A DNA stretch of 64,000 nt from an uncultured Thermodesulfobacterium sp. (GTDB lineage: Bacteria; Desulfobacterota; Thermodesulfobacteria; Thermodesulfobacteriales; Thermodesulfobacteriaceae): assembly GCA_938091335.1 (NCBI GenBank), contig CALLJG010000008.1:29609-93608 (forward strand), read 5' to 3'. Positions 1 through 64,000 of the stretch are shown one piece after another; position 1 is the stretch's first letter, and every line of letters starts with the position of its first letter. The notes beneath the pieces were generated by a model. The model was not told where the DNA came from. It ran no database searches and saw only the letters and a program-made list of their open reading frames with translations. The translations under genes and the position numbers were made by a program.

Positions 1-715
1 GGATGTATACATCTTTTGGTTTTACAAAAAAGGGTACCATATCAAAATACATCCATATATACCGACAAAAATAATTTTTATGTATTTCCTCTGATTCCAT
101 GCCCATTAAAAAGTTTTTATCATTTAAAAGGGTACATAAATTTTCCATAAAAATTTGATCAATATCTTCTTGAGTAGCTCTAGAAGAAATATAAGATAAA
201 CCAAAAATTGCTGTGATGTATTTTATCCTTTCTCTATATTTTAAATGATCTTCCAAATCCCAAAAATAGTTTTCAAGTTCATCTCTTGATTTTTCACAAA
301 GTTCATCTAAAAAGGGATAAAAATTATTTATATATTTTTCTGGATTGGATACTCCAAAAGCAAGCACTATTCTTCTTTTAATATCAAAAAAATGAATGTC
401 TTTTAAAGAATATTTTTTTCGTTGTTTTTTAATATTTTGAGAACGAGTAAATTGAATAATTATTCTTTGAGCTTCTGGATTTAAAAATCTAAAAAATAAT
501 CTTTCAAGTGTCCATTGATCTACTTTATAGCCTAATTTTTCAAGTTCTTCTTCTATATCAATGGAAAAAGCAACTTCACTATAATATGTAATGTAATTCT
601 CTGGAGTTGTTCCAAGATTTAAAATAACTTTACTTTTCCAATAGGGCTCTTCATAATAAGATTCTTTAAGAAAATATTCATAATGCCCAAAAACTGGTTT
701 TCTTGCAACATACAT
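1..715 (-). CDS. hypothetical protein (partial, C-terminus beyond window start)
   Basis: Open minus-strand frame from ATG at 713-715 (MYVARKPVFGHYEYFLKESYYEEPYW...) to the window edge; not in the ORF track because it is truncated. Confidence 0.7.
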   Translation of the reverse strand, partial: MYVARKPVFGHYEYFLKESYYEEPYWKSKVILNLGTTPENYITYYSEVAFSIDIEEELEKLGYKVDQWTLERLFFRFLNPEAQRIIIQFTRSQNIKKQRKKYSLKDIHFFDIKRRIVLAFGVSNPEKYINNFYPFLDELCEKSRDELENYFWDLEDHLKYRERIKYITAIFGLSYISSRATQEDIDQIFMENLCTLLNDKNFLMGMESEEIHKNYFCRYIWMYFDMVPFFVKPKDVYI

Positions 716-721
716 AATATC

Positions 722-1366
722 TTATAAATCCTTTAAGGGGCAAGTCTCACAAAAAGGTTCTCTTTTTTTACAAAAATTTTTACCACAGGCAACTAAAAGA
801 GCATGATATTCATTAAAAAGCCTTGAATCCAAAGGAAGATGTTCCATAAATAGGTTTTGTATTTCATCGTAAGTGATTTGTTCAGGAATAAGATTATGTC
901 GTAAAAGAATCCTATAAGTATAGGTATCAACTACAAAAATAGGCAAATTACCAGCATATAAAAGAATGCTATCTACTGTCTCTTTCCCAAGGCCCTTTAT
1001 ACTTAATAATTTTTCTCTTATTTTATAAATATCTCCAGAAAAAAGCTTATTTAAATCTCCTTCATATTCCTCAACCAGAATTTTAACAAATTCCTTAAGT
1101 CTTTTTGCTTTGAGATTGTAAAAACCTGAAGATTTTATAATTTTAGCTAAATCATCTTTTGAAATTTTGTAAATTTTAACAGGATCAAGGAAATTATTAT
1201 TTTTTAAATTTTCAATAGCTTTTTTTACATTTTTCCAATTAGCATTTTGAGTTAAAATAGCTCCTACACATACTTCAAAAGGTGTTTGTGCAGGCCACCA
1301 TTTTTGAGGTCCAAAATAGGAATAAAGTTTTTCATAAATTTCATATAAAATCTGATAAATTTTCAT
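722..1366 (-). CDS. endonuclease III-like DNA glycosylase (HhH-GPD, 4Fe-4S)
   Basis: HhH motif LLSIKGLGKETVDSILLYA and C-terminal Cys cluster CGKNFCKKREPFCETC. Confidence 0.85.
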   Translation of the reverse strand: MKIYQILYEIYEKLYSYFGPQKWWPAQTPFEVCVGAILTQNANWKNVKKAIENLKNNNFLDPVKIYKISKDDLAKIIKSSGFYNLKAKRLKEFVKILVEEYEGDLNKLFSGDIYKIREKLLSIKGLGKETVDSILLYAGNLPIFVVDTYTYRILLRHNLIPEQITYDEIQNLFMEHLPLDSRLFNEYHALLVACGKNFCKKREPFCETCPLKDL

Positions 1367-3696
1367 TCTTCTTCTAATCTTACTGCAACTCCTCCAGAAG
1401 GCAAATCAAACACATAAAACCCTATATTTTCTATCTCCTCCCTTATTTTATCTGCTAATTGATAGTTACCTTCTTTTTTAGCATCATCTCTTTGTTTTAA
1501 TTTTTCTATAATCTTTTCATCTTTTATTTTTTGAGGAAATATTAAAATTTTAAAAACTTGATTAAATTCCTTTAAACTATCCCAAATTTTTCTTTTATAT
1601 TCTGAAGAAATTCCGTTTTTAAGAAAAGTATAAATTTTTTTAAAAAAAGAAATAAGCTCTGAAATTGCTAAAGGAGTATTAAGATCTTCCTTTAGTGCAT
1701 CTTTCCAATTTTTTTCAAATTCATTTAAAATACTTTCTAATTCTTCTTTTATTGAATTATTTTTATTTTCAGGAGAAGCTTCTAAATAAGCTAAATATCT
1801 ATCTATTTTTTGAATTATTTTAGCACTTTCTTCAAGCCCTTTCCAGCTAAAATTAAATCTGTTTCTATAATGGGTTCTTAAAAAATAAAGTCTCAAAATT
1901 CTTCCAGAAAATCCTCTATTCTTAATATCCTCAACTGTAATTCCATTTTCCGATGAGAGTTTTTTCTTTTCATAAAAAACTAAATCTGAATGAATCCAAT
2001 ATTTAGCTATTTCCTTTTCTGTTAGGGCTTTAGCAACTGCTCTAGTATTTTCATGATGTGGAAAAATAAGATCTGCTCCACCTGTAAAAATATCTATTTC
2101 CTCTCCTAAATATTTAAGAATTAAACCAGCACAGTGAATATGCCAAGTTGGTCTAACTTTACCAAAAAAAGTTTCTATAAAATAACCCTTTTTAAGTTCC
2201 AAAATTTGGACCCTTTTTAAAAGAACAAAATCAAAAGGTTCATCTTTATCATATTCTTCGAGATCAATAGTTGCACCTGGCTTAAGAAACTTCAAATTTA
2301 TTTTAGAAAGCTCTCCATATCCATAAAATTTTGAAATATCAAAATAAAGACTTGAATATTTAATATAAGCTTTATCTTTCTCAAGAATTTTTAAGGCTAT
2401 TTCTTTTAAATCCTCCAAATGATCACTTACTTTAGGATAAAGGTCTGCTCTTTCAATTTTTAGCCAATCAAGATCTTGATAAAATTCTCTTTCTAATTGA
2501 GAAGTAAACTCTTTTAAATCTAAGTCATTTAAAAGAATCTGATGGATAGTTTTATCATCAAAATCAGTCAAATTTACTACATGAAATATTTTATATCCTT
2601 TAAGTTTTAGATAATTTTTTAATATATCTACTATAAGGAGCCTCCGATAAATTCCAATATGAGGTCTAATATTTAAAGTAGGTCCACAGGTATAAATTTT
2701 AACTAATTTTTCATTTAAAGGTTTAAATATCTCTCTTTTTCCCGAAAATGTATTGGTTAAAATAAGATCTGCTTTTTGAGTAACATCTATTTCTTTAATA
2801 TCAAAACTCCAAAGTGGGGTAGAAAGGTATCTTTCTCCTCCATCAGGAAATATTACTACAATTATTCCTTCTTTTATTTCTTCTGCTAATTTTATAGCTC
2901 CTGCAAGTGCAGCTCCAGAGCTCATCCCGACAAAAATCCCTTCATCCTTAGCAAGTCTACGAACCCAATAAAAGGCTTCTTCATCTTCTACACTAATTAC
3001 TTTTTCAAGGAGTTTTTTATCATAAATACTTGGAGGATAAGATTCTTTCATATTTTTTAATCCTGGAATTTTATGTCCCACTTTAGGTTCAACTCCCACT
3101 ACTTTAAAAGGAAGACCGTTATCTTTAGCAAAGTATGCTATGCCCATAGCTGTTCCTGTAGTTCCTAAACCGCATACTATATGAGTAACTTTTCCTTTAG
3201 TATCTCTCCAAATTTCTGGACCAGTGGTTTTATAATGACTTAGCCAGTTAGCAGGGTTGTTAAATTGATCAGGACAAAAATATTTTTCTGGATATTTTCT
3301 TAACATTTCATATACTGTTTCAATAGCTCCATCTGTACCTAAATTACCAGGAGTTAAAAGTATTTCTGCTCCAAAGGCTTGCATTAATTTTTTTCTTTCC
3401 ATAGAAACAGATTCAGGCATTACAATAATACATTTATATCCTTTTACCGTACAAACTAAGGATAATCCTATCCCTGTATTACCACTTGATGCTTCAATTA
3501 CTATTTTTTCTGGAGTTAAAAGACCTTTTCTTTCTGCATCTTCTATCATAAAAAGGGCTGGTCTATCCTTTACAGAACCTCCTGGATTTTGATTTTCTAA
3601 CTTGCCCCAAATCTCAACAGATGGCTTGACTTTTATTTTGTTTAATTTAATTATTGGAGTATTACCAATCTTTTGTAAAATATTATGAAATCTCAT
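1363..3696 (-). CDS. fusion: PLP cysteine synthase (CysK/CysM) - cysteinyl-tRNA synthetase
   Basis: N-term cysteine synthase motifs (GGSVKDRPA, EASSGNTGIGL, GLGTTGTAMG); C-term CysRS motifs (YTCGPTLNIRPHIG, RPTWHIHCAGL, DLIFPHHENTRA). Confidence 0.88.
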   Translation of the reverse strand: MRFHNILQKIGNTPIIKLNKIKVKPSVEIWGKLENQNPGGSVKDRPALFMIEDAERKGLLTPEKIVIEASSGNTGIGLSLVCTVKGYKCIIVMPESVSMERKKLMQAFGAEILLTPGNLGTDGAIETVYEMLRKYPEKYFCPDQFNNPANWLSHYKTTGPEIWRDTKGKVTHIVCGLGTTGTAMGIAYFAKDNGLPFKVVGVEPKVGHKIPGLKNMKESYPPSIYDKKLLEKVISVEDEEAFYWVRRLAKDEGIFVGMSSGAALAGAIKLAEEIKEGIIVVIFPDGGERYLSTPLWSFDIKEIDVTQKADLILTNTFSGKREIFKPLNEKLVKIYTCGPTLNIRPHIGIYRRLLIVDILKNYLKLKGYKIFHVVNLTDFDDKTIHQILLNDLDLKEFTSQLEREFYQDLDWLKIERADLYPKVSDHLEDLKEIALKILEKDKAYIKYSSLYFDISKFYGYGELSKINLKFLKPGATIDLEEYDKDEPFDFVLLKRVQILELKKGYFIETFFGKVRPTWHIHCAGLILKYLGEEIDIFTGGADLIFPHHENTRAVAKALTEKEIAKYWIHSDLVFYEKKKLSSENGITVEDIKNRGFSGRILRLYFLRTHYRNRFNFSWKGLEESAKIIQKIDRYLAYLEASPENKNNSIKEELESILNEFEKNWKDALKEDLNTPLAISELISFFKKIYTFLKNGISSEYKRKIWDSLKEFNQVFKILIFPQKIKDEKIIEKLKQRDDAKKEGNYQLADKIREEIENIGFYVFDLPSGGVAVRLEEE

Positions 3697-4611
3697 ATTT
3701 TTATTTTAAGTTCTTTATATGTTTTATTTTATATTACTTTTAGCTATTGCCAAGTAAATATCTCTAATTCTACACCTGCCTTTACCTCTTTAATCTCTGA
3801 AAAATTTATTTATTACGAAAATTTTTCTTATACCCTTAAAGAAAAAGATACCTTGGTAGATCTGGCAGTTAATTTTAAAGTAGGTTATTCTCATCTAGTT
3901 CTTGCAAATCCAAATATAGACCCTTGGATTCCTCCTGTAGGGGAAAAAATAATTATTCCCAAACAAATTTTAATTCCTGAAGAATTTGTTTCTTTATCTA
4001 AAAATCTAATTATTATTAACCTTCCTGAAATGACACTTTATTATTTCAAAAATAAAAATTTTTTTATCGCTCCTATTGGAATAGGTGAAATAGGTAACCT
4101 TCCTCCTTTAGGAATTTATGCTATTATAAAAAAACAAGAAAAACCCATTTGGTATCCTCCACCTTCTATAAGATTAAAAGATCCTACTTTACCCAAAATG
4201 ATTCCTCCAGGACCAGACAACCCTTTAGGAGATTATGCCCTTTATCTTTCAAGAGGACTTTATGCTATTCACGGAACTAACAAACCCTATAGTATAGGAA
4301 GAAGAACAACCCATGGATGTATTCGCCTTTATCCAGAAGATATAAAATTTCTATTTGATAATACCCCTATCGGAACTTTGGTTCAAATAACCTATGAACC
4401 ATATAAAATTGCCATAGAAAATAATGAGATATTCATCCAGGTATTCCCAGATATTGAAAACTTAATTCACTCACCATTTAAATATATCATTAAAAAATTG
4501 GATTTTCTTACTAAAAAAAGAAAAGTAAACTATCAAATAGACCTAATTTTTTTGGAAAAAATTTTAGAAAAAAAAGATGGTCTTATTTACAAAATAGGAA
4601 TTATAAAATAA
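3685..4611 (+). CDS. L,D-transpeptidase (YkuD) with LysM-like N-terminal region
   Basis: Signal peptide; LysM-like KEKDTLVDLAVNFKVGYSHLVLANPNIDPWIPPVGEKIIIP; YkuD HGTNKPYSIGRRTTHGCIRL. Confidence 0.88.
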   Translation: MKSHIFILSSLYVLFYITFSYCQVNISNSTPAFTSLISEKFIYYENFSYTLKEKDTLVDLAVNFKVGYSHLVLANPNIDPWIPPVGEKIIIPKQILIPEEFVSLSKNLIIINLPEMTLYYFKNKNFFIAPIGIGEIGNLPPLGIYAIIKKQEKPIWYPPPSIRLKDPTLPKMIPPGPDNPLGDYALYLSRGLYAIHGTNKPYSIGRRTTHGCIRLYPEDIKFLFDNTPIGTLVQITYEPYKIAIENNEIFIQVFPDIENLIHSPFKYIIKKLDFLTKKRKVNYQIDLIFLEKILEKKDGLIYKIGIIK

Positions 4612-4615
4612 TTAA

Positions 4616-5512
4616 TCAATTTTTTTTTTGTTTTTTAGGTATCAACAAAAAAGCAAGTGCTTTACTTTCAAGACTTTTTAACAACCCTAACTTATAAAGA
4701 TTTTTCAGAGCTTCTATATGCAATTTATGTCCTGTATGATGCGCTTCTATTTCTGCCACTAATGGGTAACCTAAGGTAAAAACATCTCCAATAATATCAA
4801 GTATTTTATGCCTCACAAATTCGTCAAAAACTCTGACTCCATCAGGATTTAAAACCTTTTCTTTATCAAGAATTATAGCATTTGAAAAATTACCCCCTTT
4901 TATAATACCCTTATTTTTTCTTTCATTTAAAATGTCTTTAAATCCAAAAGTCCTGGCAAAGGAAATTTCTCTAATATAAGATTGAGAGTCCAAAGTTATT
5001 AAAAACTCTTGATATCCTATTAAAGGATGATCAAATTGAATAACAGCTTTTATTTTTAATTCATTGGAAGGGCGGAAAATAATTTTTCCTATACCATTTT
5101 GATAAATGAAATTTTTACATAAATAAAATTTTTTTCTTAATGCACTTAAAAATTTATATCCCACCTCTTGAATTTTTCTAACCCATGGATAAGCTGATCC
5201 ATCTAATAGCGGTATTTCTTCTCCATATACATGAATAATAGCATTATCTATTCCTAAAGCATGAAATGCAGAAAGAAGATGCTCAACTAAATAAATAAAA
5301 TGTTCTCCATCTGTTAAAGCTGTGGCTCCATCAAGACCAATTACATTCTCTATTTTAAGTGAAATAGCTGGTTTTTGAGGAATATCCGCTCTCACAAATA
5401 TAATCCCTACATCTTCTTCAGCTGGTTCAATCTCTATCTTTATATTTTTACCAGTAAAAATACCTTCACCTTCTAAAAAAATTTTTTTAGCTATAGTTTT
5501 TTGATATTCCAT
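4616..5512 (-). CDS. lpxC: UDP-3-O-acyl-N-acetylglucosamine deacetylase
   Basis: GEGIFTGKNIKIEIEPA, VEHLLSAFHALGIDNA, EIPLLDGSAYPWV, DEFVRHKILDIIGD, AHHTGHKLH. Confidence 0.93.
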   Translation of the reverse strand: MEYQKTIAKKIFLEGEGIFTGKNIKIEIEPAEEDVGIIFVRADIPQKPAISLKIENVIGLDGATALTDGEHFIYLVEHLLSAFHALGIDNAIIHVYGEEIPLLDGSAYPWVRKIQEVGYKFLSALRKKFYLCKNFIYQNGIGKIIFRPSNELKIKAVIQFDHPLIGYQEFLITLDSQSYIREISFARTFGFKDILNERKNKGIIKGGNFSNAIILDKEKVLNPDGVRVFDEFVRHKILDIIGDVFTLGYPLVAEIEAHHTGHKLHIEALKNLYKLGLLKSLESKALAFLLIPKKQKKN

Positions 5513-5672
5513 TTAAACCTTCTCTTAGTCTTTTAAGATTCTTTTTATCTTTGTTTAATTAAACATCAAATTCTATGCCCATTATTTTTTATAATTTTTT
5601 TAAGTATTAGAAAAAATTATTGAAACACTTAGGTGTATTAATTTTAATACAATGTATTTAAAAGAATACATT

Positions 5673-6962
5673 TTAATTGGAAAGATCAAAAATCTTAGTT
5701 TTTATGATAACCATTTTAATTTTACCTTTTAACTTTTGATTTAAAAAAGGAGTATTTTTACTTTTGGATTTTATCATGTCTTCAGATAATATATATTCTT
5801 CTTCTGGATCTACTATTATCACTTCCGCAGGAGCTTCCCTTTTAAAAGAAGGAGGAATAACTCCCAAAACTTTAGATGGATTTAAAATCAAATATTCTGC
5901 AAGCTTCAAAGGATTCAGATAACCTTCTTTAATGAGATTAAGACTTAAAGGAAGTAAAGTTTGAAGACCTATCATTCCAGGGCTTGCCAATTCAAATTCT
6001 ATCTCTTTTTCTAATGGACTATGAGGAGCATGATCACTACTTATAACCTCGATTAAACCTTCTTTTAAAGCCTCTTTTATCGCTATAACATCTTGTTGAG
6101 TTCTTAATGGGGGATTAACTTTAGCTAAAGTATTATAATTTTCTACACACTCTTCAGTTAAGGTGAAATAATGAGGACAGGTTTCAGCTGTAAAAGGTAT
6201 TTTTTCTTCTTTTGCCCATTTTAAAAAGGGAATAACTTCTTTAGTTGATAAGTGAGCTAAATGTATAGATTTTTTTGTTTCTTTAGCTAATATTAAATCT
6301 CTTATTACACCTATCGTTTCAGCTGAAGTAGGAATACCTTTTAAGCCTAATTTAGCAGAAAAGAAACCTTCATTAACTTGACCTCCTTTGCTTAAAGTAG
6401 AATCTTCACAGTGAGAAATAACTGCTAAATCAAAATTTTTGGCATAAAAAAGAGCTCTTTTCATTACATTTGAATTTTGGACCCATTTTCCATCATCAGA
6501 AACTCCTTTAACTCCAGCTTCTTTTAATCTACCAAATTCAGTAATTATTTTTCCTTCTTGATTTTTAGTGATACAAGCTATGGGATATATAGTTACATAA
6601 GCTTTTTGAGCAGCTCTTTCCATTATATACAAAGTGACTTCTGGGGAATCATTAGGAGGTTTAGTATTAGGCATACAAGCTAATCTTAAAATTCCTCCGT
6701 ATAAAGCTGACTTTGTTCCTGTTTCAATATCTTCTTTCCATTCCTCTCCAGGTTCTCTTAAATGAACATGAATATCTACTAATCCAGGTAATACCCACAT
6801 TTTATCTGCATAAATTATTTTTATTTTTTCTTTTATTTCTATATTTCTCTCTATCCCTACAATCTTGCCATCTTCAATAAGAAGATCTCCTACAAAATCG
6901 ATATTTTGTGATGGATCAATAATTCTACCCTTTTTAATTAAAACTCTCATAACCTTTTTCAT
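5673..6962 (-). CDS. pyrC: dihydroorotase
   Basis: PGLVDIHVHLREPGEEWKEDIETG, SDHAPHSPLEKE. Confidence 0.92.
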   Translation of the reverse strand: MKKVMRVLIKKGRIIDPSQNIDFVGDLLIEDGKIVGIERNIEIKEKIKIIYADKMWVLPGLVDIHVHLREPGEEWKEDIETGTKSALYGGILRLACMPNTKPPNDSPEVTLYIMERAAQKAYVTIYPIACITKNQEGKIITEFGRLKEAGVKGVSDDGKWVQNSNVMKRALFYAKNFDLAVISHCEDSTLSKGGQVNEGFFSAKLGLKGIPTSAETIGVIRDLILAKETKKSIHLAHLSTKEVIPFLKWAKEEKIPFTAETCPHYFTLTEECVENYNTLAKVNPPLRTQQDVIAIKEALKEGLIEVISSDHAPHSPLEKEIEFELASPGMIGLQTLLPLSLNLIKEGYLNPLKLAEYLILNPSKVLGVIPPSFKREAPAEVIIVDPEEEYILSEDMIKSKSKNTPFLNQKLKGKIKMVIIKTKIFDLSN

Positions 6963-7896
6963 TTGTTAAAAGTTTTAGCAAAACAGCCATTCTTATTGCT
7001 ACTCCATTTTCTACTTGATCCAAAATAACCTGAAAAGGATATTTTTCCATTTCGTAAGCTAATTCAACTCCCCAATTTATAGGTCCAGGATGCATTAAAA
7101 TAGCTTTATCTTTAATTAATTCTAAATGCTTAGGTTTTAAACCAAAGAATTCATGATATTCCAAAAAACTAGGAATAAGAACTTCTTCATGTCTTTCTTT
7201 TTGAATTCTCAAAGTTATAATTACATCTGCATCTCTTAAAGCTTCTTCTAATTTATAACAAACTTTAAAACCATTTTTTGAGATTTTGTAATAGTCTTCT
7301 TCTTTAGGATCTGGTAAAAGTTGAGCTGGTCCAGCTACATATACATTCGATCCCATTTTTTGAAATGCTAGAATATCTGAATGAGCCACTCTACTATGTT
7401 TAATATCTCCGATAATAGCTACTTTTAAGTCTGAAAGAGTATTTAATTTTTCTTTTACAGTTAAAAGATCCAAAAGTGCTTGTGTAGGGTGTTCATGAGT
7501 TCCATCCCCTGCATTTACTACAGGAACTTTACTATATTTAGCAATAAAATGTGGAGCCCCTGCCATAGGATGCCTTATAACAAATAAATTAGCTCCTATA
7601 GCTTCTAAATTTTTAATAGTATCAAGCAAAGTTTCTCCCTTTTCAATACTTGTTCCTTTCCCTGTGAAAGTTAAGGTATCTGCAGATAAAGTTTTGGCAG
7701 CTTTTTCAAAAGAAAATCTTGTTCTTGTAGAAGGCTCATAAAATAAATGAACTATCAATTTCCCTCTCAAAGTAGGAACTTTAGGAATAGGACGATATAA
7801 AATTTCTTTAAGATTTTCTGCTAAATTTAAAAATTCCTCAATTTCTTCTTTAGAAAAAGAAGCAATATCAAGAAGCTGTTTAATTCTTAAATCCAT
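6934..7896 (-). CDS. pyrB: aspartate carbamoyltransferase catalytic subunit
   Basis: FYEPSTRTRFSFEKAAK, GDGTHEHPTQALLDL, HPGPINWGVE. Confidence 0.94.
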   Translation of the reverse strand: MDLRIKQLLDIASFSKEEIEEFLNLAENLKEILYRPIPKVPTLRGKLIVHLFYEPSTRTRFSFEKAAKTLSADTLTFTGKGTSIEKGETLLDTIKNLEAIGANLFVIRHPMAGAPHFIAKYSKVPVVNAGDGTHEHPTQALLDLLTVKEKLNTLSDLKVAIIGDIKHSRVAHSDILAFQKMGSNVYVAGPAQLLPDPKEEDYYKISKNGFKVCYKLEEALRDADVIITLRIQKERHEEVLIPSFLEYHEFFGLKPKHLELIKDKAILMHPGPINWGVELAYEMEKYPFQVILDQVENGVAIRMAVLLKLLTNEKGYESFN

Positions 7897-8567
7897 AAAT
7901 ATTCCTTAATATATTCAACTGTTTCTTCTGGAGTATCAAAAATTCTAAATAACTCAATATCTTTATAAGAAATTCTATTACTTGTAACTAAATGTTCAGC
8001 CATCCATTTATAAAGAGGGGACCAAAAGTTGTTATCAATTAAGACAATAGGAATTGGTTTAATTTTTTTGGTTTGAACTAAAGTCAAAACTTCAAACATC
8101 TCATCTAATGTCCCATATCCTCCTGGAAAAAATACAAAAGCTACTGAGTACTTTGCCATCATTACCTTTCTTACAAAAAAATATTTAAATTCCAATTTTA
8201 GATTGGTATATGAATTTGGTTCTTGTTCTAAAGGAAGTCTTATATTTAAGCCCACTGAATAACCTCCCGCCTCAAAAGCACCTTTGTTAGCTGCTTCCAT
8301 AATACCAGGACCTCCACCTGTGATTACAGAAAAACCTGCTTTAACCAATAATTTGCCTAATTGTTCTGCTTTTTTATAATCAGGATGATCTGGAGAGATA
8401 CGAGAAGAGCCAAAAACAGTTACGGCTGGATAAACTCTGGGTAAGAGTTCAAATCCTTCTACAAATTCAGCTAAAATTTTAAACAATCTCCAAGATTCCT
8501 TAGCTGCAAGACCTTCAAGTACATATTGTCTTTCTTCAAAAAATCTACTCTCTAACTTCTTTTCCAT
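7887..8567 (-). CDS. LOG family protein
   Basis: GGGPGIMEAANKGAFEAGGYSVGLNI and PGGYGTLDEMFEVLT. Confidence 0.9.
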   Translation of the reverse strand: MEKKLESRFFEERQYVLEGLAAKESWRLFKILAEFVEGFELLPRVYPAVTVFGSSRISPDHPDYKKAEQLGKLLVKAGFSVITGGGPGIMEAANKGAFEAGGYSVGLNIRLPLEQEPNSYTNLKLEFKYFFVRKVMMAKYSVAFVFFPGGYGTLDEMFEVLTLVQTKKIKPIPIVLIDNNFWSPLYKWMAEHLVTSNRISYKDIELFRIFDTPEETVEYIKEYLWI

Positions 8568-8572
8568 TTTTC

Positions 8573-9331
8573 TTAACCCCCCAGGCTACATTCATTCAAA
8601 AATTTTAAAGAATTTAACTCAAAAGACAAAAAAAATTTAAAAAATTTTTCACTAATTTTAAAAACCTTTTCCTTAATTAACAATCTCTTTTCTAATTCTT
8701 TCTCTATTTTATAAAGTCTTTCAAACTCATTAGACATTCTTATTAAATCTCTCAATATTTCGATCACCTTTATTTCTAAATACTCACTTTTTATAGTCCT
8801 ACATTTATAACAAACTACACCACCTTCTTCAACAGAAAAATAAAACATTTTCCTAATAAAATATCCGCATTTAATACATTTATATAGTTCTGGTGTCCAT
8901 CCACAAAATTTTAAAATTTTTAATTCAAAAAAAGGCTTCCATAAAGTAAGAAGTTTATTAGCATCAACAGCTTTAATTAAACTTTTTATGAATAAAAAAT
9001 ACTCTATTTTAAGCCCAACAAAACTTATTTTAGAAAGAACTTCCCCTATAAAGGAAAGTAAAATATACTTTTTATAATCTTCTCTTACTTTCTCTGGCAA
9101 AAAAATAAGATCAGCTTTTTCTAAAATAGGAAATTTGCCTTTAGAAGTTTTTCTCAAATAAGCTTTTATAAAATTAAATTCTTCTAAAAGATTCACAAAT
9201 CTTTTATAACTTTTTTGCGCTCCTTTGGCTACACAAAAGATCTTTCCCTTAGGAGTAAAAAGCTCTACTAAAAGATCTATTTCTCCTAATTTTTCCTTTG
9301 AAAGAACTAATGCATCTAAAGAAAAAATCAT
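8573..9331 (-). CDS. recO: DNA repair protein RecO
   Basis: N-term OB-like LVLSKEKLGEIDLLVELFTPKGKIFCVAKGAQK and Zn site CIKCGYF...CYKC. Confidence 0.85.
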   Translation of the reverse strand: MIFSLDALVLSKEKLGEIDLLVELFTPKGKIFCVAKGAQKSYKRFVNLLEEFNFIKAYLRKTSKGKFPILEKADLIFLPEKVREDYKKYILLSFIGEVLSKISFVGLKIEYFLFIKSLIKAVDANKLLTLWKPFFELKILKFCGWTPELYKCIKCGYFIRKMFYFSVEEGGVVCYKCRTIKSEYLEIKVIEILRDLIRMSNEFERLYKIEKELEKRLLIKEKVFKISEKFFKFFLSFELNSLKFLNECSLGG

Positions 9332-9333
9332 TT

Positions 9334-10278
9334 TTATAAATAAATTCTAATATACCTTTTTTCTTCAAGCTCTTTGATCCATTTTTCTAATAAAGCCTCA
9401 GCTTTTAATTGAAATAAATCTTGATACAATTTTTCTCGCATTTCTTCAAAACTTGGAGGATTCCCAGTTTCAACTTTTAATAACCTTATGATATAAAATT
9501 CATTATTCTTTTTTATAAGTGGAGTAACTTCTCCAGGAGATATTTTTTCAAGACTCTGTAAAACCTCAAAAGTTATTTCTTCTTTTTTAAATTTTTCTTC
9601 TTTTAGAAATTTTACTTTGGAAGAATGACTTTGATAAAGTTCTTCAAAATTTTTTCCTTTAAGAATTTCTTCATATATGAAATTAGCCAAACTTTCGTCT
9701 TCTTTTATGATCAAAATGGATAACCAATATTTAGGTGATATATCATATTTTTTAATTGCTTCTTCATAAGCTCTTTTTAATTCATCTTCTGTAATTACAA
9801 TCTTCTCACTTACTTGAAATTGAATTAATTTGATTTTTAATAACTCTTCTCTAAGTTTTTCTTTATACTTTTCATAATCTATCCCTTGAATTTTTAAGTA
9901 TTCTTTTAATTTTTCTTCTCCACCTCTAGCTTTTACTTCAGTTATTAAAAATCTTTCTAATTCTTCATCTGAAACAGTTATTCCATATTTTTTAGCTTCT
10001 ATTCTTAAAAGAGTATCTTCTATCCAAGCCTTTAATACTTTTTCCCTTATTTGTTTTTTTGTCCTTTCTTTTTCTTCAAAAGGCAATTTTGGATCTACAA
10101 ATTTTTCAAAAAATGGTTTACATATTTCATCTAATTCATAAAGTGTAAGAAATTCCTCTCCTACTACAGCAATTACTTTATTTATTATTTCTGCAGAAAA
10201 TCCTAAAGAAGAAAAATTGATCCAAAAAAGAAAAAAGAAAAGGATAAGATTCCTAAAAATTTTATTTTTCATTTTCAA
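9334..10278 (-). CDS. SurA-like periplasmic chaperone/peptidyl-prolyl isomerase
   Basis: Signal peptide; NKVIAVVGEEFLTLYELDE SurA N-domain; degenerate parvulin region. Confidence 0.75.
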   Translation of the reverse strand: MKMKNKIFRNLILFFFLFWINFSSLGFSAEIINKVIAVVGEEFLTLYELDEICKPFFEKFVDPKLPFEEKERTKKQIREKVLKAWIEDTLLRIEAKKYGITVSDEELERFLITEVKARGGEEKLKEYLKIQGIDYEKYKEKLREELLKIKLIQFQVSEKIVITEDELKRAYEEAIKKYDISPKYWLSILIIKEDESLANFIYEEILKGKNFEELYQSHSSKVKFLKEEKFKKEEITFEVLQSLEKISPGEVTPLIKKNNEFYIIRLLKVETGNPPSFEEMREKLYQDLFQLKAEALLEKWIKELEEKRYIRIYL

Positions 10279-11755
10279 TTTTTAAGATTACATAACGTCT
10301 TCCTTTTGAGGTGTTAATACCTAATAGAACTTTTCTAGTTTGTAAAGAAGGAGCCAAAGCTTGAAAAAATTCTTGAAGATTATTAACCCTTTTACGATTT
10401 ACTTCATCAATTACTAAACCTGGAATAAGTCCTGCATAGTCTGCAGGTGTTTCAGGATAAACCTCAGTAATTATAACACCTTTCGTATTTGAAAGTCCTA
10501 ATTTCTTTGCTATCGCAGAATTAATATTATCTACTGCTAATCCCAAAGTTTCTAAAAACTCTTCCAATTCTTTAAATTCTGCCTGAGATATCAAAAAACC
10601 TTCCTTAGGAGCTTCTATTTCTACTGTTAATTCAGTTTCTTTTCCATTTCTTATTACTTTTAGATTTACAGAAGTTCCAGGTTTAGTAAGAAGAACATAA
10701 TTTTTAAGATCATAAGAATTTTTAACAGCTTTTCCATTATATCCTATAATTACATCTTTTTCTTTTATACCCCCTTTTTCTGCAGGTGAACCAGGTTTTA
10801 CTTCTGTTACAAGAGCTCCTTCATTAATTTTTAAACCTAACTCCTTAGCCAAAGATGGTGTCAAATCTTGAAGAGATACTCCCAAAAAACCTCTTTCTAC
10901 TTTTCCTTTAGATTTTAACTGTTCTACTACAGCTTTTACTATATTACTGGGAATTGCAAAACCTATACCCATATAACCGCCTGATCTACTAAAAATAGCA
11001 GTATTCATTCCAATCACTTCTCCTTTTAAATTAAGAAGAGGTCCACCTGAATTTCCTGGATTTATAGCTGCATCAGTCTGAATAAAATCTTCAATGTCAG
11101 AAATTCCTATTCCACTTCTTCCTTTAGCACTTATTACTCCCACAGTAACAGTATGAGAAAGACCAAAAGGATTACCAATAGCAATTACCCATTCTCCAAC
11201 CTTAATTAAATCAGAATTGCCAAGTGGTAAAGTAGGCAAGTCTTTAGCATTCACTTTAAGAAGAGCTATATCTGAAAAAGGATCTGTTCCTATTATTTTT
11301 GCAGAAAAACTTCTTCCGTCTATTAACTTTACAGTAATATTTTGGGCTCCTTGAATGACATGATTGTTAGTGACAATGTATCCATCTGAAGAAATTATAA
11401 ATCCTGAACCTGCTCCCCTTTGTCTATACCGTGGAATAGAGAAAAACTTTTTAAAAAATTCATCCTTAAAAAAATCAAAAGGAAAAACATCACGAGGTAA
11501 TGAAACTATTCTTTCAGTTTCAATATATACCACTGCAGGAGCTGCTTTTTCTGCAACATACGAAAAAGCTTCAGAAAGTTCATAAGCTTTTCCTAAAACC
11601 GAAGAAGAAATATTAGTTCCGTCTTGAGCTATTAATTTTTTGGAACTAAAAATTCCTACTTTATCAACAAATGTTTTAGCAAAAACTCCAAAAATAAAAC
11701 TTAAAAATACTAAAAATATAATTAACCTATATGAATTCATTGAAAGCTTTCTCAT
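10262..11755 (-). CDS. DegP/HtrA (Do family) serine protease with two PDZ domains
   Basis: GSGFIISSDGYIVTNNHVI, DPFSDIALLK, NPGNSGGPLLNLKGEVIG, two PDZ segments. Confidence 0.93.
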   Translation of the reverse strand: MRKLSMNSYRLIIFLVFLSFIFGVFAKTFVDKVGIFSSKKLIAQDGTNISSSVLGKAYELSEAFSYVAEKAAPAVVYIETERIVSLPRDVFPFDFFKDEFFKKFFSIPRYRQRGAGSGFIISSDGYIVTNNHVIQGAQNITVKLIDGRSFSAKIIGTDPFSDIALLKVNAKDLPTLPLGNSDLIKVGEWVIAIGNPFGLSHTVTVGVISAKGRSGIGISDIEDFIQTDAAINPGNSGGPLLNLKGEVIGMNTAIFSRSGGYMGIGFAIPSNIVKAVVEQLKSKGKVERGFLGVSLQDLTPSLAKELGLKINEGALVTEVKPGSPAEKGGIKEKDVIIGYNGKAVKNSYDLKNYVLLTKPGTSVNLKVIRNGKETELTVEIEAPKEGFLISQAEFKELEEFLETLGLAVDNINSAIAKKLGLSNTKGVIITEVYPETPADYAGLIPGLVIDEVNRKRVNNLQEFFQALAPSLQTRKVLLGINTSKGRRYVILKIENEK

Positions 11756-12347
11756 TCTCCTTCCCCTCCTTTTCTAATAGTCTAAATACAACATAATCCA
11801 TAATCTTTTTTAAATTAATCACATCTTCTTTATTATAAAGAATGAGCATTTCAAGAGATTTTTTATCCTCTTCTTCTATCCATTTTTTCCATAACTTAAC
11901 TGCATCATAACCATTTAAGCCCTCAGTTTTACGATAAATACCTAAAACCTTTTCAATCTTTTTCAATCCGCCTTTTATTCCTAATTGCTGCGTTAAAAAA
12001 AACAAATCTATATGAATTAAAGGTGTTTCCAAGAAAGAAAAAGTTTTTTTTATAAAAGGAAGATCAAAGTTTTCTCCTCCAAAACTAATCCAAATAGGAG
12101 TAAATGTAAGAATTTCTAAAGCCTTTTCTAAATTTATGTATTTAATAAAATGGTAATAGTGGGAATTTTTATATATACCGATTAAAGTAATATTATTTCT
12201 TTCTTTTGATAATCCTTCAGTTTCTATATCTAAAAATAAAACTTCTGAAGGAAAATAAAGATAAACTTTCCATAAATTTTGAGAGGAAAGATTTAATTTT
12301 TGAATTTTTTCTCTAAATTCCCTTATTAAATAATTACTTTTGTCCAT
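11727..12347 (-). CDS. ribonuclease H-like 3'-5' exonuclease-fold protein (YprB-like)
   Basis: FLDIETEGLSKERNNITLIGIY, SFGGENFDLPFI, YNKEDVINLKKI. Confidence 0.75.
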   Translation of the reverse strand: MDKSNYLIREFREKIQKLNLSSQNLWKVYLYFPSEVLFLDIETEGLSKERNNITLIGIYKNSHYYHFIKYINLEKALEILTFTPIWISFGGENFDLPFIKKTFSFLETPLIHIDLFFLTQQLGIKGGLKKIEKVLGIYRKTEGLNGYDAVKLWKKWIEEEDKKSLEMLILYNKEDVINLKKIMDYVVFRLLEKEGKENEKAFNEFI

Positions 12348-13236
12348 TTTTAGATTCTTTGTTTTTAAAATTTAAATAAATTTTGGGTTGATATTCTTTA
12401 GAAAGATCTTCTAAAATTTTACCCATAAGTTGTTCTTCTTTTTCTTGAAAACAATCCTCTTTAGCTAATTCCTTAACTTTTTCAAAGGGTAAAATTTTTT
12501 CGGGAAATTTTTCCTCTACTTTTATAATGTGATATCCGTAAGGGGATTTAATTGGTTGACTTATCTCTCCGGCTTTAAGTTGAAAAACTTCTTTTTCAAA
12601 TTCTGGAATGGTTTGACCTTTTTTAATAATCCCCAAATCTCCTCCTTTTTCTCTAGATCCAGTATCATCTGAATAAATTTTAGCTAATTCTTCAAATTTT
12701 GCTCCTTTTAAAAGTTGATTTCTTATTTTATTGGCTTTATTGAGTGCCTCTTCCTGAGTTTTTTTATCAGCCTCTTTGGGAACATAAATTAAAATATGTT
12801 TAATATGAACACTTTCTGGCTCTTTATATTTTTCCTTATTTTTTTCATAATATTCTTTTATTTCTTTCTCAGTTATTTCTAATTTTTGTACTTTTTTTTC
12901 AAAATACTTTTTGGCTAAAAGCATTTTCTCTAATTCTACAAGTTCTTTTTTTATTTCTGGATCATTTTCTAATCCTTTATTTTTAGCTTCAAGAGCTAAC
13001 ATAGAAATCTGAATCCATCTATTAATCAAAGTTTTTATTATTTCATCTCTAAACTCTGGATTAGAATTTAAAAGTTGTTGAATTTGAGAATCTCTTTCTA
13101 TTAATTCATTTAAATCTTTCTCATATAATTTATAAGGTCCTACTTCAGCTACAATTTTTCCTTCATCTGCTAAAATTATTGATAAATTAAATACTATACT
13201 TAATCCTATCAAAATAAAAATAAATAGTTTTTTCAT
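12334..13236 (-). CDS. PpiC-type peptidyl-prolyl cis-trans isomerase
   Basis: Parvulin motif VHIKHILIYVPKEA...FEELAKIYSDDTGSREKGGDLGIIKKGQTIPEFEKEVFQLKAGEISQPIKSPYGYHIIKV. Confidence 0.88.
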   Translation of the reverse strand: MKKLFIFILIGLSIVFNLSIILADEGKIVAEVGPYKLYEKDLNELIERDSQIQQLLNSNPEFRDEIIKTLINRWIQISMLALEAKNKGLENDPEIKKELVELEKMLLAKKYFEKKVQKLEITEKEIKEYYEKNKEKYKEPESVHIKHILIYVPKEADKKTQEEALNKANKIRNQLLKGAKFEELAKIYSDDTGSREKGGDLGIIKKGQTIPEFEKEVFQLKAGEISQPIKSPYGYHIIKVEEKFPEKILPFEKVKELAKEDCFQEKEEQLMGKILEDLSKEYQPKIYLNFKNKESKNGQK

Positions 13237-13253
13237 AAAATTAATTCCTCCTA

Positions 13254-14030
13254 TTATTTTATTTTTGTTTCTGGCGGAAAATAGCCAGGACCAGCCACTT
13301 TCCCCGGATAAATAATAGACTTTTTCCCAAATAAAGTACCTGGTTGTAAAACTACATTACATCCAGTCTGACTTTTATCACCTAAAATAGCACCTAACTT
13401 TTTCAAACCAGTATTAAATGTTTTTTTGTTAATTGTTAAAATTATTTCTTTTTTTGAAAATTTCAAGTTAGCAAGTTTAGTACCTGCTCCAAGATTTACC
13501 TCTTTTCCTAAAATACTATCCCCCACATAAGCAAAATGAGCAGCTTTAGCATAACTTAAAATAATACTATTTTTTACTTCAGTAGCATGACCTATTATAG
13601 CTTTTTCACCTGTATATACATTTCCTCTAATATAAGCTCCTTGTCTTATTTGTGTTCCTTTAGAAAAGTAAGCCGGAGTAAATATTACAGCAAAAGGTTC
13701 TACTATCACATTTTTTTCAAAAAAAATTTTTTTACCCATTAACACAGAACCAGCTTTTAAAATAGCTCCTTCCATTTTTTGTCCTTGAAAATAATAATCT
13801 TCCTGATAAATCTCTATCTCTTTTAAAGGAATAACTTCTCCTTCAGATGTAAAAAATAAACTTTCTTGAAGAGGAACTTCTATTGGAATATTTTTATTTA
13901 TTTCAGCAATATTATCTAAAAGATATTCCTTTAAATATTTTAATGATTCCCAAGGAAAAGCATTTTTAAAAAGGGTATTTATTTTTTCCTTTTCTAAATC
14001 TTCAAAAAAACAATCTAAAGTTATTTCCAT
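13254..14030 (-). CDS. left-handed beta-helix (hexapeptide repeat) protein, GlmU C-domain-like
   Basis: Hexapeptide-repeat pattern and GHATEVKNSIILSYAKAAHFAYVGDSILGKEVNLGAGTKLAN. Confidence 0.75.
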   Translation of the reverse strand: MEITLDCFFEDLEKEKINTLFKNAFPWESLKYLKEYLLDNIAEINKNIPIEVPLQESLFFTSEGEVIPLKEIEIYQEDYYFQGQKMEGAILKAGSVLMGKKIFFEKNVIVEPFAVIFTPAYFSKGTQIRQGAYIRGNVYTGEKAIIGHATEVKNSIILSYAKAAHFAYVGDSILGKEVNLGAGTKLANLKFSKKEIILTINKKTFNTGLKKLGAILGDKSQTGCNVVLQPGTLFGKKSIIYPGKVAGPGYFPPETKIK

Positions 14031-14104
14031 ATGGTTAACTATTATAACCTACCCAAAAATCTTGTCAAAATAAATTTTTTGATTAAATTTATAAATAAAC
14101 TTTT

Positions 14105-14178
14105 GCCCCTGTAGCTCAATAGGAAAGAGCAGCGGCCTTCTAAGCCGTAGGTTGGGGGTTCGAGTCCCTCCAGGGGCA
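14105..14178 (+). tRNA. tRNA-Arg(UCU)
   Basis: GCCCCTG acceptor pairs CAGGGGC; D arm GCTC..GAGC; anticodon stem GCGGC/GCCGT with loop CTTCTAA (anticodon TCT); T arm GGGGGTTCGAGTCCCTC. Confidence 0.93.
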
Positions 14179-14196
14179 TTTTATGGAGGTAAAATA

Positions 14197-14421
14197 ATGA
14201 AAAAGGGTATCCATCCTCAGTATTATTCCGATGCTATAGTAAAATGTGCTTGTGGAAATGAATTTACAGTAGGATCTACCAAAAAAGAAATTAAAGTCGA
14301 AATCTGTTCTAAATGCCATCCATTTTTTACAGGAGAATTAAAGTTTATTGATACTGAAGGAAGAATTGAAAAATTTATGAAAAAATATGAAGATTTTTAT
14401 GGTTCTCAAAAAGAAAAATAA
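14197..14421 (+). CDS. rpmE: 50S ribosomal protein L31 (zinc-type)
   Basis: [10 protein letters not shown]...[30 protein letters not shown]; start moved from 14152, which lies inside the tRNA, to ATG 14197 with upstream GGAGGT. Confidence 0.93.
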
Positions 14422-14426
14422 ATTTT

Positions 14427-15533
14427 ATGGGACTTGCAAAATTATATTTCACTAAATTGGAAAATTTAGAAAAGAATTTTGAAGAAATTTCAGCTAAACT
14501 TACAGATCCTTCTATAATTTCTGACAGAGAAACCTATACAAAATTAGCCAAAGAACATTCAGAACTTTCAGAAATAGTGGATACCTTCAGGGAATATAAA
14601 AAAATACTTCATCAAATAGAAGAAAATAAAAAAATCATAGAAGAAGAGACAGATGAAGAATTAATAGAATTGGCAAAAGAGGAACTAAAAAATTTAGAAT
14701 CCCATTTAGAAAATCTTGAAAAAAAATTACCAATTCTTCTTTTACCTAAGGATCCTAATGATGAAAAAAACGTTATTTTAGAAATTAGAGCAGGTGCAGG
14801 TGGAGAAGAAGCTGCACTTTTTGCAGCTGAACTTTTAAGAATGTATCAAAGATATGCTGAAAAGAAAGGATGGAAATTGGAAATACTTGACGCTAATGAA
14901 ACTGGTTTAGGAGGCTTAAAAGAAGTTATAGCCAAAATAGAAGGAAAAGGGGCTTATAGTAGATTAAAATACGAAAGTGGAGTTCATAGAGTTCAAAGAG
15001 TACCTATAACTGAATCTTCAGGAAGAATTCATACTTCTACAGTTACTGTGGCTGTTTTACCAGAAGTTGATGAGGTAACTATAGAAATTCGTCCTGAAGA
15101 TTTAAAAATAGAAACTATGAGAGCAAGTGGGCATGGAGGGCAACATGTTAATAAAACAGAAACTGCAGTAAGAATTACTCATATTCCTACTGGAATAGTA
15201 GTAACCTGTCAAAATGAAAGAAGTCAATATCAAAATAAAATAACTGCATTAAAAATTTTAAGAGCAAAACTTTATGAACTAGCTCAGAGAGAACAAAATG
15301 AAAAGATTCAAAAAGAAAGGAAATCTCAAGTAGGAACAGGGGAAAGAAGCGAAAAAATTCGCACTTATAATTATCCTCAAAATAGGATAACTGATCATCG
15401 TATAGGTTTAACTGTTTATAATCTTCCTCAAGTGTTAGACGGAGAATTAGATGAATTTATAGAAGCTCTTATTACTTATTATAGAACAGAAGCTTTAAAG
15501 CGAGAAGAAGCAAAATTAAGTTTAGTTGCTTAA
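14427..15533 (+). CDS. prfA: peptide chain release factor 1
   Basis: [68 protein letters not shown]. Confidence 0.95.
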
Positions 15534-15887
15534 ATGATTTCCCATTATAGTTTCGGATTACTTATTTTTAAAAATCAGACCTTTAATAAGGATCTTATAA
15601 TCATTAAGACTTCTAATAAAGAAAAAATTTTACCTAACTGGTGGAGAAAAGAAGGGCATAGATTACAAATTGAAGATTTAGAAGAAGTTTGGAAAGAACC
15701 TATAGAATTTCTAATTATTGGAACAGGAGCTAGTGGATTAATGAAAGTTGATAAGGAAGTTGAAAAAAAAGCAAAAAAATTAAATATAAAAATAGAAACT
15801 TATCTTACAAATAAAGCTATCAACAGATTTAATGAACTTTATTCTTCCAATAATTTATTAGCTGGAGCTTTTCATCTAACTTGTTAA
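15534..15887 (+). CDS. Mth938-like domain (DUF498/NDUFAF3-like) protein
   Basis: PEFLIIGTGASGLM-type motif (EFLIIGTGASGLMKV), NELYSSNNLLAGAFHLTC. Confidence 0.75.
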   Translation: MISHYSFGLLIFKNQTFNKDLIIIKTSNKEKILPNWWRKEGHRLQIEDLEEVWKEPIEFLIIGTGASGLMKVDKEVEKKAKKLNIKIETYLTNKAINRFNELYSSNNLLAGAFHLTC

Positions 15888-15888
15888 T

Positions 15889-16962
15889 TTATTCCCATCT
15901 CCAGGGATTGTCTTTTGATTCTGGTTTTTGCAAATAAGATGAACTTTGAGGTAAAGAAGGAGGTAAAGTGTTGTTTACCTCAGGGGAAGAAACAGATTGA
16001 ATAACTTGTTGATTTTGAGGAGTCTGAGTAACAGGTACTACCTGAGTAGGATATAAAAGGGGTTTTTCTTTTTCACCAAAAGGCCATATTCGAGACCAAA
16101 CTTTTGAAAGAAATCCCTCTTTTTGAGAATAGTAGTAATAAGCAGGTGGTGGAGAATAAGGATAATAAGGTTGTGGAGGATAAACAGGAGGATAATTAGA
16201 AAAATTAGAAGTTGTAGCATTTTTGCTCTTTTCCTCTTCCTCTTTAGCCCATCCTATAGTTCCTGTAGATAAATCAATCACTAAATTTTTAGTTAATCCT
16301 TCTATAAAGGGTTCTCCATAAGGATTTTTTGCTCTTGTTACTACCGGCTTTGTCTCACGAGGTGTGGTAGGGTAAAGATAGGGAGCATAATAGTAATACC
16401 CTCTTTCAGGATGTTCCTTTCCGAAACCGTACGGCGCCATTACATAGTAAGGTTCTTCCTGATAAAAATCTTCCTCTTTTCCTTCAATATATTTTTTAGC
16501 TTTTCTTGCAAACCTTCCAAGCTGAGGAATAATTTCTGAGACATTTTTTACTTCTTGGAAAAATTGAGCAGGTTTTTTCTCCTCTGATAAATCTAAGATT
16601 TGAGCATCTATACTAACTGCCTCTCCTAAAACAGTTACACTTCCCCATATTACATAATCGGATTTAAATTTAATCCCAAAATCTTTAGCTAACTCTTTAT
16701 TTATTTTTTCATAATTTTTAAGCTCCTCTTTTACTTTTTCCATCTCTATTATCTCAATTTTTGATGGAACAAATAAGCGACTAACTAACATTCCAGGTAT
16801 GGCATCTTTTAAGTAATAATATTCTTGAGAAGAATAAACCTCAAAAGGTAAAATCAAAACCTTTTTAGAAACTATTGTATTTTCTTGAGCCCAATTTTTA
16901 GAAAAACATAAAAAAAGACCTAAGATTAAAAAAAATAAAACTTTTTTCATAAATATCACCAC
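15889..16962 (-). CDS. secreted protein with CsgG/TolB-N-like N-terminal region and Pro/Tyr-rich C-terminus
   Basis: Signal peptide; VLILPFEVYSSQEYYYLKDAIPGMLVSRL...GSVTVLGEAVSIDAQILDL; PPVYPPQPYYPYSPPPAYYYY. Confidence 0.5.
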   Translation of the reverse strand: MVIFMKKVLFFLILGLFLCFSKNWAQENTIVSKKVLILPFEVYSSQEYYYLKDAIPGMLVSRLFVPSKIEIIEMEKVKEELKNYEKINKELAKDFGIKFKSDYVIWGSVTVLGEAVSIDAQILDLSEEKKPAQFFQEVKNVSEIIPQLGRFARKAKKYIEGKEEDFYQEEPYYVMAPYGFGKEHPERGYYYYAPYLYPTTPRETKPVVTRAKNPYGEPFIEGLTKNLVIDLSTGTIGWAKEEEEKSKNATTSNFSNYPPVYPPQPYYPYSPPPAYYYYSQKEGFLSKVWSRIWPFGEKEKPLLYPTQVVPVTQTPQNQQVIQSVSSPEVNNTLPPSLPQSSSYLQKPESKDNPWRWE

Positions 16963-17085
16963 CTTTTTAACAAGTAAAGTAATAAAATAATAACCTATTT
17001 TAAAAATTTTGTCAAAATATAAAAAGCTATCAAAAATTTCAATCTTTGTTATATTTATACAAATAAATATGTAAGGAGGGGAAAA

Positions 17086-17493
17086 ATGAAAGTGGTGATA
17101 GCTTATGATGGATCTAAAGATTCTAAAGAAGGATTAAAAATAGCTCAAAAATTTTTAAAAGAAATGATTGATGAAGTAACTCTTCTTTATATAGTTCGTA
17201 AAAGAGAAGAAATGAAAAAAGAGGAAGAAGAAAAAGAAATAGAAAAAGCTAAAAAACTTTTAGACGAAGCTAAAAATGAACTGAAGGATGCCTTTAAGAT
17301 AAAAACTGAGATAATTTTAGATTATTCTATAGCTGAAGCAATTCTTCAATTTGTAGAAAAAGAAGAAGCTGATCTTTTAGTTATGGGAGCACGGGGAGTA
17401 AGACCTGATATCATTAGATATACCTTAGGTAGTACAGCAGCAAAAGTAGTTAATTTTGCTCCTTGTTCTATATATATTGCTAAGAAAAAATAA
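17086..17493 (+). CDS. universal stress protein (UspA family)
   Basis: MKVVIAYDGSKDSKEGLKIA...ADLLVMGARGVRPDIIRYTLGSTAAKVVNFAPCSIYI. Confidence 0.92.
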   Translation: MKVVIAYDGSKDSKEGLKIAQKFLKEMIDEVTLLYIVRKREEMKKEEEEKEIEKAKKLLDEAKNELKDAFKIKTEIILDYSIAEAILQFVEKEEADLLVMGARGVRPDIIRYTLGSTAAKVVNFAPCSIYIAKKK

Positions 17494-17498
17494 AAATA

Positions 17499-18323
17499 AT
17501 GGCAAATTTATTCCTTTTTCTATCTTTTTTTATTTATTTAATTTGTTGGATAGGATTTGGTTTTTATTTTAAAACGATGAAAAAAGAGGTTTTAAGGTAT
17601 GCACAGGGAATTTTAATTTTAGGATTTTTCTCTCACTCACTTTTTTGGATAATAAAACTTTATGAAATATTTTCTTTATCAATTCTTTCTTTTAAGGATG
17701 TTTTAAATTTTGTCTCTTGGGAACTTATTCTTATATATTTCTTTTTTTCTTTTTCTCCTTTAGAAATTTTTACAGCAGGCTTTTTTTTGCTTCCCATGGT
17801 ATTAGTAATTTTTGGTATTTCTTATCTTTTCCCTCAACAAATATTTTCTCCTTTTAGTCCGCATTTTAAAACTCTTTGGTTTCCTATACATGCACTAACG
17901 GGCCTATTGTCTCATGGTTTTTTATTATTTGGGGTTAATGTGTCAATTATGTATCTTTTACAGGAAAGAGAAATTAAGAAAAAACAACTAGGGATTTTTT
18001 TTAAAAAACTTCCACCTCTTGAATATTTAGACAGAGTTAATGAAAAATGTCTCTATTTAGGATTTATTCTTTTATCTTTAGCTATAATAAGTGGAGCTAT
18101 TTGGAGTGAATCAGCTTTTGGAAATTATTGGAGATGGTCTCCTAAGGAAGTTATTACCTTGGTTTTATGGTTTATTTATGCTATTTTAATTCATCAAAGA
18201 GTTTTGATTGGTTGGAGAGGTAAAAAAGCAGCTTATATGTTTTTAGTAGGGTTTAGCCTATGGTGTATTAGTTTTTTTGTGATAAATTTATTTTCTAAAG
18301 GATTTCATACTTATGGCTTTTGA
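17499..18323 (+). CDS. cytochrome c assembly protein (CcsA/HemX family)
   Basis: Polytopic; AFGNYWRWSPKEVITLVLWFIYAILIHQR tryptophan-rich motif; next to hemA. Confidence 0.85.
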   Translation: MANLFLFLSFFIYLICWIGFGFYFKTMKKEVLRYAQGILILGFFSHSLFWIIKLYEIFSLSILSFKDVLNFVSWELILIYFFFSFSPLEIFTAGFFLLPMVLVIFGISYLFPQQIFSPFSPHFKTLWFPIHALTGLLSHGFLLFGVNVSIMYLLQEREIKKKQLGIFFKKLPPLEYLDRVNEKCLYLGFILLSLAIISGAIWSESAFGNYWRWSPKEVITLVLWFIYAILIHQRVLIGWRGKKAAYMFLVGFSLWCISFFVINLFSKGFHTYGF

Positions 18324-19686
18324 TATAACTATCCTTTTAATTGGATTGAATCATAAAACTGCTCCTGTAGAGATTAGAGAAAAATTATCTTTTAAAAACT
18401 TCCCTTATCATCCTTTAGAAAAACTAAAAAATGATTTTCTTCCCTTTAAAGAAGCTTATTTTTTATCTACTTGTAATCGAGTAGAGTTTTGCTTTATCTT
18501 AGAAAATTCCAAAAAAGATAAATTTTTAGACAATTTTATCTCTTTTTTGGAAAAAGAGGTTCTTTTACCATGGAATGAATTAAGTCAACATATCTATTTT
18601 TTGGAAAATGAAGAAGCTGTAAAACATCTTTTTGAAGTTGCCTGCGGACTTGATTCAATGGTAATAGGAGAGCCTCAAATTTTAGGGCAAATAAAAGAAG
18701 CCTATAAGGAGGCTTTAAACTTCAAAACATCTGGAATTATTTTAAATAGATTATTTCACAGATGTTTTTTTGTAGCTAAAAGAGTAAGAACAGAAACAGG
18801 AATTGGAGGAGGAGCAGTCTCTATAAGTTATGCTGCATATGGACTTGCTAAAAAAATTCTTGGTTCTCTAAGAGAAAAAAATTTACTTTTATTAGGTGCA
18901 GGAGAAATGGCTGAACTTGCTTGTATGCACTTTCTTTCTGGAGGTATTAAAAAAATATTAATTGCTAACAGAACCCTTTCAAAGGCTTTAGAACTTGCTG
19001 AAAAATTTAAAGGGTATGCATATTCTTTGGATGAATTACCAACAGCCTTAACTTTAGCAGATATCGTAATTTCATCTACTTCTGCACCATCTTATATTAT
19101 AACCAAAAATTTAGTTGCTTCTGTTTTAAAACCAAGAAAATATAAACCTTTATTTATAATCGATATAGCAGTACCAAGAAATGTAGAACCAGAAGTTAAT
19201 AAATTAGAAAATGTTTTTCTTTATAATATAGATGATCTTAAATCAGTAGTGGAGGAAAATTTAAAAGAAAGACAAAAAGAAGCACTTAGAGCTAAAATTA
19301 TTCTAGAAGAGGAGGTTTTTAAATTTCAAAAATGGCTTAAAGAATTAGATTTTTATCCCACTTTAAAAGCTTTAACTGAAAAAGCTGAAATTATTAGAGA
19401 AAAAGAACTTTCAAAAACCTTAAAAAAACTTAAAAACTTATCTAAAGAAGAAATAGAAGCTATTGAAATTTTAACTCGTTCTTTAATTCAAAAACTCTTA
19501 TATTATCCTATAAATTTTATTAAAAAAAGTTATCATGAAGAGGGCAAATATGCAATAAGCCTAATAAGGCAAATTTTTGAGCTTGACGAACCTTTCAAAG
19601 AAGTAAGTGACAGTGAACTTGAAGAATTATTTAACATTTCAGAAAAGAATAAAATTTCTGAACAAAAAAAGGAATTGATCCAATAA
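18313..19686 (+). CDS. hemA: glutamyl-tRNA reductase
   Basis: GLNHKTAPVEIREKLSF, LSTCNRVEFCF, CGLDSMVIGEPQILGQIKEAY. Confidence 0.95.
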   Translation: MAFDITILLIGLNHKTAPVEIREKLSFKNFPYHPLEKLKNDFLPFKEAYFLSTCNRVEFCFILENSKKDKFLDNFISFLEKEVLLPWNELSQHIYFLENEEAVKHLFEVACGLDSMVIGEPQILGQIKEAYKEALNFKTSGIILNRLFHRCFFVAKRVRTETGIGGGAVSISYAAYGLAKKILGSLREKNLLLLGAGEMAELACMHFLSGGIKKILIANRTLSKALELAEKFKGYAYSLDELPTALTLADIVISSTSAPSYIITKNLVASVLKPRKYKPLFIIDIAVPRNVEPEVNKLENVFLYNIDDLKSVVEENLKERQKEALRAKIILEEEVFKFQKWLKELDFYPTLKALTEKAEIIREKELSKTLKKLKNLSKEEIEAIEILTRSLIQKLLYYPINFIKKSYHEEGKYAISLIRQIFELDEPFKEVSDSELEELFNISEKNKISEQKKELIQ

Positions 19687-19693
19687 AAATAAA

Positions 19694-20116
19694 TTAAAAG
19701 GGAATATCTTCATCTTCAAAATCTTCTTCTAAATTTTGTGAATTCATTTCTTCTGAAAAATTAATTTTCTTTTCTTCTAATTCTGAGGATAACCTTTTTT
19801 CCAAAATTTGAAGATTATTAGCTACTATTTCAGTAACATATCTTTGAAATCCTTGTTTATCTTCAAACTTTCTAGTTCTAAGCTTGCCTTCTATGTAAAC
19901 TCTAATACCTTTAGATAAATACTCTCCACAAAATTCTGCCAATTTTCCAAAGGCTACTATCCTATGCCATTCAGTAAGCACTTCTTTTTCTCCATTTCTA
20001 ATTATCACTTCATTAGTCGCTATCCTAAAAGTAGCTATTGGTTTCCCATCTAAAGTATATCTAATCTCAGGATCTGCCCCGAGTCTTCCTATTAAAATAA
20101 CTTTGTTTACACTCAT
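19694..20116 (-). CDS. ssb: single-stranded DNA-binding protein
   Basis: NKVILIGRLGADPEIRYT...TEWHRIVAFGKLAE...C-terminal EDEDIPF tip. Confidence 0.94.
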   Translation of the reverse strand: MSVNKVILIGRLGADPEIRYTLDGKPIATFRIATNEVIIRNGEKEVLTEWHRIVAFGKLAEFCGEYLSKGIRVYIEGKLRTRKFEDKQGFQRYVTEIVANNLQILEKRLSSELEEKKINFSEEMNSQNLEEDFEDEDIPF

Positions 20117-20184
20117 TATTGTTTTATAATAGAGCAGTTTTAATTTTTTTCAATTTATATTAAATTAAAATATCTTAAAAAAAT

Positions 20185-21216
20185 ATGAAAGCCTGGGCAA
20201 TAGAAAAAATTTCAAATATTTCTAAAACACAAAATTTTTTAAATTTGATTGAATTAGAAGATCCAGTTCCTTCAAAAAATGAAATTATAATAAAGGTTTA
20301 TGCATGTGGTATTTGCCATACTGAAATAGATGAAATAGAAGGAAGAGTTTTACCTTCTTTTTTCCCTATTATCCCTGGACATCAAATAGTCGGAGAGGTA
20401 GTCGAAGTAGGAAAAGAGGTTACAAGATTTAAAGTTGGAGACAGAGCTGGGGCTGGTTGGATTTATTCTTGTTGTGAAAAATGTGAATATTGTAAAAGAG
20501 GATTAGAAAATCTCTGTTTAAATTTTAAAGCAACAGGAAAAGATGCTCATGGAGGTTATGCAGAATATTTCAAAATAAAAGAAACTTTTGCTTTTCATTT
20601 ACCTAAAACTTTTTCTTATGAAGAACTGGCACCTCTTTTTTGTGCAGGAGCTATTGGTTACAGAGCTATTAAACTTGCAAGTCCTAAAGATGAACAAAAT
20701 ATTGGATTAGTTGGATTTGGAGCATCTGCTCATTTAATTTTAAAACTTATTAAGGCTCTTTTCCCTTTTTCTAAAATTTTCGTTTTTACAAGAGATCCTG
20801 AAAAAAGAAAGTTTGCTTTAGATCTTGGAGCTTTTTGGGCAGGAGATATAGAAGAAGAACCTCCTAAAAAACTTCATTGCGCAATTGATACTACCCCTGT
20901 TTGGAAACCACCCTTAGCAGTTTTAAAATTTCTTGTTCCAGGAGGAAGACTTGTAATAAATGCTATTAGAAAAGAAAATAAAGATAAAGAAGCTTTTTTA
21001 AGTTTAGATTATTCTCAGGATCTATGGTTAGAAAAGGAAATAAAAAGTGTAGCCAATGTAACAAGAAAAGATATAATGGAATTTTTAAAACTTGCAGAAA
21101 CTTTTAATATTAAGCCAAAGGTAAAAATTTATCCCTTTGAAAAAGCAGAACAAGCTATCAAAGATATAAAAGAAAAAAAGATAAAAGGAGCTAATGTTTT
21201 AAAAATAGTGAAATGA
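20185..21216 (+). CDS. zinc-dependent alcohol dehydrogenase (MDR family)
   Basis: CGICHTEIDEIEG, PGHQIVGEVVEVG, structural Zn CCEKCEYCKRGLENLC. Confidence 0.9.
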   Translation: MKAWAIEKISNISKTQNFLNLIELEDPVPSKNEIIIKVYACGICHTEIDEIEGRVLPSFFPIIPGHQIVGEVVEVGKEVTRFKVGDRAGAGWIYSCCEKCEYCKRGLENLCLNFKATGKDAHGGYAEYFKIKETFAFHLPKTFSYEELAPLFCAGAIGYRAIKLASPKDEQNIGLVGFGASAHLILKLIKALFPFSKIFVFTRDPEKRKFALDLGAFWAGDIEEEPPKKLHCAIDTTPVWKPPLAVLKFLVPGGRLVINAIRKENKDKEAFLSLDYSQDLWLEKEIKSVANVTRKDIMEFLKLAETFNIKPKVKIYPFEKAEQAIKDIKEKKIKGANVLKIVK

Positions 21217-21692
21217 ATTTTAAATTTGCTTTAGGTTTCGATATTCATAAATTAGTCCCTAACAGAAAATTAAAACTTTGCGGAATAGAAATACCTTATG
21301 AAAAGGGACTTCTTGGATACTCTGATGGAGATGTTGGATTACATGCTCTTATAGATGCTGCTCTGGCTGCAGCTGGTTTTCCTGATATGGGGATACTTTT
21401 CCCTGAAGGAGATCCTCAATATAAAAATATTGACAGTACTTTACTTCTTAAAAAAACCCTTAAACTTCTAAAAAAAAGTGGATTTAAAATTATTCAGGTA
21501 GATCTCACTTTTATTTGTGATAAACCTAAACTTTCTGATTATTATTCTAAAATGAAAGAACAATTATCCAACCTTTTAAAAATAGAACCCTCTTATATTG
21601 GTATAAAGGCAAGAACTACAGAAGGATTGATAAAACATGAAGAAACAATAGCATGTATTTGTTTGGTAATTTTAGAAAAACTTGTTTTTTAA
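21213..21692 (+). CDS. ispF: 2-C-methyl-D-erythritol 2,4-cyclodiphosphate synthase
   Basis: GFDIHKLVPNRKLKLCGIEIPYEKGLLGYSDGDVGLHALIDA, GIKARTTEGL. Confidence 0.94.
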   Translation: MNFKFALGFDIHKLVPNRKLKLCGIEIPYEKGLLGYSDGDVGLHALIDAALAAAGFPDMGILFPEGDPQYKNIDSTLLLKKTLKLLKKSGFKIIQVDLTFICDKPKLSDYYSKMKEQLSNLLKIEPSYIGIKARTTEGLIKHEETIACICLVILEKLVF

Positions 21693-21794
21693 AAATAATG
21701 TGGTACCTTAATTCTAAAGATAGAAGACTGAGTTTTTAGAGTCCTATTCTCTAAAATCTCAACTTCTATCAATTAAACTAAAGGAGTTAAAAAA

Positions 21795-22259
21795 ATGCGT
21801 AAAGTCCAAATGGGAGATGTGGTAAGTATTCATTGTATTGGTAAACTTAAAAATGGAGAAATTTTTGAGAATACTTATGATGCTGAACCTTTTATTTTTC
21901 AAGTTGGTTCTCCTGAGATAATTCCTGGTTTATCAGAAGCTCTCATTGGTATGGAAGAAGGAGAAGTAAAAGAAGTTTTAATTCCTTACGATAAAGCTTT
22001 TGGTCCAAGAGACGAAAATTTAGTAAGAACTATTCCTAGAGATGCTTTAAGCTTGAATATAGAACCAGAAGCTGGACTAATGTTAAATCTTATAATAGAC
22101 ACTCCTCAAGGAGAAATGAGCTTTCCTGCCATTATAGTAAAAGTAACAGATAATGAAATTGTTCTTGATCTTAATCCCCCTTTAGCAGGGGAAGATCTTT
22201 TTTTTCAAATTAAACTTTTAAAAATTATTACCCTAGAGGAAGAAGAAATAATTTCTTAA
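21795..22259 (+). CDS. FKBP-type peptidyl-prolyl isomerase (SlyD-like)
   Basis: GDVVSIHCIGKLKNGEIFENTYDAEPFIFQVGSPEIIPGLSEALIGMEEGEVKEVLIPYDKAFGPRDENLV. Confidence 0.9.
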   Translation: MRKVQMGDVVSIHCIGKLKNGEIFENTYDAEPFIFQVGSPEIIPGLSEALIGMEEGEVKEVLIPYDKAFGPRDENLVRTIPRDALSLNIEPEAGLMLNLIIDTPQGEMSFPAIIVKVTDNEIVLDLNPPLAGEDLFFQIKLLKIITLEEEEIIS

Positions 22260-22434
22260 TTCCTAAGCAATTATTTTGATTACTTAAATCTTTAACAATC
22301 TAGAAGCATTCTAAAACATAACAATTGTATTCTATAGGTCCTTTAAAAAGCGCATCTGATAATCCTGACAATGAGGATGGTAAAATATTTTTCTCTTGAC
22401 AAAACTGATTTAATTTATTAATTTAAATAGAAAA

Positions 22435-22506
22435 GGGGCCGTAGCTCAGCGGGAGAGCGCGTGAATGGCATTCACGAGGTCGTGGGTTCAAGTCCCACCG
22501 GCTCCA
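22435..22506 (+). tRNA. tRNA-Ala(GGC)
   Basis: GGGGCCG/CGGCTCC acceptor stem; anticodon stem CGTGA/TCACG with loop ATGGCAT (anticodon GGC); T arm GTGGGTTCAAGTCCCAC. Confidence 0.93.
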
Positions 22507-22630
22507 CAAATATTAAATATCTTAATAGAGTATAACATTTCACTAAATCCAACAAAGTCTCATCAATCAAGGCTTTTATGGTTTTTAAAGTCTAAAATAA
22601 TTTTATAAAATTTCATTTAATCTTGAAAAA

Positions 22631-22743
22631 GTGTTGGTATATGTTATGGTATTTGAGAAGGGTGTTGGTATTTAGGGTTTATGTTTTTGGAGTTTATGTT
22701 TTGGTATATTTTGGGGTTTATGTGTTGTGGGAGGTGTTGGTAT
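22631..22743. repeat. GT-rich region with three GTGTTGGTAT direct repeats between tRNA-Ala and int
   Basis: GTGTTGGTAT at 22631, 22662 and 22734. Confidence 0.7.
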
Positions 22744-22766
22744 TGAAAAAAGTTTGGGGGTAGAGT

Positions 22767-23957
22767 ATGAGCAAGCTTACGGTTCAGAAAATAAAGGCTT
22801 TAGAGCCAGCTGAGAAGCCTTATAAGGTGAGTGATGGTATGGGGTTATATCTTTTAGTTACTCCTCGAGGTAGCAAGTTATGGAGGATGAATTATCGTTA
22901 TAGGGGAAAGCAGAAGACTCTTTCATTTGGGGCTTATCCTATTATTTCTCTTCAGGAGGCAAGAAATTTTTGTTTAGAAGCAAAAAAATTACTTGCTCAA
23001 GGTTTAGATCCGAGTGAGCATTTAAAAGGTAAAGTCTATAGAGATTCATCTGTTCTTTTCAAAAACATAGCTGAGGATTTTTATTCCAAATATGCATCTT
23101 CTTGGGATGAAGAATATGCTAGTACTGTAAAGCTAAGGCTTCAAAAATGGATTTATCCTATAATTGGAGACAAGCCTATTAATGAAATTACAATACAAGA
23201 TATAACAAAAATTTTGGACATCCTTATAGAACATCAAAAACATGGTACAGCTAAAAAAGTTAAACTAATTATTGGTCAAATTTTTAGATATGCTGTTTTA
23301 AAAGGGTTAACAAATTTTGATCCAACTCAAGTTTTAAAAGGATACATAAAGCATAAAGAGAAGCATTATCCAGCTGCTACTACACCTGAAGCATTTAAAT
23401 CTATTTTACTAGCTATCTGGGATTATCCACATTCTATTACAATAAAAAATGCGTTGCGAACATTAATATACACTTTCCAGAGACCTGGTGAAGTTGTCTC
23501 AATGAAATGGAGTCAGATAGATTTAAAAAGAAAGGAGTGGTTATTTACACTAAGCAAAGTTCAAAGAGAGCATATTGTACCATTATCAAGACAGATGTGT
23601 AAAATCTTAGAAGAACAAAAAAAGTTTACAGAGTATCTAGAATCACCTTTTGTATTTCCTTCAATTACCAGTCCTAAGACAAGACCAATAAGAGTTGAAA
23701 CATTAAATGCTGCCTTAAAAAGAATAGGTATAAATACAAAAGAAGAACAAACAAGTCATGGATTTAGAGCAGTTGCAAGAACTTTATTACACGAAGTTTT
23801 AGGGTATGAACCAGATGTAATTGAACATCAACTTGGACATATGGTCCCAGATAGACTGGGAAAAGCTTATAATCGGACAAGATTTATAGAAAAACGAAGA
23901 GAAATGATGCAAAAATGGGCAGATTATGTGGACTCACTAATAAAAAACAACTCATAA
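22767..23957 (+). CDS. int: P4-type tyrosine recombinase/integrase (DUF4102 N-terminal domain)
   Basis: KVSDGMGLYLLVTPRGSKLWRMNYRYRGKQKTLSFGAYP; catalytic-domain segments RPGEVVSMKWSQID, TSHGFRAVARTLLHE, EHQLGH, YNRT. Confidence 0.95.
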   Translation: MSKLTVQKIKALEPAEKPYKVSDGMGLYLLVTPRGSKLWRMNYRYRGKQKTLSFGAYPIISLQEARNFCLEAKKLLAQGLDPSEHLKGKVYRDSSVLFKNIAEDFYSKYASSWDEEYASTVKLRLQKWIYPIIGDKPINEITIQDITKILDILIEHQKHGTAKKVKLIIGQIFRYAVLKGLTNFDPTQVLKGYIKHKEKHYPAATTPEAFKSILLAIWDYPHSITIKNALRTLIYTFQRPGEVVSMKWSQIDLKRKEWLFTLSKVQREHIVPLSRQMCKILEEQKKFTEYLESPFVFPSITSPKTRPIRVETLNAALKRIGINTKEEQTSHGFRAVARTLLHEVLGYEPDVIEHQLGHMVPDRLGKAYNRTRFIEKRREMMQKWADYVDSLIKNNS

Positions 23958-23960
23958 CAA

Positions 23961-24155
23961 TTATACATTTTCCTGTCTTTGTTGTTTATATCTTTTAATC
24001 ATCCATTTATCAATTTCAACTTTATCCCAAATAAGTAGTCTTTGCCCAAGACGTATAGGTTGTGGAAATTCCCCTTTGCGAAGTAAACGAAATATAGAAG
24101 CTCTTGAAATCTTTACATAATTTGTTAACTCTTTCAACCTAAAATATCTTTGCAT
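23961..24155 (-). CDS. AlpA-like excisionase/transcriptional regulator
   Basis: RYFRLKELTNYVKISRASIFRLLRKGEFPQPIRLGQRLLIWDKVEIDKWM. Confidence 0.85.
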   Translation of the reverse strand: MQRYFRLKELTNYVKISRASIFRLLRKGEFPQPIRLGQRLLIWDKVEIDKWMIKRYKQQRQENV

Positions 24156-24231
24156 ATAATACCCCCTGGAAATTTGTGAGCTTTTTATAGATAATTAGAA
24201 ATTTTCAATTATTATCGTCTATTTATCGTCA

Positions 24232-24429
24232 TTAATCATCAAAAGGACGATATTCTGCAAAATACCAATCATCATAATCATCACGTCTTCTGGTTTTCCT
24301 TTCTTTCCCTTCTGATTCAGATGCATGTTTTTCTATATATCTTCTTAAAGCAAGAAAGCATTGGTGAATAGCTACAAAAAACTTTTGACCTAGATGTTCT
24401 AACTTGCCTAAATTTTTATCCTCTCTCAT
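24232..24429 (-). CDS. small hypothetical protein
   Basis: 65-aa ORF inside the minus-strand run, in an intergenic slot. Confidence 0.5.
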   Translation of the reverse strand: MREDKNLGKLEHLGQKFFVAIHQCFLALRRYIEKHASESEGKERKTRRRDDYDDWYFAEYRPFDD

Positions 24430-24494
24430 ATTTTTACCTCCTTAACTATTATTTATATTTCTATTAATTATAATTAGAACTTTAAAAAAGTGAC

Positions 24495-24923
24495 TTAATT
24501 AAGTGTATCAGGTTCATTAAGATGATTCAATTGTTCTAGAGATTTTTCAGTCTCAGTTTGAGAGGATTTTTTTAATCTTTCTAACAAATCAAGCATTCCT
24601 TCAAGTTTGTATATGTCTTTACTATCTAAAGTAAAAGTATAAACCCTAGTTGCAACTATATCAAGCTCTTTCATAAAGAATGCAAAAATGTTAGGGTGTT
24701 CTGATAAATATCTCAAGATAGGCTTATTTATTACATAAACTAAATCTTCCCTATCTCCGATCTTTAGCAGAACATAAGTTTCATTTAAACAAGATAGACT
24801 CACATATAGCTTTCTACCTCTATAAGCAAAATCTAATTTTTTAACATCTTCTTCCTCACTATCTAGGTAGACAACCAACAAACCCAAACCATTGTCTAAA
24901 AAGAAAGCCCCTTTTATCTCCAT
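24495..24923 (-). CDS. hypothetical protein at the 3' end of the T4SS operon
   Basis: 142-aa ORF, 2-nt spacing from the traG-like gene. Confidence 0.65.
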   Translation of the reverse strand: MEIKGAFFLDNGLGLLVVYLDSEEEDVKKLDFAYRGRKLYVSLSCLNETYVLLKIGDREDLVYVINKPILRYLSEHPNIFAFFMKELDIVATRVYTFTLDSKDIYKLEGMLDLLERLKKSSQTETEKSLEQLNHLNEPDTLN

Positions 24924-24925
24924 AA

Positions 24926-27900
24926 TTATCTACTACTCATTGCTTTCTTAAATGTGTCAAAAAGAGAAGTAGGTCCCTTAGGTCCACCTGGGTTTGGTTT
25001 GGATTCACCTTGTTTAGATTCACTCAGCTCTGACTTTGGTAAAGCTTTTATACCAAGTTCTTTTAAGAGGTTTGCTGTCTCAGGTTGGTTTAGTCTTTCT
25101 TTTACACTTTTATCTGAATCTAAACTGAAAAGATCTTTGAGAATAGGAACAGCATTAGGATTCTGTTGAAGACGTTGCATCAGGTTAGGATCATTTAATT
25201 GCTCCATAACAGACTTTCTTAGCTGTTTATGCTCTGCAATCTCTTTTTCTCCTGCTGGGGGGCCAGGTGTTTTATACCTTGGAGAAGGACTCGGAGCAGA
25301 ACCTGGAATGTATAAATCTTTTTCATCTTGAGGAACTTTTCCTGTCTTGCTTTCAACTGTATCACGCTGTGTCTCAATAACTTGCTTTACCAACTTTCCC
25401 TCATTTTCTATTCTCTCCTTTAGTGCTCCTGGCTCTTTAAGAGTTTCTTCTTCTAAAAGACCTGATTCTCTTAAAACTCTCATAAATTTGTCTTTATGTA
25501 CTTCAAAATTTGCTATATACTCATATAAAGCCTGTTCAGCCCTTAAACCTGCCTCAAGAGCATCTCCTCCAGTTGACTTAAGTTGTTCTCTGTATTCATT
25601 TATAAATACTTTCTGAAGAACCTGAGGTGTCAGATCAGCAGAAACAAATTTTTCTACACTTTCTCTAGACTCAAGAAATTCTTTAAAAGCTTTTCCAAAA
25701 GTTCCTGTGTCTCTTTCTGCATATTCCTTTAAATAATTTATAGCACGAGTATCCCTAACAGCTGTACGAAATACCTCACCTGAAACCTGTGAAAATCTGT
25801 CTAATATATTGTGAACCTCACTTATATCTAGCTTATATGTAAGCCCACTTGTTTTTCCTCCTTCTTTGATGTATATTTTCGAATAATCTGCTGAAACACC
25901 TAAATCTATACCTTTTAGTTTTTTCTCAAGAGCTCCTCCAACAAGCTCACCAAAATTGACCCCAATATTTGCTCCTAATTTTTGTCTATATTGATCAAGA
26001 ATCTTTGCTGCTACAGCAAATGATAACTCATCACTAAGTCCTGTTTGTCGTTGAATATTATTTGCTAACTCCTTTGTTATACTATACAACTTTTCCCGCA
26101 CTTGAGAAAACTCTCTTCCTCTGCTAAGAGCAGCCACTGTATTAAAAACAAAACTTTGATCCTTTCCATAAGTATTTGCAAGTTGCTCAGAAAGTGCTTC
26201 TGTCAACTTGTTTTGTAATCCTGCTCTTATAGGCGAATTAGGTGGAACAAATACTAAAACAGGTTCCATATCTCTAGAATACTGTATCTGTGACCCTCCC
26301 ATACCCTTTAGTACGACAGACTCTCCATCTGGTCTAAAACTCAAAAGACCAGCTCCTAATACATAACGAAATGTACTCTCTTTGGTAGATAACCATCCCT
26401 TAACTTCACTTAAAAGTGGAACAAATTTTTGGAGTCTGTAAGATTCTTGAGATACCTTTTCTTCCCTGAAGGCTTGTCCTAATCTTCCAGGACTCCCATA
26501 AACATCTTCATATGCCTCTAATGTTGCCCGTTCACCTGCTCCTAAAAATGTTCCAAGTTTTATACCAGAACCTATTCCTCCTAATGCAAGTCTTTTTTCC
26601 ATTTCTATAACACTTGATGTCGCCTGAGCCTGTGCTATTTGTTGAGGTGTATAAATTGAACCTGTCTTTGCTCTTGCTATTGCTTCTCCTGTTGTCATAC
26701 GTAATGTCCCCCCATACCACCCTCCTATGCCTCCCATAGCTATAGCTGCTCCACTCATTGCTTGAGTTGGCATTACCTCACCTGTAAATACTGAACTTGG
26801 ATTCCTTACCAAAGTTGCCCCATATGATGCTCCAGCTCCCATAGGAGCAGATGCTATTTGACTTGCAAGTAATGCCAGTACTGTTCCACCAAATCTAATA
26901 AGAAGTGCTGTAAATACAGTAGCAAGTCCCATTCCCATCCATCTCATCATGCCAAATATTGCTACAACTTTACCTGTGTAAGAAGGCATTGTCATTGCTA
27001 CCGCTATTCCAAAATTTGTAGCTAAATTGGAATTCATCGTAAGATTGGCAAGTCTTGGAACATAACTAAAAGCAAGCTCTCTTCCAAATGTAAAAATTAC
27101 TGCATCTATTACACCCCAAATAACTAACCAAAGTAGAAAACCTACTTGTAAAGATAAAGCTCTGCCAACAAGTGGAGTTACAGCAAATAATAAAATAAAA
27201 GGACTTAAAGCTATTGCTAAAGAAGTTAAAGCCTCTTTTACCACTGGTACCCATGAATTAGCATGCTCACCTAAACCCCAAAATGATGACATCGTTTGAC
27301 TTGTTGCTAAAACCCTTAATGCCTCATTCATGTTTTGCGAAAGGAGAAAATGATATATTATACTACCAGCAAAACCTTGATATATGGCTAACTCTAACCC
27401 TGGATTTACTATTCCTAATTTATCTGACATTTTTACAAGTTCACTCTCAATCTTTTCTCTACAATTAATAATTTCACCACCATAACCTGCAATATCACAT
27501 GCTGTCTTTACTAACTCATACGCTATTGTACCACTTGTAAGTTGCATCTCTTCGTCTAAGTAACTAAGTATAGTGTTTCCAGCTTCTGTACAACTTGCAC
27601 CTTCTACTTTACTTCCATCTTTTCTATAATACGCAGTAAAAAAGTTATCATTCCTTGAAATCTCTATAGCTTCTCTTATCCCCATAGTTCCAGAAAATAA
27701 CTTAGCAAAATTTACAGTATTTCCATTGTTTATTGCTATTTCAGGAAGTATACAATCTTTCATATAGCTTTGAAGAGAATCAACTAAGTATGATCTTTGA
27801 GCTTGTATCATGCTTGTTACATCAGAACCAGCATTCCACAATATGCTAAGATTTTTTAATAAATTTGAAGAAAGACCACCTGCATTGTAAGAATACTTCG

Positions 27901-28372
27901 CATTAGGATCTATAACTGAAGTATCAACTATTTCAATAAACCCTCTTTCAACCTTGTTTAAAAGATGGGCAGTTATTGCCAATACTTTAGGAATATTTCT
28001 TATTTCTTCAGGACCTCTATTTAAAACTTCATCATAAATCACAATAGAATCCTTAGGCAAAATAAAAACTACTCCAAAAACTAATCCAGCTCCTACTGGA
28101 ACTAACCATCCTCTTAATAAGTCAGCTCTTGTCCCAAGAGCTGCCCCTATAAGAACTTTATAAAATAAAATAAGTGTCCCAAGTACAACTGCTACAAGAA
28201 GTAAACCCTTGAAATTACTGTCACCAAATATTAAAGCAACTTTTCTCCAAGCCTCTACTGCCGCAAAATAACCTCCATATGTAATATATTCATAATCAGC
28301 TAGCAAATTATCTGGAAAGAGTAAAAAAAAGAAAATAAGACTACTAACACTAAGTAATATCTTTAATCTCAT
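24926..28372 (-). CDS. traG: F-type conjugative transfer protein TraG
   Basis: 1148 aa; polytopic N-terminus YEYITYGGYFAAVEAWRKVALIFGD...; long helical C-terminal region; synteny with traH. Confidence 0.85.
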   Translation of the reverse strand: MRLKILLSVSSLIFFFLLFPDNLLADYEYITYGGYFAAVEAWRKVALIFGDSNFKGLLLVAVVLGTLILFYKVLIGAALGTRADLLRGWLVPVGAGLVFGVVFILPKDSIVIYDEVLNRGPEEIRNIPKVLAITAHLLNKVERGFIEIVDTSVIDPNAKYSYNAGGLSSNLLKNLSILWNAGSDVTSMIQAQRSYLVDSLQSYMKDCILPEIAINNGNTVNFAKLFSGTMGIREAIEISRNDNFFTAYYRKDGSKVEGASCTEAGNTILSYLDEEMQLTSGTIAYELVKTACDIAGYGGEIINCREKIESELVKMSDKLGIVNPGLELAIYQGFAGSIIYHFLLSQNMNEALRVLATSQTMSSFWGLGEHANSWVPVVKEALTSLAIALSPFILLFAVTPLVGRALSLQVGFLLWLVIWGVIDAVIFTFGRELAFSYVPRLANLTMNSNLATNFGIAVAMTMPSYTGKVVAIFGMMRWMGMGLATVFTALLIRFGGTVLALLASQIASAPMGAGASYGATLVRNPSSVFTGEVMPTQAMSGAAIAMGGIGGWYGGTLRMTTGEAIARAKTGSIYTPQQIAQAQATSSVIEMEKRLALGGIGSGIKLGTFLGAGERATLEAYEDVYGSPGRLGQAFREEKVSQESYRLQKFVPLLSEVKGWLSTKESTFRYVLGAGLLSFRPDGESVVLKGMGGSQIQYSRDMEPVLVFVPPNSPIRAGLQNKLTEALSEQLANTYGKDQSFVFNTVAALSRGREFSQVREKLYSITKELANNIQRQTGLSDELSFAVAAKILDQYRQKLGANIGVNFGELVGGALEKKLKGIDLGVSADYSKIYIKEGGKTSGLTYKLDISEVHNILDRFSQVSGEVFRTAVRDTRAINYLKEYAERDTGTFGKAFKEFLESRESVEKFVSADLTPQVLQKVFINEYREQLKSTGGDALEAGLRAEQALYEYIANFEVHKDKFMRVLRESGLLEEETLKEPGALKERIENEGKLVKQVIETQRDTVESKTGKVPQDEKDLYIPGSAPSPSPRYKTPGPPAGEKEIAEHKQLRKSVMEQLNDPNLMQRLQQNPNAVPILKDLFSLDSDKSVKERLNQPETANLLKELGIKALPKSELSESKQGESKPNPGGPKGPTSLFDTFKKAMSSR

Positions 28373-28379
28373 AATTTTA

Positions 28380-29777
28380 TTACCTTAAAGTAAATATCAC
28401 CCTATTTGCAACACTTGGTCCAAATGTTTGTGAAATCTTACTATACACCATATCTGTATAGCTCATAACATCTAAAGCAAAAAGATATGTTTTTGTTATT
28501 TCATCTAAATGAACCATGTACTTTTTCAAAAGATGATTAGCAAAATTCCAAGCATTTCTATACATTGCTTCGATATGACTTCTTAAAATATTAGTTTCAG
28601 GACATATCTGAAAATCACCTGAAACAGGTGGTATAGTTGCTAAAACTTTTATAGCTTCTGCAGTAATATGACGCAATAAACTTATAAGAATTCCACAAGA
28701 AACACCTTCTGCTATATCGTGCAATATGTCTGGTGAATTAGTTAAAGCAGCAACATTTACCAAATGCTCAAGTGGTAATGGTGAAATTCTGGCATAAGTA
28801 AAATAGTTGCTCGATGATGACATGCTTTCTTTATTCCTTTTGGCTTGATATGCTTGTATCAAAGCCATATACACTTTACTTGTAAAATCAAGTTCTCTCT
28901 GAGTTTCTATTCCTCTTCTATTTACCAAGACTAACCTATTAACATCAATATCTTTCTCAGTGATTTTAGGTGAGACAAATACTATTCCTTGATCCGTTTT
29001 TATAGAATCACCAACAATAGCCCTCATAATCATCATATACTCTGAGTCAAAATATTGATTATCACCAAGACCTAAAACCCCTCCAACATAGCTAAGGACA
29101 CTCCCATAATTGTCATATATTGTATGAAATATACTAGGACAGGCATCCCCACTTTGTCTTCTAGTTGCCCCTTCTTGAGATACATTTTGAGAAGTTTGGC
29201 CTTCTTTTTCTTTTTTAGAGGAAGTAAACAAACTAAAATCACCTTTAAGTACACTATGTGCTATGTTAGCGCCTTTCTCAAGAAGGGAAATTGCTTCTTT
29301 AAAATCCATATTCATAAGCGGTGTAAGAAATTTGCATTCGTCAAATTGCAACTGATTTAAAAAATCAATAGCCCCTTGAGCCCACTCTACAACTTCTGAT
29401 AGGGAAGAAGAAAGTGTTTTTAGCGCTATTTGAAAAGCAACAACTGGAGCTGCTTGTATTAAAGTTTGAAGTTTTTGAACTAAATACTCAGGGTTAACAA
29501 ATGAAAAAGATCCTAGAAAAAGATCAATTCCTCCACATCCTCCCCTAATCCGAGGAGGGGAAATTGAAAAAATATGTGTCGGACCTGTTACAGGAACTCT
29601 TCCTGAAAAGGAACCAAAAGTAACATATCCTCTTTTCTGAGTTTCATAATAATTAGGACCTGAAGATGTATATTGCTGAAACCAGTCATCTATCCAGTCT
29701 GCTTGAACTACTGTTACCGAGTTTATTAGCAAAAAAACACTTAAAAAAAATATACTTAGTTTTCTAATAATAATCAT
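28380..29777 (-). CDS. traH: conjugative transfer pilus assembly protein TraH
   Basis: ISPPRIRGGCGGIDLFLGSFSFVNPEYLVQKLQTLIQAAPVVAFQIALKTLS. Confidence 0.92.
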   Translation of the reverse strand: MIIIRKLSIFFLSVFLLINSVTVVQADWIDDWFQQYTSSGPNYYETQKRGYVTFGSFSGRVPVTGPTHIFSISPPRIRGGCGGIDLFLGSFSFVNPEYLVQKLQTLIQAAPVVAFQIALKTLSSSLSEVVEWAQGAIDFLNQLQFDECKFLTPLMNMDFKEAISLLEKGANIAHSVLKGDFSLFTSSKKEKEGQTSQNVSQEGATRRQSGDACPSIFHTIYDNYGSVLSYVGGVLGLGDNQYFDSEYMMIMRAIVGDSIKTDQGIVFVSPKITEKDIDVNRLVLVNRRGIETQRELDFTSKVYMALIQAYQAKRNKESMSSSSNYFTYARISPLPLEHLVNVAALTNSPDILHDIAEGVSCGILISLLRHITAEAIKVLATIPPVSGDFQICPETNILRSHIEAMYRNAWNFANHLLKKYMVHLDEITKTYLFALDVMSYTDMVYSKISQTFGPSVANRVIFTLR

Positions 29778-29846
29778 AATTATCCTCCATGTATAAAAGA
29801 CTTTTTAAAAAGATTAGATAAGATTTATTTTATTGGTCCTACGACT

Positions 29847-30344
29847 TTATTCGTCAACAGGTGGCATGGTGAGAATATTATGTAAAACCCATTTTACATC
29901 ATCTACCAAAACGTAAACATATCTAGCTGAATAGAAATTTTTCCCACTTTCATCTTGATAAGGTAAAACTAAAACTCTTACAATCTTAGGAGGAACTACT
30001 ATTGGTGTTTGCGGATCTTTGAGTAGTTTAGTTAAGACATTATACAAACTCTCAACATAAGCCTTCTCTGCAGGAGAAAGAAGTAGTGGATCTCTTAATA
30101 AGGAAGTGTTATCCGTCTTATTACCTTCCTTAACATTTGAATTCTCCAAACTTTCTACATAAGCCTGAGGAAGACTAACACACTTGCCAGGTTCATGTGG
30201 TGGGCATGTAAATTCAGATTCATAAGGATTTATAGTTTTTCCACAGCTATTTAAAAACAAAATCATGATAAAAACAAAAAGGATATATAAAGGTTTATAA
30301 AACATAAATTCACCTCCTATTCCAAGTCCTTTAGTTCTAACCAA
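29847..30344 (-). CDS. traV: TraV-like T4SS lipoprotein
   Basis: Lipobox LNSCGKT; NPYESEFTCPPHEPGKC Cys pattern; adjacent to traB. True start may be the internal MFYKPLYILF. Confidence 0.7.
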   Translation of the reverse strand: MVRTKGLGIGGEFMFYKPLYILFVFIMILFLNSCGKTINPYESEFTCPPHEPGKCVSLPQAYVESLENSNVKEGNKTDNTSLLRDPLLLSPAEKAYVESLYNVLTKLLKDPQTPIVVPPKIVRVLVLPYQDESGKNFYSARYVYVLVDDVKWVLHNILTMPPVDE

Positions 30345-31513
30345 GAACCTTGTGATACAACTAGAGTTACTGTTCTAGTAGGTAACACCTCAACAACAGG
30401 AATAGTTTGTCTTGCTAGTTCCATAAAAAATTTCTGAATTTCAGAAGCTGCCTGTGCTATTCCCTGCCCCAAACCACCTTTTAACAAATATTCAGGTTTA
30501 GGAACTATCAAACTTCCTTCTGGAGAATAAGTATACGTATAGCCATGATAAGCAAAAGTATTACCTATTCCTGAAATAAAACCTGCAAGCATTGCTCTTG
30601 CTATTACTCCACCTGCTTTACTTATTACTCTACCTCTTAAACCTATTTTTCCATCATTGTCTACTACAAAACCTTTTATCTGTTGGTCTATAACAGCTCT
30701 ACCTTTTTTATCTATACAAGAAAGACTTACAAGTCTGATATCAGCTCTTTCTGAAGCTAAATTACCTAACCCTTCCCCAATAATAAAACATCCCTTCAGG
30801 TTTGCTTTGACTTGATTTGGTAATACAGCTGGTGCTTTTACTCTGAATAAACAAGGAACAGGATGTCCTTCCCCTTTTGTCACTGCTGGAGCATCTAAGC
30901 CCGAAAGAAGGGTCGCCTCCATAAAAGATGGAGGAAGATAATACTTTTTTTTTACATCTTCTCTTTCTTCTTGTTTCTGTTCTACAGAACCCTCCTCTGG
31001 TTTACCTTTAACTTGTAATATGTCTCCAACATATTCAATTTTAGGAGAGGGAGGAGGTGGAGGTACACTAGGTGTAGTCCCAGTTCCTTCTGGAACAGAA
31101 GGTAAAGATGTAGAAGCTGTAGAAGAAAATGGAGGGGGAGGAGGGGGTGCTGGAAGAGACGGAGAAACAGGTTTGAGTGACTTTGCTTCTTTTTCCAAAG
31201 CTTCCTTTTCTTTTTTTAGCTCCTCTTGTTGCATTTTTAATTCTTCTATTTCTTTCATTAACTCCTCATATTTTTTTTGAGCTTCAGTATAATAACTTCT
31301 TTCTACTAAATCCCTTTGTAACTCTATGCTTGTCACATTACTTTGTGTTACAGCCTGTGTTCTTTTTTTACTTCTGGTTGAAACATAACCAAGATATGAA
31401 ATCAGAACTACTATCAAAATTATAAGAACTATAATAAATTTTCTTTTATCTTCAGGTGATAATTGTTTCCACTTTTCTTTCAACTTGTTTACCAAATTTG
31501 CTCTGTCTATCAT
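30317..31513 (-). CDS. traB: F-type conjugative transfer protein TraB
   Basis: Single N-terminal TM, coiled coil, Pro-rich linker, then LLSGLDAPAVTKGEGHPVPCLFRVKAPAVLPN...CFIIGEGLGNLASERADIRLVSLSC. Confidence 0.92.
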   Translation of the reverse strand: MIDRANLVNKLKEKWKQLSPEDKRKFIIVLIILIVVLISYLGYVSTRSKKRTQAVTQSNVTSIELQRDLVERSYYTEAQKKYEELMKEIEELKMQQEELKKEKEALEKEAKSLKPVSPSLPAPPPPPPFSSTASTSLPSVPEGTGTTPSVPPPPPSPKIEYVGDILQVKGKPEEGSVEQKQEEREDVKKKYYLPPSFMEATLLSGLDAPAVTKGEGHPVPCLFRVKAPAVLPNQVKANLKGCFIIGEGLGNLASERADIRLVSLSCIDKKGRAVIDQQIKGFVVDNDGKIGLRGRVISKAGGVIARAMLAGFISGIGNTFAYHGYTYTYSPEGSLIVPKPEYLLKGGLGQGIAQAASEIQKFFMELARQTIPVVEVLPTRTVTLVVSQGSWLELKDLE

Positions 31514-31514
31514 A

Positions 31515-32516
31515 TTAACTCTCCTTTTCTTTTGCTAACTTTTTCTCAATTATTATTAACTCAGCAGTTTCACCTTTACTTAGTCTTAATTTAGATAGAC
31601 TTACTGCTAAGGGAGATACTGTTAATTCCTTTTTTAAGAAAAGCCTCTCATTAAGATCTATATAATTGTCATTTCCTACATATTTCAAGCTGAAAAATTT
31701 CAAAACAATCCCTTCACCTTCAATGACATAACGAACTAATTCTACTATCTCTAGGTCTTTAAAAACATTATGTTTAACGTTTACTTTCTCAGGTTCAGCC
31801 TCAAATGGAACCCTACCTGCAAAAATCTCTTTAACATAGTAAACCAGCCTTTCTTCAAAATTTAGCTTGCTTATACTTTCCAAACTTGATTTCAACAACG
31901 TTTCTTTATCCTCAAGATAAACCAATACTGCTGGAATTTTCTTAGGAAATGCTATAATCGAATACACTTTTCCACCACAAACCACATGTATGTCAACTGG
32001 TGTTTTGGAATATTCAAAATTCTCATTTACTTTCTTAACTTTAAACTTTACAAATGCATTTCTTCCTACTACATTTACCACTACACCCTTTTCCTCAGAA
32101 AAGATAACATCTTGAATATTAATAGGACATACTATTCTATTTATATCCACATTTGACATCTCAATCATTGTAGTCTTTTCGGGAGTCACTTTATAGTAAA
32201 CACCACTTACTACCTGTCCCTCCTCAAACTCTCCTTTCAAAACATAAGGTTTTTCTGTCTTTTCTACAGATTTGCTCTTAGACTCTTCAAACTTTTCACC
32301 TTGAACTGGAATCTTTTGTTCTCTTTCTAAACATTTCTGGGAAGAACAGCTTGTAAAACCAGAATCCTTAAAGCTTTTAGTATCTCCTTTTTGAGATGAT
32401 AAAGGTACTTGTCCGCTTCTATACTTATCAAAAACCTTTTCTTGCTCAAAACCAAATAAAAAAACTGGTAACAACCAAAATACTATTAATAAAAAAACAT
32501 AAACTTTTTTACTCAT
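31515..32516 (-). CDS. traK: TraK-like secretin-type T4SS protein
   Basis: Signal peptide; NVDINRIVCPINIQDVIFSEEKGVVVNVVGRNAFVKF; between traB and traE. Confidence 0.8.
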   Translation of the reverse strand: MSKKVYVFLLIVFWLLPVFLFGFEQEKVFDKYRSGQVPLSSQKGDTKSFKDSGFTSCSSQKCLEREQKIPVQGEKFEESKSKSVEKTEKPYVLKGEFEEGQVVSGVYYKVTPEKTTMIEMSNVDINRIVCPINIQDVIFSEEKGVVVNVVGRNAFVKFKVKKVNENFEYSKTPVDIHVVCGGKVYSIIAFPKKIPAVLVYLEDKETLLKSSLESISKLNFEERLVYYVKEIFAGRVPFEAEPEKVNVKHNVFKDLEIVELVRYVIEGEGIVLKFFSLKYVGNDNYIDLNERLFLKKELTVSPLAVSLSKLRLSKGETAELIIIEKKLAKEKES

Positions 32517-32518
32517 AT

Positions 32519-33091
32519 TTACACCTCACATGTAGTGCCTTTACATTCTTTAAATTCTTTTAAGTAAAACCTTCCATATTTAAAAGAGTACTCTATTACA
32601 TAAGATCTTTGATCATTTGTTAAAAACTTTCTGTCTCTAGTCCACTGGTTTAATATTCCATTTACAACAATCTTTCTTCTTTCAGGATATACCTTTATAT
32701 TAGTGACTACAAAAGACGAACTTGTCCCTGTAGCTTTAACATCTTCAGCATAACGTGAAAAAACTTGTTTATAAGTGGAATAAGTATCAGAATCAAAAAG
32801 TTCTAACAGGTTTTCCATTTGCCAGTCTATTGTTTCAGGAACATAGTTTAAAGCTAAATAAAAAATATATCCAACCATCTCTTCTAAATAAGAAGAACTG
32901 GGTTTATTACCAGATATCTCTACAGTTCTTGAAAGACTAGGTGGAACTAAAACTACTTTTTCTTGCTTAATTGCATAATAAGTGACTAAAGTAGAAATTA
33001 TCAAGGCTAGTACCATAAAAAACAAAAACATACGGTAAAACCTATTTTGCTGTTTTAGGTAAACTTTTTCTTCTAAATAGTCTTTTAACAT
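32519..33091 (-). CDS. traE: TraE-like conjugative transfer protein
   Basis: 190 aa, one N-terminal TM; synteny traK-traE-traL. Confidence 0.82.
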   Translation of the reverse strand: MLKDYLEEKVYLKQQNRFYRMFLFFMVLALIISTLVTYYAIKQEKVVLVPPSLSRTVEISGNKPSSSYLEEMVGYIFYLALNYVPETIDWQMENLLELFDSDTYSTYKQVFSRYAEDVKATGTSSSFVVTNIKVYPERRKIVVNGILNQWTRDRKFLTNDQRSYVIEYSFKYGRFYLKEFKECKGTTCEV

Positions 33092-33100
33092 GGTCTTCTC

Positions 33101-33376
33101 CTACTCAAAAAATTCGTTTTCAAAATATGTTGGTGAATTTTTTAGCTTAATTAAACCAAGAGCATAAAACAAATGTCTTATATAACCTCTAGGAAACCTC
33201 TTTTTTAGATAACTCAGTAAGTATACAAATGGTATTATCAAAACCCAAAAAATTCCACCAAAAAATAAGGCTAAAACAAAAACTAAAACAAGAGCTAAAA
33301 GTTCATCCACTTCGAAAAAAAGAACTTGATACGGTTTATGAAGATACTGAGGTACCTTCACTTTCTGATATTCCAT
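33101..33376 (-). CDS. traL: TraL-like conjugative transfer protein
   Basis: 91 aa: YLHKPYQVLFFEVDELLALVLVFVLALFFGGIFWVLIIPFVYLLSYLKKRFPRGYIRHLFY. Confidence 0.85.
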   Translation of the reverse strand: MEYQKVKVPQYLHKPYQVLFFEVDELLALVLVFVLALFFGGIFWVLIIPFVYLLSYLKKRFPRGYIRHLFYALGLIKLKNSPTYFENEFFE

Positions 33377-33380
33377 TTTC

Positions 33381-33995
33381 TTACTCCGTTATATAAATTT
33401 CTGTTTTTCTATTTAGACACATAACAGAACTATCTTTTATCTCTCCAAGACCTTCTACCTTTACAACATCTATACCCAACTTTATTAATAAATTAGATAC
33501 ACTTTTAGCCCTTCTTAAGGAAAGTTTCTTGTTATAAGAACTTTCTCCTATCACACACGCATAACCCCTCACTTCCGCTTTTAAAGCTGAGGTAGCATTT
33601 GACTTAATTTTTTGAATTTCAGAAATCAAATACCTCTCCTGATCTTGAGTTAAAGTACTTGAGTTAAACGGAAAATATACAGTAATAACATAATTTTTAA
33701 CTGACTTTGGAGGCTGATAACCTTGAGAATAATCTTGAGAAGGTTGAGACACTCTTATAGCTAAAAATGAAGGAAGTTCTCGTTTTTTTACTATCTTTTC
33801 TTCTTCAACTGGAAATTTTCTTTCTTTCTTTAAAAGAATAACAAAGTTGTAATCTTGACCAAATTTTACAATACTGTCTTCATAAACTTTATTATGATCA
33901 TACCATTCATAGTAAACACTTAAATTTGAGGCAATAGCACTTTGGCTAATAACAAGAAAGGCGATAAAAAACCATATAACATGCATGATACTCAC
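33381..33995 (-). CDS. secreted protein with C-terminal OmpA-like domain
   Basis: VYFPFNSSTLTQDQERYLISEIQKI...VRGYACVIGESSYNKKLSLRRAKSVSNLLIKLGIDVVKVEGLGE. Confidence 0.82.
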   Translation of the reverse strand: MSIMHVIWFFIAFLVISQSAIASNLSVYYEWYDHNKVYEDSIVKFGQDYNFVILLKKERKFPVEEEKIVKKRELPSFLAIRVSQPSQDYSQGYQPPKSVKNYVITVYFPFNSSTLTQDQERYLISEIQKIKSNATSALKAEVRGYACVIGESSYNKKLSLRRAKSVSNLLIKLGIDVVKVEGLGEIKDSSVMCLNRKTEIYITE

Positions 33996-34016
33996 CTCAG
34001 TAAACTAAGAATTTTT

Positions 34017-34973
34017 TTAATATATTAGAAACTCTTTAACAAAGTTGACTATTCTCTGATTATTAGAAGCCTTGCCTATTTCATATAAGTGAGAAAACAA
34101 ATCTGCATCGCCAAATGATACATAACTTAAATCCCCTTTTACATAAACAATAGCTGGAACTACATTTATCCCATACTTACGAAATAAAAAAGGATCTATT
34201 TGAAACACAATATCATAATACTCACATTCTCTTTCTAAAGGGTTGCAATTTTTGTCTTTTTCAATAATACTATAAATCCACTCAACCGTTGGACGAATAT
34301 AAGTTAACCCACCAAGAGCTCCTCTCAACACAAAGAAAATATTTTCATCATTTATAAGAGACACTTGATAAGCATATAGTTTGATTAAATCAATAGGAAC
34401 ACTTTCAGATATAAAAATATAAAGTTTTTCATCATTTGAAAACAACTTTTCACCTTTAGACTTTTCTTTAAGTTTTTCTAAATCATAAGGATAGTTTTTG
34501 TCAAGAGTTAATAAATCCAAAATTCTATATTTTTCCTCTACAACCTTTTTTTGGAATTCTTCACTTTTTATATAACCCTTTATATTGTCTAATTTTTGTT
34601 CAGTTAATTTTTTTTGTTCTTCTGACATATTACTTCCTACAACTAGCCTACTTGCTTCATCGTAAAAAGAACTAAGAGATAAATCAAATAGAGTTTCAAC
34701 CACTTTGTCTAAAGTTCCTCTTACTTTTACCTTCTTCCAAAGCTCTCCTTCATAATAAATTTCCACATCTCCATCTTTGTTTGGTTCTACACTTACTTGT
34801 AGTAAAGATATTTTCTGACAATTATCACCTTTTGTTTTCTTCAAAAATACTTTCCCAGGTTCTACTTTTGATATATAGACACAGTAGTCTGGAATTGGAA
34901 TAAGGTAGTTTTTGTATTCTTCACTAAAAGCTGTGGTAACAAAAAATAAGAGACAAAATAGTATGACTAACAT
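34017..34973 (-). CDS. trbC: TrbC-like F-type T4SS assembly protein
   Basis: LYIFISESVPIDLIKLYAYQVSLINDENIFFVLRGALGGL...FQIDPFLFRKYGINVVPAIVYV. Confidence 0.85.
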   Translation of the reverse strand: MLVILFCLLFFVTTAFSEEYKNYLIPIPDYCVYISKVEPGKVFLKKTKGDNCQKISLLQVSVEPNKDGDVEIYYEGELWKKVKVRGTLDKVVETLFDLSLSSFYDEASRLVVGSNMSEEQKKLTEQKLDNIKGYIKSEEFQKKVVEEKYRILDLLTLDKNYPYDLEKLKEKSKGEKLFSNDEKLYIFISESVPIDLIKLYAYQVSLINDENIFFVLRGALGGLTYIRPTVEWIYSIIEKDKNCNPLERECEYYDIVFQIDPFLFRKYGINVVPAIVYVKGDLSYVSFGDADLFSHLYEIGKASNNQRIVNFVKEFLIY

Positions 34974-34983
34974 CGTATCTTGA

Positions 34984-36030
34984 TTACAAAGCTTTACCCA
35001 TACAACACTTTACCCACCTAAATATCAACCAAGAAAAATTGTCTGGAGAACTGGATCTGGTACCAGTAGGTGGATTTTTATTTGTTTCCCACAACATAGA
35101 GGCTCTACCAATAGGCACAATAGGTCCTTGTTTAGGTTTTACTAAATGCATTTTGTAATGAGATTTTACCCAGATGGGAGTTATTTGTGCACCACAGTAG
35201 TTTATAGCAGGATCCCAAAGGATACCAACCCTTGCATTACGAGCAATCGTTCTTGCTGCAAGTTCTGCTGATGCTTTTAGCTCATTCCCTGTCATAGTAT
35301 AACCTGCCATTGGATAAGAACTGCCCCATGCTCCAACACACCAAAAAAGTGTATCAATCGGATAGCTAACAGTTGCAGCAGCACTATCTGCAGCACAAGC
35401 AAGTTGAGCAATCGGATTGCCAAATAATATTGCCTCTGGATCTAATACAAAAGACATAACATCATTATTCCAAGTTGGATCTATTTCACTAAGATAAGCT
35501 AAATCAAAACCCTCATGGGGCACACATGGTACATCTACAAAAATATCTAGAATGTCAAAAACATTAAAAATGTAATAATGAACATTATATGAAGCTTGAC
35601 TTGTATTGCTTTTCCCACTTGATTTTGAACCTGGATTTTTCCAGTTTTTGATTTTGTTTGACCCAGACATAGATATTCCTAAAGTAGGAAAACACCAAGG
35701 AACTTTTGTTGTCTCTATAATACGAGCTGGCTCCCAATAGGTAACAGTTAAGCCAAATATCCATTTGTTTCCCCTTTTACAAGAACAAAGAATTCTTTTA
35801 TGTTCAGCAGGATCAGTCTCTAAACCTTCACTTGCTGGTTCACCCTTTTTGCCTATGCCTTTTACCTTAACTCCAGCAATGGTTATAGGAAAAATTCCTT
35901 CCCACCTTATATCGTTGACAAAATTAATAAAACTTGATTTACACACCCTAGAATCAGCAAATGTTGAATTTACATAAAAAACTATAAAACCTACCAACAA
36001 TACAAAAATTTTATGAATAACATTTTTCAT
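34984..36030 (-). CDS. traU: conjugative transfer protein TraU
   Basis: Cys-rich secreted protein: ICxCKRGNKWIFGLTVTYWEPARIIETTKVPWCFPTLG-like segment, GSSYPMAGYTMTGNELKASAELAARTIARNAR. Confidence 0.9.
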   Translation of the reverse strand: MKNVIHKIFVLLVGFIVFYVNSTFADSRVCKSSFINFVNDIRWEGIFPITIAGVKVKGIGKKGEPASEGLETDPAEHKRILCSCKRGNKWIFGLTVTYWEPARIIETTKVPWCFPTLGISMSGSNKIKNWKNPGSKSSGKSNTSQASYNVHYYIFNVFDILDIFVDVPCVPHEGFDLAYLSEIDPTWNNDVMSFVLDPEAILFGNPIAQLACAADSAAATVSYPIDTLFWCVGAWGSSYPMAGYTMTGNELKASAELAARTIARNARVGILWDPAINYCGAQITPIWVKSHYKMHLVKPKQGPIVPIGRASMLWETNKNPPTGTRSSSPDNFSWLIFRWVKCCMGKAL

Positions 36031-36647
36031 TTTTTATACACCCCTATTTCCTGTACAACCAAATAGTTTTTGTCTTGATATACAATTGAAGGAACTTTCT
36101 TTATTTTAAAATATTCTAATATTTTTTTACTTGCTGCATAAACTTCTCTTGAAATAAAGTTAGAAACATCCCAAACATTGCCCTTTGTAATAATAATCAA
36201 ATTGTCATACCTATAAAGATGCCCAGACTCCTTTAGCCAATTTAACTCTTTTTCAGAAGTTCCATCCACAAAAATAAAATAAAAAGGCAACACCATATAA
36301 TCCAAAGGGTTAAAGGAGTAACCTTTAGGATATATAACCTTTCCTAAATGGTCTTTAATGTCATAAGGCAAAGTATATGTTAAGTTTAACACCCTAACAT
36401 TGTTTTCCCTTGCCTTCTCAAGTGAAAAATTAACTTTAAGATGCTTAGAAATCTGCCCTTTTAAACCTAAAAATTTCTGCTCTAGACCAGATCTTTTTAC
36501 TCTTTCTAAGATCTCCTCATATGCATCTTTTTCTTTTATTGGATAAACCACACCAAATCTCCCCACCACTATCCTCTCATCAGCTTTAGCTAACATAACG
36601 TTAAAAAGCATTGTAAATAAAAACAATTTTAGCCAAACTTTGATCAT
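36027..36647 (-). CDS. traW: TraW-like conjugative transfer protein
   Basis: GRFGVVYPIKEKDAYEEI...TYTLPYDIKDHLGKVIYPKGYSFNPLDYM...KVPSIVYQDKNYLVVQE. Confidence 0.85.
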   Translation of the reverse strand: MIKVWLKLFLFTMLFNVMLAKADERIVVGRFGVVYPIKEKDAYEEILERVKRSGLEQKFLGLKGQISKHLKVNFSLEKARENNVRVLNLTYTLPYDIKDHLGKVIYPKGYSFNPLDYMVLPFYFIFVDGTSEKELNWLKESGHLYRYDNLIIITKGNVWDVSNFISREVYAASKKILEYFKIKKVPSIVYQDKNYLVVQEIGVYKK

Positions 36648-39136
36648 TATCTTTGTTGCACACTTTCTTGAAATACCTGTTTTACCTGTAACTCTAAATC
36701 TTGCCGAATGTTTCTTTGTATATCCTCAACATATTCGGAAAAGTCTATCCTGCCAAAATCAATAGCTTGAAATTCTTCAGGTGTAAAACCTCTGCATTTA
36801 GGATTTTTAGCACTTCCCCAACCACCACTTGTACCAAATGTGGAAAGTTGAGGTCTTCCCTGTTCATGAATAATACGTGCTAGCTTGCTATTAAAACAAC
36901 AATAAACTTTTGCTTTTTGTACACATTTACCTAAAATTTTACTTATACATCTTTTACCAACATAATGACAATAACCTGATTCTTTATATGTCGAAGTTAG
37001 AATGTCTTGTTTATCACATCCTCCTGTAAAAAGAGCGAATGCTAGTGACAAAGCAGACATCATTAATCCCACTGGGGAAGGTACCAAACCTGTTGCATAT
37101 AAAATTCCTTGAGTAACAACGTTAATACTTGCTGACAATACAGGATCTTTAACTAAAAAAGTAGTAGCAAGTGAGACAAAACTTGATATAAGCTCAGGAG
37201 CGTTCACTCTTATATATGAATCTGCATAAGCACTAAATAGCTTGTCTTTATCTAGAATATGCCCTGCAGAATCAATACCACCTAGACTGCTAAGCTTTCC
37301 AACAGTAGAGTCCCATACATTAAAAGAAGGCATACTTTGAAAAACACCAACAACTTCTCCACCACTTCTATATATGAGGTAACCAAGCTCTCCTGTTGCT
37401 GGGTTTACTGTAGGAACTATTTTAGTTATTGAATTTAAAAAACTTGCTTGACCTATAATATTAGTAACAGCGTATATAACTTTTATACCATCTACCAAAC
37501 TTAAACCTGTTCCCCCAGTTGAATCATATAATCTTCCTTTAGCCTCATCGCAACAATTGTGAAAACCAGTTTTTAATCCCGAAGGACGACACCTCATCTT
37601 TTTACCACTAAATATATAAATGGCACCTAGACAGTTACCAGATTCATCTCTTGAACCATCATCTTCATAACCAGATGGTACCTCATCTGGTTCATCTTCT
37701 TCAACAGCTTCTTGCGTTACACACTGATAAGGAGAGCATTTCCAACTATCACCTACTTGATGACATTGATAATTTCCTAGAGGACAAGAAGGTTCTGAAA
37801 CACATCCCTGATCAGTTAAATTACCTTCCGGACAAGTAAGTGAAGCCTCACATTTTCCTGTGTTAGGATTGTAAATTCCTCCTGGAGGGCAAGAATATGT
37901 TCTTTTGTAAAGAAAAAAATCACCAGAGTAATAAACTGGAACATAAACAGTACAATCTCTAACACAATGACCAGCTCCATCACATTGAGGATCACATTTT
38001 GGATCTCTATACGCATTGTAAAGAGAAGCAGTGATTACCAATTTGTTGCCTTGACCTTCAAATTTAATATCATGTGTTCCATAATAATGAAACCCAGTAG
38101 CCAGGTAACCCGTTATAATTACATCATCACTAAATACAATTTCTTTATAACTGTTTATACTACTTCCACGGTAGGTAAAAATTTTAAGGACATTATTTAC
38201 ACCCTGAAAAACATATTTTCTTGCTTTTATGTCTCTTTCTGGGCCAATAGGAGTAGAAAACTCTTGTTGATAATCAACTATTTGCGCTGAAGCAGAGATT
38301 GTTCCACCTGTATACCATCTCCATCCTCCTGGTATTCCTGAACAACTACACCACATATATCGATATGCATATATAGAAAAGGGAGTAAAAATGAGCTTTG
38401 TAGTATGATTAATTTCAGCAGAACAATTGCTACACAGGTAAAAATTTAAATTTGCAGTTCCTGATAGATTTAAAGGTTGTGTCGTTAATGAAGAACTAGT
38501 TTCACATTTTTGTGTAGTCTCATTATATGTATACCCGTCAGGACAGCTTGGCTGTGTATATTGTATATTACAATCTACTTGACCAACAGGGCATATGTTT
38601 CCTTGAGGCGTTGTAACACAGGCATGAATTTCATCTTGTTGTATTTCATCATCTTCATTAACATCTACTACACAAAAATTACCAGGCAAATTATATTCAC
38701 CCCCACCACCACTACTACTGCCGACGCTATTCCCACCACCACTACCGCTGCCGCCGCTGCTTTCTTCCGTTATCTTAACACAACTACGGGTATCAGACTC
38801 ATAACGACACGAACCTGTACAAATAGGTGGAGCAACACATACTTTATACCAACTTGAAAGTACATAAGGACTCAAACAACCTTGATTCTCAATTGGTGGA
38901 TATACACAGTATTCAATACTACTATCAAAATATGGCACCACACCAGAAGGTAACCCTTCTGGTATTATACAACTAGGTGGAGAACACTCTTCATCCTCAT
39001 AAACAAACCCTGCATAAGCTAACCTAACTGAAAATAATGTGGCAAATACTTCTCCTAATAAACTAAAACTATTTTGAAATATTAAAAGAAAAGTTAAAAG
39101 CCAAACTAATCCTTTTTTCATCTTTCCTTTTATCAT
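36647..39136 (-). CDS. traN: TraN-like mating pair stabilisation protein
   Basis: Cys-rich; C-terminus CHYVGKRCISKILGKCVQKAKVYCCFNSKLARIIHEQGRPQL...GWGSAKNPKCRGFTPEEFQAIDFGRIDFSEY. Confidence 0.88.
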   Translation of the reverse strand: MIKGKMKKGLVWLLTFLLIFQNSFSLLGEVFATLFSVRLAYAGFVYEDEECSPPSCIIPEGLPSGVVPYFDSSIEYCVYPPIENQGCLSPYVLSSWYKVCVAPPICTGSCRYESDTRSCVKITEESSGGSGSGGGNSVGSSSGGGGEYNLPGNFCVVDVNEDDEIQQDEIHACVTTPQGNICPVGQVDCNIQYTQPSCPDGYTYNETTQKCETSSSLTTQPLNLSGTANLNFYLCSNCSAEINHTTKLIFTPFSIYAYRYMWCSCSGIPGGWRWYTGGTISASAQIVDYQQEFSTPIGPERDIKARKYVFQGVNNVLKIFTYRGSSINSYKEIVFSDDVIITGYLATGFHYYGTHDIKFEGQGNKLVITASLYNAYRDPKCDPQCDGAGHCVRDCTVYVPVYYSGDFFLYKRTYSCPPGGIYNPNTGKCEASLTCPEGNLTDQGCVSEPSCPLGNYQCHQVGDSWKCSPYQCVTQEAVEEDEPDEVPSGYEDDGSRDESGNCLGAIYIFSGKKMRCRPSGLKTGFHNCCDEAKGRLYDSTGGTGLSLVDGIKVIYAVTNIIGQASFLNSITKIVPTVNPATGELGYLIYRSGGEVVGVFQSMPSFNVWDSTVGKLSSLGGIDSAGHILDKDKLFSAYADSYIRVNAPELISSFVSLATTFLVKDPVLSASINVVTQGILYATGLVPSPVGLMMSALSLAFALFTGGCDKQDILTSTYKESGYCHYVGKRCISKILGKCVQKAKVYCCFNSKLARIIHEQGRPQLSTFGTSGGWGSAKNPKCRGFTPEEFQAIDFGRIDFSEYVEDIQRNIRQDLELQVKQVFQESVQQR

Positions 39137-39153
39137 TACTATTTACTTATTTC

Positions 39154-41151
39154 TTACAAACCTTTTTCTACTCCTGATGAACAAACAAAATCTTGTCCTG
39201 CAAGTCTCATTGCTTGTAGTGCCGTTAGCGTTTGAGGAAAATTGGTATGACATTGACAATCAGCTACTATTACCTCTCCAGGATCTAAAGGACAGTAATA
39301 CTCATTATTTGAGTTTACTCTGCAAGGTTTATATATAAACTCCTCTCTTGCCTTTGACCTAAGAGTAGGATCTACTTCAAGTTCCCTTCCAAGAGATAAT
39401 CCCTTAACTTTACATATCATCTCACAATCATCTGGTTTTCCATAACTCCCTATCATAAATTGTCGATTTGGATAACTTTGCCATGATCCTTTCTCGTATC
39501 TAATATCATCAAACCTAAGTGTTCCTGTACCTTCTTCATAATTTAGCGAAGATACTATAGCTGTTCCTCTTTTTTCAAGAGAAGCTAAATCAGGTCCTGA
39601 TGCCTTACATTTATACTTCCGTTCTATAACCCATTTACTATCACATATAACAGTTTGACCATCACAAAAATTTTGACATCGTGCAAAAGGATAAAGTCCT
39701 GTTTTTTGCCCATTTTGAACAGTTTTTACACCATCAATAATTTCTTCCCAAAGTGTACAATCTTGTCTTTCTTGTAAACTAGCACAACCATCCTCAACAT
39801 AATTATCACCAATTCCACAACCTGTTAAAGGAGTTGAAAAATAAAAATACACATAAACTGGTCTACAACCATAACCCGGATCTTTCCCAGATTGATTATA
39901 TGCAGTAAACAAGTTTGTCGAGCCTGTCAATAAGGTGTAATCTAAAGAAACCCAAATATTACAAGGTTCACAATCTCCACCTCCTGTACTTCCTGCTAGC
40001 TGACCGTTAATGTAATATCGATGTATAAAGTCATCATCGAAACAAGGATATGGTGCATAAGTATTAGTACAAAAATTCACTTTCATATTCCTAATAGCCT
40101 CACGAAATTCAGGTGTTAAGGTTATATACATTGTGTAAGTACTTGTTGGTGAATATAAAAAAAACGTAAAATAAACACAATTTGATCCACATTGCTGTAA
40201 AAAGAAAGGACCTCCACCACATTGGGATCCAGATAACACTGGATCTCTTAAAAAATCCCACCTTTTTTCTTTAACAACTTTTTTTATTACACAACTTTGG
40301 ATCTCATAAGATTCACCTATTTTAGAAGCCATCTGAGTTACCAAATAAGCTGGACTACCACTTCTTTCACTTTCTGTCTCATATGTATAAGATGCTAAAC
40401 CTGATATAAGAGAAGGAGTATCGTATAGCTGAGTTAAACCCTTCACTGCAGAACTTCCCCCTACTTGAGAACATTCAGATAAACTTTGTGCATAAAACTT
40501 AATTGTTGTTCCTTCAATTCTTGAATCAGATATAACAAGAGACCTATCTTCCCTTTGAAACGCTTGAGCTATCATGCCTCCTAAAGTAACCAAGGTATAG
40601 TTCATATTTCTCCAAAATAAATCCTGACCACAGAAATTATTTATACAATAACAACCACCTAAAGAAGTCAAATCTACTTCCTGAACCTTAAGCTGCTTAG
40701 ATGAGGTATCATAACTTAGAGTATAATAAGTACATCCTTGAAGTGTTCCAGGATCACATACACCATATCCATTCGCACATATTATCGAAATGTTGTTTAT
40801 ATTAAATTGCATATCCATTCTTCCATCATGGTTAGTATCATAAAACACCAATACATTTAAATCACCTGTAGCAGTCGGTTGAGCCATAATTGTCAAAAAC
40901 TCGCCAGATGCTGGACATAACAATTGAGCTGTAAAACTCTTTGATTGATCTATTGTTGTCATTGTAGCATTGCTGATAAGAGGATTAATATATCTTTCCT
41001 TTAAGATTCCAGCTGAACTTACTGTACTTTGAAAACTTTGATATACATTTTGTGCTGATTCTTTTGCTTGAGTTTTCTTTTCTTCAATATCACCACATAA
41101 ACCTAAATTAATACCTAAAAACACTAATATAATAATTGTCAATACTTTCAT
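39154..41151 (-). CDS. large Cys-rich secreted protein of unknown function
   Basis: Signal peptide MKVLTIIILVFLGINLGLCG; many cysteines (CYCINNFCGQD, CEPCNIW); between traN and traC; no family recognised. Confidence 0.75.
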   Translation of the reverse strand: MKVLTIIILVFLGINLGLCGDIEEKKTQAKESAQNVYQSFQSTVSSAGILKERYINPLISNATMTTIDQSKSFTAQLLCPASGEFLTIMAQPTATGDLNVLVFYDTNHDGRMDMQFNINNISIICANGYGVCDPGTLQGCTYYTLSYDTSSKQLKVQEVDLTSLGGCYCINNFCGQDLFWRNMNYTLVTLGGMIAQAFQREDRSLVISDSRIEGTTIKFYAQSLSECSQVGGSSAVKGLTQLYDTPSLISGLASYTYETESERSGSPAYLVTQMASKIGESYEIQSCVIKKVVKEKRWDFLRDPVLSGSQCGGGPFFLQQCGSNCVYFTFFLYSPTSTYTMYITLTPEFREAIRNMKVNFCTNTYAPYPCFDDDFIHRYYINGQLAGSTGGGDCEPCNIWVSLDYTLLTGSTNLFTAYNQSGKDPGYGCRPVYVYFYFSTPLTGCGIGDNYVEDGCASLQERQDCTLWEEIIDGVKTVQNGQKTGLYPFARCQNFCDGQTVICDSKWVIERKYKCKASGPDLASLEKRGTAIVSSLNYEEGTGTLRFDDIRYEKGSWQSYPNRQFMIGSYGKPDDCEMICKVKGLSLGRELEVDPTLRSKAREEFIYKPCRVNSNNEYYCPLDPGEVIVADCQCHTNFPQTLTALQAMRLAGQDFVCSSGVEKGL

Positions 41152-43688
41152 TCTTTTTTGTTTTTTTCCACCATATAGTTAATTGCTTCTTCATAACTCA
41201 TTCCAGAATGTACCAACTCTTCTATTTCTGCCACTTCGTAAGGATCAGAAGTATAGACATAGTACGAATAAGGGTCAACTGTCAATCTTAATACACTATA
41301 ACCAAATCTTTCGCTAATCATAAACAACTCCGAATACTTAGGTGCATTATATTTTACAGTAGTCATTAGATTAAATACAAAGTCATCGTCTATCGGAAGA
41401 AGTTTCTTTTCTCTTGCTTTGTGAAAATCTGAAGACTCTAGAAAAAATTTGAACGAAGAATTAGAAAGAATTACTTGCCCCACTCTACCAAATTGTTCAA
41501 AGTCTAAAATGCTTTGTGTTATTACTCCAAAACTTCCATAATATTTCCTTGCCCGTCTGTAACCTTCTTCCACAAGCTCTTGAAATGCTTTTGTATCCTG
41601 CAAAAATTGCCAAGCCTCATCTAGTAAAATAAGAGTAGGTTTCTCTCTTTTAGAGAGATATAAATCTTGCATCACAGCGTGTAAAATCACTAACACTATA
41701 ACCTCAAACAAATCTTTTAAACCCTTTAAATGTTCAAGCTCAAGCACCACAAAATCATCTTGCTTAATATCAAATGTATTTTTACCTACGAACCACTTTC
41801 CATACGCGCCAAAGCTTGTATACTTTCTCAGATTAAAAGCTAGATGCGTTGCAGCTAAACCAAAATCTTCTTCACAATAAGGCTTCTCTTCGCTACATAT
41901 CAAATCATAATCATCAAAATATTTGGTAAAATTAGCTAAATAGTCATACACATCATCTAACGTTGTCTCGTTACCTTTCATTTGATACAAAGCTCTCACT
42001 GTTGAAACTAAGATACTAACAGCACTTTCTACTGTTGTTCTACCTGGTAGCTCTCCTGTATAAACTGCTGCCATATGTGCTAGTATGTGTGCAATTATAG
42101 GAATGTCTCTATCTGGATCTCTGATTGTTTCAAAAAAATTAATACAAATGTCAGCTTCTGGATGAAAATCTATAAATTTTCCTTTAAACATGTTGCATAG
42201 TTTTTTATAGCTTCGCCCAACATCTATTATTCTAACTTTAACACCTGCTCCATAAGTATTAGTAATTAAATAATTTGCAGTAAAAGATTTACCTTTACCA
42301 GATGGGGCCACTATTATAAAATTGTAATTTGGATTTCTTCTAGAAAATATGTCAATACCTAATATCTGTCCCTTTCTTCCAAGGAAAAGCATATTAGGTT
42401 CATACATTCCAACACCATCTGTCTGTGTTGGTAACATAACTGAAATTGCCTTGGTGGGAAGTACAAAATGTCTATCCAGAAACATCAGGCTCTTTTTGTC
42501 ATTTATAAATCCAAAAGGTAAACTGTAAAAAAACAAAGGTAAATTTATAAATGTCTCTTCTTGCATTACACATCCTAATCCTTCCCAAATTCTTTTTGCT
42601 TTATATACTGCCTTTTCTACCCTTTCTTTATCTGTATCGTAAACCCACAAATTCATAAAACATGGATAAAAAATTTCCCCTCTTTCTATTTCATCAATTG
42701 CCCATACATATTCTTCTTTTTTCCTCTGTAATGACATAATAAATGAGCCAAAACTCTGTTGAGTAAATATCAAGTTTGCTTTAGTATGTATATCTACCCT
42801 TTGATTTTCAAGAACTATTGAAAAAACAACAAAAAACGGAGATGTTATCTGAGCACCATCCCCTGCTACCCCGTCGTAACTTCCTGTCGCATAATTTGCA
42901 AACAAAAAATTAATACTAACAGGTAAAGACTTAGGTGATAAACATCTAAAATACTTGTTACCTACTTTTAAAGTTTTTCCTTCTCTCTTTATCTCTGTTT
43001 CAGCTAATATAATTTGTTTACTTAACGTAGTGTGCGGTGTCCATTCAAAAATAATATCTTCACAAAATTCATCATTAAGCATTCTTCTTAACATAGACAG
43101 CAATACATGAGGTTCAGTTCTCATTGCATACAAACCCGATGCATTTAAATTTTCCTCAAAATTAGAACTTATCTCTTTCACTCTATCTACTGTTACAGAC
43201 TTTGCTGGAATTTTCAAAGAAACAAATAATCTAAAGTTACGAACAGGCATGCCAAAAGGTCCTCTTTTGTAAAATTCTACCAAAGATAAATATGCTTTTT
43301 CGATAAAAGAAGGAATTTTAGGACTGTTTTTATCTTTTATATATGCACTTAAAAGATGATCCACGTAAGGATCTGCATAGCAAATAAATTGTATGATAGA
43401 ACCCTCTGGATATATAGCTTTTAACAAATTTTGCAGAAACCCAAGACTTTGCTCTGAAGCAAAAAGTAAAGGCGTACATTCAAAAAGAATCCCTACTGTA
43501 TCATCTAAGTTGTAATAAACACCAAGCTCTTCATCATAAAAACCATAGACTAAATACTTTGAAAAAGCATTTCTATACCATAACCTTTTTAATTCAGTTT
43601 TAGTTAAAGCTTCTTTCTCATCATCATCAGGCACTAATCCTATTACATTTGCAAAAGAACAAAGTTTTGATTTTAAAAGTTTTAACAT
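41148..43688 (-). CDS. traC: T4SS ATPase TraC (F-type VirB4)
   Basis: Walker A APSGKGKSFTANYLI; Walker B PTLILLDEAWQFLQD; EEGYRRARKYYGSFGVITQS. Confidence 0.95.
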   Translation of the reverse strand: MLKLLKSKLCSFANVIGLVPDDDEKEALTKTELKRLWYRNAFSKYLVYGFYDEELGVYYNLDDTVGILFECTPLLFASEQSLGFLQNLLKAIYPEGSIIQFICYADPYVDHLLSAYIKDKNSPKIPSFIEKAYLSLVEFYKRGPFGMPVRNFRLFVSLKIPAKSVTVDRVKEISSNFEENLNASGLYAMRTEPHVLLSMLRRMLNDEFCEDIIFEWTPHTTLSKQIILAETEIKREGKTLKVGNKYFRCLSPKSLPVSINFLFANYATGSYDGVAGDGAQITSPFFVVFSIVLENQRVDIHTKANLIFTQQSFGSFIMSLQRKKEEYVWAIDEIERGEIFYPCFMNLWVYDTDKERVEKAVYKAKRIWEGLGCVMQEETFINLPLFFYSLPFGFINDKKSLMFLDRHFVLPTKAISVMLPTQTDGVGMYEPNMLFLGRKGQILGIDIFSRRNPNYNFIIVAPSGKGKSFTANYLITNTYGAGVKVRIIDVGRSYKKLCNMFKGKFIDFHPEADICINFFETIRDPDRDIPIIAHILAHMAAVYTGELPGRTTVESAVSILVSTVRALYQMKGNETTLDDVYDYLANFTKYFDDYDLICSEEKPYCEEDFGLAATHLAFNLRKYTSFGAYGKWFVGKNTFDIKQDDFVVLELEHLKGLKDLFEVIVLVILHAVMQDLYLSKREKPTLILLDEAWQFLQDTKAFQELVEEGYRRARKYYGSFGVITQSILDFEQFGRVGQVILSNSSFKFFLESSDFHKAREKKLLPIDDDFVFNLMTTVKYNAPKYSELFMISERFGYSVLRLTVDPYSYYVYTSDPYEVAEIEELVHSGMSYEEAINYMVEKNKKE

Positions 43689-43705
43689 CTATTTCACCCC
43701 TTGTG

Positions 43706-44653
43706 TTATTTTATTTTTCCTTTTTTTCTCCATAATGGTGGAGGTTCATAAGGATCAAGTGGGGTTAACCTCTGAAACTCATAAATAGTTGCTCTTGCTG
43801 GATCTTCTCCTTCGAAAATCCTTAACGCTCTATATATAGCAAAGTAAATTGTATCTAAAGCTTGGACACCACTTCCAATTGTTAAATATTGTCCGTTTCT
43901 GTGAACTATAATAATAGTAGGTGTCACTTCTATACCAAATTTGCTAATCGATTCTGGATACCTGGTTATATCAACATATTTTATGTTTATTCCATCAATG
44001 CTTGCACGATCTAAAATCCGTATCTGTGCTTCACAATAAGGACATCCTGGTTGAATAAACACAATAAGACCATAGTCATTCTTTTTACCTAGGACATATT
44101 TCAATATCTCATCCTTTTGTCTCTCAATCCTTGCCTCTATTCCTGGTACTGATACTGGATATACAGTTGTTGGAAGATACTGAGCATATTTTTGCATTGT
44201 GTAATCATACATATATGAAAAAAGTGCAGCTTTTTTTCTAGCAACATCTACCAAATTGAAATAGTAAAATAGATTTTCTTCAGTCGGCTGAGCTATTGCA
44301 CGCTCTAGATAGTAATTAAAAAGTTCTCTAAATTTTTTAGGCTCCATGTACAATAATTCCTCATAAGTGTACTCAGTTAAGGGCTTTACTTCTTCCTTAA
44401 ATTCTTTTTGTTTTTCTTGCAATTGTTTTTCTGCTTTTTCCCTTTTTACTTCATCATCTTTTTCTTTTTTCTCGGACTTAATATTTTTTTCAGTTTCATA
44501 CCACCACCAACCCCTTTTGCCAGAAGGGGTATCGTAAAAAGAAGAAGAATTTGTACTTAACACAGAACCAGTTCCAGTTTCATCAGTTTTTCCTTGTAAA
44601 ACACTTACGCTAATAAAAAAACAAATTAAAACCAATAAAAATCTCCACACCAT
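43706..44653 (-). CDS. TraF-like thioredoxin-fold conjugative transfer protein
   Basis: LIVFIQPGCPYCEAQIRILD...KFGIEVTPTIIIVHRNGQYLTIGSG. Confidence 0.85.
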   Translation of the reverse strand: MVWRFLLVLICFFISVSVLQGKTDETGTGSVLSTNSSSFYDTPSGKRGWWWYETEKNIKSEKKEKDDEVKREKAEKQLQEKQKEFKEEVKPLTEYTYEELLYMEPKKFRELFNYYLERAIAQPTEENLFYYFNLVDVARKKAALFSYMYDYTMQKYAQYLPTTVYPVSVPGIEARIERQKDEILKYVLGKKNDYGLIVFIQPGCPYCEAQIRILDRASIDGINIKYVDITRYPESISKFGIEVTPTIIIVHRNGQYLTIGSGVQALDTIYFAIYRALRIFEGEDPARATIYEFQRLTPLDPYEPPPLWRKKGKIK

Positions 44654-44657
44654 CTTT

Positions 44658-45230
44658 TTACCAAATAGGGCTTAATTTAGAAAGTACATCTTTTTTGTTT
44701 ATAAATCCTATGTAGCGAGAATCATAACTGTCTGGATGTGATGTAGCTAAAAAATAACTATCTTTAGGAACAGAAATTACACAAATTGCGTTCTCACTTA
44801 AATTCGTACAGGGCTTAAATGGTGTAACCTTTTCTCCTTTTCTTGACCTTAATTTTGCTCTTCCTATATATATACAATTGTTCCAGTCTGCTTCTTCAGA
44901 ATTACAACAATAATAGTCAAGACCAGACACTTTCAAATACATTCCTTCTGTACACATAACCCTCTTTGTAAGAAGATTACCCTTCGCTATCTTATCTGAT
45001 TCTGAACTTTTAACTAAAACAAAATCATAAAGACTTGGTTCTCCATCAACCTTTATAAAAAGGTGATACGGCACACTTCTGCCTACCGAAAAAACTAGTT
45101 TTTTACAAAGAAAATTCATTACACACAAAGATAACACTATAAAAAAAATGGCTAAAACTAATTTACTTTTCTCTAGCCTTCTCATTTTGGCTCTGTAATC
45201 GAAGTTCTTGTAGAGCCTTTTTAAGGTCAA
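44658..45230 (-). CDS. S26-family (TraF/LepB-like) signal peptidase
   Basis: GRSVPYHLF candidate Ser; LLTKRVMC candidate Lys; SYFLATSHPDSYDSRYIGFI. Confidence 0.82.
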   Translation of the reverse strand: MTLKRLYKNFDYRAKMRRLEKSKLVLAIFFIVLSLCVMNFLCKKLVFSVGRSVPYHLFIKVDGEPSLYDFVLVKSSESDKIAKGNLLTKRVMCTEGMYLKVSGLDYYCCNSEEADWNNCIYIGRAKLRSRKGEKVTPFKPCTNLSENAICVISVPKDSYFLATSHPDSYDSRYIGFINKKDVLSKLSPIW

Positions 45231-45681
45231 ATTGATAAGCTTCTTGTGGAAGCTGTGGAAGCTGAACCATTTTAACTTTGTTGTTTTTACCTAAAACTAC
45301 CTCTGCTGATAAAATAATCTTATTTTTACCCTCATTCTGAATGATAGCTATTGCCTCATCAAGCTTTCTTTTGGCTTCCTCTTGATTAATCTTACCTTGT
45401 AAGTATAGGTTTCTTAGCCCTACCAGGTAGCCTGATAAGTCTACTACAGCTATGTTTGGTATACGTTTTTCTACATAAACATGTAAAATAAACAAAGTTA
45501 TAACTATATTTATCAAACAACTGATTAAAATCACCTTCCAAGAATTTCCCTGTGGGGAAGTATCTTTTTTAGTTACTCTTTCCTTACCATCCTCATTTTC
45601 AGTTTTTAATTGTTTTTTTTCTTCCATACTTTCCACCTTATTTACCTCCTGCCTTTTTGTTTGTTCCAGCCTGTTTTTCAA
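45163..45681 (-). CDS. trbI: TrbI-like F-type conjugative transfer protein
   Basis: Single TM then IAVVDLSGYLVGLRNLYLQGKINQEEAKRKLDEAIAIIQNEGKNKIILSAEVVL. Confidence 0.75.
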   Translation of the reverse strand: MKNRLEQTKRQEVNKVESMEEKKQLKTENEDGKERVTKKDTSPQGNSWKVILISCLINIVITLFILHVYVEKRIPNIAVVDLSGYLVGLRNLYLQGKINQEEAKRKLDEAIAIIQNEGKNKIILSAEVVLGKNNKVKMVQLPQLPQEAYQFDLKKALQELRLQSQNEKAREK

Positions 45682-45961
45682 AAAACTTTAGTAACTTCTC
45701 TCCAGTAATAGAAGTCCCATTGATGTCCCACAATTCCCCAAAAATAAGAATCTTTTTCTCAGGATAAAAATAAAGCATTCCTGTGTTTTCTCCCACATAA
45801 TATATTTCATAAACATTAGGTATTTCAGATTCTTTTACCTCAACTACGTTTACATTTTTAAAAAGCGTCTGGAACTCAGACCTAACACTGTAGGATTTAT
45901 CAGTTAGCCCTGAGCAAGAAACTAAAAGCAAACAACTAAAAATAACTAACAACACCCTCAT
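45638..45961 (-). CDS. small lipoprotein of unknown function
   Basis: Lipobox LLLVSCSG; between trbI and dsbC-like genes. Confidence 0.65.
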   Translation of the reverse strand: MRVLLVIFSCLLLVSCSGLTDKSYSVRSEFQTLFKNVNVVEVKESEIPNVYEIYYVGENTGMLYFYPEKKILIFGELWDINGTSITGEKLLKFFEKQAGTNKKAGGK

Positions 45962-45971
45962 AAATCAAAAC

Positions 45972-46856
45972 CTATTTGAGAAGATTATCAAAAACCTCTT
46001 CTGGTAAGGCACCTGTAATCATTTCTATTGATTCTCCTTTTTTTAGTAAATTAAATGGAACCCCTCTGAAACCCAAAGACTTAGCTATTTGTATGTTTTC
46101 CTCTATCTTCTTTAAACCCTTATCACATGGTTTTGAAATATATTTCTCTGTGTAAGCTTTTAATTTTTCCTCATTTGTTTTCTTATCACAAAGAACACTC
46201 GTAGCTATTTTTACGCTCTCCTCTCCCAAAACTGGAGCAAATATAAAGTAAGCCTTAACTTTGTTTTCCTTTGTCTTTTTTAAAATCAGATTCTTCATTT
46301 CCTCACAATGAGGACACTTTGGATCAATAAAACTAATTATCTCAGCTTTTGCTTCTTTTCCCCAAACTACATCTGCTTTCTTTTTAAACTCATCAAAATG
46401 TTTTTTTGCATATTCTTTAATTTCCTCTTGTTTAGATTCCCCTTGCATTCTTGTTTTTTCCAGTTGGTCTATTATTTCTTTATTGATTTCTCTAAATTTA
46501 TCATTTGTAACCTGAACTACTTTTTCTCCTTCTACTTTAATCAAAGCACCAAAGATTAGATAATTGTCTCTAAAATATGCGATGTTTTTAAAAACAGGAA
46601 CTCTAGGATCTTTTACAAAAGGTTCAACTATATAAACTGCTTCACAAAAATCTAAATCCGCAAATCTTTCTACAGAGATAACTTTATATTCAATATCTCT
46701 TTCTTCAGCACCATATACTGCTTTTAATAAGTTTTCAAAACTCTCTTTATCACACTTAATTGCTAAAGCTAATCCTGTAAAATAAGTAAAAATCAACATT
46801 ACAATTGACACGATTAAAATTAAAAACTTTCTGTCCATAATGACCCCCTTTTTCAA
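45972..46856 (-). CDS. DsbC-like periplasmic thiol:disulfide isomerase
   Basis: IISFIDPKCPHCEEMKNLI; FRGVPFNLLKKGESIEMITGALPEEVF. Confidence 0.85.
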   Translation of the reverse strand: MKKGVIMDRKFLILIVSIVMLIFTYFTGLALAIKCDKESFENLLKAVYGAEERDIEYKVISVERFADLDFCEAVYIVEPFVKDPRVPVFKNIAYFRDNYLIFGALIKVEGEKVVQVTNDKFREINKEIIDQLEKTRMQGESKQEEIKEYAKKHFDEFKKKADVVWGKEAKAEIISFIDPKCPHCEEMKNLILKKTKENKVKAYFIFAPVLGEESVKIATSVLCDKKTNEEKLKAYTEKYISKPCDKGLKKIEENIQIAKSLGFRGVPFNLLKKGESIEMITGALPEEVFDNLLK

Positions 46857-47004
46857 TTTTAAAAAAGCTTCTAGATAAAGTTATTAGAAATCATATTATA
46901 TGAAAAAACAACAAAAAAAAGGAAATTAGTTACTAGGTACTTTCAAAAAAAGAAAGTCTTAAAAAAATAACCAGGATACAAAAAAAAGTATAAGGAGGGT
47001 AGCC

Positions 47005-47103
47005 ATGGAAACAAAAGTCACAAACCAGATCATGTTAAACCAAAATATAAAGATGTTTCATCTTTTTAATTACATTTTTGTAACATTTTTTACAAAAACT
47101 TGA
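47005..47103 (+). CDS. possible 32-aa leader peptide/small protein
   Basis: AAGGAGGG SD then ATG: METKVTNQIMLNQNIKMFHLFNYIFVTFFTKT*. Confidence 0.35.
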   Translation: METKVTNQIMLNQNIKMFHLFNYIFVTFFTKT

Positions 47104-47147
47104 ACTACCATCAATATAATTTCATGCCAATTATTTTACGAAAATTA

Positions 47148-47192
47148 CAAGGTCCCCACCCCCACGTAAAAAGTGGGTGGTGGGGGACCTTG
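47148..47192. promoter_or_regulatory. GC-rich imperfect hairpin upstream of topA (terminator, mRNA leader structure or oriT-like)
   Basis: CAAGGTCCCCACCCCCAC-GTAAAAA-GTGGGTGGTGGGGGACCTTG. Confidence 0.75.
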
Positions 47193-47229
47193 AAGAAAGA
47201 AACTGCAAGGTCTAAAATATAAAACAAGC

Positions 47230-48858
47230 GTGAAACTTCTAATTGTTGAAAGTCCTACTAAGGCATCTACTATCAAAAAATACTTAGGTTCTGAATTTAA
47301 AGTCATAGCCACTCTTGGGCATGTAAGAGATCTTCCTGAAAAAGAACTTGGAATTGACTTAAAGAACGGTTTTACTCCAAAATTTGTGATTATTCCTAAA
47401 GCCAAAAAAACAATAAACACCCTTCGGGAAGAAATAAAAAAGGCTAGTATAGTCTACTTTGCTACTGACCCTGACCGTGAAGGTGAAGCAATTGCTTGGC
47501 ATATAGCTGAGATTCTAAAACCATTTACACATAAATTTAAAAGAATAACTTTTCATGAAATTACCAAAGAGGCTATAAAAGAGGCTCTTACCAACCCAAG
47601 ACATATTGATTATAATCTAGTTTCAGCTCAAATCGCAAGAAGAGTTTCAGACAGACTAATAGGTTATCTTATATCTCCTCTTCTTTGGAAAGAGATTGCT
47701 CCCTTTCTCTCTGCTGGTAGAGTTCAAAGTGTAGCTTTAAGGTTAATTGTAGAAAGAGAAAAAGAAATAAAGAATTTTGTTGCTCAAGAATATTGGACAA
47801 TAACTGCCTCTTTTGTAAAAGAGGGTATAAATTTTTCTGCAATTTTGAAAAAGATAAACAATAAGTTTTTAGAAAAGTTTGCTATAAAAACCAAAAATGA
47901 TGCTGAAGAAGTAGTAAAAGACCTTAAAGGTGTTCTTTTTAGAGTTTCAAATGTAAAAGAAAAAACCATAAAAAAAGAACCACCTCCTCCATTTACCACA
48001 TCTACCTTACAACAAGTCTCCTGGAAAAAGTTTGGATGGAAAGCAGAATTCACTATGAAAATAGCTCAGGAACTATATGAAAAAGGATATATCACTTACA
48101 TAAGAACCGATTCTGTGCATGTTTCCGAACATGCCTTGGAAAAGGCTAAAAACTATATTGTTAAAACTTTTGGGGAAAAATACCAATACACTCGTCAGTT
48201 TGAAACTAAATCCAAATTTACTCAAGAAGCCCATGAAGCAATACGACCAGCAAGATTTGATATAAATAAAGTTCTTAAAGAATTAGACTTAAACCAAGCA
48301 AAGCTTTACAAATTAATATTTGAAAGATTCATAGCATCCCAAATGACTCAAGCTATATTTAAAAATATAATCATTGAGCTAACTGCAAAAAATTACACCT
48401 TTCAGTCTGTAAATAAAGTACTTAAATTTGATGGTTATTTAAAAATTTACGATGAAGAAAAAATAGATAAAACCAGCAAATTACCACCTCTACAAATTGG
48501 AGAACTACTTTCTCCATTTAAAATCACACCCAACCAACATTTTACAGAGCCTCCAACAAGATACGATGAAGCAAGCCTTATAAAAAGCCTTGAGAAACAC
48601 GGAATTGGAAGACCTTCAACTTACGCAACTATTCTGGATATTTTACAAAGAAGAAAATATGTAACAAAAGATAAAGACAAAAAATTTGTTCCAACCGAGT
48701 TGGGAATCCAAGTTTGTGAACTTCTTATAAAGAAATATCCTGAATTGTTTGATGTTAACTTCACTGCAAAAATGGAAGAATCTTTAGATGAAATTGCAAA
48801 AGGTAATAAAGATTATCTGAATGTAGTAAAAATTCTTTATACAAAAATCTCTAGTTAA
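47230..48858 (+). CDS. topA: type IA DNA topoisomerase, no C-terminal zinc ribbons
   Basis: LLIVESPTKASTIKKYLG, ATDPDREGEAIAWHIAE, ARRVSDRLIGYLISPLLW, GYITYIRTDS; GTG start. Confidence 0.92.
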   Translation: MKLLIVESPTKASTIKKYLGSEFKVIATLGHVRDLPEKELGIDLKNGFTPKFVIIPKAKKTINTLREEIKKASIVYFATDPDREGEAIAWHIAEILKPFTHKFKRITFHEITKEAIKEALTNPRHIDYNLVSAQIARRVSDRLIGYLISPLLWKEIAPFLSAGRVQSVALRLIVEREKEIKNFVAQEYWTITASFVKEGINFSAILKKINNKFLEKFAIKTKNDAEEVVKDLKGVLFRVSNVKEKTIKKEPPPPFTTSTLQQVSWKKFGWKAEFTMKIAQELYEKGYITYIRTDSVHVSEHALEKAKNYIVKTFGEKYQYTRQFETKSKFTQEAHEAIRPARFDINKVLKELDLNQAKLYKLIFERFIASQMTQAIFKNIIIELTAKNYTFQSVNKVLKFDGYLKIYDEEKIDKTSKLPPLQIGELLSPFKITPNQHFTEPPTRYDEASLIKSLEKHGIGRPSTYATILDILQRRKYVTKDKDKKFVPTELGIQVCELLIKKYPELFDVNFTAKMEESLDEIAKGNKDYLNVVKILYTKISS

Positions 48859-48873
48859 GTTTGTTTAAGTCTA

Positions 48874-49533
48874 TCAAATCACATCAATCTGAGATAAAAT
48901 TACATCAGGAATTGAGCTTAAAGCAATTCCTAAAGCTGAGATAAGGTGAGATCTTTTATTCTTATTTACTTTAGCAATTTGCTCAAATTTTGTAGCAAGT
49001 TTTTCGTGATAGGGATTAACTATACTTTTCCAAGATCGTGGTTTTACAAGTTTTATTTTTAATCCCTTAGCTCTAAGGTACCCAGATAGGTAACCTATAA
49101 AGTTTTGCATTTTTGCTACGGTATACCAACTGGCTATGCGAATATTGTAGTTATTAGCTTTTTCTTTGCTTAGGTTAAAGAACAAAAAGTCTTCTATCGT
49201 AACTAAAGAAGGAGAGACATTATTAGTAATGTCTGCATAAAGTTTCTCAGAAAAAGTGAAATAAACATCTTGTTCCAATGTTTTGTTTTTATATTTTTTC
49301 ACATTATACACTTCAGCAAAATTAATTGAAAATTTTTTAAGAAAATACTCATCTGAAAAAATATAAGACATAATTTTTTTCTTCTTTTCAGGTGTCAATA
49401 TTTTTGATAAACGCTTTTTACATACATCAAAAAATAAAGAAGTGAAAAAATCATTGGTAAAAAAACAATCAATAATCACCAGAGCAAGAGAAAAATTTAT
49501 TCCTGTATCTATTCCAGCTATAATATATCTCAT
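48874..49533 (-). CDS. possible RNase H-fold (RuvC/poxvirus-resolvase-like) nuclease
   Basis: AGIDTGINFSLALVIID, SLVTIEDFLFF, KRSHLISALGIAL spacing resembles RuvC, but the C-terminal acidic residues are not conserved. Confidence 0.45.
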   Translation of the reverse strand: MRYIIAGIDTGINFSLALVIIDCFFTNDFFTSLFFDVCKKRLSKILTPEKKKKIMSYIFSDEYFLKKFSINFAEVYNVKKYKNKTLEQDVYFTFSEKLYADITNNVSPSLVTIEDFLFFNLSKEKANNYNIRIASWYTVAKMQNFIGYLSGYLRAKGLKIKLVKPRSWKSIVNPYHEKLATKFEQIAKVNKNKRSHLISALGIALSSIPDVILSQIDVI

Positions 49534-49631
49534 CTCATTTATAATTTTAAAAAAGTTTCTTTCTTAATTCTTTGTTTTATATCAAAGAAGGTGTAAAATA
49601 GTGAAAAAATTTTTTACAAAAAGGGGAAGAG

Positions 49632-50309
49632 ATGATAACACCTCGAAACAAACTTGGGGTTTATTTAAGAGAGCTAAGATTTACAAAGGGAAATAGAATT
49701 ACACAAGTAGATCTTGCAAAAAAGTTAGGAATAAGTACCAGAATGTATTTACTTTATGAAGGTGGAAAATGTATACCAAATACTGGTTTACTGAAAAAAA
49801 TAGCTGAATTTTATGCAAGTAGTGATGAAGAAAAAGAAGAAATTGAAAATAAGCTGCTAGAATTATACAAAGCGGAAAAAGAAAAGAAGAAAGAAAAAAG
49901 AGAAAAACAAATTGAAAGCAAAGACCTTGAAGAAGAGATATCAAACATTTTGATTACGGTTACAAGGATAATCATGCATGATATGAAACAAAAGAAAATA
50001 GACACCAGAATACTAGCTGAGCTAGCGGGTATTCATTATGAGAGGATGAACAAAATACTTTTATGTGAACAAATGCCTGAGATTCAAGAACTTGAAAAAA
50101 TAGCACATGCCTTAGGAAAATCTCCTGAACGTTATATTGCTCCTTTTATTCCAGTAAAAACAGAATACTTTTATTATCTTGCAAAAGATTCAAAGGCAAA
50201 AAAGATACTTTCCATGTATTATCAGATAGAGGACAAGGATAGAGAAAAAGTTTTCAATGCACTTCTAGCTCTAATTAACGCTTACTTGGAGCAAGGGCAG
50301 ACTTTTTAA
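49632..50309 (+). CDS. XRE-family regulator with a second HTH-like region
   Basis: LGVYLRELRFTKGNRITQVDLAKKLGISTRMYLLYEGGKCIPN; second DTRILAELAGIHYERMNKILLCEQMPEIQELEKIAHALGKSPE. Confidence 0.88.
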   Translation: MITPRNKLGVYLRELRFTKGNRITQVDLAKKLGISTRMYLLYEGGKCIPNTGLLKKIAEFYASSDEEKEEIENKLLELYKAEKEKKKEKREKQIESKDLEEEISNILITVTRIIMHDMKQKKIDTRILAELAGIHYERMNKILLCEQMPEIQELEKIAHALGKSPERYIAPFIPVKTEYFYYLAKDSKAKKILSMYYQIEDKDREKVFNALLALINAYLEQGQTF

Positions 50310-50348
50310 ACTAACAAAGTTATACTTTGTAATGCCTATGTTTTTACA

Positions 50349-50951
50349 ATGAGTATAGAAAAAATAGGTGAAACTCTATTTAATAACTCTTTAGAAGATT
50401 TCAAAGAATACATAAAAAAAATCTTTTCCAATTATAAAAAACAAGTATGGAAAGGTGTTTTAATAGCTAGAAAAGTCAGGAAAATATTAGGAAATCGTAT
50501 AATAAGTAGCTACCCTATTGATTTAGACGTATACCTCAAGAAAGCCAAGGCTGAAGTAATTTATTTGGACATAATAAATTCTGGATATACCATAAACATC
50601 CCACAGTTTTATAAAGATTTCTTTTCGGAAACAGAATATTTAATCTGTGTAAATAGAAATGAACCCAAAACAAGAAACAGGTTTGTTATAGCACATGAAT
50701 TAGGGCACATTTTTTTAAAACATTTAAACCCTACAAATAAATTTTATATAAACACAGCCAAATGGAAATACGAAATAGAAGCTAATAGCTTCGCTGGTGA
50801 AACTCTAGTACCAACCTCTGTGCTAAAGAATTTGATTTATACAAAGAAAGTAACATCTATAGAACATCTATCTCAACTATTCGAAGTCTCAATTTATGTA
50901 GTTTACTACCAAGTAATCTTGGCAAATCTCGAATCTGACGTGAAACTATAA
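50349..50951 (+). CDS. ImmA/IrrE-family metallopeptidase
   Basis: NRFVIAHELGHIFLKHL with downstream EIEANSFAGETLVP. Confidence 0.92.
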   Translation: MSIEKIGETLFNNSLEDFKEYIKKIFSNYKKQVWKGVLIARKVRKILGNRIISSYPIDLDVYLKKAKAEVIYLDIINSGYTINIPQFYKDFFSETEYLICVNRNEPKTRNRFVIAHELGHIFLKHLNPTNKFYINTAKWKYEIEANSFAGETLVPTSVLKNLIYTKKVTSIEHLSQLFEVSIYVVYYQVILANLESDVKL

Positions 50952-50984
50952 ATTATACCTAGCCAAAAATGTACCATTATACCT

Positions 50985-51175
50985 CTCCAAAATCTTACTT
51001 CCAACTTTGGAAGTAAGATTTTTAAAGGGGGATACTCCAAAATGTTATCTCGTAGTTACGAGATAACATTTTTAAAGGGGGGTATTTCAAAATGTTATCT
51101 CTTAGTTACGAGATAAGATTTTTAAGGGGGAGTACTCCAAAATCTTATCTCTTAGTTGCGAGATAAGATTTTTAC
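50985..51175. repeat. four-copy 50-bp-phase tandem palindrome array
   Basis: Units at 50991, 51041, 51091, 51141: AAAATNTTATCTCNTAGTTNCGAGATAANATTTTTAAAGGGGGNTACTCC (unit 1 arm differs but pairs with itself). Confidence 0.95.
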
Positions 51176-51303
51176 ATATTCTTGTTTACATATATAATCT
51201 TGAGGTTTATCGAAACGACATTTAAGGTCGATATTATTAATATCATATTTTTGTATCTTCAAAAAAAAAAGAATAATGGTCTACTACATATGAAAATTAC
51301 TTA

Positions 51304-51332
51304 TTGACAAAAAACTTATTGTGTAATATGAT
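51304..51332 (+). promoter_or_regulatory. near-consensus sigma70-type promoter
   Basis: TTGACA (51304-51309) - 17 nt - TATGAT (51327-51332) with an upstream A-tract. Confidence 0.8.
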
Positions 51333-51413
51333 TCGTTTAAGATTTTTCAAAAAAAGTCAGGTACTCAAAACGAAATCTAAAAAATCTAAAAATAATATAA
51401 ATAGGAGGAAAAA

Positions 51414-52094
51414 ATGGTTAGGTTAAAAAAGGACATAGATAATAGTCAGGATCTGGATTTAGATCTTTTTGAGAACTTTGGGAAGGAAAATATTATTCAA
51501 AAACTAGTTGAAAAATATTTCAGAGAGTTCAAGTTGAGTGGTAAACTTGAAAAGATTATAAACTACAACTTTCCTGTTATAGATGAAGAAGATGTAAAAC
51601 AAGAAATTTCATGCGAAGTAATTAAAGCTATAAAAAATTTAGATCCTAAAAAACGTAAAATCCAAAATCCTTCACATCTTGCAAATATTCTTAGAAAATC
51701 AGTTATGCAAGTTTTTACAAATTACATAAACATGGGAGCAAATAGGATCGAAAGATATATTAAGAGTTCAGATGGAGGTTATAAGCTTAGTGAAAAAGAG
51801 TTTTATTTAAGCACTAAAAACTCAAAAAGACATAGGTTACCTAGCGTTTCATATAGAAAAGAGGTTTATTTAGAAGATTTACTTAATAACAATGGAAACC
51901 AAAAAGATTCTAAGTATCTAGTTGATCCAGAAGAGTGCGATTACTATGATATGAGCAGCTCTCTTTTTGATTCATTAGTTTATGATTTTGATGAAGAATC
52001 TATAGAAAACTCTTCAACAAAGAGGTCTATAATCAACGAAATTGATTCAATTCTAAAAAATTTTAACAAAACGGAGGTGAAACATGTATCCTAG
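51414..52094 (+). CDS. hypothetical protein, possibly sigma-region-2-like
   Basis: IDEEDVKQEISCEVIKAIKNLDPKKRKIQNPSHLANILRKSVMQVFTNYIN resembles sigma70 region 2; no region 4 recognised; SD AGGAGG. Confidence 0.65.
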   Translation: MVRLKKDIDNSQDLDLDLFENFGKENIIQKLVEKYFREFKLSGKLEKIINYNFPVIDEEDVKQEISCEVIKAIKNLDPKKRKIQNPSHLANILRKSVMQVFTNYINMGANRIERYIKSSDGGYKLSEKEFYLSTKNSKRHRLPSVSYRKEVYLEDLLNNNGNQKDSKYLVDPEECDYYDMSSSLFDSLVYDFDEESIENSSTKRSIINEIDSILKNFNKTEVKHVS

Positions 52095-52644
52095 GTTTTA
52101 TTTAAGCCCTAAAGAACTTAAGTTGTTTTTAGATGAAGAAACACTAAACAAACATTACAAAGAATACATAAAAAAGAAGGAAGACATTCCTATTTATGAA
52201 GTATTATCAGAACATATAGATTTAATTCTCAAAAAAAGAGCACTCATTAGAGAAATAGTAAGAGAAAACTGGCATTATGCTTCAATTAGTTTTAATCCCA
52301 ATACAAATACAAGATATCTTCATCGCACAGCCTGGAGATTAAAAAGACAAGTCCATTATCATCTAGCTCTGGCTGAACTTTTCTCAAGAGAAGTAAGAGA
52401 AATAGAAACTTTCTTAAAGATAAAAAGGGAGGTTGAGAAAAGACTAAACATAAAAAAGAGTACTCCTGAACTTTACAAACTAATTTATGAAACCATTTTA
52501 GAATATGTAGAAGAAATAAACTTCTCTGATATAAGTAACGCAAATACACTTACCAAACCAGACGAACAAAGTCGCAATGAAACTTCTCAGGAAGAAAATG
52601 TGAAGGAGGGGGAAGAGGTATGGAAAGAAAGAGTACAAACTTAG
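52084..52644 (+). CDS. hypothetical protein
   Basis: 186 aa; overlaps both neighbouring genes (translational coupling). Confidence 0.7.
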   Translation: MYPRFYLSPKELKLFLDEETLNKHYKEYIKKKEDIPIYEVLSEHIDLILKKRALIREIVRENWHYASISFNPNTNTRYLHRTAWRLKRQVHYHLALAELFSREVREIETFLKIKREVEKRLNIKKSTPELYKLIYETILEYVEEINFSDISNANTLTKPDEQSRNETSQEENVKEGEEVWKERVQT

Positions 52645-54062
52645 TTTTTGCTGATAAACTCTTTTTTATTAATACAGAAGACATAGTCGTAGATGATGGT
52701 TATTTTGAGAGTCTACCTGAGGAAGAATATAAAAAGCTAAAAGATAGTATTCTTAATTTGGGACTGATTTATCCCCTTGTTCTTCAAAAGATTGGAAAGA
52801 AATATCGCTTGATTGACGGAAGAAACAGACTAAGAGTTCTCCTAGAGCTTGGTGTAGACATTGTTCCAGCTCTTTTGATAAATGAGGAAGCTATAAAGGA
52901 ATTAGATCCTGAGCAACAAGACAATTTTGGAACTCTGGTACAGATGGATATTGAACTATACAGAAGGCATCTTGAGAACAATGTTAGGAAGCTGAAAGAT
53001 GAGGAAAGGAACCATTATTTTAAATATCTAAAGAGGCATCTAATTCAAAAAACTTACTCAATTTTAAAACTAAATGAAAGTCAAAATCCTTCTATCCAGC
53101 AAAATTTAACAGCAAAACACTTAACTGAGGTAATAGGTTTTTATTCAAACCTAAAAAAAGCAAGTAGTTTAGACTTAAATTTTCAATTAGCTAAAAGGCT
53201 TATTGACACTTCTATTAATTCTTCTATAAACCAAACTCACAGCAATAATGTTGAAGAGTTAAAAAGGCAAATAAAACAAGAATTAAGACAGATTTACGAA
53301 TTAGATCTTGAGGCTAAAACGCAAGAGCTACAGGAGAAGGAAAAAGAATTAATGTACTTAAAAGAACAGCTTAAGCAATATGAAAAGCAATATAATCAAT
53401 TAGACAAAGAATACCAGCACTTAATAAAAAAAGGCAAAAATTTAAAAGAAAAGATTGAAGAAAGGCTAAAACAAGAGTATGAAAACAAAATAGCTAAACT
53501 TGAAAGCGAATTAAGAAAAATAAAGGCTACAAAAGTACTAGAATATGGTGAAACATTTAAAGAAGTACTAGAAGAGTATAAAGAAAAATTCAAAAAAGAG
53601 CAAGAAGATTTGGAAAAAGAAAAAGCAGAAATTGAAGCTAGATATAGACAAAGGTTAGAGGAATTTAAAAAACAAGTAGAGACTGAAAAAAACAAATACG
53701 AAGCAATAAGAGTAGAACTAGAAAAAGAGAAAAGCAATTTAGCAATACTAACTGCTGAAAAAAACAGACTCACTGAGAAGGTTAACAGTTTACTTAGTAT
53801 TCTAAGCAAAGCTACTTCTTTTGACTCCTTAGAAAGTATTGTAGACACTCTTAGAAAAAATCTTGACACATTGTTGCAAATAATAATTAATAACAAGCCA
53901 ATTAGTAATGACTTGCGAATTACCAAATTTAAAAACATTTGGAATGACACAGTGATTTATTTCAAAGAAGTTGATTCTGTCATTCAGAATTGGATAAAAG
54001 AACAGGAGAGCTTTTTACAAAGCCAAAGTGAGCAAAATCTTGATACTGTTGTTAATTCTTAA
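52620..54062 (+). CDS. ParB-domain protein with long coiled coil
   Basis: SLPEEEYKKLKDSILNLGLIYPLVLQKIGKKYRLIDGRNRLRVLLELGVDIVPALLI plus ~150-aa heptad-rich coiled coil. Confidence 0.88.
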   Translation: MERKSTNLVFADKLFFINTEDIVVDDGYFESLPEEEYKKLKDSILNLGLIYPLVLQKIGKKYRLIDGRNRLRVLLELGVDIVPALLINEEAIKELDPEQQDNFGTLVQMDIELYRRHLENNVRKLKDEERNHYFKYLKRHLIQKTYSILKLNESQNPSIQQNLTAKHLTEVIGFYSNLKKASSLDLNFQLAKRLIDTSINSSINQTHSNNVEELKRQIKQELRQIYELDLEAKTQELQEKEKELMYLKEQLKQYEKQYNQLDKEYQHLIKKGKNLKEKIEERLKQEYENKIAKLESELRKIKATKVLEYGETFKEVLEEYKEKFKKEQEDLEKEKAEIEARYRQRLEEFKKQVETEKNKYEAIRVELEKEKSNLAILTAEKNRLTEKVNSLLSILSKATSFDSLESIVDTLRKNLDTLLQIIINNKPISNDLRITKFKNIWNDTVIYFKEVDSVIQNWIKEQESFLQSQSEQNLDTVVNS

Positions 54063-54071
54063 ATGCAAATC

Positions 54072-55970
54072 TTATTGTTTATTATCTCTTTCGTAATGAA
54101 TTTCTAGCTCTGCATTATCGTCCTTTAGAATTTTTTTCAAAGATTTCTGAGTATTTTGCAGACAAAGTACTATTGTTCCTTCTCTTGCTCTTGTTGTAAC
54201 TGTATGCCATTTTTTTAAAAAATCTTTTTTGTGTATGATATGTGTATCTGGTAAAATAACCACACAAAAATCACATTCTGAGCCTTGGACAGTATAGTAT
54301 TCGAGAGCATAAGCTAAGGCTATTGCATCTTTTTTAATTCTAACTTCTTCATCCACATCTTTATTTTTTATACAAATTGAAACCTCATTTTCTCCTATTA
54401 TATCGCTGATATAACCTATATCTCCTCTTGCTGCTATTATTTGTCCTAAACTATCTCTTATGTTTTTAACTACTATAACTTTATCTCCTATGCTAAGGTC
54501 TTCCTCTTTGTTTAAGACCTGTTTAGCTAATGTGTTTAGTTCTTTTGTACCAAGAGGCAAATCATGGTAAGCTGTTGCTATCATCCAGGAATAACCCCTT
54601 TTTTCAAGTTCCCTCAACAAGAATTCTAACTTATTTCTAAGCTGGTTCTCGGTTTTAAATACATACACAAAAATTTCTCGTTTTTTATATCTATAAACTT
54701 TTTCCAACTTTACCACTGCTCCTACCTTGCTAAGAAGAGGTAACACAATAGTTGAAAAAACTTCAACTCCTTCAGGTGGAGGATTTTGTTTTAGATCCCC
54801 TAATAAAACAATTTTGCTCTCTTCTTTTGTTTTTCTAAGTAAACTGATTAATCCTGAAAACCTTAACACATCAAGAGTTGATGCCTCATCAATAAAAAGA
54901 CAATCTACTCCTTTCAAAAGCTTTGGATTACTGAAGATTTTTTGAATAGTAATTCCGTCATAGAAATTTCTTGAAGCTTTTCCTGCCAATGCACAGGATA
55001 CAGTATTTCTAAATTCAGCTTTTAGACACTCACTAAGTTTTTTTGCTAATGTTGTTTTTCCAACTCCACCAGTTCCAATTATTGCTATTATTCTCTTTTC
55101 TCTAAGCAAGTTATACACAGCACTCAAATTAACTTCTTTCAATACAGGTACATTTTTCATTTCACACACTTTGCCTTTAACAAAAAAGTTTTTTACGTAT
55201 TCATTGATGTTACAGCTTATGCCTAAAGACTTACAGATAAAAAGAATTATGGCTTTTACTCTAAACCAAAAAGGTATTGTGGTGTAATAACGTTTTTTTT
55301 CAATTTTAAAGGGCACAAAATTTGTTTCTAGGATCTTTTGAAAATCTGGAATGTTCCTTACAACCAAAAATAAAGATGAGATTTTAGCTAATATTTCTTT
55401 TAGGCTTAAGTATAGTTTTCTTTTCTCTTTATATTCTTCTTCAATGAGATAAGAGACACAGGGTACTATAGCATTTGTTGGAAGTACTGAACTGTTTGAT
55501 AAAAGTTTATATATGGACAAGGCAACAGGAAAAGAAACCTTTTGTTTCTTGGCTAAATCAAAAACCAAGGCTGGACTTAGTATTAACTGAGATATATTAT
55601 TCTCATTCAAAAAAGAATCTAGTTTTGCTGCTGAAAGGATTTTTTTGACTCTTTCTTTTGCTTCTTCCTGAGTTAAAGAGGTTCTATCTAAATGCTCTAG
55701 CTGAGTATCATGAAACTGAAGTGTTGTTGCTTTAATGTAGTTTCTAAACTTACCACCATACCAATTTATTCTATGTCCATGAGCTGTAATACCCAAACCA
55801 GCAAGATAAGACAATCGCTCATAATCGGTTAAGTTCTTAAGATTTGGAAATTTCTTTTGTAAAAGGTAAGATGGAACAAAAATCTTTCTTCCTGAATGTA
55901 AAATAAAAACCAAACCGTCTTTGTACCTTTTTACATTGATTATAGTGCCTGACCTTTTACTTAACTTCAT
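54072..55970 (-). CDS. RecD-like SF1B helicase
   Basis: Walker A IAIIGTGGVGKTTLAKKL; LFIDEASTLD; LLGDLKQNPPP; EYYTVQGSECDFCVVILP; TVTTRAREGTIVLCL. Confidence 0.9.
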   Translation of the reverse strand: MKLSKRSGTIINVKRYKDGLVFILHSGRKIFVPSYLLQKKFPNLKNLTDYERLSYLAGLGITAHGHRINWYGGKFRNYIKATTLQFHDTQLEHLDRTSLTQEEAKERVKKILSAAKLDSFLNENNISQLILSPALVFDLAKKQKVSFPVALSIYKLLSNSSVLPTNAIVPCVSYLIEEEYKEKRKLYLSLKEILAKISSLFLVVRNIPDFQKILETNFVPFKIEKKRYYTTIPFWFRVKAIILFICKSLGISCNINEYVKNFFVKGKVCEMKNVPVLKEVNLSAVYNLLREKRIIAIIGTGGVGKTTLAKKLSECLKAEFRNTVSCALAGKASRNFYDGITIQKIFSNPKLLKGVDCLFIDEASTLDVLRFSGLISLLRKTKEESKIVLLGDLKQNPPPEGVEVFSTIVLPLLSKVGAVVKLEKVYRYKKREIFVYVFKTENQLRNKLEFLLRELEKRGYSWMIATAYHDLPLGTKELNTLAKQVLNKEEDLSIGDKVIVVKNIRDSLGQIIAARGDIGYISDIIGENEVSICIKNKDVDEEVRIKKDAIALAYALEYYTVQGSECDFCVVILPDTHIIHKKDFLKKWHTVTTRAREGTIVLCLQNTQKSLKKILKDDNAELEIHYERDNKQ

Positions 55971-56053
55971 ATTTTCCCTCTCCAGTTTTTTACCCTCTTT
56001 TTAAGGTATCTGTTTATAAATTTAGATAGACTAAAATTCTAAAAAAAGAGAGT

Positions 56054-56140
56054 CCAACTTTTTTGAAATAAAGAACTATCTCTTTTTCTAATCTAAATAT
56101 ATTTAGAATCTAAATATATAAAAAGAAACAAAAAAGTTGG
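56054..56140. promoter_or_regulatory. nested inverted repeats between the divergent helicase and NusA-like genes
   Basis: Outer arms CCAACTTTTTTG (56054-56065) / CAAAAAAGTTGG (56129-56140); inner 16-bp palindrome TCTAAATATATTTAGA (56092-56107); another half site TCTAAATATAT at 56109. Confidence 0.85.
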
Positions 56141-56150
56141 AGAAAGGGGC

Positions 56151-56930
56151 ATGATTAAGGGTGAGACTTATATTTTTAAAGTTGAGAAAGCAGAGCCTGA
56201 CAAAGATTTTTATCTTTTAAGTTTGTATGAGGTGGAGAAGGGAAGGTATCCTTTATATTTTCTTCTTGAGAAGTTTCATTCTATAAAAGAGCACAAACCT
56301 GGAGATATTATCCTGGCGGCTTATTTAGGTGAGTTTATAGGAAAGTATCCTAAAGTAAGTCAAAAAGTTCCTTCTCATATAATAAACGTACTCAAATTAA
56401 CTATTCCTGAAGAAATTAGAAAACGATATGGCATATTTTTTAGTCGAGCAGCGGCACTGAGAAAATCACATATATCTAAAGTAGGTGTTTGGGGAGAAGC
56501 TGGGTTGTTAAGTGTTTCCCAGATAGTTGAAATTCTTAAACCTTATCTTCCTGACTTAAAAAAACATGTACCTATACCTTTTTTCATTCCAGCTGGGGTA
56601 AATGATATTCCTGAAAAAGAAAAATCTTTACCTCTAAGTTTTGTTATCAACGCACTTTTACCTTCTCCAATAGAGAATATTGTTGACTATTTATATGAAC
56701 CACATTTGAACAAAATAACCATATATTTAAAAGAGCAAGACATGCCTAGGTTTTTGTGGAAAGACTATGTAAACATAAAACTTGCAGCAAAGCTTACAAA
56801 GCTAGCCTATGTTGTTGTTAATGTAGAAAGCAACAAAGAGATAGTTGTAGACCCATACGGAGTAGCATCAAATATAAAAGAAAGTTACAATCCGATAATT
56901 GAGGCAAATACACACTTATTATACAAATAA
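56151..56930 (+). CDS. divergent NusA-like protein (S1 + two degenerate KH-like regions, no N-terminal RNAP-binding domain)
   Basis: VSQKVPSHIINVLKLTIPEEIRKRYGIFFSRAAALRKSHISKVGVW and LSFVINALLPSPIENIV...ITIYLKEQDMPRFLWKDYVNIKLAAKLTKLAYVVVN follow NusA core order and spacing. Confidence 0.65.
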   Translation: MIKGETYIFKVEKAEPDKDFYLLSLYEVEKGRYPLYFLLEKFHSIKEHKPGDIILAAYLGEFIGKYPKVSQKVPSHIINVLKLTIPEEIRKRYGIFFSRAAALRKSHISKVGVWGEAGLLSVSQIVEILKPYLPDLKKHVPIPFFIPAGVNDIPEKEKSLPLSFVINALLPSPIENIVDYLYEPHLNKITIYLKEQDMPRFLWKDYVNIKLAAKLTKLAYVVVNVESNKEIVVDPYGVASNIKESYNPIIEANTHLLYK

Positions 56931-56959
56931 TCAAAGTTTGCAAATAGGAGGTAAAAAAA

Positions 56960-57577
56960 ATGGATGAACCTAAGAGCAAAGATCAAATTTTTTTAAGTGA
57001 ACCTGAGAACGACGTTTTTCCTATAAAAACTTCTATAGGAGCTTTCAAAAAAAGAAGAGAAACTTCAAACAGAGCAGAAATGTTGTTAAAAATGATAAAA
57101 GATCCAGACAGTATAGTTCTAATTCGTCCTCCTAGGAAAACTTTACATCATGTTATTACTTTAAACAGACTTTTTGCAAGGGCAATTAATGCTTTTTTAA
57201 GTAAAAAACTAACTAGGGAGGAAATAAAAAATTTAGAAACTCAGATTCATACTCTAGCTATAACTAGTTGGAACAAGTTAGGGACAGTTTATTCTTTTGC
57301 TAATGAAAACAATCTTGAAGCATGGAGAAATTTTAATGAAAACCATGAACAAAAGGAAGCAATAATAAGGCAAAATATAAATACAGACATTTATGTGGCA
57401 ATACCTAACAGCAATGTAATAGGAATGTTATTTACTGTAATAAAGCACATGTGTATTGCAAGAAAAAAACTAAGATGGCAAGTTGATTTAAGACTAGCTG
57501 AAGTTTTATCAGATATAGCAGAACTTATTACAGGTGAGATAAAAAAGGTTATAGAAGACTTAAATAAAAAATTATAA
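56960..57577 (+). CDS. hypothetical protein
   Basis: 205 aa with AGGAGGT SD; no family recognised. Confidence 0.75.
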   Translation: MDEPKSKDQIFLSEPENDVFPIKTSIGAFKKRRETSNRAEMLLKMIKDPDSIVLIRPPRKTLHHVITLNRLFARAINAFLSKKLTREEIKNLETQIHTLAITSWNKLGTVYSFANENNLEAWRNFNENHEQKEAIIRQNINTDIYVAIPNSNVIGMLFTVIKHMCIARKKLRWQVDLRLAEVLSDIAELITGEIKKVIEDLNKKL

Positions 57578-57620
57578 AGGTCTAAACCAAGTGAAAAAAA
57601 AGTTAAAGGAGGTATAAAAT

Positions 57621-58979
57621 ATGATTATTCAAAATCAAAACACGAATATCAACACAAATATCATGTTAGCAAATGATTTTTTAAGTCAAAAACTTCGTAG
57701 AATTCTTCCAGTGATGGGTAGAATCAAGATTGGTGAAAAAAGGACGACTACTACTGAAGATGGAAGAATGGTTAAGTATCCTCGGAAGTTAGACCATTTT
57801 TTGATTACAAAAAACTTTCGAGATGCGAATGGTGAGTTTATTATTGATTATGAGCTAATGGAGAAGGTTGCTGCTGTAACTGGGGAGGAGCCTAATAAAC
57901 TTACGAAGATTCCTGTGGTATTTCTTTTTAAAACGCCTGAGCTTAATCTTCAAGCATGGTTTGTCCGTTTAAGGGGTGGAAAGATTTGGTGTAAGGGAGA
58001 TGGAAAAAAGGCAAGGCGTTTAAGGGAGGATGGAAGTTTTGTGATGGTAGAATGTCCTTGTGAGTATTATACTCAGGCATTTACTATTTCTGAAAGAGAA
58101 GAAAGATGTAAACTTTATGGGAGATTAAATTGTTTTATTAGAGATGCAGATATATATGGTGGTGTATGGGTATTTAACACTACTTCAACAAGGTCTCTTT
58201 CATCAATCTGGGCACAACTCACAATGTATAGCAGACAAGGGCTTTTACCTAAGAAGGCTTTTCTTCTAACTATAAATCCTGAAAAAGTTCTGGTGCAAGA
58301 TAAACAATTGACTATTTATACAGTAGGTTTAGTTTATGATCGTAGATATGGTAGTTTAAAAGGTACTGTATTTGAAGAGGTATATAACGAAATAGAGTTA
58401 CAGGAAGAAAAAAAGTTGTTAAACATTTACATTCCAAAGATAGCAAAAGAGGAAGAGATAGCTATTGAAGAAGATTTAAAAGATGAATTTTATCCTACTC
58501 AAGAGGCACAAGAAATAGCAAATGGTGTAGAAGAAGAGGAAGAAAAAGAAAAAAGAGAAGAGAAAGAGGTAAAAGAAAAGAAAGAAGACAAAGAAGGTAA
58601 AGATTTTGAAGTCAAGGTTGTTGAATTTTTTGATAAAAAGTTAGAGGGAGTAAAAAGGAAAAAACCTATTACTGAGACTCAGATAAATGTAATTATGAAA
58701 CACATGAAAAAGCATTTTGAAAAGCTTGGTATTGATCCTTCTGAGGATCCTTATATTAAGGAACTCAAAAACTTTACGTTTTACCAAGCTGTTGAAGTTA
58801 TAGAAGCGTTAAATAAAAACAAACATCATTTAGCTTATGCAATTATTAAAAAGCATGCAAATGTTATAAAAGAAAGTAGAGAACAAGAGGGCAAATCTAA
58901 AAATGATGAAGGTCTAGAGAATTTAGAAAATTTAGGTGATTTAAATGATTTAGATGATTTAGATGACATTATTTTCTAA
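57621..58979 (+). CDS. Gp3-like (recombination-directionality-factor-like) Zn/ssDNA-binding candidate with acidic SSB-like C-terminus
   Basis: MGRIKIGEKRTTTTEDGRMVKYPRKLDHFLITKN; CPCEYYTQAFTISEREERCKLYGRLNCFI...GVWVFNTTSTRSLSSIWAQL; tail DLNDLDDLDDIIF; AGGAGGT SD. Confidence 0.65.
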   Translation: MIIQNQNTNINTNIMLANDFLSQKLRRILPVMGRIKIGEKRTTTTEDGRMVKYPRKLDHFLITKNFRDANGEFIIDYELMEKVAAVTGEEPNKLTKIPVVFLFKTPELNLQAWFVRLRGGKIWCKGDGKKARRLREDGSFVMVECPCEYYTQAFTISEREERCKLYGRLNCFIRDADIYGGVWVFNTTSTRSLSSIWAQLTMYSRQGLLPKKAFLLTINPEKVLVQDKQLTIYTVGLVYDRRYGSLKGTVFEEVYNEIELQEEKKLLNIYIPKIAKEEEIAIEEDLKDEFYPTQEAQEIANGVEEEEEKEKREEKEVKEKKEDKEGKDFEVKVVEFFDKKLEGVKRKKPITETQINVIMKHMKKHFEKLGIDPSEDPYIKELKNFTFYQAVEVIEALNKNKHHLAYAIIKKHANVIKESREQEGKSKNDEGLENLENLGDLNDLDDLDDIIF

Positions 58980-59002
58980 GAATTTTCTAAGAGAGGTAAG
59001 TC

Positions 59003-59860
59003 ATGGCAAATGAATTTACGTTATCGTTTCAAAAGATTAATGCTTATTCAAGGTGTGGGTTGCAGTATTATTTCAGGTATATAGAGAATCTTAAGATTCC
59101 TCCGACTCCTAATGTAGCTGTAGGTTCTGCTGTACACCAGGCTACTGAGGTTTTTTACTTAAAGAAGAAGGAAAAGAGGGAAAATCCCAAGTTAGAGTTA
59201 ATGTTAGACACTTATAGTGACACTTTGGAGAATTTATTTTTAGAGGAGATGCTTCTTGATGATGATGAAATGGCAAAGGGGAAAGACAAGATCAAGAGTG
59301 AGTTAAAGGATGCTGGTATTAGGGTATTAAGGGTATATTACAATCAAAAAGCGATTAATTTAGACCCTCTGTATGTAGAGGAGGAGTTTTTATTATCTCT
59401 TGAGAGAGTAGCACGTGAGATGATTCTTGAAGACAAGCATTTAAGTATAGATCCTAACAAATTAGTGGGAGTTTATGTTTTAGGGTATGTAGATCTAGTA
59501 AGTACAGACAATAGAGTTATAGACTTAAAGACCAGAAGGTCAAGACCAGGGAGTGATGAAGTTGAAAAATCTCAACAGTTAACTATTTATGCTCTTGGAT
59601 TTAGGGAATTGTTAGGTAGATTACCTGAAAAAGTGGTATTGGAGAACTTAATTTTACCGCACAATAAATCATCTATGGGAAGTATAGTTAGTTTAGAATC
59701 TATGAGAACTGAGGAAGACATAAAGAGACTTCTTAGAAGAGTGGTTAGGGTAGTAGATGGTATAAGGAAAGGGGTCTTTATTCCTCCAGATCAAGGATCC
59801 TGGGCTTGCAAGTATTGTGGATATAGAAGGTTAAACATCTGTAAAGAGTATCTACATTAA
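59003..59860 (+). CDS. PD-(D/E)XK nuclease, Cas4/RecB-like with Fe-S cysteines
   Basis: LSFQKINAYSRCGLQYYFRY; VLGYVDLVSTDNRVIDLKTRR; CKYCGYRRLNIC. Confidence 0.88.
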   Translation: MANEFTLSFQKINAYSRCGLQYYFRYIENLKIPPTPNVAVGSAVHQATEVFYLKKKEKRENPKLELMLDTYSDTLENLFLEEMLLDDDEMAKGKDKIKSELKDAGIRVLRVYYNQKAINLDPLYVEEEFLLSLERVAREMILEDKHLSIDPNKLVGVYVLGYVDLVSTDNRVIDLKTRRSRPGSDEVEKSQQLTIYALGFRELLGRLPEKVVLENLILPHNKSSMGSIVSLESMRTEEDIKRLLRRVVRVVDGIRKGVFIPPDQGSWACKYCGYRRLNICKEYLH

Positions 59861-59929
59861 GTCTTAGAAATTTTCTAAAACAAAGTCTAAGTAAAAACCA
59901 AAATGAAAAAAAAGTAAGGGGTAAAAACT

Positions 59930-62900
59930 ATGTTTGAAAAAGAGCATAAATTACAAAAATTTGTTGATGAGAGATTATGCGTAAAATGTCCTTTAAATGG
60001 CAAAGTCAAGGTTCCTTGGGAAATAGAGGGATTTACTTTTTACGAGCACATAAAGACTGTTAGACCTATACCAGATGGTTATTACATTGTATTTGTAGGA
60101 GAGGCACCAGGAGAGACTGAAGAAGCACAAATAAAGCCATTTGTAGGCAAAGCTGGAAAACTTTTAAGAAGTATTATAAACACAATAAGAAATAAAAATC
60201 CTGAGTTTTCAAATCTTAAAATCATGATTACCAATGCTTGCAAATGTAAACCTACTGACAAAAGAGGCTCTATAAGGGCACCAAGTGTTGAAGAGATTAA
60301 TATTTGTAAAAAAAACCTCATAAATGATTTAAATCTAATCAAGCCTGTTCTTATTGTAGCTTTAGGTAAAAGTGCAAGTGTTGCTTTAGAGGTTCCTGAA
60401 GCAAGTAAAAAGCTTGAAGCCTTAAGAGGGTGTTCTTATCAAACAAAGTATGGGAAAGTATTTGTAACGTATCACCCTTCAGCAGTTATAAGAAATAGAA
60501 TGAAAAATTTTAAAATTTTTGAACATGACTTGATAAATGCGTTTAAGATTGCTTATAACAGTTATCTAAGTCTTAGTAAGCTTGATCAAGCTAATTCAAA
60601 TGTTTCAGATCTTAAATTTATTACCAAGGTTATCACACAAACTGAAGAACTTTTAGAAGAATGGAAAAAATTTAAAACATTATTTCAAACTAACAATGCT
60701 GTTATTACAGCTTTTGATTATGAGACTGTACCTTTTAGTTGGGAATTTTTCCCAAAGTTTGATATAAAGTTAGCAAATCTTGGTATAGATCCTTTTTCAG
60801 AGTTGTCTCACATAGCTTACGTTTCGATTGCTTACAAAAATAACTCTGAGATTTACTCATTTTCTTTTCCAGTGAAAGCTTATACTATGATGAATAAAAT
60901 AAAAGACTATATAGCTAATAAAATAGACAAATTTAAAGAAGAAGCAAGTTATATAGTTGAAAAAATTTCCAAAATCTCAAGTACTTATGATAAAAACACA
61001 AGAGAAAGCTTAAAAATGAAGTTATTTTTTTTATATCAAGAATATGGTTTTATTTCTCAAGTAATTGAGGACATTGAAAATGTAATACTGACTAGCAAAA
61101 GTGAGTTAGAGGTTAAAGTTAAGGTAAGTAGGTTTTTAAAAGATGTCACAGCAAGTTATATCTCATTTTTAGCTAAGGTTGAGCAATTCATAAATGAATA
61201 TGAAAAAGTTTATAGGATAGATGAAAATCTGGCTGAGAAAATTTTAAGAAAGTATCTTACAGAGAGAGCTATTTATAGAATAGCTCAAAATCCTCAATTT
61301 GAGATATCTTTTTCTATAATGAAATTTGGAATAGAACCGTTAATTGGGAGTGGTACTGATATTCTTGATTATCTTTTAGGATATAACACACATGCTCTGG
61401 AAGAGCTTGAAAAGAGATATTTACATGATTCTATTATAGGTTTTGTTGGAAAGAGAGAAAGTTTTAAAAGAGCTAATCAATCTTTGAAAGATTTTTCTCT
61501 ATATAATGCGTTAGACTCAGCTAAAACACTTGCTATTTATTTTAAAGAAAGTGAGATAATTAAGACTTTTAAAGACAAAAAGGTTTACAATAGTTATACA
61601 GATGTAAATCTTACCCATGCTATAAAGTGTGCAAATGAGTTTATTTCTAAAATAATTATTCCTTTTTCAGTTCATGCTTATTTAAATGGGTTAAAAATAG
61701 ATCTAGAAAAAAACATTGAACTAACGAAAAAGGTTTATTTTTACATAAACCAACTTCTTGAAAAAATAGAGAAAAAAACAGGAACCAAAAACATAAGAAC
61801 AGATGAGTTTAGAGAAATACTTTTTGAGTTAACTAAAGGTCAAATCTTGTTAACAGGGAAAAGTAACAAGCCTTCAATTTCAGAGGAGGCTTTAAAGTTT
61901 GTATATGAAAATGCAGAGGATAAAAGTTTAAAGGAACTTGTAATTTATGTCCATTCTGTTTACAAGTATGAAGGTTTATTATCTAGATATTTGGAAAAGT
62001 ATCCTTTTTACATAAACCTAGCAACAGGTAGAATTCATCCAAAATACAATCCCACTAAAACAGCAACTGGGAGGCTTTCTTGTAGTGATCCAAACATTCA
62101 GCAGATTCCAAGAGAACCTTTTAAAAGCTGTACAAATTGTTATGTGGTTCCTTTTGATCAGGAAAAAGACATATGTCCAATATGTGAAGGCAAGCTTAAT
62201 GTGCTTGTAGATTTTAGAGAGGTATTTGTTAGTGATCCTAGAAACTGTTTGATAATGGCAGATTATAGTCAAATAGAGATGGCTATACTTGCGGAGCTTT
62301 CTAAAGACGAAAACTTAATTACTGCCATAAACAATAAACTTGACATGCATAGTTACAATGCTTCAAATGTATATAAAGTTCCTTATGAAGAAATAGTTGA
62401 AAAGAAAAAAACAGATCAAAACATAGCAAGACTTAGACAAAATGCTAAGAAAGTAACGTTTGCTGTAATTTATGGGGCAAGTGAGGAGGGTATTTCTTCG
62501 AAGGAAAAGATAGGTATTGAGGAGGCAAGAGAGATAATAGAGGTTTTTTACAGTAAGCATCCCAACACAAAGACATGGATAAATCGTATGCATAATGAAG
62601 CTCTTGAAAAAGGGGTGGTATTGGTACCTACAGGAAGACCAAGATGGTTTCCTGAAAGTTTAGATCTTATGGATGAAAACACAAAGAATTTAATAAAGAG
62701 AAGAGCTCAAAACACACCTATCCAAGGTTTTGCATCTGATATAAATTTAATAACCTGCGAAATTTTGAGAAAAAAGTATGGTTTAAAAGTAATAGGTGCA
62801 ATTCATGATAGTATTCTTATAGAAGAGTCAGAAGATAAAGTTTCTGAAATTGAAACCAAAATCCAAAATGCACTTATTGATACAATAAAGCTGAGAGAAA

Positions 62901-63007
62901 GTCTTATCTTTTTAGGACTAAAATTTGTACCCAAGATATTAAATAACTTATCAGTTTTACTAAACATTGAAACCAAAATTGGTAAAACTTGGAAAGAAAT
63001 AAAATAA
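59930..63007 (+). CDS. family-4 uracil-DNA glycosylase - family-A DNA polymerase fusion
   Basis: UDG: CVKCPLNGK, VGEAPGETEEAQIKPFVGKAG, YHPSAVIRN. Exo-like: FDYETVPF...YNALDSAKTLAIYF. Pol: TGRLSCSDPNIQQIPRE, MADYSQIEMAILAELS, RQNAKKVTFAVIYGAS, AIHDSILIE. Confidence 0.95.
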   Translation: MFEKEHKLQKFVDERLCVKCPLNGKVKVPWEIEGFTFYEHIKTVRPIPDGYYIVFVGEAPGETEEAQIKPFVGKAGKLLRSIINTIRNKNPEFSNLKIMITNACKCKPTDKRGSIRAPSVEEINICKKNLINDLNLIKPVLIVALGKSASVALEVPEASKKLEALRGCSYQTKYGKVFVTYHPSAVIRNRMKNFKIFEHDLINAFKIAYNSYLSLSKLDQANSNVSDLKFITKVITQTEELLEEWKKFKTLFQTNNAVITAFDYETVPFSWEFFPKFDIKLANLGIDPFSELSHIAYVSIAYKNNSEIYSFSFPVKAYTMMNKIKDYIANKIDKFKEEASYIVEKISKISSTYDKNTRESLKMKLFFLYQEYGFISQVIEDIENVILTSKSELEVKVKVSRFLKDVTASYISFLAKVEQFINEYEKVYRIDENLAEKILRKYLTERAIYRIAQNPQFEISFSIMKFGIEPLIGSGTDILDYLLGYNTHALEELEKRYLHDSIIGFVGKRESFKRANQSLKDFSLYNALDSAKTLAIYFKESEIIKTFKDKKVYNSYTDVNLTHAIKCANEFISKIIIPFSVHAYLNGLKIDLEKNIELTKKVYFYINQLLEKIEKKTGTKNIRTDEFREILFELTKGQILLTGKSNKPSISEEALKFVYENAEDKSLKELVIYVHSVYKYEGLLSRYLEKYPFYINLATGRIHPKYNPTKTATGRLSCSDPNIQQIPREPFKSCTNCYVVPFDQEKDICPICEGKLNVLVDFREVFVSDPRNCLIMADYSQIEMAILAELSKDENLITAINNKLDMHSYNASNVYKVPYEEIVEKKKTDQNIARLRQNAKKVTFAVIYGASEEGISSKEKIGIEEAREIIEVFYSKHPNTKTWINRMHNEALEKGVVLVPTGRPRWFPESLDLMDENTKNLIKRRAQNTPIQGFASDINLITCEILRKKYGLKVIGAIHDSILIEESEDKVSEIETKIQNALIDTIKLRESLIFLGLKFVPKILNNLSVLLNIETKIGKTWKEIK

Positions 63008-63040
63008 AACTTCTAAATATCAAAAAATAAAGGGGTTCTT

Positions 63041-63322
63041 ATGAAGAAACAAGATAAAACAAAAAGTAAAGTGAAGAAAAAAGAAGAAAAATTTAGCTTA
63101 CCTTCTGAAAAGTATATCTTTATTGAGACCTATGAAAGACTAAGAAGTAAGAGTGAGTTTTTTGCTTTTATTGCTCTTAGTATATTTATGTGTTTTTTAA
63201 AGAGAAAGCTTGGTTTAGAAGAAAAGATTTATCTTGTATCTAACTTAATTGAGTTAGAGGAGCTTGATAAATACATAAAAGACCTTATAGTTCAAGGTGT
63301 AAAAAAGGGGGTATTAAACTAG
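63041..63322 (+). CDS. hypothetical protein
   Basis: 93-aa ORF immediately downstream of the polymerase gene. Confidence 0.6.
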   Translation: MKKQDKTKSKVKKKEEKFSLPSEKYIFIETYERLRSKSEFFAFIALSIFMCFLKRKLGLEEKIYLVSNLIELEELDKYIKDLIVQGVKKGVLN

Positions 63323-63841
63323 ATTTGTTCTGGTGTTTTTTCTTTTTTTCTTCTTAAATTTTCTTTCTTTTATTTCTTCAAAAAGGATCTCTTCTGGGAT
63401 TAATGGGTTCTTTTTTAAGCGGTATCTGATTTGTTCTTGAATATTTTTCTTTATACATCTTGCTTCTTTCAGCAAGAAAGGGGTCAGATTAAGAGGTATG
63501 TTTTTGCCTTTTTTTCCAAGATAATATCTTACCATTCTTACCACATTTATAGGCTCCATTTTTTTAAAATAAGAGTAATTCTTAGAAAAATAAACTGAAA
63601 ACATGTATTGCCTAATTTTGTAAGCAAAACTTTCATAGGAATAAAGATAAAGATGATATGCTAGTTTTTGAAAAAGCTTTTTATTTTTTGAGAAAGCTGT
63701 TCTAAAAACCTTTGACAAATTCCTAAAAAATGTTTTTTTATTCTGTTTTTCAGTCTTCTTATATGTGGTTGTAATAAGAAAAGCTAGCTTATAAACTAAA
63801 TTTTCCAAATCTTCTAGCTTTTTTGCATCTTTCTTTTCCAT
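63314..63841 (-). CDS. hypothetical basic protein
   Basis: 175-aa Lys-rich ORF convergent with the preceding gene. Confidence 0.6.
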   Translation of the reverse strand: MEKKDAKKLEDLENLVYKLAFLITTTYKKTEKQNKKTFFRNLSKVFRTAFSKNKKLFQKLAYHLYLYSYESFAYKIRQYMFSVYFSKNYSYFKKMEPINVVRMVRYYLGKKGKNIPLNLTPFLLKEARCIKKNIQEQIRYRLKKNPLIPEEILFEEIKERKFKKKKRKNTRTNLV

Positions 63842-63874
63842 AAAAAACCTAATAATAAAATTAGACTAACCATT

Positions 63875-64000
63875 ATGTGCAAACAAACTTATGTACCAAA
63901 GGCTATTAAATACCTGTTTAGTGTTTCTACTCTTGCTTTTAGAAAATATGGAGTCTCGTTAAGTGGAAAAATATATATCTGGGATAAAAACAATAAAAAA
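63875..64000 (+). CDS. hypothetical protein (partial, truncated by window end)
   Basis: ATG 63875: MCKQTYVPKAIKYLFSVSTLAFRKYGVSLSGKIYIWDKNNKK..., open to the edge. Confidence 0.35.
   Translation, partial: MCKQTYVPKAIKYLFSVSTLAFRKYGVSLSGKIYIWDKNNKK

Follow-up and report, generated by a model that had tools for sequence, protein, structure and literature searches.

On the evidence of its gene content, the window, a stretch of 64,000 nucleotides from an uncultured Thermodesulfobacterium sp., carries an integrated F-type conjugative element, and its host is a small-genome bacterium. The sequence-only reading had proposed that a mobile element here carries a NusA paralogue, in agreement with the tRNA-Ala gene, the tyrosine integrase and the F-type T4SS genes found in the window. 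The features discussed below are, in window coordinates:

22435..22507, plus strand: tRNA-Ala (GGC), probable integration site
22767..23957, plus strand: tyrosine integrase, sharing 40% identity with the integrase encoded on the L058 element
24926..46856, minus strand: F-type T4SS operon, with TraG, H, V (assigned by position), B, E, L, TrbC, U, W, N, C, F and a signal peptidase
52620..54062, plus strand: ParB-like protein, in relatives a conserved neighbour of the NusA-like gene and its partner
54072..55970, minus strand: RecD-like helicase, divergent neighbour, with a homologue near the pair in L082
56053..56141, plus strand: leader with a perfect 13-nt inverted repeat (arms 56053-56065 and 56129-56141)
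56151..56930, plus strand: NusA-like stand-alone S1-KH1-KH2 protein, 259 aa (open reading frame with ATG start, NusA homology, family)
56157..56366, plus strand: S1 domain, approximately aa 3-72, collinear with NusA S1 and with five strands in the model
56430..56669, plus strand: KH1 region, approximately aa 94-173, GXXG absent (alignment, model)
56670..56828, plus strand: KH2 region, approximately aa 174-226 (TIGR01953 match, hhalign)
56757..56768, plus strand: WKDY replacing the KH2 GXXG, conserved in L093 (G448)
56960..57577, plus strand: conserved partner protein, 205 aa, predicted duplicated strand-helix-helix fold (profile, model; no Pfam family)
57621..58979, plus strand: Gp3-like protein (PF18897, E=9e-30), same operon as the NusA-like gene
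59003..59860, plus strand: PD-(D/E)XK exonuclease, same operon
59930..63007, plus strand: uracil-DNA glycosylase fused to a family A DNA polymerase (UDG-PolA), same operon

The T4SS operon spans about 22 kb and is followed by genes for a topoisomerase IA and a Cro/C1-type regulator, then by the ParB-like gene and the RecD-like helicase. Separately from it, the NusA-like gene opens a plus-strand replication/recombination operon that continues with the partner, the Gp3-like protein, the exonuclease and the UDG-PolA fusion. Among the window genes scanned we recognised no relaxase, and no second attachment site was found in the assembly, where the contig stops at the window end and the tRNA 3′ end is present once. 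Two open reading frames (51414-52094 and 52084-52644), whose position fits that of such genes in relatives, were considered as sigma-like and HTH genes and set aside, their profile matches having E-values of about 0.04 or worse. As separate observations, the UDG-PolA fusion (59930-63007) is a 1025-aa protein with an N-terminal UDG domain carried on a conjugative element, and a long GC-rich inverted repeat at 47145-47195 (AAGGTCCCCACCCCCACG ... GTGGGTGGTGGGGGACCTT) lies where the T4SS and topoisomerase genes diverge and is possibly a terminator or regulatory structure.

By sequence comparison and predicted fold, the 259-aa protein is a homologue of the S1-KH1-KH2 core of NusA and lacks the N-terminal domain (NTD) that binds RNA polymerase. 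Taken alone, it matched nothing in Pfam or PHROG; its best NCBIfam match was NusA (TIGR01953; E=2.2e-4, 20.4 bits, over KH2), and phmmer against the PDB returned NusA 6j9e as the best and only sequence match, at E=2.1. A profile of six family members, aligned by hhalign to two NusA proteins, gave E=6.5e-15 at a probability of 98.4%, the alignment being collinear over S1-KH1-KH2 (NusA residues 134-349). All of the 17 best PDB matches of the AlphaFold2 model (pLDDT 73.5, pTM 0.64, with weak stretches near residues 148-163 and beyond 239) were NusA, at E=2.6e-13 to 5e-9. The fold matches, the hhalign result and the tree described below rule out chance similarity to NusA. This core had been proposed from the sequence alone; sequence profiles, predicted fold and tree agree on it, profile and predicted structure both having been checked for S1-KH-KH architecture and both returning it. 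The NTD is likewise absent as proposed: the reading frame begins at S1, and since only 18 in-frame open codons lie upstream of the ATG at 56151 (whole open frame, 277 aa), a domain of about 125 aa is not encodable in the window gene.

The protein is NusA-derived, yet outside the NusA equivalog, because it lacks the NTD and the GXXG loops and lies far under the TIGR01953 equivalog cut-off (20.4 versus 253.4 bits; the best relative reaches 60.1 bits). Its host encodes a separate, full-length NusA elsewhere (G000:C5, L021; 392.9 bits to TIGR01953). The S1-KH-KH cores also differ in net charge, with a family mean of +9 versus −0.3 for the NusA cores of related genomes.

The first GXXG, that of KH1, had been reported missing, and we find it lost in every family member; the KH1 region of the window protein further contains a small insertion (about aa 155-162) that is larger in L093. 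The change of the KH2 loop from GKxG to WKDY had also been read correctly and is specific to the window copy and its nearest relative, L093. In most members this loop is GKGG, GRKG, GRHG, GKRG or GKKG, and in the Nitrospira-labelled copy L063 it is GPKA, another degenerate form; GXXG is retained in all other family copies that include KH2. WKDY lies within WKDYVN[IV]KLA[AS]KLTK, the best conserved stretch between the window protein and L093 at an overall identity of about 40%; in the window-type branch the KH2 loop has thus been remade and retained rather than lost through decay. In this branch RNA might be contacted via S1 or other surfaces, or the WKDY loop might contact a protein.

A search for relatives in 398 genomes of the host's phylum recovered stand-alone proteins some 209 aa long, with E-values from 5e-12 to 9e-8, together with a weaker match (E=4e-3). 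Against TIGR01953 these relatives score E=2.6e-12 to 1.7e-16, most of them in alignments spanning S1-KH1-KH2. Further relatives were recovered with an intermediate query from the phylum sample, and another lies in G448, a genome from the host's own family, with 41% identity to the window protein. Stand-alone S1-KH-KH proteins occur across several families within this phylum (in one family, 15 of 39 genomes have a match) and in one MAG labelled Nitrospira japonica; a scan of named genomes, that MAG among them, also placed relatives in Deltaproteobacteria MAGs and in Syntrophorhabdus sp. PtaB.Bin184. The window protein had no match in the plasmid collection; with the relative L007 as query, seven plasmid records were found, five annotated nusA, one featureless under the match and one unannotated. 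The phage collection returned one unannotated record (MT835665, 24% identity), and the viral contigs no match.

In a tree that is unrooted and has long branches, such that the inner order and the placement of the window protein inside the family are uncertain, the 23 NusA cores of the phylum fall on one side of a branch of length 3.34 with 100/100 support; by sequence, the NusA-like proteins form a group separate from NusA. One supported group among the element copies unites the chromosomal copies of a single genus. These copies, found in almost every species sampled from genus g248 (L080, L081, L083, L084 and L087), occupy a conserved site with no partner and no T4SS, and therefore have some function independent of both. 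In most cases a probable succinate dehydrogenase/fumarate reductase operon lies nearby, as does a gene for a 163-aa protein (MGDYDDERPDWRELDRRRD...). Most measured pairs of relatives are under purifying selection: dN/dS was 0.09-0.12 between chromosomal copies, 0.13 for L059 versus L060 and 0.46 for L053 versus L082, five of the six pairs thus falling at 0.09-0.13.

On elements, the NusA-like gene is linked to the partner gene downstream. A profile of the relatives' partners, from which the window protein was excluded, ranked 56960-57577 first among the window open reading frames (E=4.5e-7; next, 0.076). An eight-row profile that included the window protein gave strong matches in seven of the 398 genomes, every one of them close to a NusA-like gene and on the same strand; two further NusA-like carriers in this sample sit at contig ends, and the partner was absent from four searched genomes with chromosomal NusA-like copies. 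An eighth, weak match (G268, L102:1522-1914, E=2e-6) is a 130-aa protein encoded directly downstream of a TraH-like open reading frame and is a possible single-unit homologue of the partner. The partner model (pLDDT 78.5, pTM 0.74) shows a duplicated strand-helix-helix fold. Its highest-probability and only suggestive PDB fold match is AcaB (6n8a; probability 0.80, TM 0.44), a transfer activator of IncC plasmids (PMC11493245), but at E=0.53 and an rmsd of 7.5 we treat this likeness, which concerns the partner and its predicted fold, as a lead and not as an assignment. The viral fold library contained nothing similar, and the partner sequence profile matched only designed coiled coils and chance-level entries of the PDB.

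In several relatives, the NusA-like gene opens an F-type T4SS operon. The order in L057 is NusA-like gene, partner, VirB1-like gene and TraB, followed by TraV-like and TraC genes of an F-type T4SS, and in L063 it is NusA-like gene, partner, a 155-aa open reading frame, TraB, TraV-like and TraC. L058 has a VirB1-like transglycosylase gene after the partner. In L082, which shares the divergent helicase of the window, the NusA-like gene is preceded by an SSB gene and heads T4SS genes with extra genes in between. L056 has an RRXRR gene (2443-3651; PF14239, E=6e-47), probably an insertion, between the NusA-like gene and the partner. ParB-like and often sigma-70 region 2-like genes lie near the pair on other elements, the latter at L057 8635-9183, L058 13519-14022, L059 3935-4408, L060 11992-12498, L062 4194-5309 and L063 6334-7044; they were identified by Pfam in three of four relatives tested (E=1.4e-6 to 5e-8) and in the rest by BLAST to these, and are possible element-specific sigma factors.

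The leader of the NusA-like gene contains a perfect 13-nt inverted repeat whose right arm touches the Shine-Dalgarno region, leaving room for what may be autoregulation. Such a repeat was reached by 4 of 400 dinucleotide shuffles and the RNA fold has a z-score of −1.98; its meaning is suggestive only. The inverted repeats in the leaders of relatives measure only 5-10 nt. A nut-like repeat common to the leader and the T4SS promoter was considered and rejected, the leader 13-mer having no other exact site in the window, and the Rfam scan returned tRNA only.

We put at about 0.5 the probability that the window gene codes for an element-borne factor dedicated to transcription elongation/antitermination and descended from the NusA RNA-binding core; the family at large probably helps RNA polymerase to read long element operons. 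The NusA-like protein would bind the nascent transcript of element operons, the partner would bring it to RNA polymerase in place of the NusA NTD, and the action of host NusA, Rho and NusG would be modified or displaced, allowing read-through of long element operons. T4SS operons would be the targets in relatives; the window pair would act in cis on the replication/recombination operon and perhaps also, in trans, on the T4SS operon of 22 kb. We count in favour of antitermination the NusA homology, the linkage to the partner, the T4SS-head position, the nearby sigma-like genes, the basic core and the dN/dS values. The sequence-only reading had offered antitermination, competition with NusA and a fold reused in replication; because of the operon-head position in L057, L063 and L082, antitermination is the best of these three ideas, albeit unproven. 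Counted against it are the window gene not standing at the head of the T4SS operon, the partner-less chromosomal copies, and the loss of the NTD, NusA's main anchor, for which we infer the partner as replacement. Intrinsic-terminator-like sites in the T4SS region, moreover, are only mildly above chance (14 versus 7.9 expected, sd 3.0, both strands), and the degenerate KH2 loop argues against RNA binding via KH2. More tentatively, core and NTD-replacing partner may together form a two-protein factor that engages the polymerase at element operons and makes it resistant to terminators and Rho, with WKDY in the window-type branch as a protein-contact loop; this would make the factor a NusA-derived counterpart to the NusG paralogues RfaH and ActX.

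Two other readings, each unlikely and the first by a hair less so, keep the protein on RNA or in the transcription machinery. Protein and partner might bind element mRNA leaders, including their own, and control translation rather than elongation: the S1-KH-KH protein is basic and the leader repeat extends to the ribosome-binding site, but the short repeats in relatives' leaders, the modest fold z-score of the window leader and the single occurrence of its 13-mer in the window speak against such post-transcriptional control. Alternatively, the protein might act as a decoy or competitor of host NusA that occupies NusE/S10 or rRNA-leader sites and dampens NusA- and Rho-dependent silencing of foreign DNA, with effects genome-wide and not confined to a particular operon. 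As in a dominant-negative fragment, the S1-KH1-KH2 core is retained and the polymerase anchor gone, and foreign DNA is silenced by NusA with Rho in E. coli, according to a reference listed in PMC7593976. The family-wide loss of the KH1 GXXG and the WKDY loop here nevertheless oppose mere copying of NusA's RNA contacts, the conserved linkage to the partner and to operon heads points to a task of local scope, and a chromosomal copy near-universal among the sampled species of one genus and under purifying selection would be odd for a host antagonist.

Less probable still is a NusA fold reused in DNA processing, in which the S1 and KH domains would bind single-stranded nucleic acid during replication or conjugative DNA handling. 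The operon opened in the window holds the exonuclease and UDG-PolA, the RecD-like helicase adjoins it, and L082 has its SSB gene before the NusA-like gene; the downstream neighbours in L057, L063 and L058, however, are T4SS or cell-wall genes, with no replication genes among them. That the gene is a decaying NusA fragment without function is very improbable: it is short and divergent, has lost its GXXG loops and sits on a very long branch, but the frames are intact in many genomes, dN/dS is near 0.1 in most measured pairs, and WKDYVNxKLAxKLTK is conserved at an overall identity of about 40%; decay of the window gene is largely refuted by this conservation around WKDY and by the selection acting on its relatives.

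Specialised NusG paralogues are well known, whereas NusA is commonly regarded as one housekeeping factor. The family shares with bacterial NusA (TIGR01953) the collinear S1-KH1-KH2 fold and the FVxNALxP and KLxxKLT motifs; the window protein differs in having neither NTD nor acidic repeats, in the loss of both the KH1 and KH2 GXXG, in being element-borne and in its partner gene. Archaeal NusA-like proteins (TIGR01952; NusA2 9fjl, 9f9u) resemble the family in being short KH-KH proteins without an NTD, and relatives L002 and L007 have weaker TIGR01952 matches (E about 6e-6); to our knowledge, however, the archaeal proteins lack the S1 domain, which is present in the window family, and bacterial NusA matches better.

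Long conjugation operons are documented, as are elements with antitermination factors of their own, including NusG paralogues (PMC7593976, PMC7819879), conAn (PMC8955417) and Tn916 (PMC11658703). The NusG paralogues ActX, RfaH, LoaP and TaA, which occur on conjugative plasmids and in long operons, pilus operons among them (PMC7819879, PMC7593976), are likewise specialised copies of an elongation factor devoted to long operons, but have the NusG fold and no evolutionary relation to the NusA-like family. conAn of pLS20 heads a long conjugation operon (PMC8955417), as does the NusA-like gene in L057 and L063; it is, however, a protein plus RNA system of Gram-positive plasmids, and the likeness is one of gene position, not of ConAn1 sequence. 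In the literature searched, which misses most subscription journals, we found no description of a NusA paralogue carried by a mobile element, and within that literature the stand-alone NusA-core family is so far undescribed.

A mobile NusA core that lacks the domain for binding polymerase offers a natural experiment on the action of S1-KH-KH by itself, and it bears on how conjugative elements outside model lineages transcribe long operons. The partner-less chromosomal copies of one genus, in turn, suggest that hosts may take such a factor over.
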